From: Segetibacter sp. 3557_3
GTDB taxonomy: Bacteria; Bacteroidota; Bacteroidia; Chitinophagales; Chitinophagaceae
Direction of reading: 5' to 3'
DNA: 64,000 nucleotides
NCBI RefSeq assembly: GCF_004354985.1
Contig: NZ_SMSK01000001.1
Span: forward strand, 558,001 to 622,000
The notes under the pieces are model-generated. The model was not told the origin of the DNA. It made no database searches and was given only the letters and a program-made list of their open reading frames with translations. Below, piece by piece: positions 1 through 64,000 of the stretch; position 1 is the stretch's first letter, and every line of letters begins with the position of its first letter. The position numbers were made by a program, and so were the translations under genes.

Positions 1-104
1 TATTAGGGTTAAGCGTGCTGATCGGTGCAATTGCAAAACGCCTGCTTTCCGGGCCTAAAAGTAAGGCGAATAACATCGCTAACGAACATTTGGATGTACC
101 GTAA
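1..104 (+). CDS. C-terminal fragment of a membrane protein (partial)
   Basis: An open frame enters from the left edge (frame beginning at base 3) and stops at TAA 102-104. The visible 33 residues start with a hydrophobic stretch (LGLSVLIGAIAKRLL), which looks like the end of a transmembrane helix, followed by a polar, basic tail. Too little is present to name a family. It runs in the same direction as mqnA, about 155 bp upstream of it, with no obvious terminator between them. Confidence 0.5.
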   Translation, partial: LGLSVLIGAIAKRLLSGPKSKANNIANEHLDVP

Positions 105-259
105 TGTTACAATTGGTGTACCTCTTACTTAAAAAGGGCGTTGCAACAACAGGCCCTGAGTAGTTTTGCTAAATGTTTCTGAACGACAGCAATGTTTAAC
201 ACCAGGGTTACAACCGGGATGATTAAAAACGATTTTCTTTGCACCCAAATTTAGGAGAA

Positions 260-1039
260 TTGAAGAATAGCATAAGGGTTGGGGCGGTTAGTTACCTGAA
301 CACAAGGCCATTGGTTTATGGGTTTAAGCATGGTTTCTCAATGCCGGATATGCAACTCGTTGAAGATTACCCTGCGAATGTAGCTGCTATGCTGTTGCAC
401 GATAAAATCGATATTGGCCTGGTACCTGTAGCCATTATACCCTTTCTGCCGGAACACTACATTGTTTCTGATTATTGCATTGGGGCAGAAGGACCGGTTG
501 GATCGGTTTGCCTGTTTAGTGATGTGCCGGTTCAACAGGTTAAATCGGTTTTACTCGACTACCAGAGCAGAACCTCGGTAGCGCTGGCAAGAATACTCAT
601 CCGCGAATACTGGAACATCAGCCCCGAACTTATCGATGCCCGTGAAGATTTCAGAACACATATTAAAGGAACAACAGCAGGAGTTGTAATTGGCGACCGG
701 GCATTTGAACAAAGAAAGCAGTCAGGCTTTATTTATGATTTGGCCGAAGCATGGCTCGATCTAACCGGGCAGCCCTTTGTTTTTGCCGCCTGGGTTGCGA
801 ATAAAAAAATTCCGACTGACTTTATCGACAGGTTCAATGCGGCGAATCGTTTCGGGTTGGCAAACATTGACGCTGTAGTGGCGGAAAACCCGTACAATCT
901 TTACGACCTGACAACCTATTTTACCAGGAATATCAGCTACGAACTTACCCCTGCAAAAAGGCTCGGACTTAAACTGTTCCTTGATAAAATTGAAACTATC
1001 AAACCCGTTACACCCCTCGAGTCGGCATCACTTGTTTAA
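260..1039 (+). CDS. mqnA: Chorismate dehydratase MqnA (menaquinone biosynthesis, futalosine pathway)
   Basis: MqnA dehydrates chorismate to 3-enolpyruvylbenzoate, the first committed step of the futalosine route to menaquinone, in the cytoplasm. The N-terminus IRVGAVSYLNTRPLVYGF is the family hallmark, and the rest (LVEDYPANVAAML, DIGLVPVA, a single periplasmic-binding-protein-like fold) fits along its full length. The frame is open from a TTG at 239, but that codon lies inside a TTTCTTTG promoter-like box. The TTG at 260 gives MKNSIRVGAVSYLN, the usual start position, and 259 residues. No other futalosine-pathway gene is in the window. Confidence 0.9.
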   Translation: MKNSIRVGAVSYLNTRPLVYGFKHGFSMPDMQLVEDYPANVAAMLLHDKIDIGLVPVAIIPFLPEHYIVSDYCIGAEGPVGSVCLFSDVPVQQVKSVLLDYQSRTSVALARILIREYWNISPELIDAREDFRTHIKGTTAGVVIGDRAFEQRKQSGFIYDLAEAWLDLTGQPFVFAAWVANKKIPTDFIDRFNAANRFGLANIDAVVAENPYNLYDLTTYFTRNISYELTPAKRLGLKLFLDKIETIKPVTPLESASLV

Positions 1040-1054
1040 GCCGCTTGTTGGATG

Positions 1055-1972
1055 CTAATACCATAATCTTGCACCAACTTCCCGCAGGTATCTTATTGCT
1101 GGCGCCTTCAAAGGTGTTCGCCGTTCTGTTCGCGGCACTTGCAGTACCAACTTCCAGCCTCGTAGCCATCCTGCCGGATCAAGCCCAACCTTGCGTAGGT
1201 ATTCAAAAGACCACATGATCGCAGTAGAGTAGAAGTATCTCTTCGGCAAGTAACGCCAGGCAACTTTTGTCTTATTAACCCACATCATACGCTGCTTATC
1301 CGACTTTGGCTTTCTTCCAAGCGGGCTCTCTTTATGCAGCATTACTATACTGCTGTCATAGCGTATACAATATCCTTTTTCAATAATCCGGTAACTGAGA
1401 TCATACTCTTCCATGCCATAGAAAAACGCTGCAGGCAGATCGCCGACTTCGTTTAGTACGCTTCGTTTAATGGCATGTGCACCTCCCGCAAAATAATAGG
1501 TGAAAAAATCAGGCAGGTCTTTATACCTTTCGAAGTTTTTGTGTGGAAGCGCATTCTTTTGCATTTCAAGGGTGTCGTAATACAACACTTTAAACGAAAC
1601 TATTGCTACAGGCCGGGCCTCAAAACCCTTCTGATCAAATGCAGTAAGTACATTTTCGAGTGCGTCGGCATTTTGCAGCACAGCATCATCATCCAGGAAA
1701 ATCACGATTTCGCCCTGGGCAAACTTCAAAGCATAATTGCGGCCCTTTGTAACACCCAGATTTTCGTTTGCATCGATGAATTTAAACGGTATCCCGGGTG
1801 TCTCGCTGATGTAAGCCTTCACAACACCATAATCGTCTGCCGAAGCATTATTAACAACGATCACGTCCTGCAGCAACTCAGCAGCACGATTTAAGGAACT
1901 TACATTTTTAAGTAACTCGAGTGTATCGTGCACCCTGTTATAAGTGATGATGATGAAGCTTATTGGTTTCAA
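1055..1972 (-). CDS. Family 2 glycosyltransferase (rhamnosyltransferase-like)
   Basis: 305-residue cytoplasmic GT-A glycosyltransferase that probably adds a sugar to a surface polysaccharide or lipid-linked glycan. It has the GT2 nucleotide-binding start (SFIIITYNRV, residues 5-14), the NENLGVTKGRN segment (69-79) and a metal-binding DDD at 94-96 after a beta strand. The acceptor-side motif FFYGMEEYDLSYR resembles the E/DDxD region of rhamnosyl- and galactofuranosyltransferases. Its start overlaps the stop of the next upstream gene by 4 bp (ATGA), so it is the last gene of a coupled three-gene operon. Donor and acceptor are unknown. Confidence 0.88.
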   Translation of the reverse strand: MKPISFIIITYNRVHDTLELLKNVSSLNRAAELLQDVIVVNNASADDYGVVKAYISETPGIPFKFIDANENLGVTKGRNYALKFAQGEIVIFLDDDAVLQNADALENVLTAFDQKGFEARPVAIVSFKVLYYDTLEMQKNALPHKNFERYKDLPDFFTYYFAGGAHAIKRSVLNEVGDLPAAFFYGMEEYDLSYRIIEKGYCIRYDSSIVMLHKESPLGRKPKSDKQRMMWVNKTKVAWRYLPKRYFYSTAIMWSFEYLRKVGLDPAGWLRGWKLVLQVPRTERRTPLKAPAIRYLREVGARLWY

Positions 1973-3174
1973 TCGGAATTTCTTAGTTGTTCAAAGATCA
2001 TCTTGTACGCCTGGTTAAATTTGTCTATACCAAAATTTGCAACGGCATATGCCTCATTTGCTTCACCCATCTGCCGCACCAAAGATCGTTGCTCGCAAAG
2101 TGAAGCAACAAACTCGACCCCTTCGGCTAAAATTCGATCTTCGTCTGCGACGCTGGAAAACAAAAAACCATTTACACCATGTTTAACGTGCACAGGCAAA
2201 TCGCCTACCGGTGTTGCCAATATCACACATGCCCGCGCCATGGCTTCTTCTACCACCATTGGAAAACCTTCTGTATCGGATGTTACAATCAACATATGTG
2301 TCCGCGAATAAACTTGTTCTATCTCGTCCTGGTTCGATTTATGCCCAAGGAAATTACAATAGCTTTTTAAATCATCCGGAATTGCATTTTCAACATCGCC
2401 CATGAACGATATACGTACCTGCCGTTTTTGCAGCAAACAACCTTTTGCAATGGCAGCTACAAGGTGCACCCGCTTTTCGGCTGTACCACGACCAACATAC
2501 AACAGTTCCAACATACCACTGTAATCTTTCGCCACCTTGCCGATTGGCAGAGGCACACCGTTTACAACGTGTTTAATCCGGTTTGCATAGTGCTCCGGAA
2601 CACCAATGGACCGGTACTGTTGCAGGTGGTCCTGCACCCGAACTTTGCTGATCATCACCGTTTGCGCATAAAACGGAATAAATGGTAACCTGATCCAAGA
2701 AAAGGTATTGAAAGAATGGATAAGTTCGACCTGTGGTACGGTGCTATTTACCCATGGTGAAATCTTGTATCCTAAATTACATTGCCCGTTAAAGACAACT
2801 GGCTTTAGTTGTTGCCTGTTGATGTAAGCCGTAATGATCCCGCGGTATATAAGGTTCAGTACATATAAGATTTTGCTATCGGTAAACCGCGATATGTCCC
2901 TCACAACACAACCCGATTGCACAAAGTCGTTGTAAAATGTTTTGTCCTGCGACTTCCGCGTAAAATAAATGAGGCAGTTTTTATTGCCCAGCGCCTGGGT
3001 TACCAGAGCATGCACCTTTTCGGCACCACCGGTATGGTAGAAGGGAAAAAAAAAGAAGGTTTCATAATCCCTACCCAGCGGCTTCAATGTGGCAATCAGT
3101 CGTCCGATCAGGATAAACGGGAATATAAAAACGCCCTCAATACGTCGCTTAACAAGGTATAATGGAAACTTCAC
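1969..3174 (-). CDS. Family 4 (GT-B) glycosyltransferase
   Basis: 401-residue GT-B glycosyltransferase. The N-terminal half has FYHTGGAEKVHALV (residues 46-59), the acceptor-domain glycine loop. The C-terminal half has LLYVGRGTAEKRVHLV (224-239) and an EX7E nucleotide-sugar motif from E302 to E310 in TEGFPMVVEEAMARA, as in GT4 enzymes. Residues 13-30 are hydrophobic and may attach it to the inner membrane. It overlaps the gene before it and the gene after it by 4 bp each, which implies translational coupling. It likely contributes to a cell-surface glycan; the sugar is unknown. Confidence 0.88.
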   Translation of the reverse strand: MKFPLYLVKRRIEGVFIFPFILIGRLIATLKPLGRDYETFFFFPFYHTGGAEKVHALVTQALGNKNCLIYFTRKSQDKTFYNDFVQSGCVVRDISRFTDSKILYVLNLIYRGIITAYINRQQLKPVVFNGQCNLGYKISPWVNSTVPQVELIHSFNTFSWIRLPFIPFYAQTVMISKVRVQDHLQQYRSIGVPEHYANRIKHVVNGVPLPIGKVAKDYSGMLELLYVGRGTAEKRVHLVAAIAKGCLLQKRQVRISFMGDVENAIPDDLKSYCNFLGHKSNQDEIEQVYSRTHMLIVTSDTEGFPMVVEEAMARACVILATPVGDLPVHVKHGVNGFLFSSVADEDRILAEGVEFVASLCEQRSLVRQMGEANEAYAVANFGIDKFNQAYKMIFEQLRNSD

Positions 3175-3989
3175 GATTTCACAGCGTTTTTAAGGTCTTT
3201 GGCCATACCCATTGCACCATCGTATAAGGTTGTTAACAGCACCTTGTTTTCGAAAGCACCCCATTGCTTTAGGCTAAACCGGTGTTTCAAAAAGTTGCGC
3301 TTACACCTGAATTGTTTTATAAACGGGTTGCTTTTGCGAAGTATACTCCCGGTTATCGATGTCTCGTGAACCCTGTATAATAAAAGGGGTTCAGTAATTT
3401 TTTCTATGACAAAGCCATCTGCAAGTAGTCTCAACCACAAGTCATAATCTTCTGCGTGTAACTGCCCGGGGCGGTATCTATACTGCTTTGCCACATTTGA
3501 TCTGATCATCACCGATGGATGTGCGATACAATTTTCCCATGCCATTCCTTGTTTGATCTTCTCCCTTGTAGTGTTGTCACGGTCAGCGTTCCAAATACCC
3601 GCTGGCTTGCCGCTGTCGTTAATAAAATTAACCGTACTTGCTACTACTGCAACCTCGGGCCTGCTTTCAAAATAACGTAACTGCTTTTCTAAACGGGTCG
3701 GCAAACAAATATCATCCGCATCCATCCTGGCAATATACCGGCCATTTGCTTTTGATAAGCCGTAATTAAGCGTATATATCAAGCCACGATTTTTGTCATT
3801 TTCCAGGTATACAATCCTCGGATCCGTGTATGCATTAATCAGTTGTTTCGTATCGTCGGTAGAACCGTCGTTTATAATTATCAATTCGAATCCTGCAAAG
3901 GTTTGTTGCAGTATGCTGTCGATCGCCTCCCGCAGGTATTTTTCCGAATTATAAGCAGGCATGATAATGCTGATGGTCGGCGGGGGCAT
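3171..3989 (-). CDS. Family 2 glycosyltransferase
   Basis: 272-residue GT-A glycosyltransferase and first gene of the three-gene glycosyltransferase operon. It shows SIIMPAYNSEKYL (residues 7-19), INDGSTDDT (39-47) and the DxD metal site in RMDADD (88-93). HAEDYDLWLRL is the typical acceptor/catalytic segment of bacterial GT2 chain-building enzymes. It ends 4 bp inside the next gene. I see no clear promoter directly upstream; the 375 bp gap before the YfhO gene holds a copy of the dispersed repeat. The product of the operon is unknown. Confidence 0.9.
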   Translation of the reverse strand: MPPPTISIIMPAYNSEKYLREAIDSILQQTFAGFELIIINDGSTDDTKQLINAYTDPRIVYLENDKNRGLIYTLNYGLSKANGRYIARMDADDICLPTRLEKQLRYFESRPEVAVVASTVNFINDSGKPAGIWNADRDNTTREKIKQGMAWENCIAHPSVMIRSNVAKQYRYRPGQLHAEDYDLWLRLLADGFVIEKITEPLLLYRVHETSITGSILRKSNPFIKQFRCKRNFLKHRFSLKQWGAFENKVLLTTLYDGAMGMAKDLKNAVKS

Positions 3990-4364
3990 GCTGCAATTTA
4001 ATGGATTTCAACGTTTGTCAAGTCCCCTGCACAGGAACCATCAACGACGATCCGGGATGACAATCAAGTTCTGTAAAGGCATTTTTTGGTGACCATCGGT
4101 ATAGCAGGATGTTACATCGTTGCCACGCTCGCTTGTACTGCAGATTCATTACTCAGCCGGGTTCCCACAAACCATAAAGCAAGCAAGCTGTAAAGGCTGT
4201 AATGATGGAAATGTTAATACGCCGCCTCAGCCAAACAGGGCTTTCCAATGGATAACTTTCCGGTAGCCAACTAACCTATTTTATCAAACTAACCTGGTTT
4301 TGGTGCCTTTACACCGGCTTATGCAAAAATTGCCTATATAAATTTTAAACTCCCGGGCGGAGTT
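3990..4364. other. Intergenic region with one repeat copy
   Basis: No credible reading frame was found here. The stretch holds a copy of the dispersed intergenic repeat (about 4082-4155) and, at its right end, a short hairpin just after the stop of the YfhO gene. The promoter of the glycosyltransferase operon should lie here, but no TAnnTTTG box is evident on the minus strand. Confidence 0.5.
4082..4155 (-). repeat. Dispersed intergenic repeat, copy A
   Basis: The segment runs TTTTTTGGTGACCATC, a spacer, CATCGTTGCCACGCTCG, then a CTG/AG/ATT tail. It aligns over about 70 bases with the copy at 28357-28427, sharing CATCGTTGCCACGCTCG exactly. In reverse complement its core GGCAACGATG and its GTACAAG end match the copies at 8600-8677 and 60411-60461. 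Confidence 0.65.
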
Positions 4365-4365
4365 T
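4347..4365 (-). terminator. Weak hairpin after the YfhO gene
   Basis: AAACTCC and GGAGTTT form a 7-bp stem with a 5-base loop, starting at the last base of the YfhO stop codon. On the minus strand it is followed by only a few T residues, so termination is uncertain. Confidence 0.4.
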
Positions 4366-6860
4366 TATTTTACCTGCACGTCAGCTTTTCTTTGTTTTAC
4401 GTCAAAGTAAATCGCGGCAAGCAATAACAAAAGCATTAAAATAGATGCTATCGTAGTAAGCGTCCATCCAATCGCATGGCTCCGTGGCTCGAACTTAAAT
4501 ACAATGGTATGTTCTCCTGCAGGTACCATCATACCCCTGAGTACATAGTTTACTTTTGCATAGTCCACTTTCTTATCATCTACATAAACGTTCCAGCCTT
4601 TATCGTAATAAATCTCACTAAATACAGCCGGTTGTTCTGTGGCGCTTTTGCTTTTATAAGTTACGATATCATTTTCGTTTTTAACCAACGTAATGGTAGC
4701 TGAAGTATCGGGCGTAAAAACGGTCTTAATCCTGTCGGCAAACGTCTTGTTTATTACTGCCGAGTCACGCGTGTCCAGGTTATCCAAGGCCGAGATTTCC
4801 TCCTGCGGTGTATTTACAACCCGTATACCTTTCACAAACCAGGCAGCACCAAGAGCGCCCGGATTGAGCTGAACTTGCGGACTCTGCCGCTCGCCGTAGA
4901 TGATATACTTTGTGTTCAACATATTGATTACAGGCTGGCAGTTGGGGAACTTGTACAACTGCTTTTCAATAAGGTCCTGGTAGATGCTCAGCTTTGCAGG
5001 GTGGTATCCTCCGATAGATTTATGAAAGTAGGAGGGAAGGGCACCATGATTGAACGCATTGCCGATGTCGCCACCGGCTACATCCAACACCCGGTAATAA
5101 CTTTTATCTTGTAAAATCTGGAGGTCTGCAGGAGAAGGCGTAAAGGTGCCCTCATATTCTTCCCTTTCCTGGTAATTGTCTGCATTCAGGTATTTTACAT
5201 CTATTGCCATAAGGTCAATGAACGACATCAAGCCAATCACCACCAACGCAATGGCGGGCTTAAATACCTTCCGCTGAAAAAGCCACAGCGCTCCCGCCGC
5301 AATGGCGATAAAGAAAAATGAACGCATGATGTCGCCCATGAACAAACCCTGGCGGTCTTCACGCAGGCCATTTACAAACGAACGAACCTGCGGCTCGATG
5401 GCCGCTTTTTGAGCGGGATCAGGAATCTGCGCAATCTGTGCCAGCATATTTTGATCTACCTGTCCGCTATAATCGAGGCTAAAGTAAACGGCTAGCAATA
5501 CAACAAAAACACCGCCGGTTGCAATAAGTCCTTTTTTCAGGTCCTTCAATAATGCGGCGCTATCGGTATAGCCAAACAATAATTTTTGAAGTGTAAGTAT
5601 AGCCATCATACCCAGGAGCAGGGTAGGTACAACGATGATCATACCGGGTGCCCTGAACTTATTGTACATCGGCAGCACCTGGTACAGAAAAGTATTAAAG
5701 CCTTCGAAAAAACTTCCCCAGCTCATCATAATTGTGAGAACAACGGTTGCCAGGATCCACCATTTATACCGGTTGTCGAGAATTACGAAGCCCATGATAG
5801 CAAGAAAACAGATGATTGCTCCTGCATACGGCGGACCTGAGTTATGGGCCTCGCCCCAGTAGAACCTCAATGCCCCCTGGAGATTTTGCGCAAGTTCCTG
5901 CGGCATACTCTGCAGCGCTTCCACAGCCTTACTCTTGTCTTCGGCAACCTCCATGTGGTTACCGCTGCCACCAAAGATTCGCGGGGTCATAAGCGCGAAA
6001 AATTCGGTTTTGTTCATGCTATAACTAAATGCATAGTCTTTACTCAAGCCCTCTTTACCAATGTTACTTTTAGCGTCAGCAAGTTCACTGCCTCCCCGTA
6101 TGGTTTCCTGGGTGTACTCGTAGTTTGGAAAAATTACTACAGCGTTTGACAGGGTTCCAATAAGACCTGCAGCCAATGTAACACCACCCGCAACCACCAG
6201 ATGACGCAGCTGTTTTGTTCGAACACAGTAAACGATAAACCCGATTGTCATCATCACTGCGATGATTAGACCGTAATAAGTTATCTGGTAGTGATTTTGA
6301 CTAATGAGAGCACCCGAGAATAATGCCGTGGCGGCTGCCCCCCACCAGTATCGTTTGTCGTAGATCAGCACAATTGAGGCGATAAAGCCTGGCAGCAGCG
6401 CAATGGACAGCATCTTGGTGTCGTGTCCTTCCGCTACGATAATGGGGTTATATGTTGCATATGCATAGCAGAGCGCACCAATAACACCAACCCAGGTATT
6501 TACCCTGAGCACTTGCGATAAAAAATAAAAGCACACACATGCAAGAAAAAAGAACTGAAAAGGTTTTGGTAAGAACAATGATAGTGCCTGTGCAAAGTAA
6601 TAGGGCAGTTGATTATTCGAACGTGTAGCAATCAGGTATCCGGGCATTCCACTAAACATTCCGTTGGTCCAAAGTGGGCTTTCTCCATGAACTTCTTTAT
6701 AGTTATAAATGTCTTTACTCATTGCTTTCCATTGCGTAATATCGCTCTGTTGCAATACCTTGCCCTGCATAGCCGGTTTACAGTAAACAAGCGCCACCAC
6801 CAGGAAAATACCAATTGCAATTGCATGTGGGACAATCCTTTTCCAGTCGAAATTCTTCAT
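4365..6860 (-). CDS. YfhO-family integral membrane protein
   Basis: 831-residue polytopic membrane protein of the YfhO type, a family related to GT-C glycosyltransferases and linked to lipid-linked sugar transfer. It has an N-terminal helix (about residues 12-30), a GLSKDYAFSYSMNKTEFFALM loop region, many further hydrophobic helices over the first 550 residues, and a long extracytoplasmic C-terminal domain with the family-typical FSEIYYDKGWNVYVDDKK and VPAGEHTIVFKFEP segments. One last helix precedes a basic tail. It lies next to the glycosyltransferase operon and may act in the same glycan pathway. An imperfect -7-like box lies on the minus strand near 6882-6889. Confidence 0.85.
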   Translation of the reverse strand: MKNFDWKRIVPHAIAIGIFLVVALVYCKPAMQGKVLQQSDITQWKAMSKDIYNYKEVHGESPLWTNGMFSGMPGYLIATRSNNQLPYYFAQALSLFLPKPFQFFFLACVCFYFLSQVLRVNTWVGVIGALCYAYATYNPIIVAEGHDTKMLSIALLPGFIASIVLIYDKRYWWGAAATALFSGALISQNHYQITYYGLIIAVMMTIGFIVYCVRTKQLRHLVVAGGVTLAAGLIGTLSNAVVIFPNYEYTQETIRGGSELADAKSNIGKEGLSKDYAFSYSMNKTEFFALMTPRIFGGSGNHMEVAEDKSKAVEALQSMPQELAQNLQGALRFYWGEAHNSGPPYAGAIICFLAIMGFVILDNRYKWWILATVVLTIMMSWGSFFEGFNTFLYQVLPMYNKFRAPGMIIVVPTLLLGMMAILTLQKLLFGYTDSAALLKDLKKGLIATGGVFVVLLAVYFSLDYSGQVDQNMLAQIAQIPDPAQKAAIEPQVRSFVNGLREDRQGLFMGDIMRSFFFIAIAAGALWLFQRKVFKPAIALVVIGLMSFIDLMAIDVKYLNADNYQEREEYEGTFTPSPADLQILQDKSYYRVLDVAGGDIGNAFNHGALPSYFHKSIGGYHPAKLSIYQDLIEKQLYKFPNCQPVINMLNTKYIIYGERQSPQVQLNPGALGAAWFVKGIRVVNTPQEEISALDNLDTRDSAVINKTFADRIKTVFTPDTSATITLVKNENDIVTYKSKSATEQPAVFSEIYYDKGWNVYVDDKKVDYAKVNYVLRGMMVPAGEHTIVFKFEPRSHAIGWTLTTIASILMLLLLLAAIYFDVKQRKADVQVK

Positions 6861-6913
6861 GTTGTTACTTTATGGAGTTGGCAAAATAATGCTATTTTAC
6901 ACGAAATTATTCC

Positions 6914-7195
6914 ATGCGTTGGCTTTTATTTATGGCCCGTGTTGCATTCATCTGCAACATTTTTTTTGTTTTGTGCCTTCTTCTTCGGCACACCGAAATG
7001 CCACTTTCACAAGCCCTCAATGGATTTATAATCATCGTTGGCTGGATCATGTCGGTGATCATAAATATTGTGCTGCACAGCGCCATTTTGTTTTTTAACC
7101 TGCGAAAACAACCAATAGGTTTACCCCAGTGGCTAACTGTTGTAAACGTCTTTTTTCTCTTATTTCAACTAGCTTATTTCATATTTTCTGATTGA
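6914..7195 (+). CDS. Small three-helix membrane protein
   Basis: 93 residues with three evident hydrophobic helices (about residues 4-22, 36-60 and 73-92) and few charged positions. Its TGA overlaps the ATG of the queuosine-precursor transporter gene by 4 bp, so the two are translationally coupled and this is a real gene rather than a chance frame. It may be an accessory subunit or assembly partner of that transporter, but nothing in the sequence shows a specific function. Confidence 0.72.
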   Translation: MRWLLFMARVAFICNIFFVLCLLLRHTEMPLSQALNGFIIIVGWIMSVIINIVLHSAILFFNLRKQPIGLPQWLTVVNVFFLLFQLAYFIFSD

Positions 7196-8004
7196 TGATA
7201 CACAACATTCTTAAAGACAGGCCAACCAAATTGTTTATTGCCATGGCGGCTTTTTTTGTCGCCAATGCACTTATTGCAGAATGTATAGGTGGCAAAATCT
7301 TTTCGCTGGAGAAAGTGTTTGGCGTGCAACCCGCCAACTTCACCATCTTCGGCCAATCCGGATTATCGTTCAATCTCACCTGTGGCGTGCTCTTGTGGCC
7401 CCTTGAGTTCATTATGACCGACATCGTAAATGAATATTATGGTCCCAGGGCTGTAAGGCGTATTTCATATACCGCCGTGATTTTAATCGCTTATGCTTTT
7501 ATCATGTTCTACCTCGCAATCAGCATTCCTCCTGCCGACTTTTGGATCGGAAGTGGCGCTACTGACGGCGTTCCTGATATGCGCAACGCTTTTAACGTTG
7601 TATTTGGCCAGGGCATGTGGATCATATTCGGCAGCCTGGCGGCATTTCTGATCAGCCAGGTTGTTGATGTAACCGTTTTTCATAAAATAAAAAAATACAC
7701 CGGCGAGAAAAAGATATGGCTTCGCGCAACAGGTTCCACGCTCATATCTCAGCTTATCGACAGCTTCATCGTACTCTTTATTGCCTTCAAAATTGGAAAA
7801 GGGTGGAGCTGGCAACTTGTGCTGGCAATCTGCCTCGTAAACTATACGTACAAGTTTGCAATGGCAATCCTGTTAACGCCATTGATCTACCTGGCGCAAA
7901 AACGAATTGAGAAGTATGTTGGAAAAGAAACGGCTATACAAATGAAAAGGGCGGCAATGGCTACTCCTGGCGCGGGAGCCGATAATATTGTTGCAGCAGG
8001 ATAA
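7192..8004 (+). CDS. yhhQ: Queuosine precursor transporter (YhhQ/VUT family)
   Basis: 270-residue inner-membrane protein with about six helices. The family-typical pieces are ALIAECIGGKIFSLEKVFG (residues 26-44) and MTDIVNEYYGPRAVRR (75-90), with FGSLAAFLISQVVDVTVFHK and STLISQLIDSFIVLFIAF further on. YhhQ imports preQ0/preQ1 for queuosine modification of tRNA. Translation is probably coupled to the small membrane protein upstream through the ATGA overlap. The 3' end overlaps the convergent NUDIX gene by 44 bp. Confidence 0.9.
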   Translation: MMIHNILKDRPTKLFIAMAAFFVANALIAECIGGKIFSLEKVFGVQPANFTIFGQSGLSFNLTCGVLLWPLEFIMTDIVNEYYGPRAVRRISYTAVILIAYAFIMFYLAISIPPADFWIGSGATDGVPDMRNAFNVVFGQGMWIIFGSLAAFLISQVVDVTVFHKIKKYTGEKKIWLRATGSTLISQLIDSFIVLFIAFKIGKGWSWQLVLAICLVNYTYKFAMAILLTPLIYLAQKRIEKYVGKETAIQMKRAAMATPGAGADNIVAAG

Positions 8005-8503
8005 CCACGTGTTTGTCGATGGGCAACGATACACATTCAGGCTTTATCTCTGACAGCGGTATCCACCTGAACACTTCGCTTTCGCCTTTTGGATCAGCAA
8101 CCTGGTGGGGCTCGAAATCGAAAACTGCCGTCTTCGTAGCAAGGTTTCCCGCGTTTGGGGCCTCTACAAAGTAGTATATGCTTATAATCTGGTCTTTGTG
8201 GTTAAATGCCGAAATCTGGAAAAAGTCGGTAGTATATAAATGATCCCTTACTACAACCTCGAGACCAGTTTCCTCCATAAACTCACGTCTCAGGCAGTCG
8301 CGCGTTCCTTCTCCAAACTCAAGACCTCCGCCAGGGAACTTGGTGAAGTAGTTACCCCGGATGTATTCATCACTCACCAGTAATTGATCATTCCACACAA
8401 GAAGTCCATACACCCTGATGTTGAAACGCTGAGGGATATCGCTATTGGATATATTTGGTCCTGGTATTCCCGTAAACGCAAGAGTTTGATCATTTTCTTC
8501 CAT
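7961..8503 (-). CDS. NUDIX hydrolase
   Basis: 180-residue hydrolase of nucleoside diphosphates linked to another moiety. A complete Nudix box runs from G59 to L81 (G-x5-E-x7-REFMEETGL), preceded by the FPGGGLEFGEG turn. The roughly 25-residue leader is longer than in the smallest family members. The last 44 bp overlap the convergent transporter gene, an arrangement that could give antisense interference. A near-consensus -7 box (TTATTTTG) lies on the minus strand at 8524-8531. The substrate cannot be told from sequence. Confidence 0.88.
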   Translation of the reverse strand: MEENDQTLAFTGIPGPNISNSDIPQRFNIRVYGLLVWNDQLLVSDEYIRGNYFTKFPGGGLEFGEGTRDCLRREFMEETGLEVVVRDHLYTTDFFQISAFNHKDQIISIYYFVEAPNAGNLATKTAVFDFEPHQVADPKGESEVFRWIPLSEIKPECVSLPIDKHVVILLQQYYRLPRQE

Positions 8504-8599
8504 ATGGTGGAATTCGTGTTAAGCAAAATAATATACCGGTGTTGTTTTGTGATATGAACAGTTCCGGCCGCTGATACCTCTGATCATGGAAGTTATTCA

Positions 8600-8677
8600 G
8601 TACAAGAGTGCGACGCCCCCGTCCGAATGGCTTCAGCCGGGCTGACGTCCGACTGGCGCAGCGGGCGGGCAACGATG
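8600..8677 (+). repeat. Dispersed intergenic repeat, copy B (two inner units)
   Basis: It begins GTACAAGAGTGCGACG and ends GGGCGGGCAACGATG. Between these ends lie two imperfect tandem GC-rich units, CGTCCGAATGGCTTCAGCC and CGTCCGACTGGCGCAGC. The copy at 60411-60461 has the same ends but only one inner unit. Confidence 0.75.
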
Positions 8678-8756
8678 TACTATAGCATTCCTGAAGTTGG
8701 GTTCAAAGAAAGACGTCGGCTAAAACCGCAAAAGCACCATCAAAGATCGTTCTTTG

Positions 8757-9806
8757 TTATTCTTTCATTTTTGTACTAACGTACTTTCGCCACTTTTCTA
8801 TAACCTGCTCCATATCATTTGGAACAAGAGATTCGAAGAAGAGGTTTTCACCGGTACGGGGGTGAGCAAAACCCAGTGTTCTTGCGTGTAGCGCCTGCCT
8901 TGGACAGAGCTCCAGGCAATTGTCAACAAATTGCTTGTACTTGGTGAAAATTGTGCCTTTAAGTATTCTGTCGCCACCATAGGTGGTATCGCCAAAAAGG
9001 GTGTGCCCAATGAGTTTCATATGAACACGTATCTGGTGGGTCCGGCCGGTTTCAAGTACGCACTCTACAAGTGTAACATAATTGAAACGTTCAAGTACTT
9101 TGTAATGCGTGATGGCCTCTTTGCCATGTTCTCCATCGGGATAAGCTTCAAATAACTTTCTAAAGCGCTGGTTCCTGCCTACATGGGCAACGATAGTGCC
9201 CTCATCCTGTTCCATATCGCCCCAGGCAAGCGCGAGATACTTTCTTTGTACGGTATGGTGAAAAAATTGTTTCGCCAGGTGGGCCGCCGCTTGCGAATTT
9301 TTACCCATTACGAGGAGACCACTGGTATTTTTATCAATCCTATGCACCAATCCAAACCTGGGTAACACCTTCTCATCGATGTTCGGATTCTGCTGCTGCA
9401 GATACCATGAAATCCCGTTTAAGAGCGTGCCGCTATAATTGCCACTACCCGGGTGAACAACCATGCCCGCGGGCTTATTGATGACCATTACATCATCATC
9501 TTCATACACAAACTCCAATGGCATTTCCTCCGGAACTACATCCAGGCTTTCGGGAGACTGATCGGTATAAACAATGATCTCGTCGAACGCTTTAATCTTG
9601 TGATTACTTTTAACAGGCTTTCCATTTACGGTCACGAGCCCTGCTTCAATGGCGTGTTGTATTTTGTTCCGGGTTGCGTTTTCAATCCGGTTCATTAAGA
9701 ACTTATCTATGCGGTAAGGTTCCTGTCCTTTGTCGGTACGAATGACTTTCTTTTCAAAAAGTTCATCGCTGCTTTCTTCGTCAACAGGTATGTTTTCTTC
9801 GGTCAT
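8757..9806 (-). CDS. rluD: RluD-type 23S rRNA pseudouridine synthase
   Basis: 349-residue RNA pseudouridine synthase of the RluA family with an N-terminal S4 RNA-binding domain (about residues 33-80) and the catalytic motif HRIDKNTSGLLVMGKN starting at 155, with D158 as the catalytic aspartate. The VINKPAGMVVHPG segment (108-120) and ETGRTHQIRVH are also family-typical. RluD makes pseudouridines in helix 69 of 23S rRNA; assignment to RluD rather than RluC is by domain order and length. panB lies upstream on the same strand. Confidence 0.88.
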   Translation of the reverse strand: MTEENIPVDEESSDELFEKKVIRTDKGQEPYRIDKFLMNRIENATRNKIQHAIEAGLVTVNGKPVKSNHKIKAFDEIIVYTDQSPESLDVVPEEMPLEFVYEDDDVMVINKPAGMVVHPGSGNYSGTLLNGISWYLQQQNPNIDEKVLPRFGLVHRIDKNTSGLLVMGKNSQAAAHLAKQFFHHTVQRKYLALAWGDMEQDEGTIVAHVGRNQRFRKLFEAYPDGEHGKEAITHYKVLERFNYVTLVECVLETGRTHQIRVHMKLIGHTLFGDTTYGGDRILKGTIFTKYKQFVDNCLELCPRQALHARTLGFAHPRTGENLFFESLVPNDMEQVIEKWRKYVSTKMKE

Positions 9807-9869
9807 GTTTTAATTATACGCTGGCAGCTGGGGTTTAATCAATGGTATTTAAATGCATTCCCTCCTCCA

Positions 9870-10685
9870 TCAATACTGTTCCTGTTCATTAGGAAACTGG
9901 CTCTCCTTTACGTCGGAAATATATTGCCGCACCGCACCTGTTACCTGGTCAGCCATATTAAGATAAGTTCGTAAAAAGCGCGGTTTAAATTCGGTATTGA
10001 TGCCGAGCAGATCATGCATCACCAATACCTGCCCATCGCAATGCATGCCCGCCCCGATACCTATTGTCGGGATGGTCAATTTTTCGGTTACTTCCAGGGC
10101 AAGCATTGCCGGAATTTTTTCTAACACAGTGGCAAAACATCCTGCCTCCTGCAACACCCGGGCGTCTTCGCGAAGCTTGTTTGCTTCGGTTTCCTCTTTC
10201 GCACGCACAGTATAGGTACCAAACTTATATATCGACTGGGGGGTTAATCCGAGATGGCCCATCACCGGAATGCCGGCCCTTACAATTTTGCTGATGCTCT
10301 CTGCCACCTCTTCTCCGCCCTCTAGTTTTATGGCATGTGCACCGGTTTCTTTCATGATGCGAATGGCGGACGCAAGAGCGATTTCGCTGTTGGACTGGTA
10401 AGAACCAAATGGGAGATCAACGACAACGAGGCAACGATTTACCCCGCGAAGAACGGAAGATGCATGATAGATCATTTGCTCCAGCGTAATCGGAAGGGTG
10501 GTATCGTAACCAGCCATAACGTTACTCGCACTGTCGCCTACCAGGATAACATCGATGCCGGCCTCATCGAACAGGCGGGCAAAAGAATAATCATAGGCAG
10601 TGATCATCGAAATTTTTTCACCTTTTGCTTTCAGCCGTTGTAAGGTATTCGTGGTTACTTTCTTTATTTCTTTGTGCGTTGACAT
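9870..10685 (-). CDS. panB: 3-methyl-2-oxobutanoate hydroxymethyltransferase
   Basis: PanB transfers a one-carbon unit from methylenetetrahydrofolate to 2-oxoisovalerate, giving ketopantoate for pantothenate and CoA. Seen are [19 protein letters not shown], the Mg-binding [18 protein letters not shown] (D51) and DLPFGSYQ (90-97). The frame is open to 10727, but the ATG at 10685 gives [15 protein letters not shown] and 271 residues, the normal family length; the extra 14 residues ([14 protein letters not shown]) look like read-through of the leader. panC lies about 4 kb away on the same strand. Confidence 0.92.
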
Positions 10686-10772
10686 TTTCTGGGTTTGTTG
10701 GTAATACGAAATGAATTTGGTATACAACCGGGCCAGCGAAGATAGTTGCGGGTCACGAACCGGCGATATCGA

Positions 10773-11672
10773 TTATTTCTTTGATCCCTCCGGCCGTTTC
10801 AGTTGGGCATATAGGTGTTGTACCAGCCCGTCGGCTAAACCAATTTTGGGCACATAGATTTCGTCGGTATCTGCCCACCGCATAACGTTGATATATATCT
10901 GAAGTGCCGGCACAAGCACATCAGCACGGTCTTCCCTTAGTTTATACAATGATATCCGCTCTTTCAGTGGTACCGCAGCCAGTTCTTTATGGTAGTCCCT
11001 TAACAGTTCAAGGTTCAGGGGTTTTCCATCCTTTCTTTTGCTCATCGAAAACACTTTATTGATGTTTCCGCCTGTTCCTATTGCGGCAATTTTCTTGTAA
11101 CCACGGGTTTGATTCTTGATAACTTCTTTCATCTCATTCCAGTGACTATCAGTCACCATGTTCTTCAGCAACCTGATGGTTCCGATATTGAACGATTTTT
11201 TAAAGATGAGTACGCCATCACAGAAAAAGGTAAGCTCAGTGCTGCCACCACCCACATCGATGTAGAGATAACTGTGGTCGGTATCCATATTTTCTGCGAT
11301 GTGATTTTCATAAATTAAGGAAGCTTCGAAGTCGCCCGTTATAACTTCTATGGTAATGCCTGTTTCCGTTTTCACTTTTGTGATAATCTCCTGGCTGTTT
11401 GCCGCATCGCGCATAGCACTCGTTGCGCAAGCAATCATCGTATCCACTTCGTAAACGTTCATAAGGTAGTGATAAGCCTTCATCGTTTGAAGCACCATGC
11501 GCGTACGATTTGGCGAAATCGTGCCCGTTTCAAATACATCAAAACCCAGGCGTAAGGGAACCCTCACAAGGTTAAGCTTGTTGAATTCAGGCTTACCATT
11601 GTTGTCTTCGACAACTTCGGTAATCAGCAGGCGTGCAGCATTGCTGCCAATATCTATTGCGGCTAATTTCAC
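10773..11672 (-). CDS. Ppx/GppA-family phosphatase (exopolyphosphatase-like), single-domain
   Basis: 299 residues with the actin-like ATPase fold of exopolyphosphatase/pppGpp phosphatase: AAIDIGSNAARLLITEV (residues 4-20), ATSAMRDAANS (83-93), IDVGGGSTEL (138-147) and AIGTGGNINK. The family hydrolyses polyphosphate chains or pppGpp. The protein stops after the two Ppx-GppA subdomains and lacks the HD-like C-terminal domain of the roughly 500-residue E. coli enzymes. This short form occurs in other phyla. The true substrate is open. Confidence 0.88.
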   Translation of the reverse strand: MKLAAIDIGSNAARLLITEVVEDNNGKPEFNKLNLVRVPLRLGFDVFETGTISPNRTRMVLQTMKAYHYLMNVYEVDTMIACATSAMRDAANSQEIITKVKTETGITIEVITGDFEASLIYENHIAENMDTDHSYLYIDVGGGSTELTFFCDGVLIFKKSFNIGTIRLLKNMVTDSHWNEMKEVIKNQTRGYKKIAAIGTGGNINKVFSMSKRKDGKPLNLELLRDYHKELAAVPLKERISLYKLREDRADVLVPALQIYINVMRWADTDEIYVPKIGLADGLVQHLYAQLKRPEGSKK

Positions 11673-11880
11673 GTTAACTTGAGGTTTTGTTGAAAAGGTA
11701 ATTATTAGTTGCTAATGCCTGCACTTTGTTTTCCCTTTTCACGGGTTCACTAATATTGGACCTACTGTACGGCAGTGGTTCAAGTACCAGGTGCAACACT
11801 GCTGTACGAATGGTGAGTATTACATGCAATAATCGTCGCTCCTGTTTTTGTGCATCTATTGGCATCGCTGAGCGGCAGGC

Positions 11881-12942
11881 TTATCGCGGCTCAAGGCCAG
11901 CTTCGTCAACCAGTTTTTTAAAGATCCGGGCAGCAGGCAGCTGTTTGGATCTGGACGCTGACTGGCCCGCCCAAATCGGGAAAAAAGAGGTGTCTTCATT
12001 TTTTTGTGCCTCGAGTCGTAGTGGGTTAGTTAGATTCATTTGAAAAGGGTAGGGGGGCATCGGCATGCCTGAGGTTTCCAGTGCTGACACAAATTCGTTT
12101 CGTATTCCTCTAGCCCACCTGCCCGTAAATGTATTGGTTACAACGGTGTCTATATCCCTGGAACTTAAGATGGCTTTTTTGTGTGCATCGCCTGCAAGAC
12201 TTTCATTGCTGGTAAGGAATGCACTGCCCAACTGTACTGCAGAAGCTCCAAGGGCAAATGCAGCCTTGATTCCTCTTCCGTCGCTTATGCCACCTGCAGC
12301 AATAACCGGGAGTTTTACGGTATCAACAACCATTGGGATGAGCGACATTGAACCGATAAGCGGAAGGTTAGCTGCATGAAGAAAAGTTCCTCTATGCCCA
12401 CCTGCCTCCACACCCTGGGCAACAATCACGTCAATACCGTTTTGCTCGAGAATAGCGGCCTCGAGGGAGCATGTTGCCGTTCCGATCAGCAACGTTTTTT
12501 CCTGCTTAAGACGATCAACAAACTCCTTGTTGGGCACCCCGAAAGTAAAGCTTACTATGCCGACTTTTTCGGTTACCAATACATCAAGGAGATCAGTATA
12601 GTGGTTGAATGGTGCCGGTGCAACGGGCCTGTTGTATTTAATGTTGTATTGCCTGGTCAAACGTTCCAGGAATAGGCCCATTTCGTCAATCATGCGTTGG
12701 TCTGCATCCGGCAAATCGTAAACAAAGAGGTTTACGGCGAAAGGCTTTTTTGTCAGCTCCCTGGTCTTCCGGATGAGTTCCCGACTAAAAGCAGGGCTGA
12801 GTCCGCCAACCGGTAAAGAGCCAAGCCCACCGGCATTTGAAATTGCGGCGACCATGTCAGGAGTGGTTACACCGAGCATCGGTGCCTGTATTACCGGGTA
12901 CCTGATGTTAAGCTTATGTGTAAACTCGTTCACGTTAGACAT
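11881..12942 (-). CDS. Nitronate monooxygenase-like flavin oxidoreductase
   Basis: 353-residue FMN-binding TIM-barrel protein of the 2-nitropropane dioxygenase/NMO family. It shows YPVIQAPMLGVTTPDMVAAI, SNAGGLGSLPVGGLSP, the flavin-site segment VAQGVEAGGHRGTF with the conserved His, and PVIAAGGISDGRGIKAAFALGASAVQLGSAFL. NMO enzymes oxidise alkyl nitronates, and close relatives include the enoyl reductase FabK, so the name is by family. About 200 bp without a gene separate it from the Ppx gene downstream. Confidence 0.85.
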   Translation of the reverse strand: MSNVNEFTHKLNIRYPVIQAPMLGVTTPDMVAAISNAGGLGSLPVGGLSPAFSRELIRKTRELTKKPFAVNLFVYDLPDADQRMIDEMGLFLERLTRQYNIKYNRPVAPAPFNHYTDLLDVLVTEKVGIVSFTFGVPNKEFVDRLKQEKTLLIGTATCSLEAAILEQNGIDVIVAQGVEAGGHRGTFLHAANLPLIGSMSLIPMVVDTVKLPVIAAGGISDGRGIKAAFALGASAVQLGSAFLTSNESLAGDAHKKAILSSRDIDTVVTNTFTGRWARGIRNEFVSALETSGMPMPPYPFQMNLTNPLRLEAQKNEDTSFFPIWAGQSASRSKQLPAARIFKKLVDEAGLEPR

Positions 12943-12991
12943 AATAAAAGGGACAACCGTAAAGCTGTAGGTTATACAAATTATTTCACCT

Positions 12992-13447
12992 TTAAACCAG
13001 GTGCCTTAGCGCCATTACATAACCAAAGTGGAGGCCTTCGTGGAAAACCAGGAACTGTAACGTCTCATCAATATTTGCCAGCGGCACACCGTAACGGGTA
13101 GTCCAGGGTATATAGTTTTTAAACAGGTTATTGTTGTAGTCCCGCTCCAGCACGTCAAGTGACGAGAGAAAAGTTTCTTTTGTCTGCTGAAACTCATTCG
13201 CATCAATATAACGTTCAGGTCTTGTATCAGGTTTATACTCCATGAAAAAGGACTCGGGAATAATAAGCGGTACACCGGCCCGCTTATAACAAACACCCTG
13301 CTGGCTGGCGATCATATGCGAAACATTCCATACGATGTTGTTGTTAAACCCCGAGGGCGTATCGTTAAGCTGGTCCATTGAAAGATCTTCCAATATACTG
13401 AGCAGATGCCTGCGTGTATGTCGAAGCATATCGATGCATGTATTCAT
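12992..13447 (-). CDS. DinB-family (four-helix, metal-binding) protein
   Basis: 151-residue protein of the DinB/YfiT superfamily. These four-helix bundles bind a divalent metal through three histidines, and here H44 (NVSHM), H136 and H140 (FHEGLHFGYVM) fill those places. Some relatives are thiol-dependent S-transferases, including bacillithiol transferases, which is of interest because a YtxJ protein is also encoded here. A perfect -7 box lies 34 bp upstream of the ATG. The substrate is unknown. Confidence 0.82.
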   Translation of the reverse strand: MNTCIDMLRHTRRHLLSILEDLSMDQLNDTPSGFNNNIVWNVSHMIASQQGVCYKRAGVPLIIPESFFMEYKPDTRPERYIDANEFQQTKETFLSSLDVLERDYNNNLFKNYIPWTTRYGVPLANIDETLQFLVFHEGLHFGYVMALRHLV

Positions 13448-13481
13448 AATCGGGAATTTGGAAATTAGAAAATTAGGGGGT

Positions 13482-13489
13482 CAAAGATA
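13482..13489 (-). promoter_or_regulatory. Promoter -7 box of the DinB gene
   Basis: TATCTTTG on the minus strand matches the Bacteroidota -7 consensus TAnnTTTG at all fixed positions. It sits between the upstream operon's last stop and the DinB start. No clear -33 TTG is seen. Confidence 0.6.
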
Positions 13490-13490
13490 A

Positions 13491-14000
13491 CTAATTGGCT
13501 CCGCCAGCTGAACGCTGCCTGATCTTTTCGATGATCCCTGTCGTTGAGAAACCGTCCAGGGTGGGATTGATTACAACCCGACCGCCGTACGACATAACTT
13601 CACCAGCCCCGACGATGGAAGCCTGGGTATAGTCCCCGCCTTTCACCAATACGTCGGGCCTGATGGCGGTGATCAGGTTTAAGGGCGTATCTTCTTCAAA
13701 GATTACCACGGCATCCACCATCAGCAGACTTGCTATTACCAGTGCCCGGGCATTCTCCCCGTTAACAGGTCTTCCGGTGCCTTTGAGCCGTCTTGTACTT
13801 TCATCGCTGTTTATGCCGACAACAAGAAAATCTGCTTCTGTTGCTGCCTGTGAAAGCGTGGCAATATGTCCCTCATGAAGGATGTCGAAACAGCCGTTTG
13901 TGAACGAAATGCTTTTACTTTTTAGCCGGAGCCTGGTCAGCTCCAGCAGGAGTTCAGGCAGGCTATAGATTTTCAACGGAATAATTCCTGGCTTTTTCAT
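13491..14000 (-). CDS. rfaE2: D-glycero-beta-D-manno-heptose 1-phosphate adenylyltransferase-like protein
   Basis: 169-residue nucleotidyltransferase equal to the C-terminal half of HldE: SFTNGCFDILHEGHI (residues 32-46, HxGH at 42-45), GINSDESTRRLKG, RPVNGENARALVIASL and DVLVKGGDYTQ. The reaction would load AMP onto heptose-1-phosphate to make ADP-heptose for lipopolysaccharide. I chose the ATG at 14000. The longer frame to 14039 runs further into the upstream membrane-protein gene, which still overlaps this start by 38 bp. No kinase half is present in the window. Confidence 0.85.
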   Translation of the reverse strand: MKKPGIIPLKIYSLPELLLELTRLRLKSKSISFTNGCFDILHEGHIATLSQAATEADFLVVGINSDESTRRLKGTGRPVNGENARALVIASLLMVDAVVIFEEDTPLNLITAIRPDVLVKGGDYTQASIVGAGEVMSYGGRVVINPTLDGFSTTGIIEKIRQRSAGGAN

Positions 14001-15003
14001 GATGAATTTTCTTTTTATTATAAACTGGCAGTAGCCCAAGGCAAATGAAACCTACAAGCAAAACAATAATAAACTGGGCAAGCCATTGCAGGTTGCCATT
14101 TGCAAGACCAATTTCAAAAGGTACTCCATTTCGTTCCAGTATAGCCGCCATGAATGTAGCGTATGCCCCAATACCGCCGGGTGTTGCAATCATTCCCACA
14201 CTTGCGAAAGCCAGACTCGAAATAGCGGGTGGCAGGCCGAGATGCGCTGTTCCTGATGTTGCATAAAAGCCAAGCCATGTGCCACCAATATAAAGCAGCC
14301 ATATTCCGGCACTACAAAGTATGAATGGTCCTTTTTGCTTTAGTCCCTTGATGCTGATCAGGCCCTGCCAGATGCCGCTAAGCACACGTTTAACGGCGAT
14401 AACGAACCTGGTGTAGGCAAATCGTTGCAAGGCTTTTCGCACAAGAAAGATAGCTGCTAATATGATTAGCAGCACGACTGAAACTTTAGTAACGGATACA
14501 TTTCCTGAGCCTGAGGCAAAGAGGCCGGCGAAAAGTTGCCTTGAATAACTGAAAACGACTTCGTATTGAAAAATCAGGGCAAGTACAAAAATGATAAGAA
14601 GCGAGATAAGATCAAACGCCCGCTCGGCAACGATGGTCCCCACCAGTTTTTCTGCCGGAACCTTCTCGTATCGCGATAAGATGGTACATTTTAGCACCTC
14701 ACCTAATCGGGGTACGGCAAGGTTGGCGAGGTAACCGATCATCACGGCAAAAAAAGTATTCACAAGAGAGGGTCGGTAGCCAAGCGGCCCCATTAATATT
14801 TTCCACCGTATCGCCCTTAGCAGGTGACTGGAAGAGAGAATAAAAAACACGGGTACAATTACCCAATACCTTGCGGTTAAAAGTGCCTCTTTAAAGACCG
14901 GCCATTTTTCATCTGGAATGGCATTGAGGCTCCACCAAACAAGAAAAAGTCCGAGCCCAAGAAAAAACAGGTATTTGAAAACATTAAGGATCTTCTTTTT
15001 CAT
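13963..15003 (-). CDS. LPG-synthase-type integral membrane protein (UPF0104/YbhN-like)
   Basis: 346-residue membrane protein with eight or so helices, the lysylphosphatidylglycerol synthase transmembrane fold without the catalytic aminoacyl domain. NLAVPRLGEVLKCTILSRYE and ASVGMIATPGGIGAYATFM are typical. Such proteins are thought to be lipid flippases. The ATG at 15003 is used; the open frame reaches a TTG at 15030 but adds only nine residues unlike a start. It lies 36 bp after panC and overlaps the heptose-adenylyltransferase gene, so the three probably form one transcript. Confidence 0.8.
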   Translation of the reverse strand: MKKKILNVFKYLFFLGLGLFLVWWSLNAIPDEKWPVFKEALLTARYWVIVPVFFILSSSHLLRAIRWKILMGPLGYRPSLVNTFFAVMIGYLANLAVPRLGEVLKCTILSRYEKVPAEKLVGTIVAERAFDLISLLIIFVLALIFQYEVVFSYSRQLFAGLFASGSGNVSVTKVSVVLLIILAAIFLVRKALQRFAYTRFVIAVKRVLSGIWQGLISIKGLKQKGPFILCSAGIWLLYIGGTWLGFYATSGTAHLGLPPAISSLAFASVGMIATPGGIGAYATFMAAILERNGVPFEIGLANGNLQWLAQFIIVLLVGFICLGLLPVYNKKKIHHEKARNYSVENL

Positions 15004-15039
15004 TTCAAAAGGCCCGTTTAATTCGTGCAATATACTGCA

Positions 15040-15912
15040 TCAACTGTGAACCAGGTTTTCCTTTGAGGTCAGCAGCATATTGTCAATCAATCGTACGTCT
15101 TTTATGAAAGCGGCTACTAACGCAACAAGGGGAACATTTCTATCATTGCCCGTCACGGGTTCAAGTGTTTCAGCGTTGGCCAGCGCAACATAATCAACTT
15201 TCGAAAACCCTTCGCGGAGGAGGAATTTTTCAGAATAATCGATCAGTTTATCGATTGGGGTATCCGTGTAATTGTTTTTGATGCTTCGTAAAGTCTGGTA
15301 AATCGCTGATGCTTTTTCGCGCTCATCCTGGTTTAGCCTGAGGTTTCTGCTGCTCATGGCAAGTCCTGACGGTTCTCTTTCGGTACCCGCTACGACAACT
15401 TTCACCGGAAGGTTTAGTATTTGGATAAGCCGTTTGATCACCAGGCATTGCTGGAAGTCTTTTTGACCAAGGAACAGCAAATGCGGTTCAACAATATTGA
15501 GGAATATCTCTATAACCTGGCTTACTCCCTGGAAATGACCTGGCCGATACTTTCCTTCAAAAACAGTTTCAAGGTCCCCAAGGTCATAGTGCTGCTTCAT
15601 TTCAAGTCCCGCCGGGTAGATCTCTTCCACAGATGGAAGAAACAATACATCCGTGCGGTGTGTTTCTAACTTAAGGATATCCTCAGGTAGTGTCACCGGG
15701 TACTTCTTGTAATCTGCCGGATCATTAAACTGGGTAGGATTTACAAAGATGCTTGAGATGACCACATCGGATTGTTGTTTTGCAAGTTCTATGAGGGACA
15801 AATGACCCTGGTGTAGGGCGCCCATTGTCGGAACGAAGCCTATCGTCTTATTGTCTGCCCTGCTTTTGTTAATAAATCGTTTGAGATCGGCAACAGCCCG
15901 GTATATGATCAT
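15040..15912 (-). CDS. panC: Pantoate--beta-alanine ligase
   Basis: PanC joins pantoate and beta-alanine, using ATP, to make pantothenate. The 290-residue protein has GFVPTMGALHQGHLSLIELA with HxGH at 34-37, SIFVNPTQFNDPADYKKYP, GQKDFQQCLVIKRLI and the KMSKS-like MSSRNLRL. It is the first gene of the minus-strand group with the LPG-type membrane protein and the adenylyltransferase, and diverges from the glycogen synthase-like gene across 112 bp. No panD is seen in the window. Confidence 0.95.
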   Translation of the reverse strand: MIIYRAVADLKRFINKSRADNKTIGFVPTMGALHQGHLSLIELAKQQSDVVISSIFVNPTQFNDPADYKKYPVTLPEDILKLETHRTDVLFLPSVEEIYPAGLEMKQHYDLGDLETVFEGKYRPGHFQGVSQVIEIFLNIVEPHLLFLGQKDFQQCLVIKRLIQILNLPVKVVVAGTEREPSGLAMSSRNLRLNQDEREKASAIYQTLRSIKNNYTDTPIDKLIDYSEKFLLREGFSKVDYVALANAETLEPVTGNDRNVPLVALVAAFIKDVRLIDNMLLTSKENLVHS

Positions 15913-15972
15913 TTATGATGGATTGAAAGGTTGTTATCCGCATTCGTCTGGATTTTAAGACTTTAAATTCCT

Positions 15973-15980
15973 TACCTTTG
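15973..15980 (+). promoter_or_regulatory. Promoter -7 box of the glycogen synthase-like gene
   Basis: TACCTTTG, a perfect TAnnTTTG box, ends 44 bp before the ATG at 16025, giving a leader of roughly 40 bases. No clear -33 TTG is seen. Confidence 0.6.
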
Positions 15981-16024
15981 CCCACATTTTTTTATAGGGC
16001 ACAGTGTAAAAACCTTCACGAATA

Positions 16025-16843
16025 ATGTCAACAAAGAAAAGAATTTTATTTATTGCTAACGAGATGTCACCCTATTTAGAGCTGACAGAGTTTGCGGAGA
16101 TCGTCAACAAATTAGCAATAAAAAGCAATGATGCAGGATTGGAAGTAAGATGCATCATGCCGCGTTTCGGCTCTGTTAATGAAAGAAGGCACCGTTTACA
16201 TGAGGTGGTGAGATTATCGGGTATCAACGTGAGTGTTGATAATGACGACTATCCATTACAAATTAAAGTTGCGTCACTTCCAAATGCAAGACTCCAGGTT
16301 TACTTTCTCGATAATGAAGACTTCTTCAAGCGCAAATTCGTTTTTAACGATGAAGCTGAAAGCTGGTATGATGACAACAACCTCCGGATGATTTTTTTCT
16401 GTAAAGGTGCCCTCGAAACGGTAAAGAAATTCGGCTGGCCGCCCGACATCATTCATTGCAGCGGGTGGATGACAGCCCTAATTCCCATGTATCTCAAAAC
16501 GGTTTACAAGAAGGAACCAGTATTTGCACATAGCAAGGTAGTGTTCACGATAGGCAGTACAACCTTTGAAGATAGCCTCGGTGCCGACTTCGCAAAAAAG
16601 GCAATGATACATGCAAGTTTAAAAGATAAGGACCTTGATTTATACAAGGAAGCAACGAATGTGGCACTGTTTAAAGGAGCCGCAACGTATGCTGATGCAA
16701 TAACATTTGGTGCTGAAAATATCGACAAAAAGCTGGTGGATGAGTTCTCAAAAGTGAAGGGCAAAAAGGTCATTCCGTTCAAAGGATGGGATACTGATTT
16801 AACAGAGTATTTAGAATTGTATGGCGACCTTGCGAGCACCTAA
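16025..16843 (+). CDS. Truncated glycogen/starch synthase-like protein (GT5 N-terminal domain only)
   Basis: 272 residues that match only the N-terminal Rossmann domain of glycogen synthases: KRILFIANEMSPYLELTEFAEIV, RCIMPRFGSVNERRHRLHEVV, VYFLDNEDFFKRK and PDIIHCSGWMTALIPMYL. The C-terminal ADP-glucose-binding domain is absent (full enzymes are about 480 residues), and the substrate-binding KxGGL motif near the start is replaced by LTEFAE. It probably does not make glycogen. Similar short proteins beside panC and a DUF4270 gene occur in Bacteroidota as far as I recall. The role is unknown, perhaps binding or regulatory. Confidence 0.82.
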   Translation: MSTKKRILFIANEMSPYLELTEFAEIVNKLAIKSNDAGLEVRCIMPRFGSVNERRHRLHEVVRLSGINVSVDNDDYPLQIKVASLPNARLQVYFLDNEDFFKRKFVFNDEAESWYDDNNLRMIFFCKGALETVKKFGWPPDIIHCSGWMTALIPMYLKTVYKKEPVFAHSKVVFTIGSTTFEDSLGADFAKKAMIHASLKDKDLDLYKEATNVALFKGAATYADAITFGAENIDKKLVDEFSKVKGKKVIPFKGWDTDLTEYLELYGDLAST

Positions 16844-16868
16844 TTTCCCTTACTTTAACTCTCTATTG

Positions 16869-18338
16869 ATGCGCAGATTTATTCTATTCGCGTTCTTCTT
16901 TTCTGCTTTTTTTTATTCCTGTACAAAAATACAAACCACGCAAATTGGAAGTGAATTAATACCGCCGGTAGATGGGATTACTACGTTTGATACTTCACTG
17001 CTTGTCACCACTGCAACTTTTGAAGATGAAAATCCGGCGAAGGTTTACAAAGGGGATGATCATGTTATTGGCACAATCAACAACGACCCGATTTTCGGCA
17101 AAACAACAGCCTCGGCCTTCTTCGAGTTAAAACCGACATTTTTTAAATTTTCTTTCCCTGGTGTTAAAGACTCGCTACAGGTAGACTCAGCTGTGCTTGT
17201 GCTTAGCTTTCGTGGCTTATACGGCGACTCCACTACCAACCAGGGTTTAAGTGTTTATGAGATCAGTTCGAATAGTCGTTTAAAATTCGATAGTGCTTAT
17301 AATACACGGGATTTGCTAAGTGTTGGCAGCCTGTTGGGACAAAAAAATATTGACCTCCGCGGCTTGGATGACTCTGTTCAGGCACCATTTGAGGCTGCTG
17401 CACGACAATTGCGTATTGCCCTGTCGCCCTCCTTTGCTTCTCGCCTGGTAAAAGATTACGACTCTACAGACGCATACAGTTCAGACTCTGTTTTCAGGGA
17501 AAGGTTTGCCGGCTTTGCCGTAATGCCTACGAGTGGAAGTGCAGGTCAGGCTTTAATACGCGTCAATCTCGCTGATACCAACACAAAACTTGCAATCTAC
17601 TACAGCAGCAATACAACCGGCGGAACAGCACGCCAGAGCGCAGTAAGCTATTTTCGGTACAATACTACCAGCTCCAGGGCAGCATCAGGTAACGCAAACT
17701 TAATCACCAGGCAGCGTGCAGGAAGTAAGATCGCACCATATCTTAACAAGGACGGCAATAATGACCTTGCTTTTGTACAAACATCCCCTGGTACAATTAC
17801 CAGACTCAGGATACCAGGTTTAGGAGGGTTACAAAATGCGGTAATTCATCGGGCAAACCTGATCATGTACCAGGTACCGGATAACCCAACTACTGATGGA
17901 TTGTTTTCGGCACCAAGGTATCTTCTGCTGGCTTTGGATGATACCATCAGGAACAGGAAACGGAACGTATTTAATGATTACATCATCGATCCATCGTCAG
18001 GCCCCAACATCCAATCTTTTGGCGGCTTTACCGTTTCGCGCCGCGACCCTGTTACGAGCGCAAGCACCATTGCGACCTACGACTTCAATTTAACCAGGTT
18101 TGTGCAAGGTATTGTTACCCGTAGGGATACATCCTTCTTCAGGTTCGTTTTAAATGCACCCTCTAACGACTCTATCTGGTATAAGCCACCGTTCCCTGCG
18201 GCTCCTCAGATGAATACTGCATACATTAATCCCGCAATTGCAAATCCTGTTGCAACAGGAAGAGTTCAACTTGCTGGTGGAAGTCATCCTAATCAGCTTA
18301 TCCGGATGAGACTGAGAATTATTTATTCAAAGCTCTGA
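16869..18338 (+). CDS. DUF4270 family lipoprotein
   Basis: 489-residue exported lipoprotein. The ATG at 16869 gives [18 protein letters not shown], a signal peptide ending in a lipobox with C18; the open frame extends upstream to 16821 into the preceding gene, but that part has no signal peptide. The mature protein starts with [20 protein letters not shown] and is rich in Ser, Thr and Asn, as in DUF4270 proteins of Bacteroidota. It is probably outer-membrane or periplasmic. Function is unknown. Confidence 0.85.
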
Positions 18339-18356
18339 TCAATTCAATTGGAAGCT

Positions 18357-18364
18357 TATCTTTG
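18357..18364 (+). promoter_or_regulatory. Promoter -7 box of metK
   Basis: TATCTTTG, perfect match to TAnnTTTG, ends 27 bp before the metK ATG. It overlaps a TTG that would otherwise extend the frame, which supports the downstream ATG. No SAM riboswitch is visible in so short a leader. Confidence 0.7.
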
Positions 18365-18391
18365 CACTTTTTTTCAAACCATCTAACACAT

Positions 18392-19642
18392 ATGCCTTAT
18401 TTATTTACTTCTGAAAGCGTTTCAGAAGGCCATCCGGATAAGATAGCTGACCAGATCAGTGATGCACTTATCGACAATTTTCTAGCATTTGATCCGCAAA
18501 GTAAAGTTGCCTGCGAAACCCTTGTAACAACAGGACAGGTCGTTTTAGCAGGAGAGGTTAAAAGCAAGGCTTACCTGGATGTTCAGGAAATTGCAAGAGG
18601 GGTGATCCGGAAGATTGGCTACACTAAAAGTGAGTACATGTTTGAAGCGAATAGCTGCGGTATTCTATCTGCTATTCACGAACAATCTGGCGATATCAAT
18701 CAGGGTGTTGACAAAAAGGTAAAAGAAGAGCAAGGTGCCGGCGACCAGGGAATGATGTTTGGATATGCTACGAATGAAACCGAAGATTACATGCCCCTTG
18801 CGCTCGATCTTGCGCATAAGCTGCTGATCGAACTTGCCGCCCTTCGCCGTGAAAACAAACAAATCAAATACCTGCGTCCCGACGCAAAAAGCCAGGTGAC
18901 ACTGGAATACGATGATGACAATACGCCTGTAAGAATTGATGCTATTGTAGTCTCTACACAACACGACGATTTCGACAGCGAAGAGAAGATGCTGGAGAAA
19001 ATCAAAGCTGACATCATCAATATACTCATACCAAGAGTTAAGTCGAAGTACAAGAAGTATTCAAAGCTTTTCAATAACAACATTAAGTACCATATTAACC
19101 CAACGGGAAAGTTCGTAATTGGTGGTCCACATGGTGACACAGGCCTCACGGGACGTAAGATCATTGTTGATACTTATGGCGGTAAGGGTGCACATGGTGG
19201 TGGAGCATTCAGCGGCAAGGACCCATCTAAAGTAGATCGGAGTGCTGCTTATGCAACAAGACATATTGCGAAGAACCTGGTGGCTGCCGGACTTTGTGAT
19301 GAGGTACTTGTACAGGTGTCATATGCGATTGGGGTTGCACAACCTACCAGCGTTAACGTTAATACTTACGGAACTGCAAAGATTGATATGACAGACGGAG
19401 AGATATCAAAAATTGTAGAAACCATTTTTGATCTAAGGCCTTATTTCATTGAACAGCGACTTAAGCTGAGAACACCAATGTATAGTGAAACCGCTGCTTA
19501 TGGTCACATGGGGCGTAAGTCTGAGGTTGTTGAAAAGACCTTCATTTTGCCAAACGCGAAACCAAAGACCATGAAGGTTGAACTGTTTACATGGGAAAAG
19601 CTCGATTACGTTGGAAAAGTAAAAAAAGCTTTCGGCCTGTAA
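18392..19642 (+). CDS. metK: S-adenosylmethionine synthetase
   Basis: MetK makes S-adenosylmethionine from methionine and ATP in the cytoplasm. 416 residues from the ATG at 18392: [20 protein letters not shown] (6-25), [12 protein letters not shown] (115-126), [20 protein letters not shown] and [19 protein letters not shown], the three conserved blocks of the family. It has its own -7 box and is followed by a strong terminator, so it is a single-gene transcript. The protein is about 30 residues longer than E. coli MetK because of inserts in the central region. Confidence 0.97.
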
Positions 19643-19662
19643 ATACTACTTTAAATAACTAT

Positions 19663-19693
19663 AAAACCTCCTGCTTCAACTGGAGGTTTTTTT
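19663..19693 (+). terminator. Rho-independent terminator of metK
   Basis: AAAACCTCC and GGAGGTTTT form a 9-bp stem with a 10-base loop followed by further T residues, 20 bp after the metK stop. Confidence 0.88.
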
Positions 19694-19705
19694 ATTTGTA
19701 TTGTT

Positions 19706-20290
19706 ATGAATGAAACGGTAAATCCATGGACGATCCTCGGCGAAAAAGAAATTTATGAAAACCCGTGGATAAAAGTTACAGAATACGATGTAGTTAATCC
19801 ATCCGGTGGCAAAGGCATCTATGGTAAAGTACATTTTAAAAATAACGCCCTGGCAATAATACCCCTCGACGAAGAACTGAACACTTACCTTGTTGGGCAA
19901 TACCGGTTTCCACTTGAAAGTTACAGCTGGGAGATCCCGGAAGGCGGTGGCTTGGCGGGGGAGGACTCACTTGAATCGGCAAAACGTGAGCTCAGGGAGG
20001 AGACAGGACTGGTTGCAACGCAATGGACCAGGCTGATGGACTTTCACTTATCTAACTCAGTTTCTGATGAAAAAGGAATCATCTACCTCGCGACTGGTTT
20101 AGAACAAAAAGAAGCCATGCCCGAAGAGACTGAACAATTAGTCGTAAAAAAAGTGCCTTTTGGCGAAGCTTACAAAATGGTAGAAGACGGGATTATCACT
20201 GACTCCCTCGCTGTTGCTGCATTACAAAGAGTAAAAATAATGATGTTACAAGGCAATCTGCCAATCCAAAAGCAAGTCAAGCACGATTAA
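19706..20290 (+). CDS. NUDIX hydrolase, ADP-ribose pyrophosphatase-like
   Basis: 194 residues with a complete Nudix box from G80 to L102 (G-x5-E-x7-RELREETGL), preceded by the YRFPLESYSWEIPEGGG segment typical of ADP-sugar pyrophosphatases. The family splits ADP-ribose and related ADP-sugars to AMP and a sugar phosphate. The ATG lies only 12 bp after the metK terminator, so promoter and leader must overlap that element. No clear -7 box was found. Confidence 0.86.
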   Translation: MNETVNPWTILGEKEIYENPWIKVTEYDVVNPSGGKGIYGKVHFKNNALAIIPLDEELNTYLVGQYRFPLESYSWEIPEGGGLAGEDSLESAKRELREETGLVATQWTRLMDFHLSNSVSDEKGIIYLATGLEQKEAMPEETEQLVVKKVPFGEAYKMVEDGIITDSLAVAALQRVKIMMLQGNLPIQKQVKHD

Positions 20291-20424
20291 AGCCCAGTTG
20301 CAAATTAAACCACTTCCGGCTTCCTTGAAGAGGCTGCTATCATTGCCTGGTGCAATGGATATCCGCTCAATTAAAACAATGCCTAACTACTTGTGCCTGC
20401 CACAAACAAAATTAATTTTACAAC

Positions 20425-21213
20425 ATGAATTTTCGCAACCAGGCTCATAAGCCAAGGCCAAAAAAGAATACGCTGGTAATTGGAAGATTGAAGGTGATTG
20501 AAGCAATTCAAAATGGGGTTCAACTCGAAAAGATCTATCTCGTAAGCACTGTTCATGGAGACACCATTGACGAAGTTAAACGGCTTGCATTGGAATACCA
20601 GGTACCCATTAATAAAGTGCCTGTAGCTAAGCTGAATGGCTTTAACATCAGTAATCATGAAGGTTGTGTGGCGGTACTCTCTAAAGTGCAATACCAGGAC
20701 CTTCAGCAAGTTATTTCATTCGTGTTTGACAAAGGAGAGGTGCCTTTGTTTCTTTTGTTAGATGGTATAACCGATGTTCGTAACATAGGGGCAATTGCAC
20801 GTACAGCATATTGCTCCGGGGTCCACGCCCTGATCATACCAGACAAGGGTGTAGGCGCACTAAACGAGGACGCGGTGTTTACATCAGCAGGCGCCCTTGA
20901 ACAAATCGCTGTTTGCCGGGTAAGTAGCCTGGTCAAAGCAGTTGAAGACCTTCATCTAAATGGGATCAAAGTATACGCCAGCGAAATGAAAGCAGATAAA
21001 AATGTATTTGATCTTCCGCTGTTCGAACCGTCAGCTATCGTAATGGGCAGCGAGGATAAAGGCATTCAGCCTGCGCTTAGCAAAGCATGTGATGAGCGTT
21101 TTAAGGTGCCTATGATGACCGACTTCGAGTCGCTGAATGTATCAGTTGCTACGGGGATGATATTGTATGAATCAATCAAACAACGGCTTACCACCGCAGC
21201 ATCCGGTAGTTGA
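20425..21213 (+). CDS. rlmB: 23S rRNA (guanosine-2'-O)-methyltransferase RlmB-like (SpoU family)
   Basis: 262-residue SpoU-class methyltransferase with an N-terminal substrate-binding domain (about residues 17-90; VIGRLKVIEAI) and a trefoil-knot SAM domain. The motifs are LLLDGITDVRNIGAIARTA (N120, R126), IVMGSEDKGIQPALSKACD and VPMMTDFESLNVSVATGM. RlmB methylates G2251 of 23S rRNA. Close relatives modify other rRNA or tRNA sites, so the exact target is by family only. Confidence 0.88.
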   Translation: MNFRNQAHKPRPKKNTLVIGRLKVIEAIQNGVQLEKIYLVSTVHGDTIDEVKRLALEYQVPINKVPVAKLNGFNISNHEGCVAVLSKVQYQDLQQVISFVFDKGEVPLFLLLDGITDVRNIGAIARTAYCSGVHALIIPDKGVGALNEDAVFTSAGALEQIAVCRVSSLVKAVEDLHLNGIKVYASEMKADKNVFDLPLFEPSAIVMGSEDKGIQPALSKACDERFKVPMMTDFESLNVSVATGMILYESIKQRLTTAASGS

Positions 21214-21326
21214 ACCTTAACCTTCCTGGACATTCAATCTAAAGGCTTCCATAGCAATGTCATTTAAACAACTTGCTAGCCGAGGCCTGGTAGGCTAACC
21301 TAACGCAAAACCGAAGACCCAACAAC

Positions 21327-22199
21327 ATGAATACAGCCCTGTCCAGCCCTGAAATCACCCTTGTGGAATGTCCACGTGATGCAATGCAAGGCTGGCCCCG
21401 TTTGATTTCTACCGAACAGAAAGTAGCTTATATAGATGCGTTGTTGAAAGTCGGCTTCGATGTTTTGGATTGCGGGAGCTTTGTGTCGGCAAAGGCGATA
21501 CCCCAAATGGCAGATACCAGGGAAGTGTTGTCGAGGTTAACCATGGGGGATAGTAAAACAAAGTTATTGGTCATTGTAGCGAATCTTAGGGGAGCAGAAG
21601 ACGCCGTTCAAGTTAATGAGGTCAGCTATCTCGGGTTTCCGCTATCCGTTTCTGAGACCTTTCAACAGTTAAATACAAAAAGCTCAATCAGGCAAAGCCT
21701 TGCTATGTTGGAGAGCATGAAGGAACTTTGCGATCGTAATGCAAAGGAGCTTGTTGTTTATATGAGCATGGGTTTTGGTAACCCGTACGGTGATGCTTAC
21801 AGTTCACACATATTACTGGAATGGATCAAAGAGGTTGTATCACTCGGAATACAAACGATTTCTCTTGCAGACACCGTTGGTATTGCAGATCCTTCGTTGG
21901 TAAAAACCGTCGTACAGGATGTGTTGGGAACCTGGCCCAATAAACACTTTGGTGTTCACCTGCACTCAACCCCCGACGGGATCGAAGATAAACTTGCGGC
22001 AGCTCTTGAAGCAGGTTGTACCAGGTTCGATGGGGCTTTAATGGGAATCGGTGGCTGTCCCATGTCAAACAACCCATTGGTTGGAAATATGAACACTGAA
22101 GTGATGATCAGCTACCTGCAACAACGGAAGCTTAAGCCCAACCTGGATATGAGCGCGTTTAAAGCGTGCCTCACTTTGGCAAAAGACATTTTTAAGTAA
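21327..22199 (+). CDS. Hydroxymethylglutaryl-CoA lyase-like enzyme
   Basis: 290-residue TIM-barrel lyase of the HMGL-like family. It has LVECPRDAMQGWPRLIST (residues 12-29; the usual EVGPRDGLQ region), FDVLDCGSFVSAKAIPQMAD, the metal site VHLHSTPDG and the C-terminal active-site loop MGIGGCPMSNNPLVGNMNTE. HMG-CoA lyase cleaves HMG-CoA to acetoacetate and acetyl-CoA in leucine breakdown. The next gene follows after 11 bp, suggesting a two-gene operon. Confidence 0.85.
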   Translation: MNTALSSPEITLVECPRDAMQGWPRLISTEQKVAYIDALLKVGFDVLDCGSFVSAKAIPQMADTREVLSRLTMGDSKTKLLVIVANLRGAEDAVQVNEVSYLGFPLSVSETFQQLNTKSSIRQSLAMLESMKELCDRNAKELVVYMSMGFGNPYGDAYSSHILLEWIKEVVSLGIQTISLADTVGIADPSLVKTVVQDVLGTWPNKHFGVHLHSTPDGIEDKLAAALEAGCTRFDGALMGIGGCPMSNNPLVGNMNTEVMISYLQQRKLKPNLDMSAFKACLTLAKDIFK

Positions 22200-22210
22200 A
22201 AACTGCAGCT

Positions 22211-23203
22211 ATGAAATTCATGCTCGATGTCAATATAAAAGAACCATCGAACAAGATCAACTACCAGGATGGCATATTGATCGTAGGTTCCTGCTTTACT
22301 GAACATATTGGTGGTCGGTTGCTCGACTATAAATTCAGGGTGCTTCAGAATCCAAGCGGTATTTTGTTTGATCCGTTAAGCGTTTGCTCCAGCTTAAATG
22401 CTTATCTCACAAATGAACCTTTGGATGGTTCGGAATTGTATTATCTGAATGAACTCTGGCACAGCTGGGATCATCATTCTTCGTTCTCAGGGCAAAATAA
22501 AGAGGACGTTGTTGCGTGCATTAATGAAACCCGGGCAGTAGCCCATAAGTTTATTACACGAGCCTCCTGGATTATCATAACGCTGGGTTCATCTTTTCAC
22601 TATCGATTAAAAGAGTCTGGTAAACGCGTTGCAAATTGCCATCGGGCACCTGCACAATTATTTACAAAGGAAATGATCGGGATAAGTGAGACAACCGAAT
22701 GCCTGCAAACAACAATCGCTAATCTTAAAAAGGTAAATCCAGCTATAAATATACTGCTGACGGTTAGCCCGGTAAGACATATCAGGGATGGTGTCGTTGA
22801 AAACAATCGAAGTAAAGCTCGCCTGATTGAATCCGTACACGACCTGGTTGAAAACAACAGCAACCTGCATTATTTTCCTGCTTACGAAATTATGGTTGAT
22901 GTGCTTCGCGACTACAGGTTTTATGATATCGACCTTGTGCATCCAAATTATGCCGGAACAGAATATGTGTTTGAGCAATTTCGCGACCACTTTATAGATC
23001 CGGCAAGTGTAGCCGTAATGGAAAAAATCAAACAGGTTACCACCGGCTGCAAACACCGGCCATTTCAACCAAATACAATGGCCCACCGTGCTTTTCTTTC
23101 AAATACAATGTCGAAATTGAAGGAAATATCCGCGACTAATCCGGACATAGATTTCAACGACGAGGACGCCTACCTGAAACGGGCGTTAGAAGACTTTTCG
23201 TGA
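22211..23203 (+). CDS. GSCFA domain protein (SGNH-like hydrolase)
   Basis: 330-residue protein with the family-naming motif GSCFTEHIG (residues 26-34) and a C-terminal YDIDLVHPNYAGTEYVF segment whose Asp and His match the catalytic dyad of SGNH/GDSL hydrolases. Related domains include sialate O-acetylesterases and polysaccharide acyl-esterases, but the substrate of bacterial GSCFA proteins is not known. No signal peptide is visible. It is 11 bp downstream of the HMG-CoA lyase-like gene. Confidence 0.87.
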   Translation: MKFMLDVNIKEPSNKINYQDGILIVGSCFTEHIGGRLLDYKFRVLQNPSGILFDPLSVCSSLNAYLTNEPLDGSELYYLNELWHSWDHHSSFSGQNKEDVVACINETRAVAHKFITRASWIIITLGSSFHYRLKESGKRVANCHRAPAQLFTKEMIGISETTECLQTTIANLKKVNPAINILLTVSPVRHIRDGVVENNRSKARLIESVHDLVENNSNLHYFPAYEIMVDVLRDYRFYDIDLVHPNYAGTEYVFEQFRDHFIDPASVAVMEKIKQVTTGCKHRPFQPNTMAHRAFLSNTMSKLKEISATNPDIDFNDEDAYLKRALEDFS

Positions 23204-23261
23204 AATAGGAGGGCAGGCGTATTTTACAAAAAGGCATCGCTTCAAACAATAAATGCCAATA

Positions 23262-23306
23262 AAAAAAATGGTGTACAAAGGGGCGTATATCGCCCCATTG
23301 TACACC
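23262..23306 (-). terminator. Strong hairpin terminator downstream of glf
   Basis: GGTGTACAAAGGGGCG and CGCCCCATTGTACACC (23270-23306) pair over 16 positions with one mismatch and a 5-base loop. On the minus strand the stem is followed by a run of T residues, so it should stop the glf transcript. It may also stop plus-strand transcription from the GSCFA gene. Confidence 0.82.
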
Positions 23307-23400
23307 AACGGGTTTATTGAACTTAATTTCAGATATTAACCATAAGTGAAATCACTCAAATGATTTTACTTACTTCAACGAGCAATTAAGCTTAAGTTGT

Positions 23401-24543
23401 TTATCCTCTTGACTCAAGAATACGCTCATCATCCGTAGTAAGTTTCGGAATGTCGGTTTGCATAATCTTTTTAAAAGTAGTGAGTGCCTGTGCAACTACC
23501 TGGTCCATGTTGTAGTACTTGTATGTTGCGAGTCGTCCTACAAAATAAGTATTGCTTAACTGGCTTGCAAGTGCTGCATACTTCTTGTACAATTGATCGT
23601 TTTCCGGACGTGGTACAGGATAGTAAGGATCGCCGGCTGCTTCAGGGAACTCGTACACTAAAGTTGTTTTCTCATGCTTCTGCCCGGTAAGGTGTTTAAA
23701 TTCTGTAATCCGGGTGAATGCATAATCATTAGGGTAGTTGATTGTTCCGGTTTCCTGGAAAGTTTCTTTATCGAGTGTTTCAAATTTGAACCTTAATGAA
23801 CGATAAGGAAGTTTGCCGTAACGATAATCAAAGTATTCATCAACTGGTCCGGTGAAGATGAGTTTTTTATAAGCGATCTCATTAATCACTTCCTGGTAGT
23901 TCGTGTTCAACATGATCTTGATGTTTGAATGTGACAACATTTTTTCAAACATCTTCGTATAACCATGTAACGGCATTGCCTGGAAGGTATCAGTAAAATA
24001 ACGATCATCTTTGTTTGTGCGGGTTGGGACACGTGCAGTAACTGATGCATCCAATTGAGATGGATCGAGCGCCCACTGCTTACGTGTATACCCTTTAAAG
24101 AATTTCTCGTATAGTTCGCGGCCAACTTTACTTACAACCACATCTTCCGAAGTTTTAACAGGGTACACCTTTTCTGCACGCTCTTCAAGGAAGCTTTCCA
24201 TTTGAAGACTGTTGATGTTGATCCCGTAGTATTTGTTGATCGTGTTAAGATTGATCGGGATGGGCAACAATTGTCCGTCAACGTGTGCCAGTACTTTATG
24301 TTGGTAATTTCTCCATGCGGTATACCTTGACAAATAGTTAAAAACCTCTTCACTGTTCGTATGAAAAATGTGAGGGCCATATTTGTGTATCAATATTCCA
24401 TCTTCATTATAATAATCATAAGCATTCCCACCGATATGATTTCTCTTATCAATAATTAAAACGCGTTTGTTTCCCACAGTAGCCAATCTTTCTGCTAATA
24501 CGCTTCCGGCGAATCCTGCTCCAACAATTAGGTAATCGTACAT
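23401..24543 (-). CDS. glf: UDP-galactopyranose mutase
   Basis: Glf is a flavoprotein that isomerises UDP-galactopyranose to UDP-galactofuranose. The 380-residue protein has the FAD-binding start YDYLIVGAGFAGSVLAERLA, RVLIIDKRNHIGGNAYD, KYGPHIFHTN, KFFKGYTRKQWALDPSQL, TFQAMPLHGYTKMFE and YFVGRLATYKYYNMDQVV. It lies 10 bp after the glycosyltransferase gene on the same strand and a terminator follows, so the two are probably one transcript. A galactofuranose-containing glycan is implied; its nature is unknown. Confidence 0.96.
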   Translation of the reverse strand: MYDYLIVGAGFAGSVLAERLATVGNKRVLIIDKRNHIGGNAYDYYNEDGILIHKYGPHIFHTNSEEVFNYLSRYTAWRNYQHKVLAHVDGQLLPIPINLNTINKYYGININSLQMESFLEERAEKVYPVKTSEDVVVSKVGRELYEKFFKGYTRKQWALDPSQLDASVTARVPTRTNKDDRYFTDTFQAMPLHGYTKMFEKMLSHSNIKIMLNTNYQEVINEIAYKKLIFTGPVDEYFDYRYGKLPYRSLRFKFETLDKETFQETGTINYPNDYAFTRITEFKHLTGQKHEKTTLVYEFPEAAGDPYYPVPRPENDQLYKKYAALASQLSNTYFVGRLATYKYYNMDQVVAQALTTFKKIMQTDIPKLTTDDERILESRG

Positions 24544-24553
24544 ATGTTATAAT

Positions 24554-25732
24554 TTAAGATGTAAATGATTTGGTTTGTAATGTTCTGGTCAATTCCTGCA
24601 TCATATTCTCGAACGTCAGGCTCCAGGATTGCTGTGTCAAAAATTCGTCTACGCGGGTTAGCCATTCCTCCCTGTCAGCACTTAATTGGCGTTCAGCTGC
24701 GTCTACAAAGCCCTGTGCATCGGCTGCGATCTCAACGTAATTTTGTTCGCCATATGGGTTAACAACGTCTTTGATCGGGGTTGAAATAACCGGTATACCT
24801 GCCGCCAGGTATTCCGGGGTCTTAGTAGGACTGATGAACCTTGTTGCATCATTAAGCATAAAAGGTATCAGCGCAATGTCCCATCCGGAAAGATAAGATG
24901 GAAGTTGGTCATAAGTTTTTCCACCCAGGAAGTGAATATTTGGAAGTTTAGGCAAAGTAGACGGATCTATCTTTACGACAGGTCCAAGTAAAACAAGTTG
25001 CCACTCAGGTCTTAATTCTGCTATGCCTTTGATAAGGTCAATGTCAAATCGTTCATCGATGACACCGTAAAAACCTAATCTCGGACCACCGATGCTTTCC
25101 TGGTCCGTGGGCTGTTCTTTATTTGTTCTCGCTTGTTCAAAGTGCTTTTTATCAATACTACTTGGAAACGGAAATATGTTGTCATGAAGGTGTTTCTTCG
25201 CCTGGTACAAACTGTGACCACCAGTAAAAACAATATCAGCTCTGCTAAGCAGTAAATCCTCCAGTTCACGCAATTGCTTAGGGGCATTCTTAAACATCGA
25301 AAGCTCATCCATACAATCATAAATCGTGAGCGCCGGTGTGTATTGACGACTAAAACTCAACGCCATTGGAGTATAATACCAGAAGATCATATCCGACAAG
25401 TCTTTGCCATCTAAAAACTTGTCAAGCATCTTTTTAAGTTGCTTGTCGTTTTCCTCGTTTGAGTTCCCGGGCTTCAGGTGAGGAGCAACAACCCATAAGC
25501 TATCTTCCTGAACAGTAAACGTGAGATAAGGGTCAGCTTTGGCGTCAAAGTAAGGTTCTTCGACAAAATAAACGTTGAATAATGTGGCGTACCTGGTAAG
25601 CAGATGTTGAGGTCTTTGATAAACAAAGTTCCATCGCAAATGAGAGAAGCATATCAGTGTTGAGGGAAGTCTTGGATCATTGTCATCGTTTAGTAGATTT
25701 TGTTTTTTTAAATTGCTTTCGATAGCCTCCAT
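24554..25732 (-). CDS. GT-B glycosyltransferase next to glf
   Basis: 392-residue glycosyltransferase. It starts with a short acidic leader, then ICFSHLRWNFVYQRPQHLLTRY (residues 28-49), a start typical of a glycosyltransferase subgroup that sits beside glf. Further on are YDCMDELSMF, the C-terminal domain segment LGFYGVIDERFDIDLIKGIA and KTPEYLAAGIPVISTPIKDVV, the nucleotide-sugar site. Being cotranscribed with glf, it could be a galactofuranosyltransferase, but this is inference. The C-terminal EX7E motif of GT4 is not intact. Confidence 0.82.
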   Translation of the reverse strand: MEAIESNLKKQNLLNDDNDPRLPSTLICFSHLRWNFVYQRPQHLLTRYATLFNVYFVEEPYFDAKADPYLTFTVQEDSLWVVAPHLKPGNSNEENDKQLKKMLDKFLDGKDLSDMIFWYYTPMALSFSRQYTPALTIYDCMDELSMFKNAPKQLRELEDLLLSRADIVFTGGHSLYQAKKHLHDNIFPFPSSIDKKHFEQARTNKEQPTDQESIGGPRLGFYGVIDERFDIDLIKGIAELRPEWQLVLLGPVVKIDPSTLPKLPNIHFLGGKTYDQLPSYLSGWDIALIPFMLNDATRFISPTKTPEYLAAGIPVISTPIKDVVNPYGEQNYVEIAADAQGFVDAAERQLSADREEWLTRVDEFLTQQSWSLTFENMMQELTRTLQTKSFTS

Positions 25733-25923
25733 ATATTTTGCTCAATTTTAAATTTTACCGCTTGCTATAACTATATTATCAATAACGTGCCAAAATATTA
25801 AGCAAGTTCTCCCTATGATTCATTCTAATATTTAATCTATTTGTCATAAGATAATCGATAAATATAGGTCATTTGGGGAATAAAGTTCCCAGTAGCATCT
25901 AAATAGGTTTTCAACGGCATAGC

Positions 25924-25948
25924 AAAGCCTGGCTGTGGGCCAGGCTTT
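25924..25948 (-). terminator. Hairpin between the GH1-like gene and the glycosyltransferase gene
   Basis: AAAGCCTGGC and GCCAGGCTTT form a perfect 10-bp stem with a 5-base loop, 24 bp after the GH1-like stop. The stem's own T residues are the only T run, so it is a weak terminator or attenuator. Confidence 0.5.
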
Positions 25949-25971
25949 CGTTTATGTTTTGATGTAAAAAC

Positions 25972-27180
25972 TCAAAACAAATGCACTCCATAACTTTCCT
26001 TTTCAATTACATCCTTCCACTGTTTAATCAAATTTTTATATTCTATACCAACCGGTCTTATTTTACGATCTAGATCGTATAACCCCAACGAGTTTACATT
26101 ACCCGCATCATTTCTAAGTGCACTGTCCCAGTCAACCTGGTCAGTTAAACTGTACCACGTAAAACCAGTAATGGGAACCCCGTCCATCTTTAGTCTGCAA
26201 AGATTCGCCCATTGCTTCTTTAACCAATGAACAGAAAAAGGTTCTGTTATATTGGTCTCCGTATGCATTACAGGTATCTTATAACGCCTGAAGTATTGGT
26301 GGGTGATTACATAGTAACCGAAGATTTCTCCAGATGGACTTGTACTGCCATCTGAATGAACAAGGTGCTCATTTGTGATATAATAATCATTTCCCATGAT
26401 GCAGTTACTTTTCACCTTTAACTGCTGTTTCCCAAACCATGTATACTCATCATCGCTCATGCCATTCGCCATGAGGTACTTATATACTGAAACATCTACA
26501 GAGTGACCGTATGTTAGATCAAGTGATAAGAATCTTTTCTGATTCAAAAACTCGCAAAGCGGGCGTACATTAGGGTTTTCTGCATGAAAGTATTCTGAAG
26601 ACTCACTTTGTATAAACTGTGCATCGGGCTTTACACGCATGATCGCCTGCATGGCCAATACATTTGCCTTCGAAAGGTTTTTCAATGCTGTAACAAACGC
26701 TCTGTCACTACTTTGACACTCGTTCCACCATCCATACTGCCCCGAAAACATTGCGGCAATAAAGATTTCATTTACCGGTGTATAAAATTGAAGATGGGGA
26801 TAGCGTTCTGCAAATGCAGACGCATACTCAGCAAAGTATCGCGGCCAATCGGTGTTTTGAAAATCGCCGACCCAGTCAGGAACACCAAAATGACAAAGGT
26901 CAACTATCGGGGTAATTTTTAACCGCTCCATCTCAGCGAACACATCATCCGAAAAACTCCAGTCATATTTACCTGGTGCAACGTGTACCCTGTAATACGG
27001 TGCACCATAACGAAGAAATTCAATCCCCATTTCGTTGACAAGTGCAAAATCCTCTTTCCACCTTTTATAGTGACCACACTTTTCCATCTCATCTATTCGT
27101 TTTCTGGTCCCGTCTTCAAGTTTAATCATAGGATAGCTGTTCTCTATCCCGGTTGAAAACATAAATCTGTTTTTGCTCAT
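25972..27180 (-). CDS. Glycoside hydrolase family 1-like protein
   Basis: 402-residue TIM-barrel glycosidase-like protein without a signal peptide. Landmarks are FLRYGAPYYRVHVAPGKYDWSF (N-terminal GH1 strand), PIVDLCHFGVPDWVGDF, the acid/base segment FYTPVNEIF (Glu in TPVNE) and VMHTETNITEP, where the second Glu takes the place of the GH1 nucleophile (usually TENG). It is shorter than usual GH1 enzymes (about 450). Its position upstream of a glycosyltransferase and glf suggests trimming or remodelling of a glycan. The TENG change means activity should not be assumed. Confidence 0.78.
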   Translation of the reverse strand: MSKNRFMFSTGIENSYPMIKLEDGTRKRIDEMEKCGHYKRWKEDFALVNEMGIEFLRYGAPYYRVHVAPGKYDWSFSDDVFAEMERLKITPIVDLCHFGVPDWVGDFQNTDWPRYFAEYASAFAERYPHLQFYTPVNEIFIAAMFSGQYGWWNECQSSDRAFVTALKNLSKANVLAMQAIMRVKPDAQFIQSESSEYFHAENPNVRPLCEFLNQKRFLSLDLTYGHSVDVSVYKYLMANGMSDDEYTWFGKQQLKVKSNCIMGNDYYITNEHLVHSDGSTSPSGEIFGYYVITHQYFRRYKIPVMHTETNITEPFSVHWLKKQWANLCRLKMDGVPITGFTWYSLTDQVDWDSALRNDAGNVNSLGLYDLDRKIRPVGIEYKNLIKQWKDVIEKESYGVHLF

Positions 27181-27391
27181 GTTAAGTGTGTCAGGTGGAT
27201 TATGGTTGACGAGATTACGCTTGATTAAGTATAACGTTCCGGGGGTTCAATAATGTTGCCAGAAGGACAAAATACATTCATAAAGAAGGTAAATCAATCC
27301 GTACGCAGTAAGCAAGGCTAATCATCGTTCCGGCATCACCATTATATTCAAGCCAAATCCGATAGATGAACATCTCGTGCTCAGGGTTGCG

Positions 27392-28027
27392 TCAATTCGA
27401 TATACCAACACGCTGCTTGTTAAAACTATTCTCTTCTGCTGATGTTAAAATAAAATCGGCAAGGTCGCCTGCGGAAATATGCCCGTTATTTGGTGAGGGT
27501 ACATGTTCAGCATTGGTGTGGTAATTACCATTACCATCTTCATCTTTTATGTCTGGTGCGCAAACAAATGTCCAATTGAGTACGGAGTCTTTAATGTTCA
27601 GGTAAGCTTGCAGATGTTCTTTACCTACAGGCAGATAAACTTTGGGGTATCCTGGCTTTTCCATCAACAACACGCCATTTTCATCCGTAAGCACCCCTGC
27701 GCCACCCAATGCAACAAGTCGTTCCACGCCGGCCTTTTCCATCTGCTTAGCAATGTTTTTCAATCCAAGACTCCTGGTGTGGTCTAGCCCGTCAAATGAT
27801 CCCCCAAGCACCGAGAGCACAGCATCAGAGCCCACCAATGCGTCGTATACGCTTTCCTCATCAAACACGTAGCCCTTAATTGCAAGCAGCTTATCGTTGG
27901 CATTATCTTCATCAACGAGATGATCTACATTTCTGCCGAAGGCTTTCACGTTATGGCCTTTTACAAGCGCTTTTCTTACGAGGTGTTTTCCCACCATACC
28001 GGTCGCTCCGAAAATCACGATGTTCAT
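27392..28027 (-). CDS. NAD(P)-binding NmrA/SDR-like oxidoreductase
   Basis: 211-residue atypical short-chain dehydrogenase/reductase. The glycine-rich NAD(P) site IVIFGATGMVGKHLVRKAL starts at residue 3, followed by VKAFGRNVDHLVD and DAVLSVLGGSFDG. The C-terminal part (LNWTFVCAPDIKDEDG) is like NmrA-type sugar-nucleotide or flavin reductase-like proteins (BLVRB group). I chose the ATG at 28027 because it starts directly before the Rossmann strand; the open frame to 28060 adds 11 residues. The substrate is unknown. Confidence 0.82.
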   Translation of the reverse strand: MNIVIFGATGMVGKHLVRKALVKGHNVKAFGRNVDHLVDEDNANDKLLAIKGYVFDEESVYDALVGSDAVLSVLGGSFDGLDHTRSLGLKNIAKQMEKAGVERLVALGGAGVLTDENGVLLMEKPGYPKVYLPVGKEHLQAYLNIKDSVLNWTFVCAPDIKDEDGNGNYHTNAEHVPSPNNGHISAGDLADFILTSAEENSFNKQRVGISN

Positions 28028-28356
28028 ATAATTGAATTTGTTGTTTAAGGATGTAAACATAGTAACTGGTAAGGAGCGGCCTGCCCTTTACCACACAAGC
28101 AAAACTTGTTTATTGCACGCCCAAACGCACAATGTACCTCAATTATCTACGGTAACCCTGCGAATCGCAGGCCTAGGTCAATACGAACCATTATCACTTT
28201 AAAATATAGATACCAACCAATACCCGGGCCCAATGTTCAGCACCCCTTCGATTTCTGATCCATTCATAAGCTAGCTTTAAGGCATATCACATCTTCAAAG
28301 ACTTGAATAAAAGACCATGAATTCCGGCACAAGAAAAGCACCGTTCTTTAACCTGG

Positions 28357-28427
28357 TTTTTTTTGGGGACCATCTTTTTTACCCTGATGAATCATCGTTG
28401 CCACGCTCGGTTCATCTGTAGTTTATT
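28357..28427 (-). repeat. Dispersed intergenic repeat, copy C
   Basis: Aligns with copy A over about 70 bases: TTTTTTTGGGGACCATC, a spacer, then CATCGTTGCCACGCTCGG and a CTGTAG/TTATT tail. The shared core CATCGTTGCC (28393-28402) is the reverse complement of the GGCAACGATG end of the plus-strand copies. Confidence 0.65.
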
Positions 28428-28523
28428 ATGGCGGCTTAGCGCTATCAATGCCGAACCGGCACTGCTAAAATAACGCATTGATAGATGTTGAAAATCAAGC
28501 TAAGCAATCGCCGGTCATAAAAC

Positions 28524-28548
28524 AAAAAAGCATCCTTTCGGATGCTTT
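28524..28548 (-). terminator. Rho-independent terminator of ytxJ
   Basis: AAAGCATCC and GGATGCTTT form a 9-bp stem with a 4-base loop. Read on the minus strand it is followed by TTTGTTTT. It lies about 125 bp after the YtxJ stop. Confidence 0.75.
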
Positions 28549-28673
28549 CTAACATTTTCAGAATATTTGCTGAACGAAAACCTGCATACTCTACCCCCAC
28601 TAAACATTGTTTCCTTTTGCAACAAAAGCAGCGAAGGAGATTCCAGCGCGCCGAAGCACGTAAGAACGGGGTG

Positions 28674-29009
28674 CTATTTAGCAGAAATCTGCTCGGTTAA
28701 TTGGTCAACTGTGATACCATAGTGGCTCTCATCATAAACACAAACCCCGTCCCGAATAACAAGCACCTGGGGGCTTTCATGGTAAACATTGAAGTCTTCC
28801 GCCACCTTTTTCGAAATGCTGCGATAAGCAATCAGGTCAAGATGATAAAAGTCAGCATCCTTTAACTCAGGGCTTCGGTCCAATCTCGACTTCGCCATAC
28901 TACTTATCGAACAACGGGTGCTGTGCTTGAAGATCACCTGCGGTTTTGTTTTTGAGTCTGCCTTAATTTTCTCCAGTTGATCGGCACTGGTCAAGTCAAT
29001 CCAATTCAT
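28674..29009 (-). CDS. ytxJ: Bacillithiol-system redox protein YtxJ-like
   Basis: 111-residue thioredoxin-fold protein with a single active-site cysteine, FKHSTRCSISSMAKSRLDR (C33), the YtxJ/BrxC-family signature. The remainder (VYHESPQVLVIRDGVCVYDESHYGIT) has the cis-Pro loop (SPQ). YtxJ proteins are thought to act as bacilliredoxins that reduce bacillithiol mixed disulfides, so its presence suggests that this organism makes bacillithiol. No bsh genes are in the window. It is single, with a terminator. Confidence 0.88.
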   Translation of the reverse strand: MNWIDLTSADQLEKIKADSKTKPQVIFKHSTRCSISSMAKSRLDRSPELKDADFYHLDLIAYRSISKKVAEDFNVYHESPQVLVIRDGVCVYDESHYGITVDQLTEQISAK

Positions 29010-29070
29010 AGAACTAGGTTAATGATTAATTTAAGGGAGAACTGTAAAAAACTGTGCCGGATTGCTTGCA

Positions 29071-29187
29071 CTAAGCGCGAAAATAGCGGGGATTGTGACT
29101 TGGGCAACCCCGGCGTGAGGATGCACAGGAACTGAAGATTCCCGCGACCAATATCAGGGATAATAATGCTGCAATTGTCTTTTTCAT
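29071..29187 (-). CDS. 38-residue lipoprotein
   Basis: A short open frame gives a classic lipoprotein: MKKTIAALLSLILVAGIFSS then the lipobox cysteine (C21), with a 17-residue mature tail rich in Ser, Arg and aromatic residues (CASSRRGCPSHNPRYFRA). The second Cys at C28 is notable. A perfect -7 box (29234-29241) lies upstream on the same strand and diverges from mpl, which argues that the gene is real. It is too short for the ORF threshold used and would be missed by most annotation. Function unknown. Confidence 0.72.
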   Translation of the reverse strand: MKKTIAALLSLILVAGIFSSCASSRRGCPSHNPRYFRA

Positions 29188-29233
29188 GATATGACTGTTT
29201 ACTATAAAACGGTTACTTTGCAAACTTATTTCT

Positions 29234-29241
29234 CAAAGATA
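29234..29241 (-). promoter_or_regulatory. Promoter -7 box of the small lipoprotein
   Basis: TATCTTTG on the minus strand, perfect TAnnTTTG, about 46 bp upstream of the ATG at 29187. It lies 8 bp from the divergent mpl start, so the two promoters share the gap. A near match (TTACTTTG, 29213-29220) may serve mpl. Confidence 0.58.
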
Positions 29242-29249
29242 CAATTTTA

Positions 29250-30605
29250 ATGAAAGTTCACTTCATATCCATTGGAGGCAGTGTCATGCACCAGCTCGCG
29301 ATAGCCTTAAAACGAAAAGGCTACCAGGTGAGTGGCACAGATGATGAGATTTTTGAACCCAGCAAAAGCAACCTTCAAAAGGAAGGCTTGCTTCCGGTTC
29401 AGCAAGGATGGCAGCCTTCATTGATCACTCCTGAACTTGATGCAGTTATTCTTGGCATGCATGCAAAAGAAGACAATCCTGAACTGCTAAAAGCAAATGA
29501 ACTCGGCCTGAAAATTTATTCGTTCCCTGAATACATATACCAGGAAAGCAGCAACAAAACACGTGTCGTAGTAGGTGGAAGTCATGGCAAAACAACCACC
29601 ACGAGTATGATTATGCATGTTTTGAAGTACAGCCGAAAAGATTTTGACTACCTTGTCGGAGCACGACTTACCGGGTTTGAGCAGTCCGTAAACATAACAG
29701 ATGCACCTATAATCGTTTGTGAAGGAGATGAATATCCTGCAAGTGCACTGCAAAAAAAGCCAAAGTTTCATTTTTTATTTCCGCACATTGCTGTTCTCAC
29801 GGGCATTGCCTGGGACCACATCAACGTTTTTCCAACTTTCGAATTCTACCTCGACCAGTTTCGGATCTTCATTAACAAGATCGAGAAGGGTGGGCTGCTC
29901 ATTTACAATGCCTCTGACGAGGTTCTGATGGAGCTGGTAGATTCAACAAAGCGAACCGACATTCGATATCAACCATACAGTGTTCCTGAACACAGCATTG
30001 CAGCCGGCGAAACAACCATCACCCTCAACGGAGCGTCGGCCCATATTAAAGTATTTGGTAATCACAACCTGCTCAATTTACATGCAGCCTACTACGCCTG
30101 TAACGAACTTGGGGTCAGAACAAGCCAGTTTTTACAGGCGATCGCCCACTTCACAGGAGCCTCAAAGCGGCTTGAGCTGATGGGTTCAAATGAGCAAACA
30201 AATGTCTACCGCGATTTTGCCCATGCACCTAGCAAGGTGAAAGCAACCATTGAAGCGGTGAAACAGCAATACCCCAACCGGCAACTTATTGCTATTCTTG
30301 AGCTTCATACATTTAGCAGCCTTAATGCGAAGTTCATGGCCGAATACAAGGGTTCGCTCGATAAAGCCGACCAGGCCGTGGTTTTCTATTCTAAACATGC
30401 ACTCGAGTTGAAACGAATGCCCGACCTCCCGAAAACTGCAGTCCACGAGGGTTTTCAAAAAAATACACTCGTTGTGCTTACCTCGCGTGAAGAACTCGCA
30501 GAATGGTTGGGACAATGTAACCGGCAAAATGCAAATTTTGTTTTTATGAGTAGCGGCAACTACGATGGACTCGACATACAGGAGTTTGCGCGGGCCGCTA
30601 CCTAA
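29250..30605 (+). CDS. mpl: UDP-N-acetylmuramate:L-alanyl-gamma-D-glutamyl-meso-diaminopimelate ligase
   Basis: Mpl attaches the recycled tripeptide Ala-Glu-Dap to UDP-MurNAc in peptidoglycan recycling. 451 residues: IHFISIGGS-like Rossmann start (MKVHFISIGGSVMHQLAIAL), the ATP loop VGGSHGKTTTTSMIMHVL (GSHGKTTT at 110-117), CEGDEYPAS, LTGIAWDHINVFPTF, and the C-terminal RDFAHAPSKVKATIEAVK. The shortened first domain and the DHINVF motif set it apart from MurC. It stands alone between two independently read neighbours. Confidence 0.93.
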   Translation: MKVHFISIGGSVMHQLAIALKRKGYQVSGTDDEIFEPSKSNLQKEGLLPVQQGWQPSLITPELDAVILGMHAKEDNPELLKANELGLKIYSFPEYIYQESSNKTRVVVGGSHGKTTTTSMIMHVLKYSRKDFDYLVGARLTGFEQSVNITDAPIIVCEGDEYPASALQKKPKFHFLFPHIAVLTGIAWDHINVFPTFEFYLDQFRIFINKIEKGGLLIYNASDEVLMELVDSTKRTDIRYQPYSVPEHSIAAGETTITLNGASAHIKVFGNHNLLNLHAAYYACNELGVRTSQFLQAIAHFTGASKRLELMGSNEQTNVYRDFAHAPSKVKATIEAVKQQYPNRQLIAILELHTFSSLNAKFMAEYKGSLDKADQAVVFYSKHALELKRMPDLPKTAVHEGFQKNTLVVLTSREELAEWLGQCNRQNANFVFMSSGNYDGLDIQEFARAAT

Positions 30606-30710
30606 ACAAAACAGGAGAAATAGTAATCTATTTGGGGCGGTGTTTCAATCCCGTTAACCACTGGTCAGCAGGCCGAAGCTTGTAAATGAACGCCCTATAG
30701 AACTTTCGTC

Positions 30711-30718
30711 TAAATTTG
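30711..30718 (+). promoter_or_regulatory. Promoter -7 box of the DnaQ-like gene
   Basis: TAAATTTG, perfect TAnnTTTG, ends 16 bp before the ATG at 30735, giving a leader of only about 10 bases. Confidence 0.6.
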
Positions 30719-30734
30719 CATCGAAATCCCCAAA

Positions 30735-31505
30735 ATGAAATTACAACTCTCCCGGCCCATTGCATTTATAGATCTTGAGACTACCGGCACCAACTTATCC
30801 ATCGATCGTATTGTTGAACTGGCTATTGTACGCGTAATGCCTGATGGCAGCAGGCAAATAAAACGCAAGCTGATCAACCCGCTAATGCCCATTCCGCAAG
30901 GTTCAACAGACTGCCACGGGATCACCGATGAGATGGTTAAAGACGCACCCACATTCCGCCAGGTAGCTAACGAGGTTAAGCAGTTTATTGATCATTGCGA
31001 TCTTGCGGGGTACAACAGTAATCGCTTTGATATCCCATTATTGGTGGAAGAATTTCTTAGGGCCGGTATGGACTTCAGCACAGAAGGCCGCAAGCTCATC
31101 GATGTTCAAAGAATTTTCCACATGATGGAGCAACGAACCTTAAGTGCCGCTTACAAGTTTTATTGTCAGAAAAATCTTGAAGGCGCTCACGGTGCAGAAG
31201 TTGATGCTACCGCTACTTTCGAGATCCTTGAAGCTCAACTCGAACGTTATCCGAACATTGGCCTTACCATTGATGCGATTTGCTCATTCTGCGGCGAAGA
31301 AGACATCGTTGATTTCGCGCGCCGTTTTATCAGGGTAAATTGTATCGAAGTTTTCAACTTTGGTAAGCATAAGGGACGACCCGTTGAAGATGTGCTTAAG
31401 TCGGAACCGCAATACTACGATTGGATGATGAAGGGAGATTTTCCGATGCATACGAAACAAAAACTCACCGAAATATTGAACCGTTCGCTGTTAAAAAAAG
31501 TGTAA
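30735..31505 (+). CDS. DnaQ-like 3'-5' exonuclease with C-terminal QSregVF-type domain
   Basis: 256 residues. The N-terminal DEDDh exonuclease domain shows FIDLETTGTN (D13, E15 in DxE), GYNSNRFDIPLLVEEF and HGAEVDATATFEI (His then Asp), i.e. all catalytic acids and the His of DEDDh enzymes. The last 50 residues (FNFGKHKGRPVEDVLKSEPQYYDWMM) match the small domain found at the C-terminus of DUF3820/QSregVF proteins. This architecture is known in Bacteroidota. It likely degrades DNA in repair; a replicative epsilon role is less likely as the protein carries its own extra domain. Confidence 0.86.
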   Translation: MKLQLSRPIAFIDLETTGTNLSIDRIVELAIVRVMPDGSRQIKRKLINPLMPIPQGSTDCHGITDEMVKDAPTFRQVANEVKQFIDHCDLAGYNSNRFDIPLLVEEFLRAGMDFSTEGRKLIDVQRIFHMMEQRTLSAAYKFYCQKNLEGAHGAEVDATATFEILEAQLERYPNIGLTIDAICSFCGEEDIVDFARRFIRVNCIEVFNFGKHKGRPVEDVLKSEPQYYDWMMKGDFPMHTKQKLTEILNRSLLKKV

Positions 31506-31587
31506 TTGACAACCTGTGGAAAAGAGCACCTTTTACCAAAAAATAAAAAAACGTATTTTCGGTTTGTACCCATTTTAAGGCTAATTA

Positions 31588-32382
31588 TTGGAGAAGATAG
31601 TAATCATACCCACTTTCAACGAACGAGAAAATATTGCTAAGATACTCAACACAATATTCAATCTTCAGCAGGGATATCATGTCCTCGTAATTGATGATGG
31701 TTCGCCCGACGGCACTGCCGAAATCGTGCGGGAGCTACAGCAACAGTATCCTCAACAGTTTTTTTTACAGGAAAGGAAAGGAAAATTAGGTCTTGGTACC
31801 GCTTATATCTACGGGTTCAAATGGTGCCTGGCCAAGGGATATCAATACATTTTTGAGATGGATGCCGACTTCTCGCATAATCCGGCTGATCTTGAAAACC
31901 TTTATCGTGCCTGTAAAACGGGTGGGGCAGAAGTGGCTGTCGGCAGCAGGTATGTTCCCGGCGGAAAAGTAGAAAACTGGCCCTGGGACAGAAGGTTTTA
32001 TTCAAAAGGCGGAGCGCTTTACACAAAACTGATCACCTGGATGCCTGTTAACGACCCTACCGCAGGTTTTGTTTGTTATAAACGAGAGGTGCTCGAAACC
32101 ATTAACCTCGATGAAATTAAGTTCGTTGGTTATGCGTTCCAGATTGAAATGAAATTTGCATCATGGAAACTCGGTTTCAAAATAAAAGAAGTCCCCATCA
32201 CTTTCAAAGACCGTAGCCTGGGCTCCTCCAAAATGAACAAAGGAATTCTGAAGGAAGGCGTGTTAGGTGTACTGGAAATTCAATGGCACAGCCTGTTCAA
32301 AAACTACCGGAAACGGGTAAAAAGTGTTCCGCTCAAAAGTATAGCAGGTTTCAACGACGTCGTTCCTGAAGGTAAGGTGTAA
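31588..32382 (+). CDS. Polyprenol monophosphomannose synthase-like glycosyltransferase
   Basis: 264-residue GT2 enzyme of the Dpm1 type: VIIPTFNERENIAKIL (residues 5-20), VIDDGSPDGTAEIV (34-47), GLGTAYIYGF (68-77), FEMDADFSHNPADL with DAD at 92-94, and CYKREVLETI. Such enzymes make polyprenyl-phosphomannose or -glucose. No C-terminal membrane helices are present. The frame starts with TTG at 31588, with AAGG 8 bp upstream, and no in-frame ATG precedes the GT fold, so TTG is the best start. Confidence 0.86.
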   Translation: MEKIVIIPTFNERENIAKILNTIFNLQQGYHVLVIDDGSPDGTAEIVRELQQQYPQQFFLQERKGKLGLGTAYIYGFKWCLAKGYQYIFEMDADFSHNPADLENLYRACKTGGAEVAVGSRYVPGGKVENWPWDRRFYSKGGALYTKLITWMPVNDPTAGFVCYKREVLETINLDEIKFVGYAFQIEMKFASWKLGFKIKEVPITFKDRSLGSSKMNKGILKEGVLGVLEIQWHSLFKNYRKRVKSVPLKSIAGFNDVVPEGKV

Positions 32383-32401
32383 AGTACTTTCTCACATATG
32401 G

Positions 32402-34108
32402 CTATTCGTCATACTTCTTCAGCACAGCTTTCCAACGCTTGTGTTCAATGGCCTTAATCGCCAAGCCGGTACCCACAACGGAGAAAACACACAAGATACT
32501 TACGATCCATAAATGGGGATAGATAAAGTAATGTATCAAGCCAATTATTCCCGGAATTATCAACATAGCGGTTCCCCGGAAAAAGTTACCAGCTTTTCCA
32601 TTATTACCTTGTTGAAGCGAAAAGGGTAGATGCTGAATGCTGATGTAAGCCAGCGTTGAGCAAATCAGCAATTCGTTAAACAAGCCGAGGAGGAGATTGG
32701 GTATAATCTTTACCCCCACGAGCGCCAGAGCAGGAATGGTAATAAGGACGAGCACCGGTATGTAGAACTTGAGCATAGCCGACTTAACCGCACCACTCAT
32801 GATACTTCCGGGATACTTTACAGGGGTACTGAAAAAAATCCAGGCGGCTTTAAACTTTTCTGAATAGACCACCTGGTTGATGGCCATCATCAGCATAAAA
32901 CTGCTAAAGTACAGTACCGACACAATTACCATTCTTCCGCTTTGGGTTTCCTCAGAAAGGTCAGTTAGACTAAAGTTCCGTTTATTGGTAAACATCATAA
33001 CAAAATACACCAGAATATAGCCAAATGACGGGTAGACCTTCATCTTAAAATCACGGCTCCGGCCGGTCATCTTCCAACAGAATTCAAAAGCCATCCTTTC
33101 TGCGCCTGGTTTTGTAACCCATCGTGCAAGCCTATGCGGAATCGAAAACCCATCACCCGGTACAAGGATTGAAGGCTTTGCTGTTGCCACCTCTTCGCTT
33201 CCGCTGATCATGGATAATTTTCGATTGAAGGACGGCGCAAAGTACTTCACTACAAGCCAAATGCTTATAAAAGGCAGGCTAAACGTAACAAAAGCCGCCA
33301 CAAGGGCACTTGTGCTCGTATCGCCCTCGGTAAGGCATTGCCAGCCGCCAGCAAACCAGTATGGCGGAATAAACCACATCAACGGACTTGAAGAAAGGTG
33401 GAAGGCAGCTAGATCCATCTTGTCCACAAGCCGTGGTAACGACTGATACCCGGCAAAAACGAATATGGCAAAGAAAATTTGGATATAGCTGATGATGCCC
33501 TGGAATTTCTGCGGAGTCGTTATCCTGATGATCAGAAGGTAAAGCGCGTTAATGAGGAAAATGGTAAAGAGCGTTACCATTATCGCAACCAGCAGAAATA
33601 CAGTGGCCGACCATATTCCTGTTTTTACACCCATATAGATTACAGCGGGCAGGTTCATTGGAACGATCAACTTACAGATGTGCACCGTAATGTGCAGCAA
33701 TCTTGCCGTAACAAACGTTCTGTCGTTAACTGGCTTGGGCAGCAGGATATAGTTGTCGCGTACGTCAATTAAAACAGAAGTAAAATCTGATATAAGGGTC
33801 GAGGAAAGAAGAAAGATGTAAAACGCATAATAAATCGTTAAGTGGGTAAGGTAATCGGACCCGACAAAAAACCCTCCCAAAGACAGTAGCCCAAGTAATG
33901 CGCTCACCCCCATTGTTCCAAGTGTAGCAGAAGAAACTTCCCTGGCATTTTCCCGGCGGGATTGTTGAAAAGTATTCGGCCTGCGATCGTCCATCACCAG
34001 TTTGATCCGGAGAATATTCCTTAGTTGATGGGTGTCTATACCCATCCGGCTGTACAATCTGGTCGGTAGGAGCACAACTACCAGGAAAAACTTATTTATA
34101 ATGTTCAT
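32402..34108 (-). CDS. ABC transporter permease-like membrane protein
   Basis: 568-residue membrane protein with about ten or more helices. After a cytoplasmic N-terminus with LRNILRIKLVMDDRR the helices come in two groups flanking a cytoplasmic middle (residues about 300-370). It is not like standard FecCD or ABC2 permeases by motif. Located 47 bp after the ABC ATPase gene on the same strand, it is probably the membrane partner of that ATPase, making an exporter of the ABC-2 style. Substrate unknown. Confidence 0.78.
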   Translation of the reverse strand: MNIINKFFLVVVLLPTRLYSRMGIDTHQLRNILRIKLVMDDRRPNTFQQSRRENAREVSSATLGTMGVSALLGLLSLGGFFVGSDYLTHLTIYYAFYIFLLSSTLISDFTSVLIDVRDNYILLPKPVNDRTFVTARLLHITVHICKLIVPMNLPAVIYMGVKTGIWSATVFLLVAIMVTLFTIFLINALYLLIIRITTPQKFQGIISYIQIFFAIFVFAGYQSLPRLVDKMDLAAFHLSSSPLMWFIPPYWFAGGWQCLTEGDTSTSALVAAFVTFSLPFISIWLVVKYFAPSFNRKLSMISGSEEVATAKPSILVPGDGFSIPHRLARWVTKPGAERMAFEFCWKMTGRSRDFKMKVYPSFGYILVYFVMMFTNKRNFSLTDLSEETQSGRMVIVSVLYFSSFMLMMAINQVVYSEKFKAAWIFFSTPVKYPGSIMSGAVKSAMLKFYIPVLVLITIPALALVGVKIIPNLLLGLFNELLICSTLAYISIQHLPFSLQQGNNGKAGNFFRGTAMLIIPGIIGLIHYFIYPHLWIVSILCVFSVVGTGLAIKAIEHKRWKAVLKKYDE

Positions 34109-34155
34109 GAGCCAACTTAGATTGAATAAGTGTGATGGACAGCCGCACCCCTTTC

Positions 34156-34938
34156 TTAATTGGCTTTGTCTGAAAGGGCATTAATTAGATCGTCGGATGC
34201 ATTGGTGAGGGTATTTGATGCGGTGTAGCCTGCAAAGATTTTTTCCAGGCTTTTACTTCCCTGTTTTTCCTTTAAGTCTTCAAAACTTCCGTCAGCAATC
34301 ACCGCCCCATCGTTAATCAGGATTATGCGGTCGCTTACCTTTTCTACAACATCCATCATATGGCTGCAGTAAAATATGGTTTTGCCATCCCTTGCAAGCT
34401 TGCTGATAAGGTCCTTAACAATGATGACACTGTTTGCATCCAGGCCGCTCAATGGTTCATCAAGTATGATAACATCCGGATTGTGCAACAGCCCTGAAGT
34501 AATCAGCACCTTTTGGCGCATCCCTTTACTAAACGTATCCATCCGCTGGTTCATGTTTTGCTCTAAGCCAAAGGCCGTCATCATACGAACGATCCTTTCA
34601 GTTGCCACCGCCTCCGGCATATTGTACAGTTCCGCCATAAACCCCAGAAATTCTACAGGGGTAAGCACCTCGTACAACTCCGCTAGTTCAGGCACATACC
34701 CAATTAAACTTTTTACTGCAAGCACGTCCTCCTTAAGATTGATTCCTTTTACAAATACATCACCGGAGTAATCGCTGATTAAACCGCAAAGTATCTTCAC
34801 CGTGGTGGATTTCCCGGCCCCATTTGGTCCAATATAGCCAATTACCTGCCCCGGGTAAATGTCGAGTGATATACCTTTTAAGACCTGTTTAGGGCCGTAG
34901 CTCTTTCGCAGCTCAGTAATACGGATTATGGGTTCCAT
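34156..34938 (-). CDS. ABC transporter ATP-binding protein
   Basis: 260 residues from the ATG at 34938 (open frame to 34968). Walker A GPNGAGKST (37-45), Q-loop in GYVPELAELYEVLTP, ABC signature degenerate in FSKGMRQKVLI, Walker B VIILDEPLSGLD and H-loop YCSHMMD. It is an ABC-2-type exporter ATPase of the CcmA/NodI kind. It precedes the putative permease gene and the two should form one transporter. The SKGMRQK signature is the usual form in this subgroup. Confidence 0.88.
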   Translation of the reverse strand: MEPIIRITELRKSYGPKQVLKGISLDIYPGQVIGYIGPNGAGKSTTVKILCGLISDYSGDVFVKGINLKEDVLAVKSLIGYVPELAELYEVLTPVEFLGFMAELYNMPEAVATERIVRMMTAFGLEQNMNQRMDTFSKGMRQKVLITSGLLHNPDVIILDEPLSGLDANSVIIVKDLISKLARDGKTIFYCSHMMDVVEKVSDRIILINDGAVIADGSFEDLKEKQGSKSLEKIFAGYTASNTLTNASDDLINALSDKAN

Positions 34939-35274
34939 CGTGGGTATTGAGATACAATGTTCTGTCAAGTTAGCTTAACTACCAAGTCGTGAGCATTAAC
35001 TTGAATATCGACTGTCCTGACCGCTTCTCAACAGCTCGGCGGGTTAAGCTTAAAGTAAAATAAAAGCCAACCGGTGATGCGCATAAATCTAAGCAAGTAA
35101 AAATCGGAATGGCCAACAACCATCGTAAATACATGCGTATTTTGTTAATATATCTGTCCGCAACAATTTTAGCTGTCAATTCTTCCATCAACCGTTAAAA
35201 GATCCGTTTCACCTTTCCATTTTGATCGACTGAATTGTTTAGTTCTATACCTTGTGATCAATTCAAATAAACAC
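34939..35274. other. 336-bp divergent intergenic region
   Basis: Separates the ABC operon (minus) from the S9 peptidase (plus), so it must hold two promoters. I see no perfect TAnnTTTG box and no RNA gene. A 70-codon minus-strand frame here has no recognisable features. Confidence 0.45.
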
Positions 35275-38139
35275 ATGATGAAGAAAACGATTACGTTTTT
35301 GTGTCTTCTCGGTCCTCTGTTTTTAACTGCCCAGGTGAAAAAGCCCCTTGACCACTCGGTATATGATAGTTGGGAGAGTTTTGGTGAGAAATGGATCAGT
35401 AACAATGGCAAGTACGTCGTGTACGCCATTAATCCACAGGAAGGTGATGGCAGGTTGATTGTCCAGGAAACCACCGGCAAGGTGATCGCAGAAATCTCGC
35501 GCGGTTATAATGCTGCCATCACCGATAACAACAGGTACGTGGTATACAAAATAAAACCGCGTTTTAAAGAAACCCGTGAAGCAAGAATCAAAAAGAAAAA
35601 AGCCGATGAAATGCCGAAAGACAGCCTTGGCTTGCTAAAGTTAGGCGAGAACACCACAAAGCTCTATGCAAGGGTGAAATCGTATAAACTACCTGAAAAT
35701 GCCCCAGGCTGGATAGCATTGTCTTTTGATAAGACTGTAGAGCGCCCGAGAAAGGACACGGCATCAGCTAAGGACGGCGATATGATGCTGGAATTGCGCG
35801 ATGCTGATGAACCAACGGGCTCAGATGACAAGAAAGAGGAGGGATCGGACCTGATTTTGAAAAATCTCGAAACCGGCGATGAAAAGACTATCTCAAACGT
35901 CACCGAATACTTTTTTAGCAAAAACGGTAGAGCCCTTCTTTACGAAACGGCCGTATCCCGGAAGGATTCGACAGCGAGGACTGCAGTATACCTGATGGAC
36001 CTGCCAGGCCAAAACGCCAGGAGGATACTTACGGGTTTCAATGATGCGAAAGGCTACACGCTTGATGATGAAGGCACCCAGGTGGCTTTTGTAGCCGAAC
36101 GCGACAGTGCGGGAAAAACGCTCCAGAAGTTCTACAAACTATGGTATTACAAAGCAGGTTCCGACAGTGCAATCCACCTTGCTGATCGTTTAAGTGCTGG
36201 AATAAAGAAAGGTTGGACCATAAGTGAAAACGGCACCTTAACATTCAGTAAAAGTGGAAAGCGACTGATGTTTGGCACCGCCCCTATAATGGCACCAAAA
36301 GACACAAGCATAGCGGATATTGATAAGGTAAATCTCGATATCTGGAACTACAAGGACGATTACCTGCAGCCGCAGCAATTAAAGAATAAAGACGTTGAAG
36401 AAAAAAGAAGCTACATGGCACTTTGGGATTGGGATAAGAAGCAGGTTGTGCAGCTAGCCAGTGAATGGATCAACCCGATTTTTGCCACGAATGAGGGGGA
36501 CGGCGACCACTTCTATGGCGCTTCAGATTCCGGCTTGCGCGCTGCGATGCAGTGGCAAGGTTTTACCGTAAAAAAAGTCTTTCACATTGATCCGGCAACA
36601 GGTTGGGCAAACGAAATCAAAAAAGAGTTTAAAGGCAATGTTTACCCTTCATACTCCGGCAAATACCTGTTGATGTACGACGACAGGCAAAAACAGTATT
36701 TTGTTTATAATGCCAATACTAAAAACATCGCACCTATTACCAAACAAATTAAAACCCCGCTATACGACGAGGAGAACGATGTACCGGATGATCCTAATCC
36801 ATATGGTATCGTAAAATGGATGGAAGATGATAAAGCGGTTTTAATCAATGATCGGTACGATGTATGGCAGGTGGACCCGGAAGGAAAAGCTGAACCTGTT
36901 TGCATAACCGGTGGAATAGGTCGGAAAACAAAAACCAGCTATAGAGTAGTTAACCTCGATCGTGAAGAAAAGTTCCTGCGACCATCGCAAACCTTATATT
37001 TCGAGTTGACAGATGAAAAAGACAAAAGTGGCGGCATTGCCAAATTACCGCTGAGCAAAAAAGGTTTACCGGAAATTATCTATAAAGCCCCGGCAAACGT
37101 AGCCAATATCCTGAAAGCAAAAGCTGCAGATGTAATTGTTTATTCGCGTGAAACGTTCGAAGAGCCTACAGCATTGTACACGTTGACGTCTGGTTTGGAA
37201 ACAGAACCCATCAAAACGGGGCAGGCACAGTCGACTTTATTGGCGAAAACAAACCCGCAGCAAGCAAACTACTTATGGGGAACATCCGAACTTTTTACCT
37301 GGAAAGCGTACACCGGCAAATCGACTGAAGGGATATTATATAAACCGGAGAACTTCGATCCCGCCAAAAAGTACCCGATGCTGGTTTATTTTTATGAGCG
37401 AAGCAACCAAACCCTTCGTAATTATATAGCCCCCGCACCAACACCAAGCCGGTTGAACATACCGTTTTTTGTAAGCAGGGGATACGTAGTATTTGTACCG
37501 GATATCTGGTACAAAACGGGCTATCCGGGTCAGAGTGCATACGACTACATTGTGAGCGGCACACGTGCACTCATCAAGAAAGGTTTTGTAGATAGTACTA
37601 AAATCGGCCTTCAGGGGCAAAGCTGGGGTGGTTACCAAATCGCTTATCTGATCACCCGTACTAATCTTTATGCAGCGGCATGGGCGGGGGCCCCGGTTGC
37701 AAATATGACCAGTGCTTACGGTGGTATGCGGTGGGGAACCGGACTTAACAGGCAATTCCAATACGAGAAAACACAAAGCCGTATTGGCGCAACCCTATGG
37801 GAAAAACCGGAACTCTATATACAAAACTCACCTCTTTTTCAATTGCCTAAGGTAAAAACCCCGCTGGTAATCATGGCCAACGATGCCGATGATGCTGTTC
37901 CCTGGTACCAGGGAATCGAGTTATTTACCGGCCTCAAGCGACTGGGCAAGCCTGTATGGATGTTGAACTACAACGGCGAAGCACACAACCTCGTAGAACG
38001 AAAAAACCGGAAAGACATTTCTATTCGGGAACAACAATTCTTTGATTGGCTGTTGAAGGGCGAGAAGCCTGCACGTTGGATTGTTGGCGGGGTGCCCGCA
38101 ATTATGAAAGGCAGGGATCTTGGGCTCTCAACGGAATAA
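35275..38139 (+). CDS. Secreted S9 family peptidase (prolyl oligopeptidase type)
   Basis: 954-residue exported serine peptidase. The ATG at 35275 gives MMKKTITFLCLLGPLFLTAQ, a signal peptide; the open frame starts earlier at a GTG (35254) with an unsuitable leader. A beta-propeller region fills most of the first 650 residues and the alpha/beta-hydrolase domain follows. The nucleophile lies in GLQGQSWGGYQIAYL (Ser 783), the acid in MANDADDAVPW (872/873) and His 904 in NGEAHNLVER. It probably cleaves peptides in the periplasm or outside. A bidirectional terminator follows. Confidence 0.9.
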   Translation: MMKKTITFLCLLGPLFLTAQVKKPLDHSVYDSWESFGEKWISNNGKYVVYAINPQEGDGRLIVQETTGKVIAEISRGYNAAITDNNRYVVYKIKPRFKETREARIKKKKADEMPKDSLGLLKLGENTTKLYARVKSYKLPENAPGWIALSFDKTVERPRKDTASAKDGDMMLELRDADEPTGSDDKKEEGSDLILKNLETGDEKTISNVTEYFFSKNGRALLYETAVSRKDSTARTAVYLMDLPGQNARRILTGFNDAKGYTLDDEGTQVAFVAERDSAGKTLQKFYKLWYYKAGSDSAIHLADRLSAGIKKGWTISENGTLTFSKSGKRLMFGTAPIMAPKDTSIADIDKVNLDIWNYKDDYLQPQQLKNKDVEEKRSYMALWDWDKKQVVQLASEWINPIFATNEGDGDHFYGASDSGLRAAMQWQGFTVKKVFHIDPATGWANEIKKEFKGNVYPSYSGKYLLMYDDRQKQYFVYNANTKNIAPITKQIKTPLYDEENDVPDDPNPYGIVKWMEDDKAVLINDRYDVWQVDPEGKAEPVCITGGIGRKTKTSYRVVNLDREEKFLRPSQTLYFELTDEKDKSGGIAKLPLSKKGLPEIIYKAPANVANILKAKAADVIVYSRETFEEPTALYTLTSGLETEPIKTGQAQSTLLAKTNPQQANYLWGTSELFTWKAYTGKSTEGILYKPENFDPAKKYPMLVYFYERSNQTLRNYIAPAPTPSRLNIPFFVSRGYVVFVPDIWYKTGYPGQSAYDYIVSGTRALIKKGFVDSTKIGLQGQSWGGYQIAYLITRTNLYAAAWAGAPVANMTSAYGGMRWGTGLNRQFQYEKTQSRIGATLWEKPELYIQNSPLFQLPKVKTPLVIMANDADDAVPWYQGIELFTGLKRLGKPVWMLNYNGEAHNLVERKNRKDISIREQQFFDWLLKGEKPARWIVGGVPAIMKGRDLGLSTE

Positions 38140-38457
38140 GTACTTTGAGTTAAAGAAAAGTAGGAGAGTGATCGGTCATCTGGTCAAAGTAGGATGAAAC
38201 GATTAGCTGACCAGGTGACAGCTTGATTTACAATATTAGGCTTCGGTGCCAACTCGATTTACAACAAAAAACCCCTGCAAAACAGGGGCTTTTTGTTGTA
38301 CTTTATAAAGAAACAAGGTTTTACTTAGGCAGCGTTTTTAACGGTTTAGCCAGACGAGTTCTAATTTAGATGTAAGTAGACCTCCTTAGTTGCCAGCACT
38401 AAACAACATCTTGCTGATCAAATAAGCCAAAGCCAACGCTTTAGGTTGGGGTGCAGC
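38140..38457. other. 318-bp intergenic region
   Basis: Contains the bidirectional terminator (38261-38299). The rest has no convincing frame. Part of it would be the 3' untranslated region of the small basic protein gene on the minus strand. Confidence 0.45.
38261..38299. terminator. Bidirectional terminator
   Basis: ACAACAAAAAACCCCTG and CAGGGGCTTTTTGTTGT pair over 17 positions with one mismatch and a CAAAA loop. T runs lie on both strands, so it can end both the S9 peptidase transcript (plus) and the small basic protein transcript (minus). Confidence 0.85.
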
Positions 38458-38610
38458 CTAACTACCCCGATTGGCACCTGTGGATCTTACTTTTTTACCA
38501 GCTCCCGCGGGCTTGGCCGTAGTTTTTAAGAATTTGGAACCTTTGCTAGCAGTTTTCTGCATCTTACTTAAAGGATTATCGCCTTTTTTGTTGTTGGTGG
38601 GTAAAGACAT
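38458..38610 (-). CDS. 50-residue lysine-rich protein
   Basis: A short frame encodes MSLPTNNKKGDNPLSKMQ... ending GANRGS. It has a high share of Lys, Gly, Ser, Thr and Asn, no hydrophobic stretch and almost no acidic residues (one Asp), so it is strongly basic and probably disordered. It lies 69 bp upstream of the 94-residue gene's end on the same strand and is flanked by a bidirectional terminator downstream. It may bind nucleic acid, which is inference from charge alone. Small proteins of this style seem common in Chitinophagaceae, but I could not check. Confidence 0.62.
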   Translation of the reverse strand: MSLPTNNKKGDNPLSKMQKTASKGSKFLKTTAKPAGAGKKVRSTGANRGS

Positions 38611-38679
38611 TTGTAAAGGTTTAAATGATTAATGAAGGCCGCAAATCAGCCTATGGATGCGAAAGTCTTGAAATTACAA

Positions 38680-38964
38680 CTATGTTGCGCTACCGCCCGT
38701 TTTTAGCTCCTCCTCAATAATGTCGTGAAGTATAGGCTCATTTTTTGCCACGGAGGGTGGCAAATCGTCTGGTGACACAATCTTCCAGGAGGCGTCTTCT
38801 TTGATCATTGTAAAAATGATTCTGCGTCCCCTGTCGTCGCTAACATCTACGGTAAACTTATTCTCGTTTTTAGCATTGACTTTCCTGAAATTAAATTCCC
38901 TTAACTGCCCATCCACCTTTATCAGCTTTGTAAACTGAATGTTTTTGATAAATTCTATTTTCAT
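38680..38964 (-). CDS. Small hypothetical cytoplasmic protein
   Basis: 94 residues, starting MKIEFIKNIQFTKLIKVDG with a pattern of alternating strands (FNFRKVNAKNENKFTVDV, RRIIFTMIKEDASWKIV) and an acidic C-terminal helix (ILHDIIEEELKT). No signal peptide or membrane helix. Codon use and the clean ATG look like a real gene. It lies just upstream of the small basic protein gene and may be cotranscribed with it. I do not recognise a named family. Confidence 0.68.
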   Translation of the reverse strand: MKIEFIKNIQFTKLIKVDGQLREFNFRKVNAKNENKFTVDVSDDRGRRIIFTMIKEDASWKIVSPDDLPPSVAKNEPILHDIIEEELKTGGSAT

Positions 38965-39499
38965 AAGAAATCAATTGCTGTTACAATAGCAATTAGTATG
39001 CTATTTATATTTAAATATTCGTAAAGATACTCGTGAATCCGCCTTCGTAAACCTGCCTGTGAATTATTTAACGCATTCGGTTGTGTCACAATTATTTATC
39101 AACCGGTAGCATTAATCTGACGCGGGAACCAGTGGTGGGTGGACGAACACCGTTTGACGAATGCAGCCCGTTCCGAACTCCAATATATAAAAACTACCTG
39201 GTTTTCCACAATACCCGTGAGTACAGGATTTCACTATAACGTGGGTCTGTACCGGTTAGTATACATGCAACGGAAAACCCAGAACACAAAACTCCTCTAC
39301 AGAAGCCCTGAAAAAACATTATCCATGAGATGCCATTGGCAAACAGCGGCCATCGTAATTAAAAGTTGGTCCCGACGAAAGCCATCTACCTGCTGAATAC
39401 AGGGCATGGATTAAGGAGATTACAAGTGTGAATCGCAATGGTAAAGACACAACAATGCCATGAGAAACCCATGGCAAGTAACGAATGATCAGATGTTGT
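38965..39499. other. 535-bp intergenic region
   Basis: Between two minus-strand genes. It holds a 7-bp inverted repeat (AATTGCT/AGCAATT, 38973-38994) just upstream of the 94-residue gene, which might be an operator. A plus-strand 85-codon frame (39139-39396) shows no family features and is not annotated. Confidence 0.4.
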
Positions 39500-39835
39500 T
39501 TATTCAGGCACGTTGATATACTGTTGTAGCCAACCGGTATAATAAGCAATGGCTAACAGGATGATGATTAGAACAATGATTGTAATAATAATGGCAACTG
39601 CGTTGTTCTTCTTTCTTTTAGCAGGTAGAATAGTGGTATCGGTGTTGTTGGTGGCAGTTGTATTTACGGTATTAGTCCATTGCTTCGCTTTGATCAACTT
39701 GCCGGTGTAGCGGGCGCTAAAGTTATCTACATCAGACTGGTTGTTCACGACCTGTTCGGCAATAAAGGTTTCCTTATTATTTACAAGTTCATATGCCTGC
39801 AATACAACTGGAAAGTCTTCTTTTCTTACATTCAT
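39500..39835 (-). CDS. Small C-terminally anchored membrane protein
   Basis: 111 residues. The N-terminal 75 are soluble (MNVRKEDFPVVLQAYELV, then an NTTATNNTDTT linker), followed by KRKK and a strongly hydrophobic helix (about residues 79-100: AVAIIITIIVLIIILLAIAYY) and a short tail. The charge pattern places the bulk in the cytoplasm with one C-terminal transmembrane helix. Function unknown. It is encoded 96 bp downstream of the M28 peptidase gene on the same strand. Confidence 0.72.
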   Translation of the reverse strand: MNVRKEDFPVVLQAYELVNNKETFIAEQVVNNQSDVDNFSARYTGKLIKAKQWTNTVNTTATNNTDTTILPAKRKKNNAVAIIITIIVLIIILLAIAYYTGWLQQYINVPE

Positions 39836-39931
39836 GGCGATTGGTTTTACTATTTATCATACGGGAAATCAAAGCATCCCATTTGTAAATTCCCCTTGCA
39901 ATTATATTGCCACCATGCTGGTGCACAATTG

Positions 39932-40912
39932 TTACCGATGTACCTTCCGCAGCATCGTAAGCACCATGTTACAATTCTCTATATAAGTAGAAGGGTCAAC
40001 ACGCGCAAAGGTGTCGGTTGTTCGGTGGTAGTCGGGATGATCCTCAACCCCGATATATAGGAAAGGTATCTTCTGGAGGTGAAAAGCATAATGATCACTT
40101 TGGTTGGTCCAATCTTCACGCAACGTTCCCGAGTCGTGGCCCATTAACAGCTCGGTCCCTGAAGTGCTCCTGGTTTCTTCAACCAGGTACCTTAGCTCAG
40201 GGTAATGGCGCACCCCAACGGCGTAAATCCGGTTATTGTCGCTTCGGGCAATCATATCCATGTTCAGGTTCATCTTAACTTTACGACCTGCATCAGTGAT
40301 AAAGGACTGAACAAAATTTCGTGCACCCTGCAGTCCTGATTCCTCACGGTCAAAGGCAGCAAACACCATCGAATACTCAGGTGGTGATTTCCTGAAATAC
40401 CTGGCAAGCGCAAGCAGGCAGGCAACACCGCTTGCATTATCGTCAGCACCATAATAAGTACCCGAAGGTGTTACCCCAAGGTGGTCATAGTGTGCACTTA
40501 CAACAATAAACGAATCAGGCACCCGGCTGCCCTTAATCCAGCCGACCACGTTTATTCCGGTGGTGGTACCGTTGATTTCCCTGCCTACAAATGTTTGATC
40601 AAGCGAATTGCCAAAGCTATCCAGCAATGCCTGGCGGAAGCGCATCTGAATACGTTCTCTCGCCAGCTGGTGCCCCCTGGTACCGGGCTTTCGCCCTTCG
40701 CAGGTATCAGACGCGAAGTAGCGGAGATCGCTGAGGATTTGCAAGCTATCGAGCGATCTTACGGGCACAACGGGTGTGCTGTTGAGGCGCGAGTTCGTTT
40801 GGGCTAGCTCATCAGGATAAGCTTCCTCGTGGCGTAAGCCCTCGCTTTTACACCCAAAAGCTGAAAGGAACAGGCATATAAAAATAAACAGGGGTTGAGC
40901 AGAATTGTGCAT
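39932..40912 (-). CDS. M28 family metallopeptidase (lipoprotein)
   Basis: 326-residue zinc aminopeptidase-like lipoprotein. From the ATG at 40912 a signal peptide ends in FLSAFGC with lipid-modified C21; the open frame begins with a GTG two codons earlier. M28 metal ligands are seen in order: SAHYDHLG (His), YYGADDNASG (Asp), FDREESGLQGA (Glu pair), NLNMDMIAR (Asp) and HPDYHRTTDT (His). It probably cleaves N-terminal amino acids from peptides at the outer or inner membrane surface. A near -7 box (TATCTTTA) lies at 40937-40944. Confidence 0.9.
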   Translation of the reverse strand: MHNSAQPLFIFICLFLSAFGCKSEGLRHEEAYPDELAQTNSRLNSTPVVPVRSLDSLQILSDLRYFASDTCEGRKPGTRGHQLARERIQMRFRQALLDSFGNSLDQTFVGREINGTTTGINVVGWIKGSRVPDSFIVVSAHYDHLGVTPSGTYYGADDNASGVACLLALARYFRKSPPEYSMVFAAFDREESGLQGARNFVQSFITDAGRKVKMNLNMDMIARSDNNRIYAVGVRHYPELRYLVEETRSTSGTELLMGHDSGTLREDWTNQSDHYAFHLQKIPFLYIGVEDHPDYHRTTDTFARVDPSTYIENCNMVLTMLRKVHR

Positions 40913-41140
40913 GATCACAGGTTAACTAATAATGGTTAAAGATAACTGCTGCAGTAGTGCAACAGGCAAGAAATGAACATTTGAGATTAAACCAGCCTAC
41001 CCTTATGTAGGATTGGTTTCAGTGAGCAGGGAGATAAATTCATGAGAAGGCAGCAACTACAGATCCCCTGATGAGATCATCAAATTGATTTGTTGGATAA
41101 AAACTTCATTTTGGTTACCTTACCTGTAAAACAAGCCCTT

Positions 41141-41569
41141 ATGAGAACCGTCGCTGACATCCTATCGAGAAAAGGCAAAACTGTATTGCAGGTCGCTCCC
41201 GACACTTCGGTGATCGAGGCCCTTAAAATTATGGCGGATCGCAACATAGGTTCAGTTGTCGTAATGGATGGTAAAAATTTTCTCGGAATCATGACCGAGC
41301 GCGACTACTCGAGAAAGGTTGTGCTTAGAGGAAGGTCATCAGATCTTACCACTGTGGCAGACATCATGTCGTCTGACTTCCCGATTGCAAAACCGGAAGA
41401 CAGTGTTCCGCACTGTATGCAGGTGCTATCGTCGAGGAACCTTCGCTACCTGCCCGTGATGCAGAACGGGGAACTTGCAGGCATCATTTCCATGAATGAC
41501 GTAGTTGCCGAAACCATCATTAGTCAAACAGAAATGATTACATATTTGCAAGACTATATCCAGTCGTAA
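41141..41569 (+). CDS. Tandem CBS domain protein
   Basis: 142 residues forming two CBS motifs and nothing else (about residues 4-60 and 72-130), e.g. IEALKIMADRNIGSVVVMDGKNFLGIMTERDYSRKVV and MQVLSSRNLRYLPVMQNGELAGIISMNDVV. CBS pairs bind adenosine nucleotides and act as energy or redox sensors. The start is the ATG at 41141 (MRTVADIL), where the domain begins; the frame is open to a TTG at 41090. A near -7 box TCATTTTG lies 27 bp upstream. The partner is unknown. Confidence 0.85.
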   Translation: MRTVADILSRKGKTVLQVAPDTSVIEALKIMADRNIGSVVVMDGKNFLGIMTERDYSRKVVLRGRSSDLTTVADIMSSDFPIAKPEDSVPHCMQVLSSRNLRYLPVMQNGELAGIISMNDVVAETIISQTEMITYLQDYIQS

Positions 41570-41591
41570 GCCGGTGCCATGAAAATACGCC

Positions 41592-41757
41592 GTACAAGGG
41601 AGTGACACAACCATCGCCGCCATGGAATACAGCAGCCGGTAACCAAAAAAACGTCTCAGAACAGGTACGTTAGCGATCGCTGATTTTTGGGGACCCGCGT
41701 TCCGTTCGCGATGTAATATTAGTGCCCGGATGAACCGATCGGACCGGGTCACTCACT
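41592..41757 (+). repeat. Degenerate dispersed repeat, copy D
   Basis: Starts GTACAAGGGAGTGACAC like the copy at 60411 and has TTTTTGGGGACC like copy C, followed by GCCCGGATGAACCGATCGG, which resembles the inner part of the copy at 48848. Parts occur out of order, so it looks like a rearranged or decayed copy. Confidence 0.45.
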
Positions 41758-41823
41758 TCAGCCTGTAACGCTTTGCTGAACAGGTGACCAACTATTTGCC
41801 TTAGCCCGTGGCATGATCAGGAG

Positions 41824-42459
41824 TTAACGCAAAAAGCCAAAATCAACCACGCGTCGAACGTATTTTTTGTCTTGTATAACCCAGGTTACCTCGTAACTAC
41901 CCCCAGACTCGGGTTTGAGCATGTACACATAAATGCGACGACCATCGGCCGAGAGGTAAACACTATTGTGTGACTTGTTTACTCCGCCTTCGCTATAAGT
42001 AAAAATGGGGTTGAAAATGTCGGCGAATGCTGCCTGCGGCACCCGGATGGTATCTCTTCCGGTAATAACAGAAACTGACTGAATGGCTGTCCGGGGCACC
42101 TTTCCATAATCTCCGAAATAGGCCTTGTTATCAATACGCACAAGGTGCTTGTTTTCGTAGTAGCTAAGCTTGTGTTTCGTAGGATCGAAGCGTTCTGCCT
42201 TAATTAAAACCTCCATGCCGTTGCCGCCGAAAGAAATATAGTCGGCTCCATATCCCGTAACCGGCAACGATTTAAGCGGAAGCTTACCAATAATTTCTTC
42301 AATCCCGCCCATGCTGAATGTGGCAACATCATCACGGATTTCCTTTTCTCTTATACGCGTAAAAATATCGTTCTTGCTGCGATAATCTGGAAACTCGCGA
42401 TCCTGTGCACACACCGCAAATACTGCAAACAGGGCTGCTATAAATAAAGTACTCTTCAT
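41824..42459 (-). CDS. Hypothetical secreted protein
   Basis: 211 residues with a signal peptide (MKSTLFIAALFAVFAVCAQ, cleavage expected near A18) and a mostly beta-rich mature part: FPDYRSKNDIFTRIREKEIRDDVATFSMGGI and YADIFN-like segments. There is no lipobox. It diverges from the RNase P RNA gene over about 160 bp. I do not recognise a family or known motif, and neighbours give no function. Confidence 0.7.
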   Translation of the reverse strand: MKSTLFIAALFAVFAVCAQDREFPDYRSKNDIFTRIREKEIRDDVATFSMGGIEEIIGKLPLKSLPVTGYGADYISFGGNGMEVLIKAERFDPTKHKLSYYENKHLVRIDNKAYFGDYGKVPRTAIQSVSVITGRDTIRVPQAAFADIFNPIFTYSEGGVNKSHNSVYLSADGRRIYVYMLKPESGGSYEVTWVIQDKKYVRRVVDFGFLR

Positions 42460-42607
42460 GCGAATAAATTAGAACAGAATAAAACTAGAGATTTTAGCTG
42501 TGGCCACATGGGGCAGGGTAAAGGTACTGCGCGAAATCTATGTTAAACATTGTTTTACCGCTACTTATGCCTTAGGTTATTATCGCTACCGGGAAGCAAT
42601 GGCGGCT

Positions 42608-42615
42608 TATCTTTG
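42608..42615 (+). promoter_or_regulatory. Promoter -7 box of rnpB
   Basis: TATCTTTG, perfect TAnnTTTG. The first base of the P1 helix of RNase P RNA (about 42621) lies 6 bases after it, exactly where transcription should begin, so this box is well supported. Confidence 0.8.
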
Positions 42616-42620
42616 TATGG

Positions 42621-42975
42621 TCATAAGCCGAACCATCGCCTCGTGTAAACGTGGAGGAAAGTCCGGACAGCGCAGGGCAATCCACCGGTGAATAGCCGGG
42701 TCCTTCAGCAATGGGGGAACAGACAGTGCCACAGAAAATTACTGCAGGTGTATTCGAAAGGAAAACCTGTAAAGGTGAAAACGTGGGGTAAGAGCCCACG
42801 GCCGGTATTGGTAACACTACCGGCGGGTAAACCTTGGATGCTGAAATGCCATGTATAGGATCGCTTGAGGGCTGCCCGCCCGATGGTCCAGGGTAGGCAG
42901 AAACAGGTGCGACAGTAATGTCCATCGCAGATAAATGATGGTTTAGAAACAAAATCCGGCTTACGAGTTTATGAC
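42621..42975 (+). ncRNA. rnpB: RNase P RNA
   Basis: Catalytic RNA of ribonuclease P, which trims the 5' end of tRNA precursors. The bacterial core is clear: GAGGAAAGTCCGGACA (42654 on), ACAGTGCCACAGAAAATTAC, GGGTAAGAGCCCAC, GGGTAAACC and near the 3' end AGAAACAAAATCCGGCTTAC. The ends pair as P1 (GTCATAA with TTATGAC), and AACCATC near the start pairs with GATGGTT near the end. Length about 355. It has its own -7 box and terminator. Confidence 0.93.
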
Positions 42976-42983
42976 GCATAGTG

Positions 42984-43012
42984 ACCCTGCGGTGCTTAAC
43001 TGCAGGGTTTTT
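42984..43012 (+). terminator. Rho-independent terminator of rnpB
   Basis: ACCCTGC and GCAGGGT form a 7-bp stem with an 11-base loop, followed by TTTTT, starting 9 bases after the RNA's 3' end. Confidence 0.85.
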
Positions 43013-43181
43013 AATTGGCATAAACCATCAATGGTAAACCCGACACAGGGTTGATAATTATGCGGGTTCTAACCTGTAGCAAATAATCGGATAATGGCAG
43101 GGTCTGCCCGGATTTAATCCTGAACATCCCTTGAATAATAACTGCTTAAGCCGCCCCGGGCAAACTGCTTTTCAACCCCGC

Positions 43182-44009
43182 TCACTCCGAAGCTAAGTTG
43201 GCGGTTTTTACGAATGGCGACAACAACTCAAGCATGCGCACCTGCTCTTCAAAATGGCCATGTTCCGCTTCAACGTTAATATAAGCTATGCCTTTTTTTG
43301 CGGCATACACCGACATGGATCCGTCATCAACGGGGTTGGCATTTTGGAGGACTGTATTTACTTTCATGGTTTTTAGGTATTCAAACACGTTGTTTTCCGT
43401 AGTCAGCACAAAGTCGTCCGGGTCCATCTTTGAATTGATAAATACTTTAGCTGCACTTTTGGCCTCCGACTGTCCCCTTGTGTAGCTCCGGATTGAAAAG
43501 CCACCTTCACTATTGTTGTGTAAGGCTATTACAAGCTTCTTACCAAGTATAAAGTTCGTAAGCAAGGTATCTGCAAAAGCACCCACCACTTCAGCGGCTC
43601 GCCTGGTATAAGTTTTAAAACTTGTCAGGCTGGCCTTTATTCCATCGGGAGTGTAAATCCGGTTGGGATCCACCATATAATCTTTATCACCGAGCCTGAA
43701 GTGCAGGTTCCGACTGCCATAATGAGTCAATTGTACCAGTGCACCGCCTTGCTGCCGGAGCAGTTCAAGGCCGGCTTCTGCGGATGTGTTTTCATCGTCG
43801 TGAACATTCACATACATGACAGGTGTGGCGGAGTCGGCAACGCAGGTAAGTGAAAAGTAAACCGAGTCTTCTCCAATCAGGTACAATCGTGACGTGGTCT
43901 GTAATTGTTGGGAGCTGTCTGTTTTACCATTCACTGTTGAACTATCCTGCGCAGCGCCGGAGTAAACCATAAGAAAGAATAATACCGATAGCAGGGCGGA
44001 ACTTCTCAT
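43182..44009 (-). CDS. Hypothetical secreted protein, possibly zinc hydrolase-like
   Basis: 275 residues with a signal peptide (MRSSALLSVLFFLMVYSGAAQ). The mature part has VHDDENTSAEAG (HxxE), ALHNNSEGGF (His then Glu) and NVEAEHGH, an order recalling the HxxE...H zinc site and catalytic Glu of M14-type carboxypeptidase/deacylase folds (AstE-like). The QLTHYGSRNLHF and DPNRIYTPDGI segments are conserved-looking but I do not know a named family. The hydrolase idea is inference from residue order only; it is certain only that this is an exported protein. Confidence 0.62.
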   Translation of the reverse strand: MRSSALLSVLFFLMVYSGAAQDSSTVNGKTDSSQQLQTTSRLYLIGEDSVYFSLTCVADSATPVMYVNVHDDENTSAEAGLELLRQQGGALVQLTHYGSRNLHFRLGDKDYMVDPNRIYTPDGIKASLTSFKTYTRRAAEVVGAFADTLLTNFILGKKLVIALHNNSEGGFSIRSYTRGQSEAKSAAKVFINSKMDPDDFVLTTENNVFEYLKTMKVNTVLQNANPVDDGSMSVYAAKKGIAYINVEAEHGHFEEQVRMLELLSPFVKTANLASE

Positions 44010-44458
44010 ACGCAGCTAAGGTAGCAGAGTATGGCATATTACAATAAATCCGGGGGAATCACTTTAAAGTAATAATCGTGCATTTTACGTAAATCCGAGG
44101 GTTCAGGTAGTCTGGGGAAGGATGAGGCGTTGCAGAAAAAGAAAAAGCATCACGTATTTCGTTGGTACCGGCCTGCGCCTGTATTCAACTTTTACCTGAT
44201 GCTTTTTGATTAAGTCGCAAACACTAATTAAAATATTCTGCTTCCTAATTGCTCTACTAAGATACGTCTGCAAACAGGCAAACTGCAAGCTTTTGTACTC
44301 AGGTTTTTCCACCAGTTGTTAACCAAGTTATGCACACCTTTTTACAATGGAAAGGGTTTCAAAGCAACAAATCATTAATGGATCATGCATATTGTTGAAA
44401 TTTGTAAGCTCATGAAAACAACACCAGATTCAACAGCAATCTCCTACATTTGCTCCCT
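44010..44458. other. 449-bp intergenic region
   Basis: Lies upstream of prfB. It holds an 11-bp inverted repeat with long spacing (AAAAAGCATCA at 44142-44152, TGATGCTTTTT at 44197-44207) and two near-identical short repeats (AAATCCGGGGG, AAATCCGAGGG). The prfB -7 box is at its right end. No convincing gene was found; one minus-strand 69-codon frame here lacks support. Confidence 0.45.
44445..44452 (+). promoter_or_regulatory. Promoter -7 box of prfB
   Basis: TACATTTG, a perfect TAnnTTTG, ends only 6 bases before the prfB ATG at 44459. Transcription should begin at or within a few bases of the start codon, so the mRNA may be leaderless. Confidence 0.62.
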
Positions 44459-45557
44459 ATGACACAAGAACAAATCAGAGATATGAGGGACCGCGTAGGT
44501 GTCCTAAGGAGGTTTCTTTGACGTCGAGAACCGACTTGCAAAGATACACGACGATAAACAGCTTTCTCTTTCAGCTGGCTTCTGGGATAACAACGAACGG
44601 GCTACCGGTATTCTAAAAGAGATTAAATTAAATGAATACTGGACAAAACTCTATCAATCGGTGGAATCATCGGTGGAGGACTTTGCTGTTATATTTGAGT
44701 TCTGGAAAGCGGGCGAAGCAACGGAAGAAGAGGTGAAGGAAAATTACGAGTTCGCTGTCCGGGCGATTGAAGAAGCAGAGTTTAAAAGCACGCTCAACAA
44801 ACCCGAAGATGAGCTTACCGCGGTGGTGCAAATTAATAGTGGCGCCGGCGGTACCGAAAGCCAGGATTGGGCCGAGATGCTCTTGCGTATGTATAGAATG
44901 TACGGCCAGAAGCAAGGCTGGAATGTAACCGAGTTGGATCTCCAGGAAGGCGATGGTGCGGGCATAAAAAGCGCAACCCTGCAATTCGACGGGCCCTTTG
45001 CCTATGGTTTTCTAAAAGCCGAAAGTGGGGTACATCGCCTGGTAAGAATTTCTCCCTTTGATAGCAATGCACGCCGGCACACTTCATTTGCGAGTGTTTA
45101 TGTTTACCCGCTGATCGACGACACGATTGAAATCGAGGTGAACCCTGCCGATGTAGAATGGGCCTTTTTCCGAAGTGGTGGTAGTGGTGGCCAAAACGTG
45201 AACAAGGTTGAAACGGCTGTTCGCCTTACCCACAAACCATCGGGCATCATTGTAGAGTGCCAGCAGGCACGAACCCAGGGCGAGAACAGGGAAAAGGCAA
45301 TGAAGATGCTGAAGAGCCGGCTTTACGAAGAAGAGATGCGCAAACGCGAAGAATTGAAAAATGCGGCAAATTCCAATAAAAAGAAAATAGAGTGGGGGAG
45401 CCAGATCCGAAGCTATGTTTTCCATCCTTACAAGATGATCAAGGATCATCGCACCGACTTTGAAGTTGGTAATGTTGGTCCGGTAATGGACGGAGAACTT
45501 GATGGATTTATCAAGGCATACCTGATGATGCAGAAAGAAGAAGCCTCAGCTAATTAA
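44459..45557 (+). CDS. prfB: Peptide chain release factor 2, with programmed +1 frameshift
   Basis: RF2 ends translation at UAA and UGA codons. The gene starts at ATG 44459 and reads 20 codons to an in-frame TGA (44519-44521) within CTTTGAC. AGGAGG lies 3 bases upstream of CTT, the classic autoregulatory frameshift site. After a +1 slip reading resumes at GAC (44520) and runs to 45557, giving 365 residues as join(44459..44518,44520..45557). The SPF anticodon-like tripeptide (VRISPFDSN) and GGQ ([13 protein letters not shown]) are present. A terminator follows. Confidence 0.96.
44507..44522 (+). promoter_or_regulatory. prfB programmed +1 frameshift site
   Basis: AGGAGG, three spacer bases (TTT), then CTTTGAC. 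Slow UGA termination when RF2 is scarce lets the ribosome slip from CTT to TTT, helped by the internal Shine-Dalgarno pairing. Spacing and slippery codon match the site in other bacteria. Confidence 0.93.
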
Positions 45558-45566
45558 TATATTTCC

Positions 45567-45598
45567 AATCCGCAATTTTAAAACATTGCGGATTTTTT
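45567..45598 (+). terminator. Rho-independent terminator of prfB
   Basis: AATCCGCAAT and ATTGCGGATT form a 10-bp stem with an 8-base loop followed by TTTTA, 10 bp after the prfB stop. Confidence 0.88.
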
Positions 45599-45644
45599 AT
45601 GCCCTACAGTCGGCAAATTGCCGGAATATGCGCACTGTACCTTC

Positions 45645-46637
45645 TTATCTAAGTTCACTTAGCTGAAGAATGTATTTCAACAGCTTGAACCGGTTGCGGT
45701 TGAAAGCCATATCGGTCACCATTTCTTTTCGCGATGGCTTCTTCCAGTTTACCGGCACACCATATTTGCGCTCGGTGTTTTGCAGGTGATCAAACGCTAC
45801 CAGCGTAAAAGCGTGCATACAGCTCATCCTTTGAATGCATGCCCGTTTGTGTCGGGCACGATTGTCAGTACCCAAAACATACTGGTGCAGTTTCCTGCAT
45901 TCGTCGATAAAAAAAGCCCTTGAATCTGCTACCGAAGTTGCCCGGTTAATGTAGGTGCTTAAACCGCTTTGAACATCAAAATAAATGTCGAAGGCATCAT
46001 TGGTTAACTGTCCTACTATTGCGGACTGATAGATAAAGTTTCTCTCCGCATCCGTCCAGGTTTCATCGAGCAGGGTTGAAAACATGAGCGACGTATGCCC
46101 GTTTTTCTCTCGGCAAACCTGTATGATCTCTTCAACCCTAATGCTCGGGTCCAGTTGGCGGACCGACAAAGATTGCCATTCCAGGGCCACTTTCAACTGC
46201 TCCAGGTAAGCTGCTGAAAGGGGCCAGATCTTCTTCAACTCGCCATTCATCAGCAGCAGCAGCCTGGCTTTTGTTGATAAACCATCCTCATCAAGTCCGG
46301 CAGCAAGCAATTTAAATACCTGGTCACGGGTCCATTTATCTTCGTCAATGAGGTCGTCACAAATCGTTGCCATCGCGGCAACGAGGGTGAGCCGTTTCCT
46401 TTCGGCTGTCTTTAGCCCACGTCCTTTTACCGCGAGATACATTTCGGCACAAGCCAGGATGGTATACATCGGGTAATAAAAAAGTACCTTTTTTCTTTCC
46501 GAAGCCGAAAGTGTATAGTTGAGTGCCGATGTGTGTTGGTTAATCAGGGGGTTTAAAAACGTCCTGGTAAAACGGGATTGCTTCCATGCACTCGTTAAAA
46601 GCTCAATGCTCCGGTAAGAAAGTTGCAAATAATTCAT
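45645..46637 (-). CDS. Class I isoprenoid-biosynthesis-like enzyme (terpene synthase/prenyltransferase fold)
   Basis: 330-residue, all-helical protein that carries both metal-binding motifs of class I terpene enzymes at the right spacing: an Asp-rich DDLID (94-98) and a second NDAFDIYFD (213-221; N213, D217, D221). KNGHTSLMF (178-186) may act in diphosphate binding. The family would ionise a prenyl diphosphate, but product and partners are unknown. I chose the ATG at 46637. The frame is open to 46868, but a perfect -7 box lies inside that extension at 46680-46687. No isoprenoid gene is adjacent. Confidence 0.76.
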   Translation of the reverse strand: MNYLQLSYRSIELLTSAWKQSRFTRTFLNPLINQHTSALNYTLSASERKKVLFYYPMYTILACAEMYLAVKGRGLKTAERKRLTLVAAMATICDDLIDEDKWTRDQVFKLLAAGLDEDGLSTKARLLLLMNGELKKIWPLSAAYLEQLKVALEWQSLSVRQLDPSIRVEEIIQVCREKNGHTSLMFSTLLDETWTDAERNFIYQSAIVGQLTNDAFDIYFDVQSGLSTYINRATSVADSRAFFIDECRKLHQYVLGTDNRARHKRACIQRMSCMHAFTLVAFDHLQNTERKYGVPVNWKKPSRKEMVTDMAFNRNRFKLLKYILQLSELR

Positions 46638-46679
46638 GCGCTTGTGTTTCCTGGACCAACCCCTGTTGAATGGATCGTT

Positions 46680-46687
46680 CAAATATA
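46680..46687 (-). promoter_or_regulatory. Promoter -7 box of the isoprenoid-enzyme-like gene
   Basis: TATATTTG on the minus strand, perfect TAnnTTTG, 42 bp before the ATG at 46637. It rules out the longer upstream start. Confidence 0.62.
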
Positions 46688-47118
46688 AGGGACTGCACAT
46701 TAGGGTAAAAATGTGATCCTGCACCATTAAACCGCACAGGTATTCTGGTTTTAGTAACAGTACTCCAGTAAGAGCGGGACGGTTTTCTCCTGAGAATTTT
46801 CTAACAGCATTGTTGTGCAAAACTTTGCGATTTTTTTTGGTAACCAGCGACAGCACAACAAGGATCATTAGTGGCGACGCTCCGTTTTAACGGTATACCA
46901 TTGGGGAGCATTAGCCTTCCCGGCTATGGTGCCACCAGTACTAAACAGCCATGTACATTGCATTGGTCAACATGCCCTAGTGCTTCTTTACAGTACCATC
47001 CTTAGTACGGGGAGCTATGCTATAGCTAATCCGGTTCATTATTCCCTGCCGGCAAGGTGCCACGGTTAAAGGCTCGTAAATAAACAGGGCTGGCAGAATG
47101 CTTGTTGTAGCAAATGGT

Positions 47119-47126
47119 TAATTTTG
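47119..47126 (+). promoter_or_regulatory. Promoter -7 box of pruA
   Basis: TAATTTTG, perfect TAnnTTTG, ends 26 bp before the pruA ATG at 47153. It falls inside the longer open frame and supports the shorter start. Confidence 0.58.
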
Positions 47127-47152
47127 CCTCTCCAAAAATCAAACTACCCGAT

Positions 47153-48778
47153 ATGAACCAAGGATATTTCAGTTACCCCATGCCGGTAAACGAACCGGTG
47201 CTCCAATACGCACCCGGCAGCCCCGAACGGGCCGCCCTTAAAAAAGTGCTTGCCGAACTAAAAAGCGCTGAAACTGAAATACCGATGTATATCGGCGGAA
47301 AGCAGGTTGAGACAGGTGATCGGGTTGCGATACACCCACCCCACGAGAAGGACCACACGCTCGGATATTTTCACGCGGGAACTGAGCATCATGTGCATGA
47401 AGCTATTGATGCTGCAATGCAGGCGCACGCCACCTGGAGCAACACCAGCTGGGAACAAAGGGCTGCCGTTTTCTTAAAAGCAGCCGACCTGTTAGCAACG
47501 AAATACCGTTATTATATCAACGCGGCAACGATGCTGGGGCAGAGCAAAAATGCATACCAGGCCGAGATCGACAGTGCGTGCGAATTGATCGACTTTTTAA
47601 AGTTCAATGTGCACTTCTTAAGCGAAATCTACAAACAGCAGCCCATATCCAGTACCGGGATGCATAATCGTACAGAATGGCGTGCCTTGGAAGGATTTGT
47701 ACTCGCAGTTACTCCATTCAACTTTACGGCGATTGCAGGCAACTTACCATGTAGCGCAGCAATGTGCGGAAATGTGGTGGTTTGGAAACCTGCAAACACC
47801 CAGGTATACTCTGCACAAATGATTATGCGTGTGCTGGTTGAAGCGGGTCTGCCTGCCGGAGTCATCAACCTGGTTTATGTGGATGGACCAACCCTCGGTA
47901 AGGTTTGCTTATCGCACCGCGACTTTGGTGGGGTTCACTTTACCGGGTCAACAGGTGTATTTAATACTATGTGGAAAACGATAGGTGAGAATATCGGGCT
48001 TTATAAATCTTATCCCCGGATTGTGGGCGAAACAGGAGGTAAAGACTTTGTAATTGCGCACAAAACGGCTGATGTAGATACCGTGGTTACTGCCCTGGCC
48101 AGGGGTGCATTTGAGTTCCAGGGGCAAAAATGTTCGGCGGCATCACGGGCTTATCTTCCATCCAATATCGCTGAAGAGGTTAAAACCAAACTGGTGGCAA
48201 CCATTAAAAAGATGAAGATGGGTTCGGTAGAAGACTTCTCAAATTTCATCAACGCAATTATCGACGAAAGAAGTTTTGATAAGATCAAGGGGTATATCGA
48301 TAATATTGAGAACGACCCGAATGCGACAATACTGGCAGGCGGCAATTGCGATAAAACAAATGGCTACTTTATTGAGCCAACCGTAATCGAAACAAAAGAT
48401 CCCAAGTCGGTCACCATGTGCGACGAGATCTTCGGGCCGGTACTTACCGTGTACACCTATGATGCGGAGCAGTTTGAAGAAACGCTTGAATTACTCGACA
48501 GCACCTCTCCGTATGCACTAACCGGCGCAATTATCGCGAGGGACAGGAGGGCCATTGAAGTGGCAACTGATAAGCTGCGGAATTCAGCGGGTAATTTCTA
48601 TATCAACGATAAGCCTACGGGTGCCGTTGTTGGCCAGCAGCCATTTGGCGGGGCAAGAGCAAGCGGAACAAACGATAAAGCGGGTAGCATGATCAACCTC
48701 TACCGGTGGTTAAGTGCCAGAACTGTAAAAGAAACATTTTCACCAGCGGTGAACTTTGAATATCCGTTTATGAGCTAA
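47153..48778 (+). CDS. pruA: L-glutamate gamma-semialdehyde dehydrogenase (delta-1-pyrroline-5-carboxylate dehydrogenase)
   Basis: PruA oxidises glutamate semialdehyde/P5C to glutamate with NAD in proline breakdown. From the ATG at 47153 the protein has 541 residues and starts MNQGYFSYPMPVNEPVLQYA, the usual start; an earlier ATG at 47114 lies next to the promoter box. Seen are the nucleotide-binding stretch NVVVWKPANTQ, GGVHFTGSTGVFNTMW, VGETGGKDFVIAH (general base Glu) and QGQKCSAASRAYLP with catalytic C327. Only the dehydrogenase is present, not a fused PutA, and no prodh gene lies in the window. Confidence 0.95.
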   Translation: MNQGYFSYPMPVNEPVLQYAPGSPERAALKKVLAELKSAETEIPMYIGGKQVETGDRVAIHPPHEKDHTLGYFHAGTEHHVHEAIDAAMQAHATWSNTSWEQRAAVFLKAADLLATKYRYYINAATMLGQSKNAYQAEIDSACELIDFLKFNVHFLSEIYKQQPISSTGMHNRTEWRALEGFVLAVTPFNFTAIAGNLPCSAAMCGNVVVWKPANTQVYSAQMIMRVLVEAGLPAGVINLVYVDGPTLGKVCLSHRDFGGVHFTGSTGVFNTMWKTIGENIGLYKSYPRIVGETGGKDFVIAHKTADVDTVVTALARGAFEFQGQKCSAASRAYLPSNIAEEVKTKLVATIKKMKMGSVEDFSNFINAIIDERSFDKIKGYIDNIENDPNATILAGGNCDKTNGYFIEPTVIETKDPKSVTMCDEIFGPVLTVYTYDAEQFEETLELLDSTSPYALTGAIIARDRRAIEVATDKLRNSAGNFYINDKPTGAVVGQQPFGGARASGTNDKAGSMINLYRWLSARTVKETFSPAVNFEYPFMS

Positions 48779-48847
48779 ATGATCAGGTGTTCAATATCGT
48801 TTAGGTAAGGCCGGCTCTTTGGGCGATTTGCCGAATAATGGTAGAAG

Positions 48848-48926
48848 GTACAAGCCCGCCCGGATAAACCGGTTCGGACGGGAGTGCGACGGCGCCCGGA
48901 TGGACGAGTTCGGACTGGCAACGATG
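48848..48926 (+). repeat. Dispersed intergenic repeat, copy E
   Basis: Starts GTACAAG, then two CCCGGAT...TTCGGAC units separated by GGGAGTGCGAC, and ends GGCAACGATG (48917-48926). The two ends match copies B and F; the inner part is rearranged. Confidence 0.65.
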
Positions 48927-49003
48927 TTCAATATTCGTCCTTAGTTTGGTCCAAAAAAATTAGATCAAAGGAGATAGATGCGTTTTTCGAGATGATTTCA
49001 AGA

Positions 49004-49036
49004 GCGGGTACGGACTTTAGTTGTACCCGCTTTTTT
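49004..49036 (+). terminator. Terminator-like hairpin between pruA and nnr
   Basis: GCGGGTAC and GTACCCGC form a perfect 8-bp stem with an 11-base loop, then TTTTTT. It lies 225 bp after pruA, so it either serves a long pruA 3' end or an unseen short transcript. Confidence 0.65.
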
Positions 49037-49169
49037 GTGCCCGGCTGTACTACTCCGGGCAGAAGTTTGGAGCAATTTTGTGCGCAAGAAACCCGGAAAC
49101 AGCCGAAACACTGCGCAGCCCAGAGTCTGCAATGTTTCGGGACAAAGTTTCGTTGGTCACCAAACAGGA

Positions 49170-50669
49170 TCAAGCCTGTTTTCTCGCAAAATCCTTGAAT
49201 ACTTCGGGAAGAGACCTGGTAATATCACCGGCAATCATCGCTTCCTGGCTGTAATTCGCCGCTGCAAAATCGCCTGCCATCCCGTGGATGTATACCCCAA
49301 AGAGTAAAGCCTGTTTTGGTTCGTAACCCTGCGCGAGTAATCCTGTAAGTATACCCGTGAGCACGTCCCCGCTACCGGCTGTCGCCATACCCGGGTTTCC
49401 TGTACTGTTAAAGTAGCCCGAACCATCAGGACAGGCCATGAACGAGTAATGACCCTTAACCAGGATGTAGATGTTATACCGCTGAGCTTGAGCGAGGGAT
49501 ACACTAATCCGTTCAAATCCATCCGCTGCTTTACCAAACAATCGCTCGAACTCTTTTGGATGAGGGGTGAGTATGCTTCCGGCAGGCAGTTGATCAAGAA
49601 GGCCCCGGTTTGCCCCGATGAGGTTTAATCCATCTGCATCCACAACCACCGGGTAATTAACGTTCGCCAGTACGCTTTCCATGATCGATAGTGCAGAGGC
49701 TGATGTGCCAAGACCCGGACCTATCCCTACCGCCGCATAGCTTTGCCAATGGATTTCATCCAACGCTTCTGCCGACACCGCCATCGCCTCAGGCAGGGCC
49801 ACTTGTAAAATCGGGATAGCTTCAGCAGGCAAAGCAGTCGACAACAGCCCAACCCCCACGCGCAGGCACGCATGTGAAGCCAGGATAGCCGCACCTACCT
49901 TTCCCTCACTTCCGGCAACCATAAGCGCATGGCCGTATGTGCCTTTATGCGCGAACTTGTTCCTTGGCCGGTAAATCGCGTCAATGAGTTGTCGCCCGGT
50001 TTGCTGGAAATTGGTTTGCGTTCCGGCATAATAACCGGGGTGTAAACCAATGTCGAGGACCTGAAGATTACCTGTAAACACATCATTTTCGGGCAGAAAG
50101 AAACTGAGTTTCGGAGTTTGAAAAGTGAGGGTTGTGCGCGCCCGCACGATCGGGTTGTCTTTTGAACTTGCATCAGCAAACATGCCCGATGGCAGATCGA
50201 TACTAATGACATTTGCACCTGACCTGTTGATGTGCTCCACCAGTTTAGCGGTAAGTCCCTCAAGTGGTTTGTTTAGTCCTGAACCAAATAAGGCATCGAT
50301 AACAATATCATCAATGGCAACTTCCGGAAAATCAACCCCGGGTTGGATAAAGTAGATTTTGCGGGTATAATCGTGAAGGCGTTTAAGGTTAGCCTGGAAG
50401 TCTGGTGATCCTTTTGCACCGAATTCCAGGATATAAACGGCAATTTCAATGGCATTAAATGCCAGGTGCCGGGCGATTGCCAAACCATCACCACCATTGT
50501 TTCCTTTACCACAAAATATTTTGAACCGCTTGTTGTCGAACGGCTGATTGCGGATCCACTTGGTACACATGCCTGCCGCCCGTTCCATTAGATCAATAGA
50601 AGACACAGGCTCGTTTTCGATGGTATATCTATCCCAATCACGTATTTGGCCTGCAGAATATAATTTCAT
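49170..50669 (-). CDS. nnr: Bifunctional NAD(P)H-hydrate epimerase/dehydratase
   Basis: Nnr repairs hydrated NADH and NADPH. The 499-residue protein from the ATG at 50669 (MKLYSAGQIRDWD) joins a YjeF_N epimerase (to about residue 210; FCGKGNNGGDGLAIARHLA, VIDALFGSGLNKPL) with a carbohydrate-kinase-like ADP-dependent dehydratase (GHALMVAGSEGKVGAAILA, ILTPHPKEFERLFG, NPGMATAGSGDVLTGILTG). The open frame reaches 50729, but those 20 residues have no family counterpart. It converges on pruA. Confidence 0.93.
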   Translation of the reverse strand: MKLYSAGQIRDWDRYTIENEPVSSIDLMERAAGMCTKWIRNQPFDNKRFKIFCGKGNNGGDGLAIARHLAFNAIEIAVYILEFGAKGSPDFQANLKRLHDYTRKIYFIQPGVDFPEVAIDDIVIDALFGSGLNKPLEGLTAKLVEHINRSGANVISIDLPSGMFADASSKDNPIVRARTTLTFQTPKLSFFLPENDVFTGNLQVLDIGLHPGYYAGTQTNFQQTGRQLIDAIYRPRNKFAHKGTYGHALMVAGSEGKVGAAILASHACLRVGVGLLSTALPAEAIPILQVALPEAMAVSAEALDEIHWQSYAAVGIGPGLGTSASALSIMESVLANVNYPVVVDADGLNLIGANRGLLDQLPAGSILTPHPKEFERLFGKAADGFERISVSLAQAQRYNIYILVKGHYSFMACPDGSGYFNSTGNPGMATAGSGDVLTGILTGLLAQGYEPKQALLFGVYIHGMAGDFAAANYSQEAMIAGDITRSLPEVFKDFARKQA

Positions 50670-50909
50670 GTTAAAGATTTTGAATACCTTTAAAAGACAG
50701 GTTCCAACCGACCATCTCCGGTTTACCAACTCTACAGTAAAACCACTCCACTTTTAACTTCCTGAGGCTCAGCGTTTATCAAAGCGGTGTCGTTAAAATT
50801 TTTTTAAAATTTCAAAACCAAGATTGCATGCATCACGTAACTGGACAGTTCACCTTTTTATTTCACCACATCAAATTGTTTCAATGGCATCAATTTTAAA
50901 ACAAACATT

Positions 50910-52700
50910 ATGAGAAAAACAATTACCTGCCTCTCACGACGGTTGAGCCTCCTGCTCCTGTCTTCGCTGATTATTGGGTATCATGCCAACGCTTCCTCGC
51001 ACCGGGAAGCTCCCCTGATATCACATGATCCGCTGGCTGATAACACCGACGTTTATGCTTTCCGGAGTCCCGACGACACATCTACGGTTACGATTATTGC
51101 CAACTTCATTCCCCTTCAGCTACCCGAAGGTGGGCCAAACTACTACAATTTCGGCCCAAATGTTCGCTATGAAATCCACATTAAAAACAAAGCCACAACC
51201 TCGGGCGACGATATCACCTATCGTTTTACTTTCTCGCAGGTTAACGAAGATCCAACTACTTTCTTTAATATTCGTTTGGGAAAACAAAACCTGAAAACCA
51301 CCTATACCGTGCAAAAAAGCATGGATGGGGGTATGTCCTTTACCACCATCCTTACCAACGGCATCGTTCCGCCGCCCAATATCGGCCCCCGTTCTATCGA
51401 CTCAGCTGGTATTGGTTTAGGAACAAGCTATAATAACCTCATGCAGGCTGCAATCGCTACTGCGACATCAAGCGAAAAGATTTTCTGCGGACAAGTAGAT
51501 GATCCGTTTTTTGTTGACATTGGCGGTGCTTCTGACCTGGGTAACTTCCGGCCGACCTACAATGCCAACAACAACAATACTGTTGCGCCACCTAAAGATG
51601 GTCTTTCAAGGGTAAATGTGCACAGTATTGCTCTGAAGATTCCGATCAATATGCTGCAAAAGGATGGCAAAATGACCAGCCAGGCGACAAGCATTCTTGA
51701 TGGTGACTTCGTTATTGGTGTTTGGGCAAGTGCAAGTCGTCCGCAGATCAGAACCCGTGATGCAAATACCGGCATGACAAACTACTCTGGCGACTACGTA
51801 CAGGTTTCCCGCCTTGGAATGCCACTGACTAACGAGGTTGTTATCCCAATCGGGATGAAAGACAAATGGAATACCGTTAAGACTAACAGTCCTGCAGAAG
51901 CACAATTCAGTATGTTCTTCAAAAATCCTGAGCTCGCCCTTTATATGGACGATAGTCAACTGGGATCAGCAGTACCTGCACTTAATGCGCTTCGTATTCA
52001 GTCGCACTCACTCGGAAGTACTCCAGGCACCGGCTTCGATTTCCGGAACGGTAAACCAGGTTTATTTCCTTTGAAAGGCACCCCTGCATTAAACGGGACT
52101 GCACTTTCTGAAGCCGCCTTTGGTGCTTACCTGTTACCAGATGCTATGAGCCCACGCGCAGTAGACCTGTTACCGATTTTTATGACCGGGGTTCCAAATC
52201 TACCTCCATACCAACTGGCTACAGGAAAACCAGCGAATAATCCACTCGCTGCGGGTAAACCTTTTATCAACAACTTCCTTCCAACCTTTGGCGACATGCT
52301 TCGTTTAAACATGGCTGTTCCGGTAACTCCACGTAACGATCCTAAGTTCAGTTCACTTGGCCTGGTTCAGGCTGCCGTGCTCGGACTTACAGACGCAACG
52401 TATGGTTCAACCGCAATCCAGTTTATTCCAAACATGGATGGCTTCCCCAACGGAAGAAGACTTGAAGACGATGTAACTACAATTGAGCTACAGGCAGTAG
52501 GTGGTGTTGTACTCGCTGCAATCGGTCTTTACTACGACGATTACAATCCAAATGGCGGTAGCGGGGTAACACAAAACCTGTTGAACGTACTAAGCTTTAA
52601 CGCCGGCCCGCAACAGAATGATACTACGTTCAGGGTATCCTTCCCTTACGAGCAAACACCATGGAGAGGATTTGACTACACCATGCAACCAAAGTTCTAA
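50910..52700 (+). CDS. DUF4331 secreted protein 1
   Basis: 596-residue exported protein. The signal peptide (MRKTITCLSRRLSLLLLSS and on to A28) is followed by SSHREAPLISHDPLADNTDVYAF, the DUF4331 hallmark. If cleaved after ANA (A28) the mature chain begins Ser-Ser-His. The DUF4331 domain fills the rest. It is 20 bp upstream of its longer paralogue; the two share long identical blocks such as PANNPLAAGKPFINNFLPTF. Unlike the second protein it lacks a type IX sorting domain, so it likely stays in the periplasm. Function of DUF4331 is unknown. Confidence 0.88.
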   Translation: MRKTITCLSRRLSLLLLSSLIIGYHANASSHREAPLISHDPLADNTDVYAFRSPDDTSTVTIIANFIPLQLPEGGPNYYNFGPNVRYEIHIKNKATTSGDDITYRFTFSQVNEDPTTFFNIRLGKQNLKTTYTVQKSMDGGMSFTTILTNGIVPPPNIGPRSIDSAGIGLGTSYNNLMQAAIATATSSEKIFCGQVDDPFFVDIGGASDLGNFRPTYNANNNNTVAPPKDGLSRVNVHSIALKIPINMLQKDGKMTSQATSILDGDFVIGVWASASRPQIRTRDANTGMTNYSGDYVQVSRLGMPLTNEVVIPIGMKDKWNTVKTNSPAEAQFSMFFKNPELALYMDDSQLGSAVPALNALRIQSHSLGSTPGTGFDFRNGKPGLFPLKGTPALNGTALSEAAFGAYLLPDAMSPRAVDLLPIFMTGVPNLPPYQLATGKPANNPLAAGKPFINNFLPTFGDMLRLNMAVPVTPRNDPKFSSLGLVQAAVLGLTDATYGSTAIQFIPNMDGFPNGRRLEDDVTTIELQAVGGVVLAAIGLYYDDYNPNGGSGVTQNLLNVLSFNAGPQQNDTTFRVSFPYEQTPWRGFDYTMQPKF

Positions 52701-52720
52701 CAAATAAATAAAAGGTTTAT

Positions 52721-55009
52721 ATGAAAAAAATTTTAAATCTGTTTGCAGCCACTTTGGTTTGTGTACTGTTTAACCAAACCACTTCAATTGCATCATCGCA
52801 CCGGGAGGCACCGTTGATCGCATATGATCCGCTAGCAGACAATACAGATGTTTACGCTTTCAGAAGCCCGTGCGACACCAATAATGTGGTGATCATCGCC
52901 AATTACATACCGTTTGAAGCACCTCATGGAGGGCCGAATTACTACGACTTCTCTCCGAGTGTTCGTTACCAGATCCACATCAAAAACAACGCTTCAACAA
53001 CCGGCGACGATATCGTTTACCGTTTTACGTTCCGCCAGGTGAACCAGGATCCGAACACATGGTTTTACATCCGTGGTCGTAACCAGAACATGAAAACGGA
53101 ATACGAAGTAGATCGCAGCCTGAACGGTCGCCCATTTGAAAGAATAGTTATCAATGGTCGTGTTCCTGCAAACAATGTCGGACCAAGGTCACTTTACGAT
53201 CCGGCTGTAGGTTTTGGCTTTGCTCCCGGTTCTTATGAAACTTACCGCGAGAGCCTTGCTATCAGGGCGGTTACCAACGAAAACATCTTCTGCGGACCTT
53301 CTGACGATCCATTCTTTGTTGATCTTGGAGGCGCATTCGATCTGGGTAATTTCCGCAAGACAGGTCGTGATGGACTTGCTAAGATGAATACCCATTCGAT
53401 CGTAATGGAAATTCCGATCAAGCAACTTCAGAAAGACGGAAAAGAAACGCTTAATGCGACCAGCATACTCGACAGCGATTTCATTATCGGTGTTTATGCA
53501 ACCGCAAGCCGTCAGATGATAACCACTTTCGACTCAACAACCGGTAAAGAAACCCATTCAGGCAACTGGGTACAGGTTTCAAGACTTGGTATGCCGTTGA
53601 CCAACGAAGTGGTAAATCCGATTGGTGTTAAGGATCTTTGGAACGCTACAATGACAAATTCAGCAGGCGAGGCACAATTCGACCAGTACCTCAAAAACCC
53701 TGAGCTTGCCTTGTATATGGACGACTCTAAGTTCGGTACTGCAGTACCGGGTCTTGCTGACCTTCGCATACAGTCAAAGTCACTTGGTAGTTTCGACTTC
53801 CGCAATGGCATGCCTGGTCTTTATACATTGAAAGGTAGCGCAGCACTCACCGGAACAGCCCTTGCAGAAGAGGCCTTTGGTGCTTACCTGTTACCCGACA
53901 ATGCAAGCCCACGTGCGGTTGACCTGTTACCAATCTTCAAGACAGGTGTTCCAAACTTGAGGCCTTACCAGCTTGCAACAGGTAAACCTGCAAACAATCC
54001 GCTTGCTGCAGGTAAGCCATTCATCAACAACTTCCTGCCTACATTTGGCGACATGTTGCGCCTGAACATGGCTGTACCTGTTACGCCAAGAATGGTTAAT
54101 GGAGCACCTAACCCTGAATTCAGTTCATTGGGCTTGATACAGGCAGCAGTGCTTGGTTTAACCGATAACCGTTTCGCCGGTACTTCACTTCAGTTTATTC
54201 CTAATATGGATGGTTTTCCAAACGGAAGAAGACTTGAGGATGATGTGACTACCATTGAACTCCAGGCAGTAGGTGGAGTTGTACTTGCAGCCATTGGCTT
54301 GTGGTACGATGACTATCCCGGAACAGGAAGTCCTGTTACCCCACAACTGGGAAGAACACTCGCATTTAATGCAGGTGTTACCAAAAACGATACTACCATC
54401 AGGTCATGCTTCCCGTTTGTACAAACACCATGGGTTGGCTTTACAGGTCCGCAATACATGGGTCCGAAGAGCCAGCAGGGTCGTGTTGCTGAAAGCATGC
54501 TCACGTTCAACGCTGATAAATCAGGCGAGAAAGTATTGCTTCGCTGGTCGGCTATGAATGAGAACAATGGCGATCGTTACGAAGTTGAGCGCAAGACAGC
54601 TCAGGGATTTGTACGCATCGGCTCACAAAAGATGGTTGGCGGAAAATCAACCCATTCTTATGAGCTCTTCGATGCTACACCTTCCACTGAAGTATCAAAT
54701 ATCTACCGCGTTAAGCTTGTAGCAAAAGATGGTTCTTATAACTACTCTCCGTTGCGCATGATTAATTTCTCTGCGAAGAGCATGCTCACCATTGCCCCAA
54801 ATCCGGCTACAGACTACTTTAATGTTTATACCAAAGAACAAGGTATCAATATCAGTCTGCTGGATAATTCAGGCAAGCGTATGGCTTCAAAAGTAATCAC
54901 CAGCGGATCGGCTCAGTTCGACATCTCACGTTTTGCAAAAGGCATGTATATGATCGTTGCAGAAAGAAATGGTGTTCGCGTTGAAACCATCAAAGTGGTT
55001 AAACACTAA
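52721..55009 (+). CDS. DUF4331 secreted protein 2 with T9SS C-terminal domain
   Basis: 762 residues. A signal peptide (MKKILNLFAATLVCVLFNQT and on to A24) leads to SSHREAPLIAYDPLADNTDVYAF, then a DUF4331 domain (to about 560), a beta-sandwich module (RVAESMLTFNADKSGEKVLLR to NYSPLRMI) and a T9SS sorting domain (about 690-762: TIAPNPATDYFNVYTKE ... GMYMIVAERNGVRVETIKVV). It is thus likely sent through the type IX system and surface-attached or released. Cleaved after SIA the mature chain begins Ser-Ser-His, as in protein 1. Strong terminator follows. Confidence 0.9.
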   Translation: MKKILNLFAATLVCVLFNQTTSIASSHREAPLIAYDPLADNTDVYAFRSPCDTNNVVIIANYIPFEAPHGGPNYYDFSPSVRYQIHIKNNASTTGDDIVYRFTFRQVNQDPNTWFYIRGRNQNMKTEYEVDRSLNGRPFERIVINGRVPANNVGPRSLYDPAVGFGFAPGSYETYRESLAIRAVTNENIFCGPSDDPFFVDLGGAFDLGNFRKTGRDGLAKMNTHSIVMEIPIKQLQKDGKETLNATSILDSDFIIGVYATASRQMITTFDSTTGKETHSGNWVQVSRLGMPLTNEVVNPIGVKDLWNATMTNSAGEAQFDQYLKNPELALYMDDSKFGTAVPGLADLRIQSKSLGSFDFRNGMPGLYTLKGSAALTGTALAEEAFGAYLLPDNASPRAVDLLPIFKTGVPNLRPYQLATGKPANNPLAAGKPFINNFLPTFGDMLRLNMAVPVTPRMVNGAPNPEFSSLGLIQAAVLGLTDNRFAGTSLQFIPNMDGFPNGRRLEDDVTTIELQAVGGVVLAAIGLWYDDYPGTGSPVTPQLGRTLAFNAGVTKNDTTIRSCFPFVQTPWVGFTGPQYMGPKSQQGRVAESMLTFNADKSGEKVLLRWSAMNENNGDRYEVERKTAQGFVRIGSQKMVGGKSTHSYELFDATPSTEVSNIYRVKLVAKDGSYNYSPLRMINFSAKSMLTIAPNPATDYFNVYTKEQGINISLLDNSGKRMASKVITSGSAQFDISRFAKGMYMIVAERNGVRVETIKVVKH

Positions 55010-55028
55010 TTATTACTAACCCAACAAC

Positions 55029-55063
55029 AAATACCCGGTTGTCTTTGCAACCGGGTATTTTTA
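55029..55063 (+). terminator. Rho-independent terminator of the DUF4331 pair
   Basis: AAATACCCGGTTG and CAACCGGGTATTT form a perfect 13-bp stem with a 6-base loop, followed by more T residues, 19 bp after the stop. Confidence 0.9.
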
Positions 55064-55242
55064 AAAATCATCTTCAATCGACAACAAGACTTTTCCCGTA
55101 TATTATGGTACCGGCATAATATCAATGTGGAGGCTTCTGTTGCGTCGCATTCCGTTCATCGGTTGAACCACAGATTGAGCGGAAAAAACCAGGCTTCCGG
55201 TAATGGATTACTGAAAAGAACTTCCCCCAACAACCCCAACAA

Positions 55243-56589
55243 ATGAAAAAGAATAACATTTACATTATTTCACTGGTTGTTTTTGCGCTTGCCGTTACAG
55301 GCATTGTATACAACTACAACCGAAAAGAACAGCTAAAAGAAAATCAAACCTACCCATTGCTCTCCCGTAAGGCAACAGCAGCCGATGACGAGGAATGGAA
55401 GAAAACACAGCAAAGCGCAAAAGATTTAATGGCAGCGGTAAAAGCCGATGCTACTGATATCAAATCAGCCCTGAAACTTGCTGCCCTCTATATACAGGAA
55501 GCGCGGGAAACCGGCAATCACCAATACTACGATCCTGCTGCAATGCAGCAGGTAAATAAGGTACTTTCAATTGATGCAACAAACTTTAATGCACTTGTTT
55601 TTAAATCACTTGTTTACTTATCGCAGCACCACTTTGCCGAAGGCCTTGCAACAGCCCGGCAGGCACAACAGATTAATCCGAGCAATGCTTACGTTTATGG
55701 TTTAATGGTAGACGGCCATGTTGAAATGGGTAGCTACGACTCTGCTGTAATGTATGCCGACAAGATGGTTTCCATTCGGCCCGATCTCACCTCTTATTCA
55801 AGAATATCATACCTCCGTGAAATCTTTGGTGACTATCCCGGCGCAATTGCTGCAATGAAAATGGCTGTTGAAGCCGGTGGAAAAGGCGATGAGCATACCG
55901 AATGGACAAGGGTTCAATTGGGAAGTTTATACGAGAAAACAGCCGATTACAAATCAGCACAAGATATCTACCAGGTTGCGCTTACTGTTCGACCGGAGTA
56001 TGCTTATGCACTTGCAGGTATGGCCAGGCTGGCCCTGGCATCGGGAGACTACCGCAAAGCGATCAGCTATTATGAAAAAGCAGACTCCATGATTACAGAC
56101 AATAGCATTAAGGAAGAACTTGTAGACGCTTACAAAGCCGCAGGTGAAACCAAAAAGGCAGAGGCAGTTTGCAATCAGGTGATTGAGGCCTTATTGAAAG
56201 ATTCTAAACCGGAGACCGATGATGAATCAGTTGGCCACTACTCGGATCGTGAGCTTGCTTATGCTTACCTGAAAGTGAACCAGCCTAAGAAGGCACTTGA
56301 GCATGCAATGCTCGAATACAATCGCCGGCCCGACAATATTGATGTTAATGAAACAGTTGCTTGGGTACTATACAACATGGGTGAATATGCAAAAGCAGCG
56401 CCCTATATTGATGCTGCTTTAAAGACCAACTCAAAAAATCCCCTACTGTTAAGCAGAGCCGGGCTTATCTATTATAAATCGGGTAACATCCATAAAGCAA
56501 GACCGATTCTTCAACAGGCCTCAGCTTCGAACGCCTATGTTGAACAACACCTGAAAACAGAAACTTCCACGGCCATGCAACGCATGTAG
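55243..56589 (+). CDS. Tetratricopeptide repeat protein, membrane-anchored
   Basis: 448 residues. One N-terminal helix (about 6-24: IYIISLVVFALAVTGIVYNY) serves as signal anchor; the rest is periplasmic and built of TPR units (e.g. YAYALAGMARLALASGDYRKAISYYEKAD and AYAYLKVNQPKKALEHAMLEYNRRPD, NMGEYAKAAPYIDAALKTNSKNPLLLSRAGLIYYKSG). TPR proteins form scaffolds. The HupE-like gene follows after 24 bp, so the two are likely one operon within the DUF4331 locus. Its partner is unknown. Confidence 0.85.
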   Translation: MKKNNIYIISLVVFALAVTGIVYNYNRKEQLKENQTYPLLSRKATAADDEEWKKTQQSAKDLMAAVKADATDIKSALKLAALYIQEARETGNHQYYDPAAMQQVNKVLSIDATNFNALVFKSLVYLSQHHFAEGLATARQAQQINPSNAYVYGLMVDGHVEMGSYDSAVMYADKMVSIRPDLTSYSRISYLREIFGDYPGAIAAMKMAVEAGGKGDEHTEWTRVQLGSLYEKTADYKSAQDIYQVALTVRPEYAYALAGMARLALASGDYRKAISYYEKADSMITDNSIKEELVDAYKAAGETKKAEAVCNQVIEALLKDSKPETDDESVGHYSDRELAYAYLKVNQPKKALEHAMLEYNRRPDNIDVNETVAWVLYNMGEYAKAAPYIDAALKTNSKNPLLLSRAGLIYYKSGNIHKARPILQQASASNAYVEQHLKTETSTAMQRM

Positions 56590-56613
56590 TGCACACACGA
56601 AATCGCTACAGCT

Positions 56614-57285
56614 ATGCGTTCAAAACTGAATTACAAACTTTGCTTGCTGGTGCTTGTTTTAGTACTGGCATGTTCTAACCTTTATGCCCACACCATCAAC
56701 TATGTGCTTGAGAAGGCGCCGACAAACGACGTCATTTGGTTCTACCTGAAATTGGGTTTTAATCACATTATTCCCGAGGGTTTTGATCACATCCTTTTTG
56801 TAATTGGGCTGTGTTTATTGGGCAACAAGCTAAAGGTAATCTTATGGCAGGCAACAGCATTTACCGTTGCGCATTCGCTTACGCTTGCCTTAAGCATGAA
56901 GAGCGTAATTGTTGCACCTGGCGAAATCGTTGAACCGATCATCGCACTATCAATACTATTTGTTGCTGTTGAAAACATTTTGATTTCCGGGTTAAAGCCC
57001 TGGCGCATCATCCTTGTTTTTCTCTTTGGATTAATTCATGGGCTTGGTTTTGCCAGTTCGCTTAACGAGATCGGCTTACCCAGAAACAAATTTCTGACAT
57101 CCATTTTATCGTTTAACGTAGGTGTTGAGTTGGGACAGGTTGCGGTTATTTTAGCCGTTTACCTCCTGTTGGTTATTCCGTTTGGTAAAAAGGAGGCTTA
57201 TCGCAAATGGGTTGTTTACCCACTTTCGGCACTGATCGCTGTAATTGCCTGTTATTGGACAATTGAACGTGTTTTCTTTACCTGA
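56614..57285 (+). CDS. HupE/UreJ-family permease
   Basis: 223-residue membrane protein with an N-terminal signal sequence (to about A25; the mature chain may begin His) and six or so helices. The family's metal-site motifs are all here: HIIPEGFDHILFVIG (H51, D58, H59), AFTVAHSLTLAL (H87) and FGLIHGLGFASSL. HupE and UreJ proteins import nickel; relatives act on cobalt or copper. It is the second gene after the TPR gene (24 bp). It supports a metal role for the locus, but which metal is unknown. Confidence 0.87.
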   Translation: MRSKLNYKLCLLVLVLVLACSNLYAHTINYVLEKAPTNDVIWFYLKLGFNHIIPEGFDHILFVIGLCLLGNKLKVILWQATAFTVAHSLTLALSMKSVIVAPGEIVEPIIALSILFVAVENILISGLKPWRIILVFLFGLIHGLGFASSLNEIGLPRNKFLTSILSFNVGVELGQVAVILAVYLLLVIPFGKKEAYRKWVVYPLSALIAVIACYWTIERVFFT

Positions 57286-57502
57286 CCTCAGCTATAGGTT
57301 GCATGTAGTCTGGTCAAACCAGGCATCTCGTCGTGCCATAACGCAACAGGGTTCACAGTGCATTTTCAGGGGAATAGCAGAGCCGACGAGCAATCATATC
57401 CAAGGAATGCTGCAATTGGGCTTACTGACTCGCCCAACCAAACAAATGAGTTATCAACGGCTATTTAATCGAAATATATAAACTCAGATCGTTACCACCT
57501 GC

Positions 57503-57871
57503 ATGAAGAAGCTGCTGACATATATAGTGCTTTACGCATACCTGGTTATGTTGGTTAAACCCGTTCTTCCTATTTTTTCCGATCTCATTGCCCACACTTT
57601 CTACAGGCTTGAACATATCTCGGTTGTACACCAACACAATGGCGTTTACCATGTTGATAAAGAACTTGAAGATGCATCAGAAGACCTTCCAACCGCCCCT
57701 GCTTCAAGGCTGAATTTTGGAAAAGACATTACACCTCATCTCGTATCGACAGTAGCATATGAAGCACAAACCCCGCTTGTTAATTTAGTTCATCTGCAAT
57801 CGTATATGGGCGAACTTTCTGATGCATTTACCCATGATTATTTTCCTCCTCCCAGGTTTGTTGTAAATTAA
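57503..57871 (+). CDS. His-rich membrane-anchored small protein
   Basis: 122 residues. N-terminal helix (4-26: LLTYIVLYAYLVMLVKPVLPIF) and a His-rich stretch just after it (HTFYRLEHISVVHQHNGVYHV; H31, H38, H43, H45, H50), then a polar tail ending in DYFPPPRFVVN. Such short His-rich proteins near TonB receptors and metal pumps of Bacteroidota probably bind metal, though their role is not known. It lies 217 bp after the HupE gene and 187 bp before the TonB receptor. Confidence 0.72.
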   Translation: MKKLLTYIVLYAYLVMLVKPVLPIFSDLIAHTFYRLEHISVVHQHNGVYHVDKELEDASEDLPTAPASRLNFGKDITPHLVSTVAYEAQTPLVNLVHLQSYMGELSDAFTHDYFPPPRFVVN

Positions 57872-58058
57872 CAAACACGTTCACTTTAGACTTTAATCGT
57901 AAGTATGTCAGGCCATAGCTATTGTTAATAGGATAGCTGGCCATGGGTATCGCACCATCCATCATTTGGTTGTATAATGTACCCCATCTACACGCGATTG
58001 CTGCTATTGAGCTGCTGTTTGATTACCGATTCTTCCCATTTCTCACAACAAACAGCTT

Positions 58059-60338
58059 ATGAATCCTAATCTACCATCAACAAACGTCAACTATTACCGT
58101 TCCGCCTTAAAGCGTTTTCTCGCTTTTTTCATCTCCTTCCTGGCCTGCCTTGCATTAAATGCACAAACCATTCAGAAAGGCATTGTTATCGATGCCAAAA
58201 GCAGGCAACCTCTGCAAGGAGCAACCGTGTCTGTTGTTGGTCAGCCGGAATTATCCTCCGTCAGCGATGCTGCAGGTGCTTTTCAAATAAGGACCAATGA
58301 AAGCCTCTCGACAATCAACGTTTCTTACATCGGTTATAAAACGATGGCCTATGAAGTGCAGCCGGGAAAACCGCTGGTTGCAGCACTGCAAGGGGATATG
58401 GTTAATCTAAGAGACGTCGTGCTTTCACAGGGCATCGGGCAGCAAAAGTTTAATTCACTTGCAAAAGTGGACCTTGACCTGAGGCCGGTAAAAACAACAC
58501 AGGAGCTCATGCGGATTGTTCCGGGGTTGTTTGTGGCTCAACATGCAGGTGGCGGCAAAGCAGAACAAATTTTTCTTCGCGGCTTTGATTGCGATCATGG
58601 TACCGACATTGCCGTATCGGTGGATGGGATGCCGGTGAATATGGTGAGCCATGCGCACGGCCAGGGATATGCCGATGCCCATTTTGTTATACCTGAGACA
58701 ATCAAAAACATCGACTATGGAACTGGGCCCTATTATGCGCAGCAGGGAAACCTGAATACTGCTGGTTACGTTGGTTTTTCAACATACGACAATATCAGCA
58801 ACAACCTGATCCAGGTGGAAGCAGGCAGGTTCAACACCATTAGGCTACTCACTCTGGCCGACCTGTTGAAGAAAAATAAAGACAGGCAAAGCGCCTACAT
58901 TGCAGCAGAGGCAAATTATAGTGACGGCCCAACGATTAATCCTCAAAATTTTAACCGGGTAAACATTTTTGCAAAATACAACCAGGCTATTTCCAACAAT
59001 ACCCGGCTCAGCCTTTCTGTTTCCGGGTTTAAAAGCAAATGGGACGCCTCCGGCCAAATACCTGAAAGAGCTGTAAACAACGGTACAATCGACCGCTTTG
59101 GTTCTATTGATCCTTCTGAAGGCGGCAACACAGAGCGATACAATGCTAATCTTTTGATCACCGCTAACCTTAGCAATGGATACACGTTAACCAACCAGCT
59201 TTATTATACCCGGAACATATTTAACCTTTATTCAAACTTTACTTTTTTCCTTAACGACCCTGTAAACGGGGATGAAATCAACCAGGGTGAAAAAAGGCAT
59301 CTGGTAGGCTATACCTCAAAGCTGGCCAGGCAGCGGTTCTACACAAACACAATGGTCAGCACGCAATATGGAATTGGTTTCAGGTACGATGCTACTAAAA
59401 ATTCATTTCTTTCGAATGTTGTTAAACGCAGGTTTCTGAATTACATCAAGTCAGGCGATATTAACGAGGGGAATTTTTACGCTTATGTTCAAAAACAATT
59501 GTCGTTAGGCAAATTCCTGTTAGATGGCGGATTACGGATCGACCACCTAAATTTTAACTACCACGACAGGCTGTCTTCCATTCAATCGCCGGGCAGGTCC
59601 AGAACTATAGTTAGCCCGAAACTGAATATTCAGTACACCGTTGATCCAACCTTTCAGCTATACGTAAAAACCGGTAAGGGTTTCCACTCAAACGACAGCA
59701 GGGTAGTGGTAGCAAACAGGGGTAAGGAAATTTTGCCGGCAGCTTATGGTGCCGATCTCGGGATTAACTTAAAACCTATCAAACAGGTCTTCATAAATAT
59801 AGCTGCCTACTACCTGTACCTCGAGCAGGAATTTATATATGTTGGCGACGAAGGAATTGTTGAGCCTGGTGGCAAAACCCGCAGGTATGGCCTCGACGTG
59901 ATCGCGAGATGGCAGTTTACCAATGCATTATTTGCAAATGCGAATTTAAACCTGAGTAAAGGGCGAAGTATAGGAGAACCAAAAGGCGCAGATTACATTC
60001 CACTTGCCCCTGACCTGACCTCAACAGGCGGAATTTATTATAAGAAGAAAACAGGTCTAAACGGTGGACTAAGCTACCGATTTATTAAAGACCGGCCCGC
60101 AAACGAAGACAATTCAATTATAGCAAAAGGCTATTTTATTCTTGACGGCGCTATCAATTATACAAGACCGAAATACGAAGTAGGACTTGCATTCGAAAAC
60201 CTCCTCAACGAGAAATGGAACGAGGCGCAATTTGCTACACAATCAAGATTGCTAAACGAGCCTGCATCGGTTGACGAACTTAACTTTACACCCGGAACAC
60301 CGTTGTTTTTCCGGGCCAAACTGGCCATTTTCTTTTAA
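58059..60338 (+). CDS. TonB-dependent receptor (carboxypeptidase-regulatory-like N-domain)
   Basis: 759-residue outer-membrane receptor with a long signal peptide (cleavage expected near A35/Q36). A CarboxypepD_reg-like domain (about 38-115; GIVIDAKSRQPLQGATVSVV) is followed by the plug (RIVPGLFVAQHAGGG, IFLRGFDCDHGTDIAVSVDG) and a beta-barrel ending LFFRAKLAIFF. The plug is His/Asp-rich (DCDHGTD 177-183, HAHGQG from 198, DAHF 207), recalling metal-import receptors. No SusD partner follows, so it is not a carbohydrate SusC pair. It closes the DUF4331 locus. Confidence 0.88.
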   Translation: MNPNLPSTNVNYYRSALKRFLAFFISFLACLALNAQTIQKGIVIDAKSRQPLQGATVSVVGQPELSSVSDAAGAFQIRTNESLSTINVSYIGYKTMAYEVQPGKPLVAALQGDMVNLRDVVLSQGIGQQKFNSLAKVDLDLRPVKTTQELMRIVPGLFVAQHAGGGKAEQIFLRGFDCDHGTDIAVSVDGMPVNMVSHAHGQGYADAHFVIPETIKNIDYGTGPYYAQQGNLNTAGYVGFSTYDNISNNLIQVEAGRFNTIRLLTLADLLKKNKDRQSAYIAAEANYSDGPTINPQNFNRVNIFAKYNQAISNNTRLSLSVSGFKSKWDASGQIPERAVNNGTIDRFGSIDPSEGGNTERYNANLLITANLSNGYTLTNQLYYTRNIFNLYSNFTFFLNDPVNGDEINQGEKRHLVGYTSKLARQRFYTNTMVSTQYGIGFRYDATKNSFLSNVVKRRFLNYIKSGDINEGNFYAYVQKQLSLGKFLLDGGLRIDHLNFNYHDRLSSIQSPGRSRTIVSPKLNIQYTVDPTFQLYVKTGKGFHSNDSRVVVANRGKEILPAAYGADLGINLKPIKQVFINIAAYYLYLEQEFIYVGDEGIVEPGGKTRRYGLDVIARWQFTNALFANANLNLSKGRSIGEPKGADYIPLAPDLTSTGGIYYKKKTGLNGGLSYRFIKDRPANEDNSIIAKGYFILDGAINYTRPKYEVGLAFENLLNEKWNEAQFATQSRLLNEPASVDELNFTPGTPLFFRAKLAIFF

Positions 60339-60410
60339 TTGATCAGCAACAAAAATTGACGTTGTTTATCGAAATGCATACAGGAACTCCGGTGAATAGA
60401 ATTACCTAAA

Positions 60411-60461
60411 GTACAAGGGAGTGACACCCGTCCGACTGGCGCAGCCGGGCGGGCAACGATG
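60411..60461 (+). repeat. Dispersed intergenic repeat, copy F (one inner unit)
   Basis: GTACAAGGGAGTGACAC, then one CGTCCGACTGGCGCAGCC unit, then GGGCGGGCAACGATG. This is copy B minus one inner unit. Confidence 0.75.
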
Positions 60462-60538
60462 CTTAATCGGGATCCCTCCGTTCGTCACTGAAAAAATGCA
60501 TAAGCAATGAAGTTTGACCTGGTGGTTGCACACACCTT

Positions 60539-61792
60539 TTAGCGGTACACGTATTGGACGGTATCAACGGTTTGCTGTAGCAGTAAAACCTGTCTACCTT
60601 CCAGTACCCCGTTTACGCCCCCGTTGGCATAATGCCGTACTGTATACAACGAGAGACCCTTTTCTATTTGAACGTCAAATACACCTGAGGCTGACACCGC
60701 AACCTGGTCGAGTTTACCAGGCTTATCATCCATGCAAACCTGAACACCAATCGCGCCTGTTTGGATCAGGTTTGGCTTAAGGCCCAGTTCAGCAAAAAGG
60801 TTATACAGGAAGATCATAGGCGCCTCGCCAACGAAAGAATAGTCGAGGCTCGTGAGGTGCAACAAAACCTGGTTTTCTTTTATCACTTTAACGGGCGGAA
60901 GGCCTTTCACATTTTTTTTGCTGATAACTGTTCCGGGTAGGGCAGGGTTTATAAAGCTTTTTACAAGAAGTGGGATGCCCTTATTTTGAAGTGGCTTGAT
61001 GGTTTTTGGATGTATTACCTGTGCACCGTAGTACGACATTTCGATCACCTCTGCATAACTTAGCTCAGGCAGCAATACGGCATCGGTAAACTTGTTTGGA
61101 TCGGCGTTCATTACCCCTTCCACGTCTTTCCAGATGGTAAGATTATCTGCACCAAGCAGGTTAGCGAATATCGCTGCGGAATAGTCGCTGCCTTCGCGGC
61201 CGAGGGTAGTGCTTTCATTTTCGTCGGTGGATCCGATAAAGCCCTGGGTAACGTAAAAAGTTGGAGACGCGTTAATCAATAACGGAGTCAGCCGGTCACG
61301 GGTAAATTCGAAATCAACCTGCGCATCCCTGAAATGATCATCGGTGCGAATGATGTCACGCACATCGAGCCACTGAGCGTTTAAGCCTGTCTCCTGTAGA
61401 TAGGCGTTTACAATAACACTGGACAGGAGTTCACCAATACAAACCACCTGGTCGTAGTAATAATCGTATTCTTTTACGGGCTTATCATGCAACAGCCATT
61501 CCACTTCCGTAAACAAAGACTCAAGTTCATCAAGTGTTTTATTGTAGGTTTTAACCAACAGGTATTTTGCAGTGGTAATGTGACTTTCCTTGATAAGGTT
61601 AAAAAGGTTAAGTGCATCCTGCTGGTTGCCGTTATAAAAAGCGTCGGCAACTTTCTCGAGCGCATTGGTAGTTTTTCCCATTGCAGAAATAACCACTACC
61701 ATGGTTTGCTGCTCCTGTCGCAAAATTGAACCCACTTGCTTAATCCGATCAACGCTTCCCAGGCTTGCACCACCAAACTTATAAACCTTCAT
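60539..61792 (-). CDS. Aspartate kinase
   Basis: 417-residue monofunctional aspartokinase that phosphorylates aspartate, the first step to lysine, threonine and methionine. Seen are VYKFGGASLGSVDRIKQVG (3-21), VVISAMGKTTNALEKVA, FIGSTDENESTTLGREGSDYSAAIFA and KDVEGVMNADPN. The C-terminal part is an ACT-like region (about 290-417) that looks shortened compared with two-ACT enzymes. It has its own -7 box and is upstream of no gene on the same strand within the window. Confidence 0.92.
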   Translation of the reverse strand: MKVYKFGGASLGSVDRIKQVGSILRQEQQTMVVVISAMGKTTNALEKVADAFYNGNQQDALNLFNLIKESHITTAKYLLVKTYNKTLDELESLFTEVEWLLHDKPVKEYDYYYDQVVCIGELLSSVIVNAYLQETGLNAQWLDVRDIIRTDDHFRDAQVDFEFTRDRLTPLLINASPTFYVTQGFIGSTDENESTTLGREGSDYSAAIFANLLGADNLTIWKDVEGVMNADPNKFTDAVLLPELSYAEVIEMSYYGAQVIHPKTIKPLQNKGIPLLVKSFINPALPGTVISKKNVKGLPPVKVIKENQVLLHLTSLDYSFVGEAPMIFLYNLFAELGLKPNLIQTGAIGVQVCMDDKPGKLDQVAVSASGVFDVQIEKGLSLYTVRHYANGGVNGVLEGRQVLLLQQTVDTVQYVYR

Positions 61793-61812
61793 GTAACATT
61801 TTTAGAACCCGG

Positions 61813-61820
61813 CAAAGATA
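61813..61820 (-). promoter_or_regulatory. Promoter -7 box of the aspartate kinase gene
   Basis: TATCTTTG on the minus strand, perfect TAnnTTTG, 20 bp before the ATG. Confidence 0.6.
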
Positions 61821-61980
61821 AGGCAGGCATGCCCTGAGTTCCTGAACATTTCAGCGACGTTTCAGAGGATGTTCGGGGTTAAAGCTACCAATGAACCGTG
61901 GTTTTGTACGCCAGGTTTTCTTTCAAGCTTAATTAAGAATCTTGAATGAGGAGAATGAAGGTATATGGAAGTGCAGTAGC

Positions 61981-63486
61981 TTAGGCAGTTCCTTTGGTTT
62001 CGGTAAACACAATGCCGTGTTTTCTTAATTCGGCTAACACAGGTTTGTAAATGTGTTCACCAACAGGAATATGCAACCCGGTCTGTGTTATGACACCATC
62101 GAGTATCAGCTTTGCAGCAATGCCCAGGGGCAGCCCAACTGTTTTGGCCATTGCCGTTCTTTCGCTGTTTTCGCCTTTGCAAACGAGGTGACTTTGTACA
62201 ACGTGTGCTCTATTTTCCAATTCATATTTTACCTCATGCAACATCACGATCATGTCTTTATCGTTGGGCTGTAAGGCAAGTTTTTGTTGAAGGATGAGTT
62301 GCAGAATTTCCGCGGCAGTGCAGTTGCCATTATTGATGAGTTGATCGCTATCAAGGCCAAGAAAGAACAACTGTTTAAGACTCAGGTTCGCCTCGTGCAT
62401 TTTTAGCGCAACAGCCTCGGCAGTTCTATCCCGCACGTCGCCGATACCTATGGTATCCAGTTCACCATTTTCATTTACCAGCATTATCGACTCTTCTGCT
62501 TCGGGCTCCTCATTTTCTTCTGGTTGCTCGTCAATCAGCTGCATCAGGTTCTTCATCAAATCTTTGGCAAACGAAAGACGCGTACTTAACATGTCTGTTA
62601 TCCATTGTGAAAAACCGTGCTTTTCGAAGTGTATTCTAAAAAAATCGCTGAAAGTCATTCCATCGGTTTCATAGATATCGGATTCATCCGTAAGTTTTAA
62701 GGAAATGATATTGTTCCAGCCAAAACAGAAGTCCGGATGCCGGATTGTTGTACGCATGAATGTGGCTGCCTGCTCAAGACCATACACCGGAATATATCCG
62801 AGAGAGTTGCGGTTGGGATAAAAAGCCATTGTATCGAGTCCGGGTACGGGCAATACTCCAGGCATTGCAAAAAGTTGTTGGTAGTCCAGCGTAACCTCCT
62901 GGCCGTCTTCTTTGTAAATCGCCCCTGCTTTTCCAGCCATAACAACATTTCGCGGGTTCCAGCTGATCTTGTAGTGCCATGGGTTGTCATCGCTTTCAGG
63001 GGCAATCAGCCCTCCACAATGGGACTTAAAAGAAGTGATGACACCACCCTTGCCGCGGATTTTGTTAATCAGTTCCATTGCGCTCATATGGTCTATCCCC
63101 GGATCGAGCCCCATTTCACATAGAAACAACAGCTGCTTTTGGTTGATTTGTGGTTCAAGGTCCCTGACCTTGTCATCGATATAGCTGGCCGTTAACAGGT
63201 GTTTAGTGTGGTTAATACAATCCAGCGCAACATGGTAATGCAAAGAGGGTGGAAGCATTGAAATCACAACGTCTGCCTTCGCAACCAGGTTGATCCTTTG
63301 TTCCGCATCTTCAATTTGCAACTCCACCCAGCTAACGAAAGCATGAGTGCCAACCTTTAACATCAAGACATCTTTATTGCTGTCTGCAACAGTTACCTGC
63401 CACGACCGTTCAGTAGAGAGCGATTTCAGGTAGTCAATGAGAACTGTTGCAGATTTACCCGCACCAAACAAAAGGATGTGCTTCAT
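61981..63486 (-). CDS. Saccharopine dehydrogenase
   Basis: 501-residue NAD(P)-dependent reductase/dehydrogenase of the Lys9 type: ILLFGAGKSATVLIDYL (3-19), ADVVISMLPPSLHYHVA, TASYIDDKVRDLEPQ, EMGLDPGIDHMSAMELI and SCGG-like SHCGGLIAPESDDNPWHYKISWNPRNV. It likely works in lysine breakdown through saccharopine. A Glu-rich insert (about residues 317-332: DEQPEENEEPEAEE) lies between the folds. The ATG at 63486 is used; the upstream extension adds only seven residues and contains the promoter box. Confidence 0.9.
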   Translation of the reverse strand: MKHILLFGAGKSATVLIDYLKSLSTERSWQVTVADSNKDVLMLKVGTHAFVSWVELQIEDAEQRINLVAKADVVISMLPPSLHYHVALDCINHTKHLLTASYIDDKVRDLEPQINQKQLLFLCEMGLDPGIDHMSAMELINKIRGKGGVITSFKSHCGGLIAPESDDNPWHYKISWNPRNVVMAGKAGAIYKEDGQEVTLDYQQLFAMPGVLPVPGLDTMAFYPNRNSLGYIPVYGLEQAATFMRTTIRHPDFCFGWNNIISLKLTDESDIYETDGMTFSDFFRIHFEKHGFSQWITDMLSTRLSFAKDLMKNLMQLIDEQPEENEEPEAEESIMLVNENGELDTIGIGDVRDRTAEAVALKMHEANLSLKQLFFLGLDSDQLINNGNCTAAEILQLILQQKLALQPNDKDMIVMLHEVKYELENRAHVVQSHLVCKGENSERTAMAKTVGLPLGIAAKLILDGVITQTGLHIPVGEHIYKPVLAELRKHGIVFTETKGTA

Positions 63487-63490
63487 AAAA

Positions 63491-63498
63491 CAAATATA
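63491..63498 (-). promoter_or_regulatory. Promoter -7 box of the saccharopine dehydrogenase gene
   Basis: TATATTTG on the minus strand, perfect TAnnTTTG, only 4 bases before the ATG at 63486. If used, transcription starts at or next to the start codon and the mRNA is leaderless. Confidence 0.55.
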
Positions 63499-63826
63499 GC
63501 CGTCCAATTGGCTGTTTACATACTTGATTCTTCCGTTCTTTTTGTTAAGACGGGTTCATACTGACGGTTTATCCGTCCCGTAATGCATTTACCCCTGCTG
63601 ATTACCCATGTGCAAAAACTGGCTTTGCAATTACATTATTGGAACAAAATATAATATGATTGCGGATTACCTGGAAGCCCAAATCTTACCTGCTCTCAAG
63701 CCGTAATTTTAACAGCTGCAAGCCCTTAAAAACCAGTATTTATACCTGCTTTACAGCTGAAAAAAGTTACATTTGCACACTTTTCAAATTACCTGTTAAC
63801 TCCTTTAAAATCCGCTTAAAACTTAC
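63499..63826. other. 328-bp divergent intergenic region
   Basis: Between saccharopine dehydrogenase (minus) and gyrA (plus). It holds the gyrA -7 box (63768-63775) and an A/T-rich centre (around 63640-63660). No repeat copy or further gene was seen. Confidence 0.5.
63768..63775 (+). promoter_or_regulatory. Promoter -7 box of gyrA
   Basis: TACATTTG, perfect TAnnTTTG, with a TTTAC at 63750-63754 in the place of the -33 element. It ends 51 bp before the gyrA ATG. Confidence 0.6.
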
Positions 63827-64000
63827 ATGGAAGAAAACATAGAACCGCTGCAAACCAGTGACAACGACCGCATCATCCAGGTAAATATCGAGGAGCAAAT
63901 GAAAACCGCATATATCGACTACTCCATGTCGGTAATTGTGGGTCGCGCACTTCCTGATGCGCGGGACGGCTTTAAGCCGGTTCACCGCCGGGTATTGTAT
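63827..64000 (+). CDS. gyrA: DNA gyrase subunit A, N-terminal part (runs off the window)
   Basis: The 58 codons visible read [19 protein letters not shown], then [20 protein letters not shown] and [17 protein letters not shown]. This is the invariant N-terminal start of GyrA, ahead of the quinolone region and the active-site Tyr. GyrA cuts and rejoins DNA in the gyrase tetramer. ParC has a similar start, but [23 protein letters not shown] favours GyrA. The rest lies beyond the right edge. Confidence 0.92.

Follow-up and report, generated by a model that had tools for sequence, protein, structure and literature searches.

A conserved DUF4331, HupE and TonB-receptor gene cluster in Segetibacter as a candidate route of metal acquisition

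We analyzed a stretch of 64,000 nucleotides from Segetibacter sp. 3557_3 (hereafter the window) and found that six of its genes belong to a grouping that recurs among genomes far beyond chance. We think that this conserved cluster serves the acquisition of a scarce metal and that its DUF4331 proteins are secreted metal catchers, with nickel as the first metal to consider (probability about 0.55). This reading rests on the gene content, on the neighbourhood seen across phyla and on invariant motifs. From these we infer the cleavage sites, the binding of metal, the inward direction of transport and the roles of the TPR and small proteins.

Gene content and layout of the locus

The features of the locus are listed in Table 1. 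The gene coordinates and the Pfam matches agree with each other and bear out the original prediction of six genes on one strand, from 50910 to 60338. Both DUF4331 proteins match the whole PF14224 model (1-421; the cut-off for membership was 27 bits), and the C-terminal sorting domain of type IX secretion cargo is present in D2 only, with none in D1. Thus the two secreted paralogues, one with a T9SS domain (PF18962), are as had been predicted. The same is true of the HupE permease, of which the PF13795 score lies above the cut-off and the His/Asp membrane motif is intact. The small protein had been described as His-rich and anchored; it is anchored and contains His, but it is only modestly rich in this residue (8 His among 122 residues). 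It has no Pfam or PHROG match.

Table 1. Positions of the genes, motifs and hairpin of the locus in the window
Feature	Position	Strand	Basis
D1, DUF4331 protein of 596 aa with signal peptide and without T9SS tail	50910..52700	+	PF14224 421.8 bits
SSHREAP of D1 (ATCUN-like S-S-His start predicted for the mature protein)	50994..51014	+	alignment
D2, DUF4331 protein, 762 aa, type IX secretion tail	52721..55009	+	PF14224 393.3, PF18962 36.5, TIGR04183 36.2 bits
SSHREAP of D2	52793..52813	+	alignment, coordinates checked
Terminator-like hairpin between DUF4331 pair and TPR gene	55030..55061	+	-20.9 kcal/mol, z -7.05
TPR protein of 448 aa, anchored by an N-terminal hydrophobic segment	55243..56589	+	TPR families above cut-off
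HupE/UreJ-type permease, 223 aa	56614..57285	+	PF13795 (HupE_UreJ_2) 158.3 bits
His26 of HupE, predicted first mature residue (A|H)	56689..56691	+	predicted cleavage
HupE membrane motif HIIPEGFDH	56764..56790	+	read from sequence
Small anchored His-containing protein, 122 aa	57503..57871	+	no Pfam family
TonB-dependent receptor, 759 aa, distinct subfamily	58059..60338	+	CarbopepD_reg, Plug and barrel domains
Receptor plug segment QHAGGGKAEQ...DCDHGTD...SHAHGQG	58539..58667	+	conserved motifs

It is unlikely that the six genes share one transcript, because a strong hairpin, which none of 200 shuffles equalled, stands before the TPR gene and because the gene coordinates leave gaps of 217 and 187 bases around the small gene. 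A single operon of six genes was therefore rejected as unproven. The hairpin was absent from the output of a simple scan. A phage origin was also rejected, as no match was obtained in phages or PHROGs. A riboswitch search of positions 45000-64000 of the window yielded none, its one match lying far below threshold, and in seven related loci it returned only tRNA and a SAM-I-IV element, both away from the cluster.

Conservation of the neighbourhood

DUF4331 and the receptor subfamily occurred together in 25 of the 149 genomes of the order, and 9 and 7 genomes held only the one or the other (Fisher test, 6e-15, with kinship ignored). In 14 of these 25 genomes, the two genes lay within 20 kb of each other. 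The receptor counts may be low, because only seven candidates were scored per genome. A HupE gene lay no more than 20 kb from DUF4331 in 12 of the 34 genomes possessing DUF4331, against 0.26 expected. The original prediction had named conserved co-occurrence of DUF4331, HupE and the receptor as its support, and the outcome is positive.

We also inspected 80 other DUF4331 loci, at which families were labelled with profiles built on the loci of the order. A TPR gene was found at 66 loci, the receptor at 44, HupE at 28 and all three at 23; relatives of the small protein were found at 8. HupE was not near DUF4331 at 52 of these loci and the receptor not at 36, partly because of short contigs; among the loci with more than 7 kb on both sides, HupE was near at only 15 of 41.

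The grouping of DUF4331, TPR and HupE genes occurs in Lichenicola, Marinobacter and a Comamonadaceae plasmid. In Streptomyces, DUF4331 and TPR genes stand with a NicO nickel permease, and two further Streptomycetaceae have DUF4331 and TPR genes grouped with an annotated 'nickel transporter'. In every complete trio that we opened, the permease was a metal permease. Unrelated nickel permeases (HupE and NicO) occupy the same place, which points to the metal. Thus the predicted metal theme holds in the conserved neighbours, and it extends to further phyla (Pseudomonadota and Streptomycetaceae). Of the 13 DUF4331 plasmid loci opened, 4 had neither a TPR gene nor a permease.

Candidate metal-binding residues

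The SSHREAP segment was invariant in all 25 full-length DUF4331 proteins aligned, and its His is the sole invariant His of DUF4331 across three phyla. The segment was found in 117 of 130 DUF-labelled ORFs; it is missing in the other 13 because these are truncated, begin within the domain or were matched falsely. In all 113 ORFs with SSHREAP within the first 90 residues, the preceding residues follow the (-3,-1) rule, with A, S or G at -1 and a small or aliphatic residue at -3. When a rule-based signal cut was applied, a His came to position 3 of the mature protein in 55 of 79 DUF4331 proteins, compared to 2 of 194 other proteins. We propose as a new feature that the predicted mature N-terminus, S-S-His, is an ATCUN-like Cu(II)/Ni(II) site. 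The idea of DUF4331 as a metal carrier thereby gains a concrete candidate site in this invariant predicted N-terminus. For DUF4331, a relative of solved structure was found neither by sequence (one match, E 0.26) nor by profile. Among the papers searched, none named DUF4331 and none described a comparable secreted protein metallophore of the ATCUN type.

DUF4331 resembles DUF4198/DUF6702 (PMC12537917) in being secreted and in its N-terminal metal-binding His, a predicted site in the case of DUF4331. The neighbours of DUF4198 include TonB receptors and NikR (PMC12537917). However, DUF4331 is an unrelated and larger family, and its predicted His is third rather than first.

In HupE, the predicted A|H start is common to 27 of 28 relatives, and a motif of the HIIPEGFDH type is present in 26 of 28; the family signature is given as HPXXGXDH in PMC7689651. 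A lipobox-like VLAC just before A|H makes an alternative cleavage possible. A rule-based cleavage caller placed His first in 11 of 20 HupE proteins and also in 22 of 194 others, so that a His in first place is a less distinctive feature than one in third place. No relative of solved structure was found for HupE.

The anglerases Ang-1/Ang-2 are likewise HupE/UreJ_2 permeases with a mature N-terminal His, as predicted for the window HupE, and metal capture and uptake were proposed for them too (PMC12537917, the main text of which does not name DUF4331). In contrast to the window HupE, anglerases carry an extracytoplasmic domain that separates His1 from the membrane domain. Here the HupE domain begins at residue 44, and only about 18 residues separate it from His26; thus this HupE has no separate extracytoplasmic domain. 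The long HupE proteins beside DUF4331 in Lichenicola, Marinobacter and Comamonadaceae do possess a domain before the membrane part, together with the A|H start.

The DCDHGTD and HAHGQG motifs that had been noticed in the receptor plug were confirmed. The D, DHGTD and SHAHGQG of the plug are invariant in 11 aligned relatives, and all 12 Pseudomonadota receptors compared have the same type of motif. Among 42 long receptors, DHG[TS]D and the HxHGQG segment both fit all, and a sharper regular expression for the plug segment fits 27. The subfamily is distinct: the window receptor scored 1124.9 bits, and the next best receptor of the same genome 65.9. The window receptor gave 225-326 bits with the 12 Pseudomonadota receptors, compared to at most 61 for the three best others of its genome. 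On opened plasmids, 9 of these 12 relatives have NikR, NiCoT, NiFe hydrogenase or cobalamin genes close by, two of the nine being near-identical Bradyrhizobium loci. With the nine receptors that stand beside Ni/Co genes, or with near-identical kin of these, the window receptor gave 236-314 bits.

This company recalls the predicted Ni/Co TonB transporters, namely Region VIII (PMC2771747) and the N. aromaticivorans receptor, which PMC7689651 describes as accompanied by NiCoT and CobW; the relatives of our receptor lie near NikR, NiCoT, CobW/CobN and hydrogenase genes. In these two papers the substrate of the class is a prediction and not proven. The window receptor differs in having CarbopepD_reg and in its partners DUF4331, TPR and HupE. 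A secreted or surface binder adjoining a TonB receptor is also known from SusC/SusD and BtuB/BtuG of Bacteroidota. However, we saw neither a SusD nor a BtuG partner, and the receptor falls under both family cut-offs (SusC/RagA, TIGR04056, 60.1 against 368.25 bits; BtuB, TIGR01779, 30.8 against 599.7 bits).

Proposed function, metal and alternatives

In the route that we propose, the type IX system would export D2 to the cell surface, and D1 would act either in the periplasm or outside the cell. Both would offer a free N-terminal S-S-His that holds square-planar Ni(II) or Cu(II) as ATCUN sites do. The receptor, whose plug has the invariant His and Asp residues, would carry the metal or a metal complex through the outer membrane, driven by TonB. 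The membrane-anchored TPR protein may dock or hold DUF4331, and metal may be relayed by the small His-containing protein. Finally HupE, with His as its predicted mature N-terminus, would deliver the ion into the cytoplasm.

Judging from the permease and receptor neighbourhoods, nickel is the likeliest metal and copper the second. The genome of the window has urease. Among the 12 genomes in which HupE lies close to DUF4331, CbiC was found in none, although 7 of 14 control genomes were positive, and cobalt for B12 synthesis is therefore unlikely. LarA and NikR were also found in none of the 12, nor was Ni-SOD, for which the absence is weak because no control was positive.

It is less probable, though to be taken seriously, that the same machinery handles copper, in which case secreted DUF4331 would catch Cu(II) and HupE would import copper. 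The affinity of ATCUN sites for Cu(II) exceeds that for Ni(II). We keep copper as a possible metal because 7 of the 12 genomes gave no match for the tested nickel enzymes urease and NiFe hydrogenase. Domains on HupE proteins with N-terminal His bind both ions, Cu(II) more tightly (RbAng-1a: Cu(II) 74 nM, Ni(II) 220 nM; MmAng-2a: Cu(II) 62 nM; PMC12537917, section 8). The Ni/Co genes beside 9 of the 12 receptor relatives and the NicO permease at the same place in Streptomyces argue against copper.

Metal defence, in which secreted proteins bind excess metal outside under the control of an ECF sigma/anti-sigma stress switch while the permease exports or stores it, seems improbable to us. NicO families do include exporters, and ECF sigma genes, accompanied by RskA-like or cupin anti-sigma proteins, lie near DUF4331 at 14 of the 80 loci and at 14 of 36 loci of the order. 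In Ni-adapted Sphingobium, the strongest up-regulation was that of a HupE/UreJ-like gene (PMC5557971). Against defence, a TonB receptor is an importer, no efflux pump family recurs among the neighbours of the DUF4331 loci of the order, and the HupE proteins studied to date take up Ni or Co (PMC7689651).

It is more improbable still that DUF4331 is a non-metal surface or structural protein and that what the receptor takes up is an organic cofactor, for example a B12- or PQQ-like one: among receptors of solved structure BtuB comes nearest, with a PQQ transporter (70.7 bits) and YncD the nearest by profile, and Rhodobacterales copies of DUF4331 adjoin type II secretion genes without metal genes, but the BtuB and PQQ matches are weak beside those to Ni/Co-linked receptors, and the complete trios have their metal permeases.

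Metal acquisition thus remains our preferred reading. Tentatively, and at clearly less than even odds, we extend it to DUF4331 proteins as secreted protein metallophores across phyla, which would pass metal from S-S-His through a TPR-tethered assembly to HupE or NicO, with a dedicated TonB receptor added in Bacteroidota. DUF4331 is a widespread, uncharacterised family, and the cluster supplies it with defined partners, a single candidate residue and a first role open to test, that of a secreted metal-binding protein. If the reading is true, aerobic Bacteroidota would catch nickel or copper by a secreted protein and not by a small chelator, and Pseudomonadota and streptomycetes would use a shorter form of such protein-based metal catching. 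It would also give substrates to a class of TonB receptors that are so far only predicted Ni/Co carriers.

The six-gene locus and its conservation

Gene calls, with which Pfam agreed, confirmed the gene set of the original prediction. That is, two DUF4331 genes and the genes of a TPR protein, HupE, a small His-containing protein and a TonB receptor lie on the + strand, flanked on the other strand by genes for NAD(P)H-hydrate repair and for an amino-acid kinase (Pfam). The DUF4331 genes are separated by 20 bases, and a type IX secretion tail is present on D2 and absent from D1. A hairpin (z -7.05) lies between the D2 and TPR genes, so that the transcript of the DUF4331 pair probably ends ahead of the TPR gene.

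Positions of the genes discussed (L-handles, loci or plasmid records with local coordinates)
Feature	Position	Setting
Window	G000:C11:558001-622000	6.75 Mb genome
Six-gene locus	50910 to 60338	window
D1 (DUF4331)	50910..52700	window
D2 (DUF4331)	52721..55009	window
TPR protein	55243..56589	window
HupE	56614..57285	window
Small His-containing protein	57503..57871	window
TonB receptor	58059..60338	window
Second HupE and its neighbours	L071:8900-12401	window's genome, C11 near 811 kb
Small secreted His/Cys-containing protein	L133:14355-14741	Hymenobacter
Anti-sigma, RskA_C and cupin type	L067:10677-11540, L040:16425-17054	
Class F sortase	L182:9791-10534, L181:16719-17293	Streptomycetaceae plasmids

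Among 149 genomes of the order, DUF4331 was found in 34, HupE in 59 and the receptor subfamily in 32 (E <= 1e-100). The proposed co-occurrence of these families was borne out: DUF4331 and the receptor shared 25 genomes (Fisher 6e-15), DUF4331 and HupE 23 (p 1.7e-4), and the receptor and HupE 23 (p 3.3e-5), all uncorrected for kinship. DUF4331 and the receptor were at most 20 kb apart in 14 of their 25 shared genomes, and HupE was that close to DUF4331 in 12 genomes, where random placement would give 0.26, kinship again uncorrected.

We then took the best 80 of 572 DUF4331 loci from a scan of named genomes; represented among the 80 are Chitinophagaceae, Saprospiraceae, Hymenobacteraceae, two Ignavibacteria and one Calditrichaceae record. 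Counting up to six genes away from DUF4331, these 80 loci held TPR in 66, the receptor in 44, HupE in 28, an ECF sigma factor in 14 and the small His protein in 8; TPR, HupE and the receptor occurred jointly in 23. Forty-one of the loci have over 7 kb of sequence on each side, and the corresponding values for these were 39 (TPR), 29 (receptor), 15 (HupE) and 13 (all three). The short-then-long order of the window was kept in 34 of 37 complete tandem pairs.

In Hymenobacter, small secreted His/Cys-containing proteins, several ending in a proline-rich tail, occupy the slot of the window's His-containing protein between HupE and the receptor. The anti-sigma proteins accompanying the cluster's ECF sigma genes are of two kinds, RskA_C and cupin type, neither of which is among the neighbours of the window locus.

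The receptor and the candidate metal

The window receptor scored 1124.9 bits in its own genome against 65.9 for the runner-up (113 matches). Among 12 plasmid-borne receptors it gave 677 bits with that of Hymenobacter and 225-326 bits with 11 from Pseudomonadota, against at most 61 bits with the three best other receptors of its genome. Six His residues were invariant in an alignment of 11 relatives. The receptor matched 49 plasmid records, and nine of the 12 Pseudomonadota loci examined (two being near-identical Bradyrhizobium loci) lay near NikR, NiCoT, NiFe hydrogenase, CobW/CobN or cobalamin genes; three had none of these nearby. The part of PMC2771747 consulted describes predicted nickel and cobalt receptors, without any proven member, and that of PMC7689651 a receptor accompanied by NiCoT and CobW, an arrangement also seen here at one relative's locus.

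The permease families, these receptor neighbours and the urease of the window's genome point to nickel. Of the 12 genomes whose HupE lies near DUF4331, however, only the window's genome and G047 have urease; NiFe hydrogenase was matched in G095 and G140 and weakly in G002. LarA, NikR and CbiC were found in none of the 12, with positive controls detected, and neither was Ni-SOD, though no control gave a match. Because the nickel enzymes looked for are scarce or absent there, copper is a possible alternative, with nickel as the first choice. The metal-handling role originally predicted is strengthened, as judged from sequence.

DUF4331 in other phyla and variant loci

D1 matched 32 plasmids, and 13 with DUF4331 were examined gene by gene. 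A TPR-type gene adjoined or lay near DUF4331 in nine (scores in the Lichenicola and Comamonadaceae plasmids fall under Pfam's cut-off). Six carried a nickel-type permease: HupE in the Lichenicola, Marinobacter and Comamonadaceae plasmids and NicO in a Streptomyces plasmid (Pfam); in two further Streptomycetaceae plasmids the gene is annotated as a nickel transporter. Neither gene was found in four of the 13. One, from Pseudoalteromonas, has an ECF sigma and an anti-sigma gene; in the other three, from Rhodobacterales (L076, L080, L081), DUF4331 adjoins type II secretion genes, which suggests export by that route. In two Streptomycetaceae plasmids DUF4331 has a class F sortase gene nearby, which hints at wall anchoring.

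DUF4331 is split at L064-L070 (genomes G140, G135, G130, G095, G113, G009, G134) into an N-half, beginning ADHID after the signal peptide, and a lipoprotein-like C-half, each matching its own part of PF14224; HupE or the receptor is nearby in several. The Hymenobacter sp. GOD-10R plasmid (L175) has the same receptor and a long HupE but no annotated DUF4331; three DUF3500 genes are present, and DUF3500 may take the place of DUF4331. In the window's genome, a second gene for HupE adjoins genes for DUF6702 and an M1 peptidase, which is the setting given for DUF6702 in the part of PMC12537917 consulted.

Predicted N-termini

SSHREAP opens DUF4331 in 25/25 full-length proteins from three phyla and occurs in 117/130 DUF-labelled ORFs. 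In each of the 113 ORFs with the motif within the first 90 residues, A, S or G occupies position -1, and L, A, V, S, G, I or T occupies position -3. Its His is the sole invariant His in a cross-phylum alignment of 11 rows. A simple rule-based caller, not SignalP, predicted a cut before SSHR in 55/79 DUF4331 proteins and placed His at mature position 3 in 2/194 other proteins. Thus, mature DUF4331 would start X-X-His, which is the ATCUN pattern. In HupE, A|H was present in 27/28, and the caller gave His as the first mature residue in 11/20 against 22/194 other proteins, so that this signal is weaker.

PMC12537917, in the part consulted, describes HupE/UreJ_2 proteins whose N-terminal His domains bind Cu(II) and Ni(II); DUF4331 is absent from its main text. 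The carrier role proposed for DUF4331 is now a one-residue hypothesis, in which metal binding is predicted.
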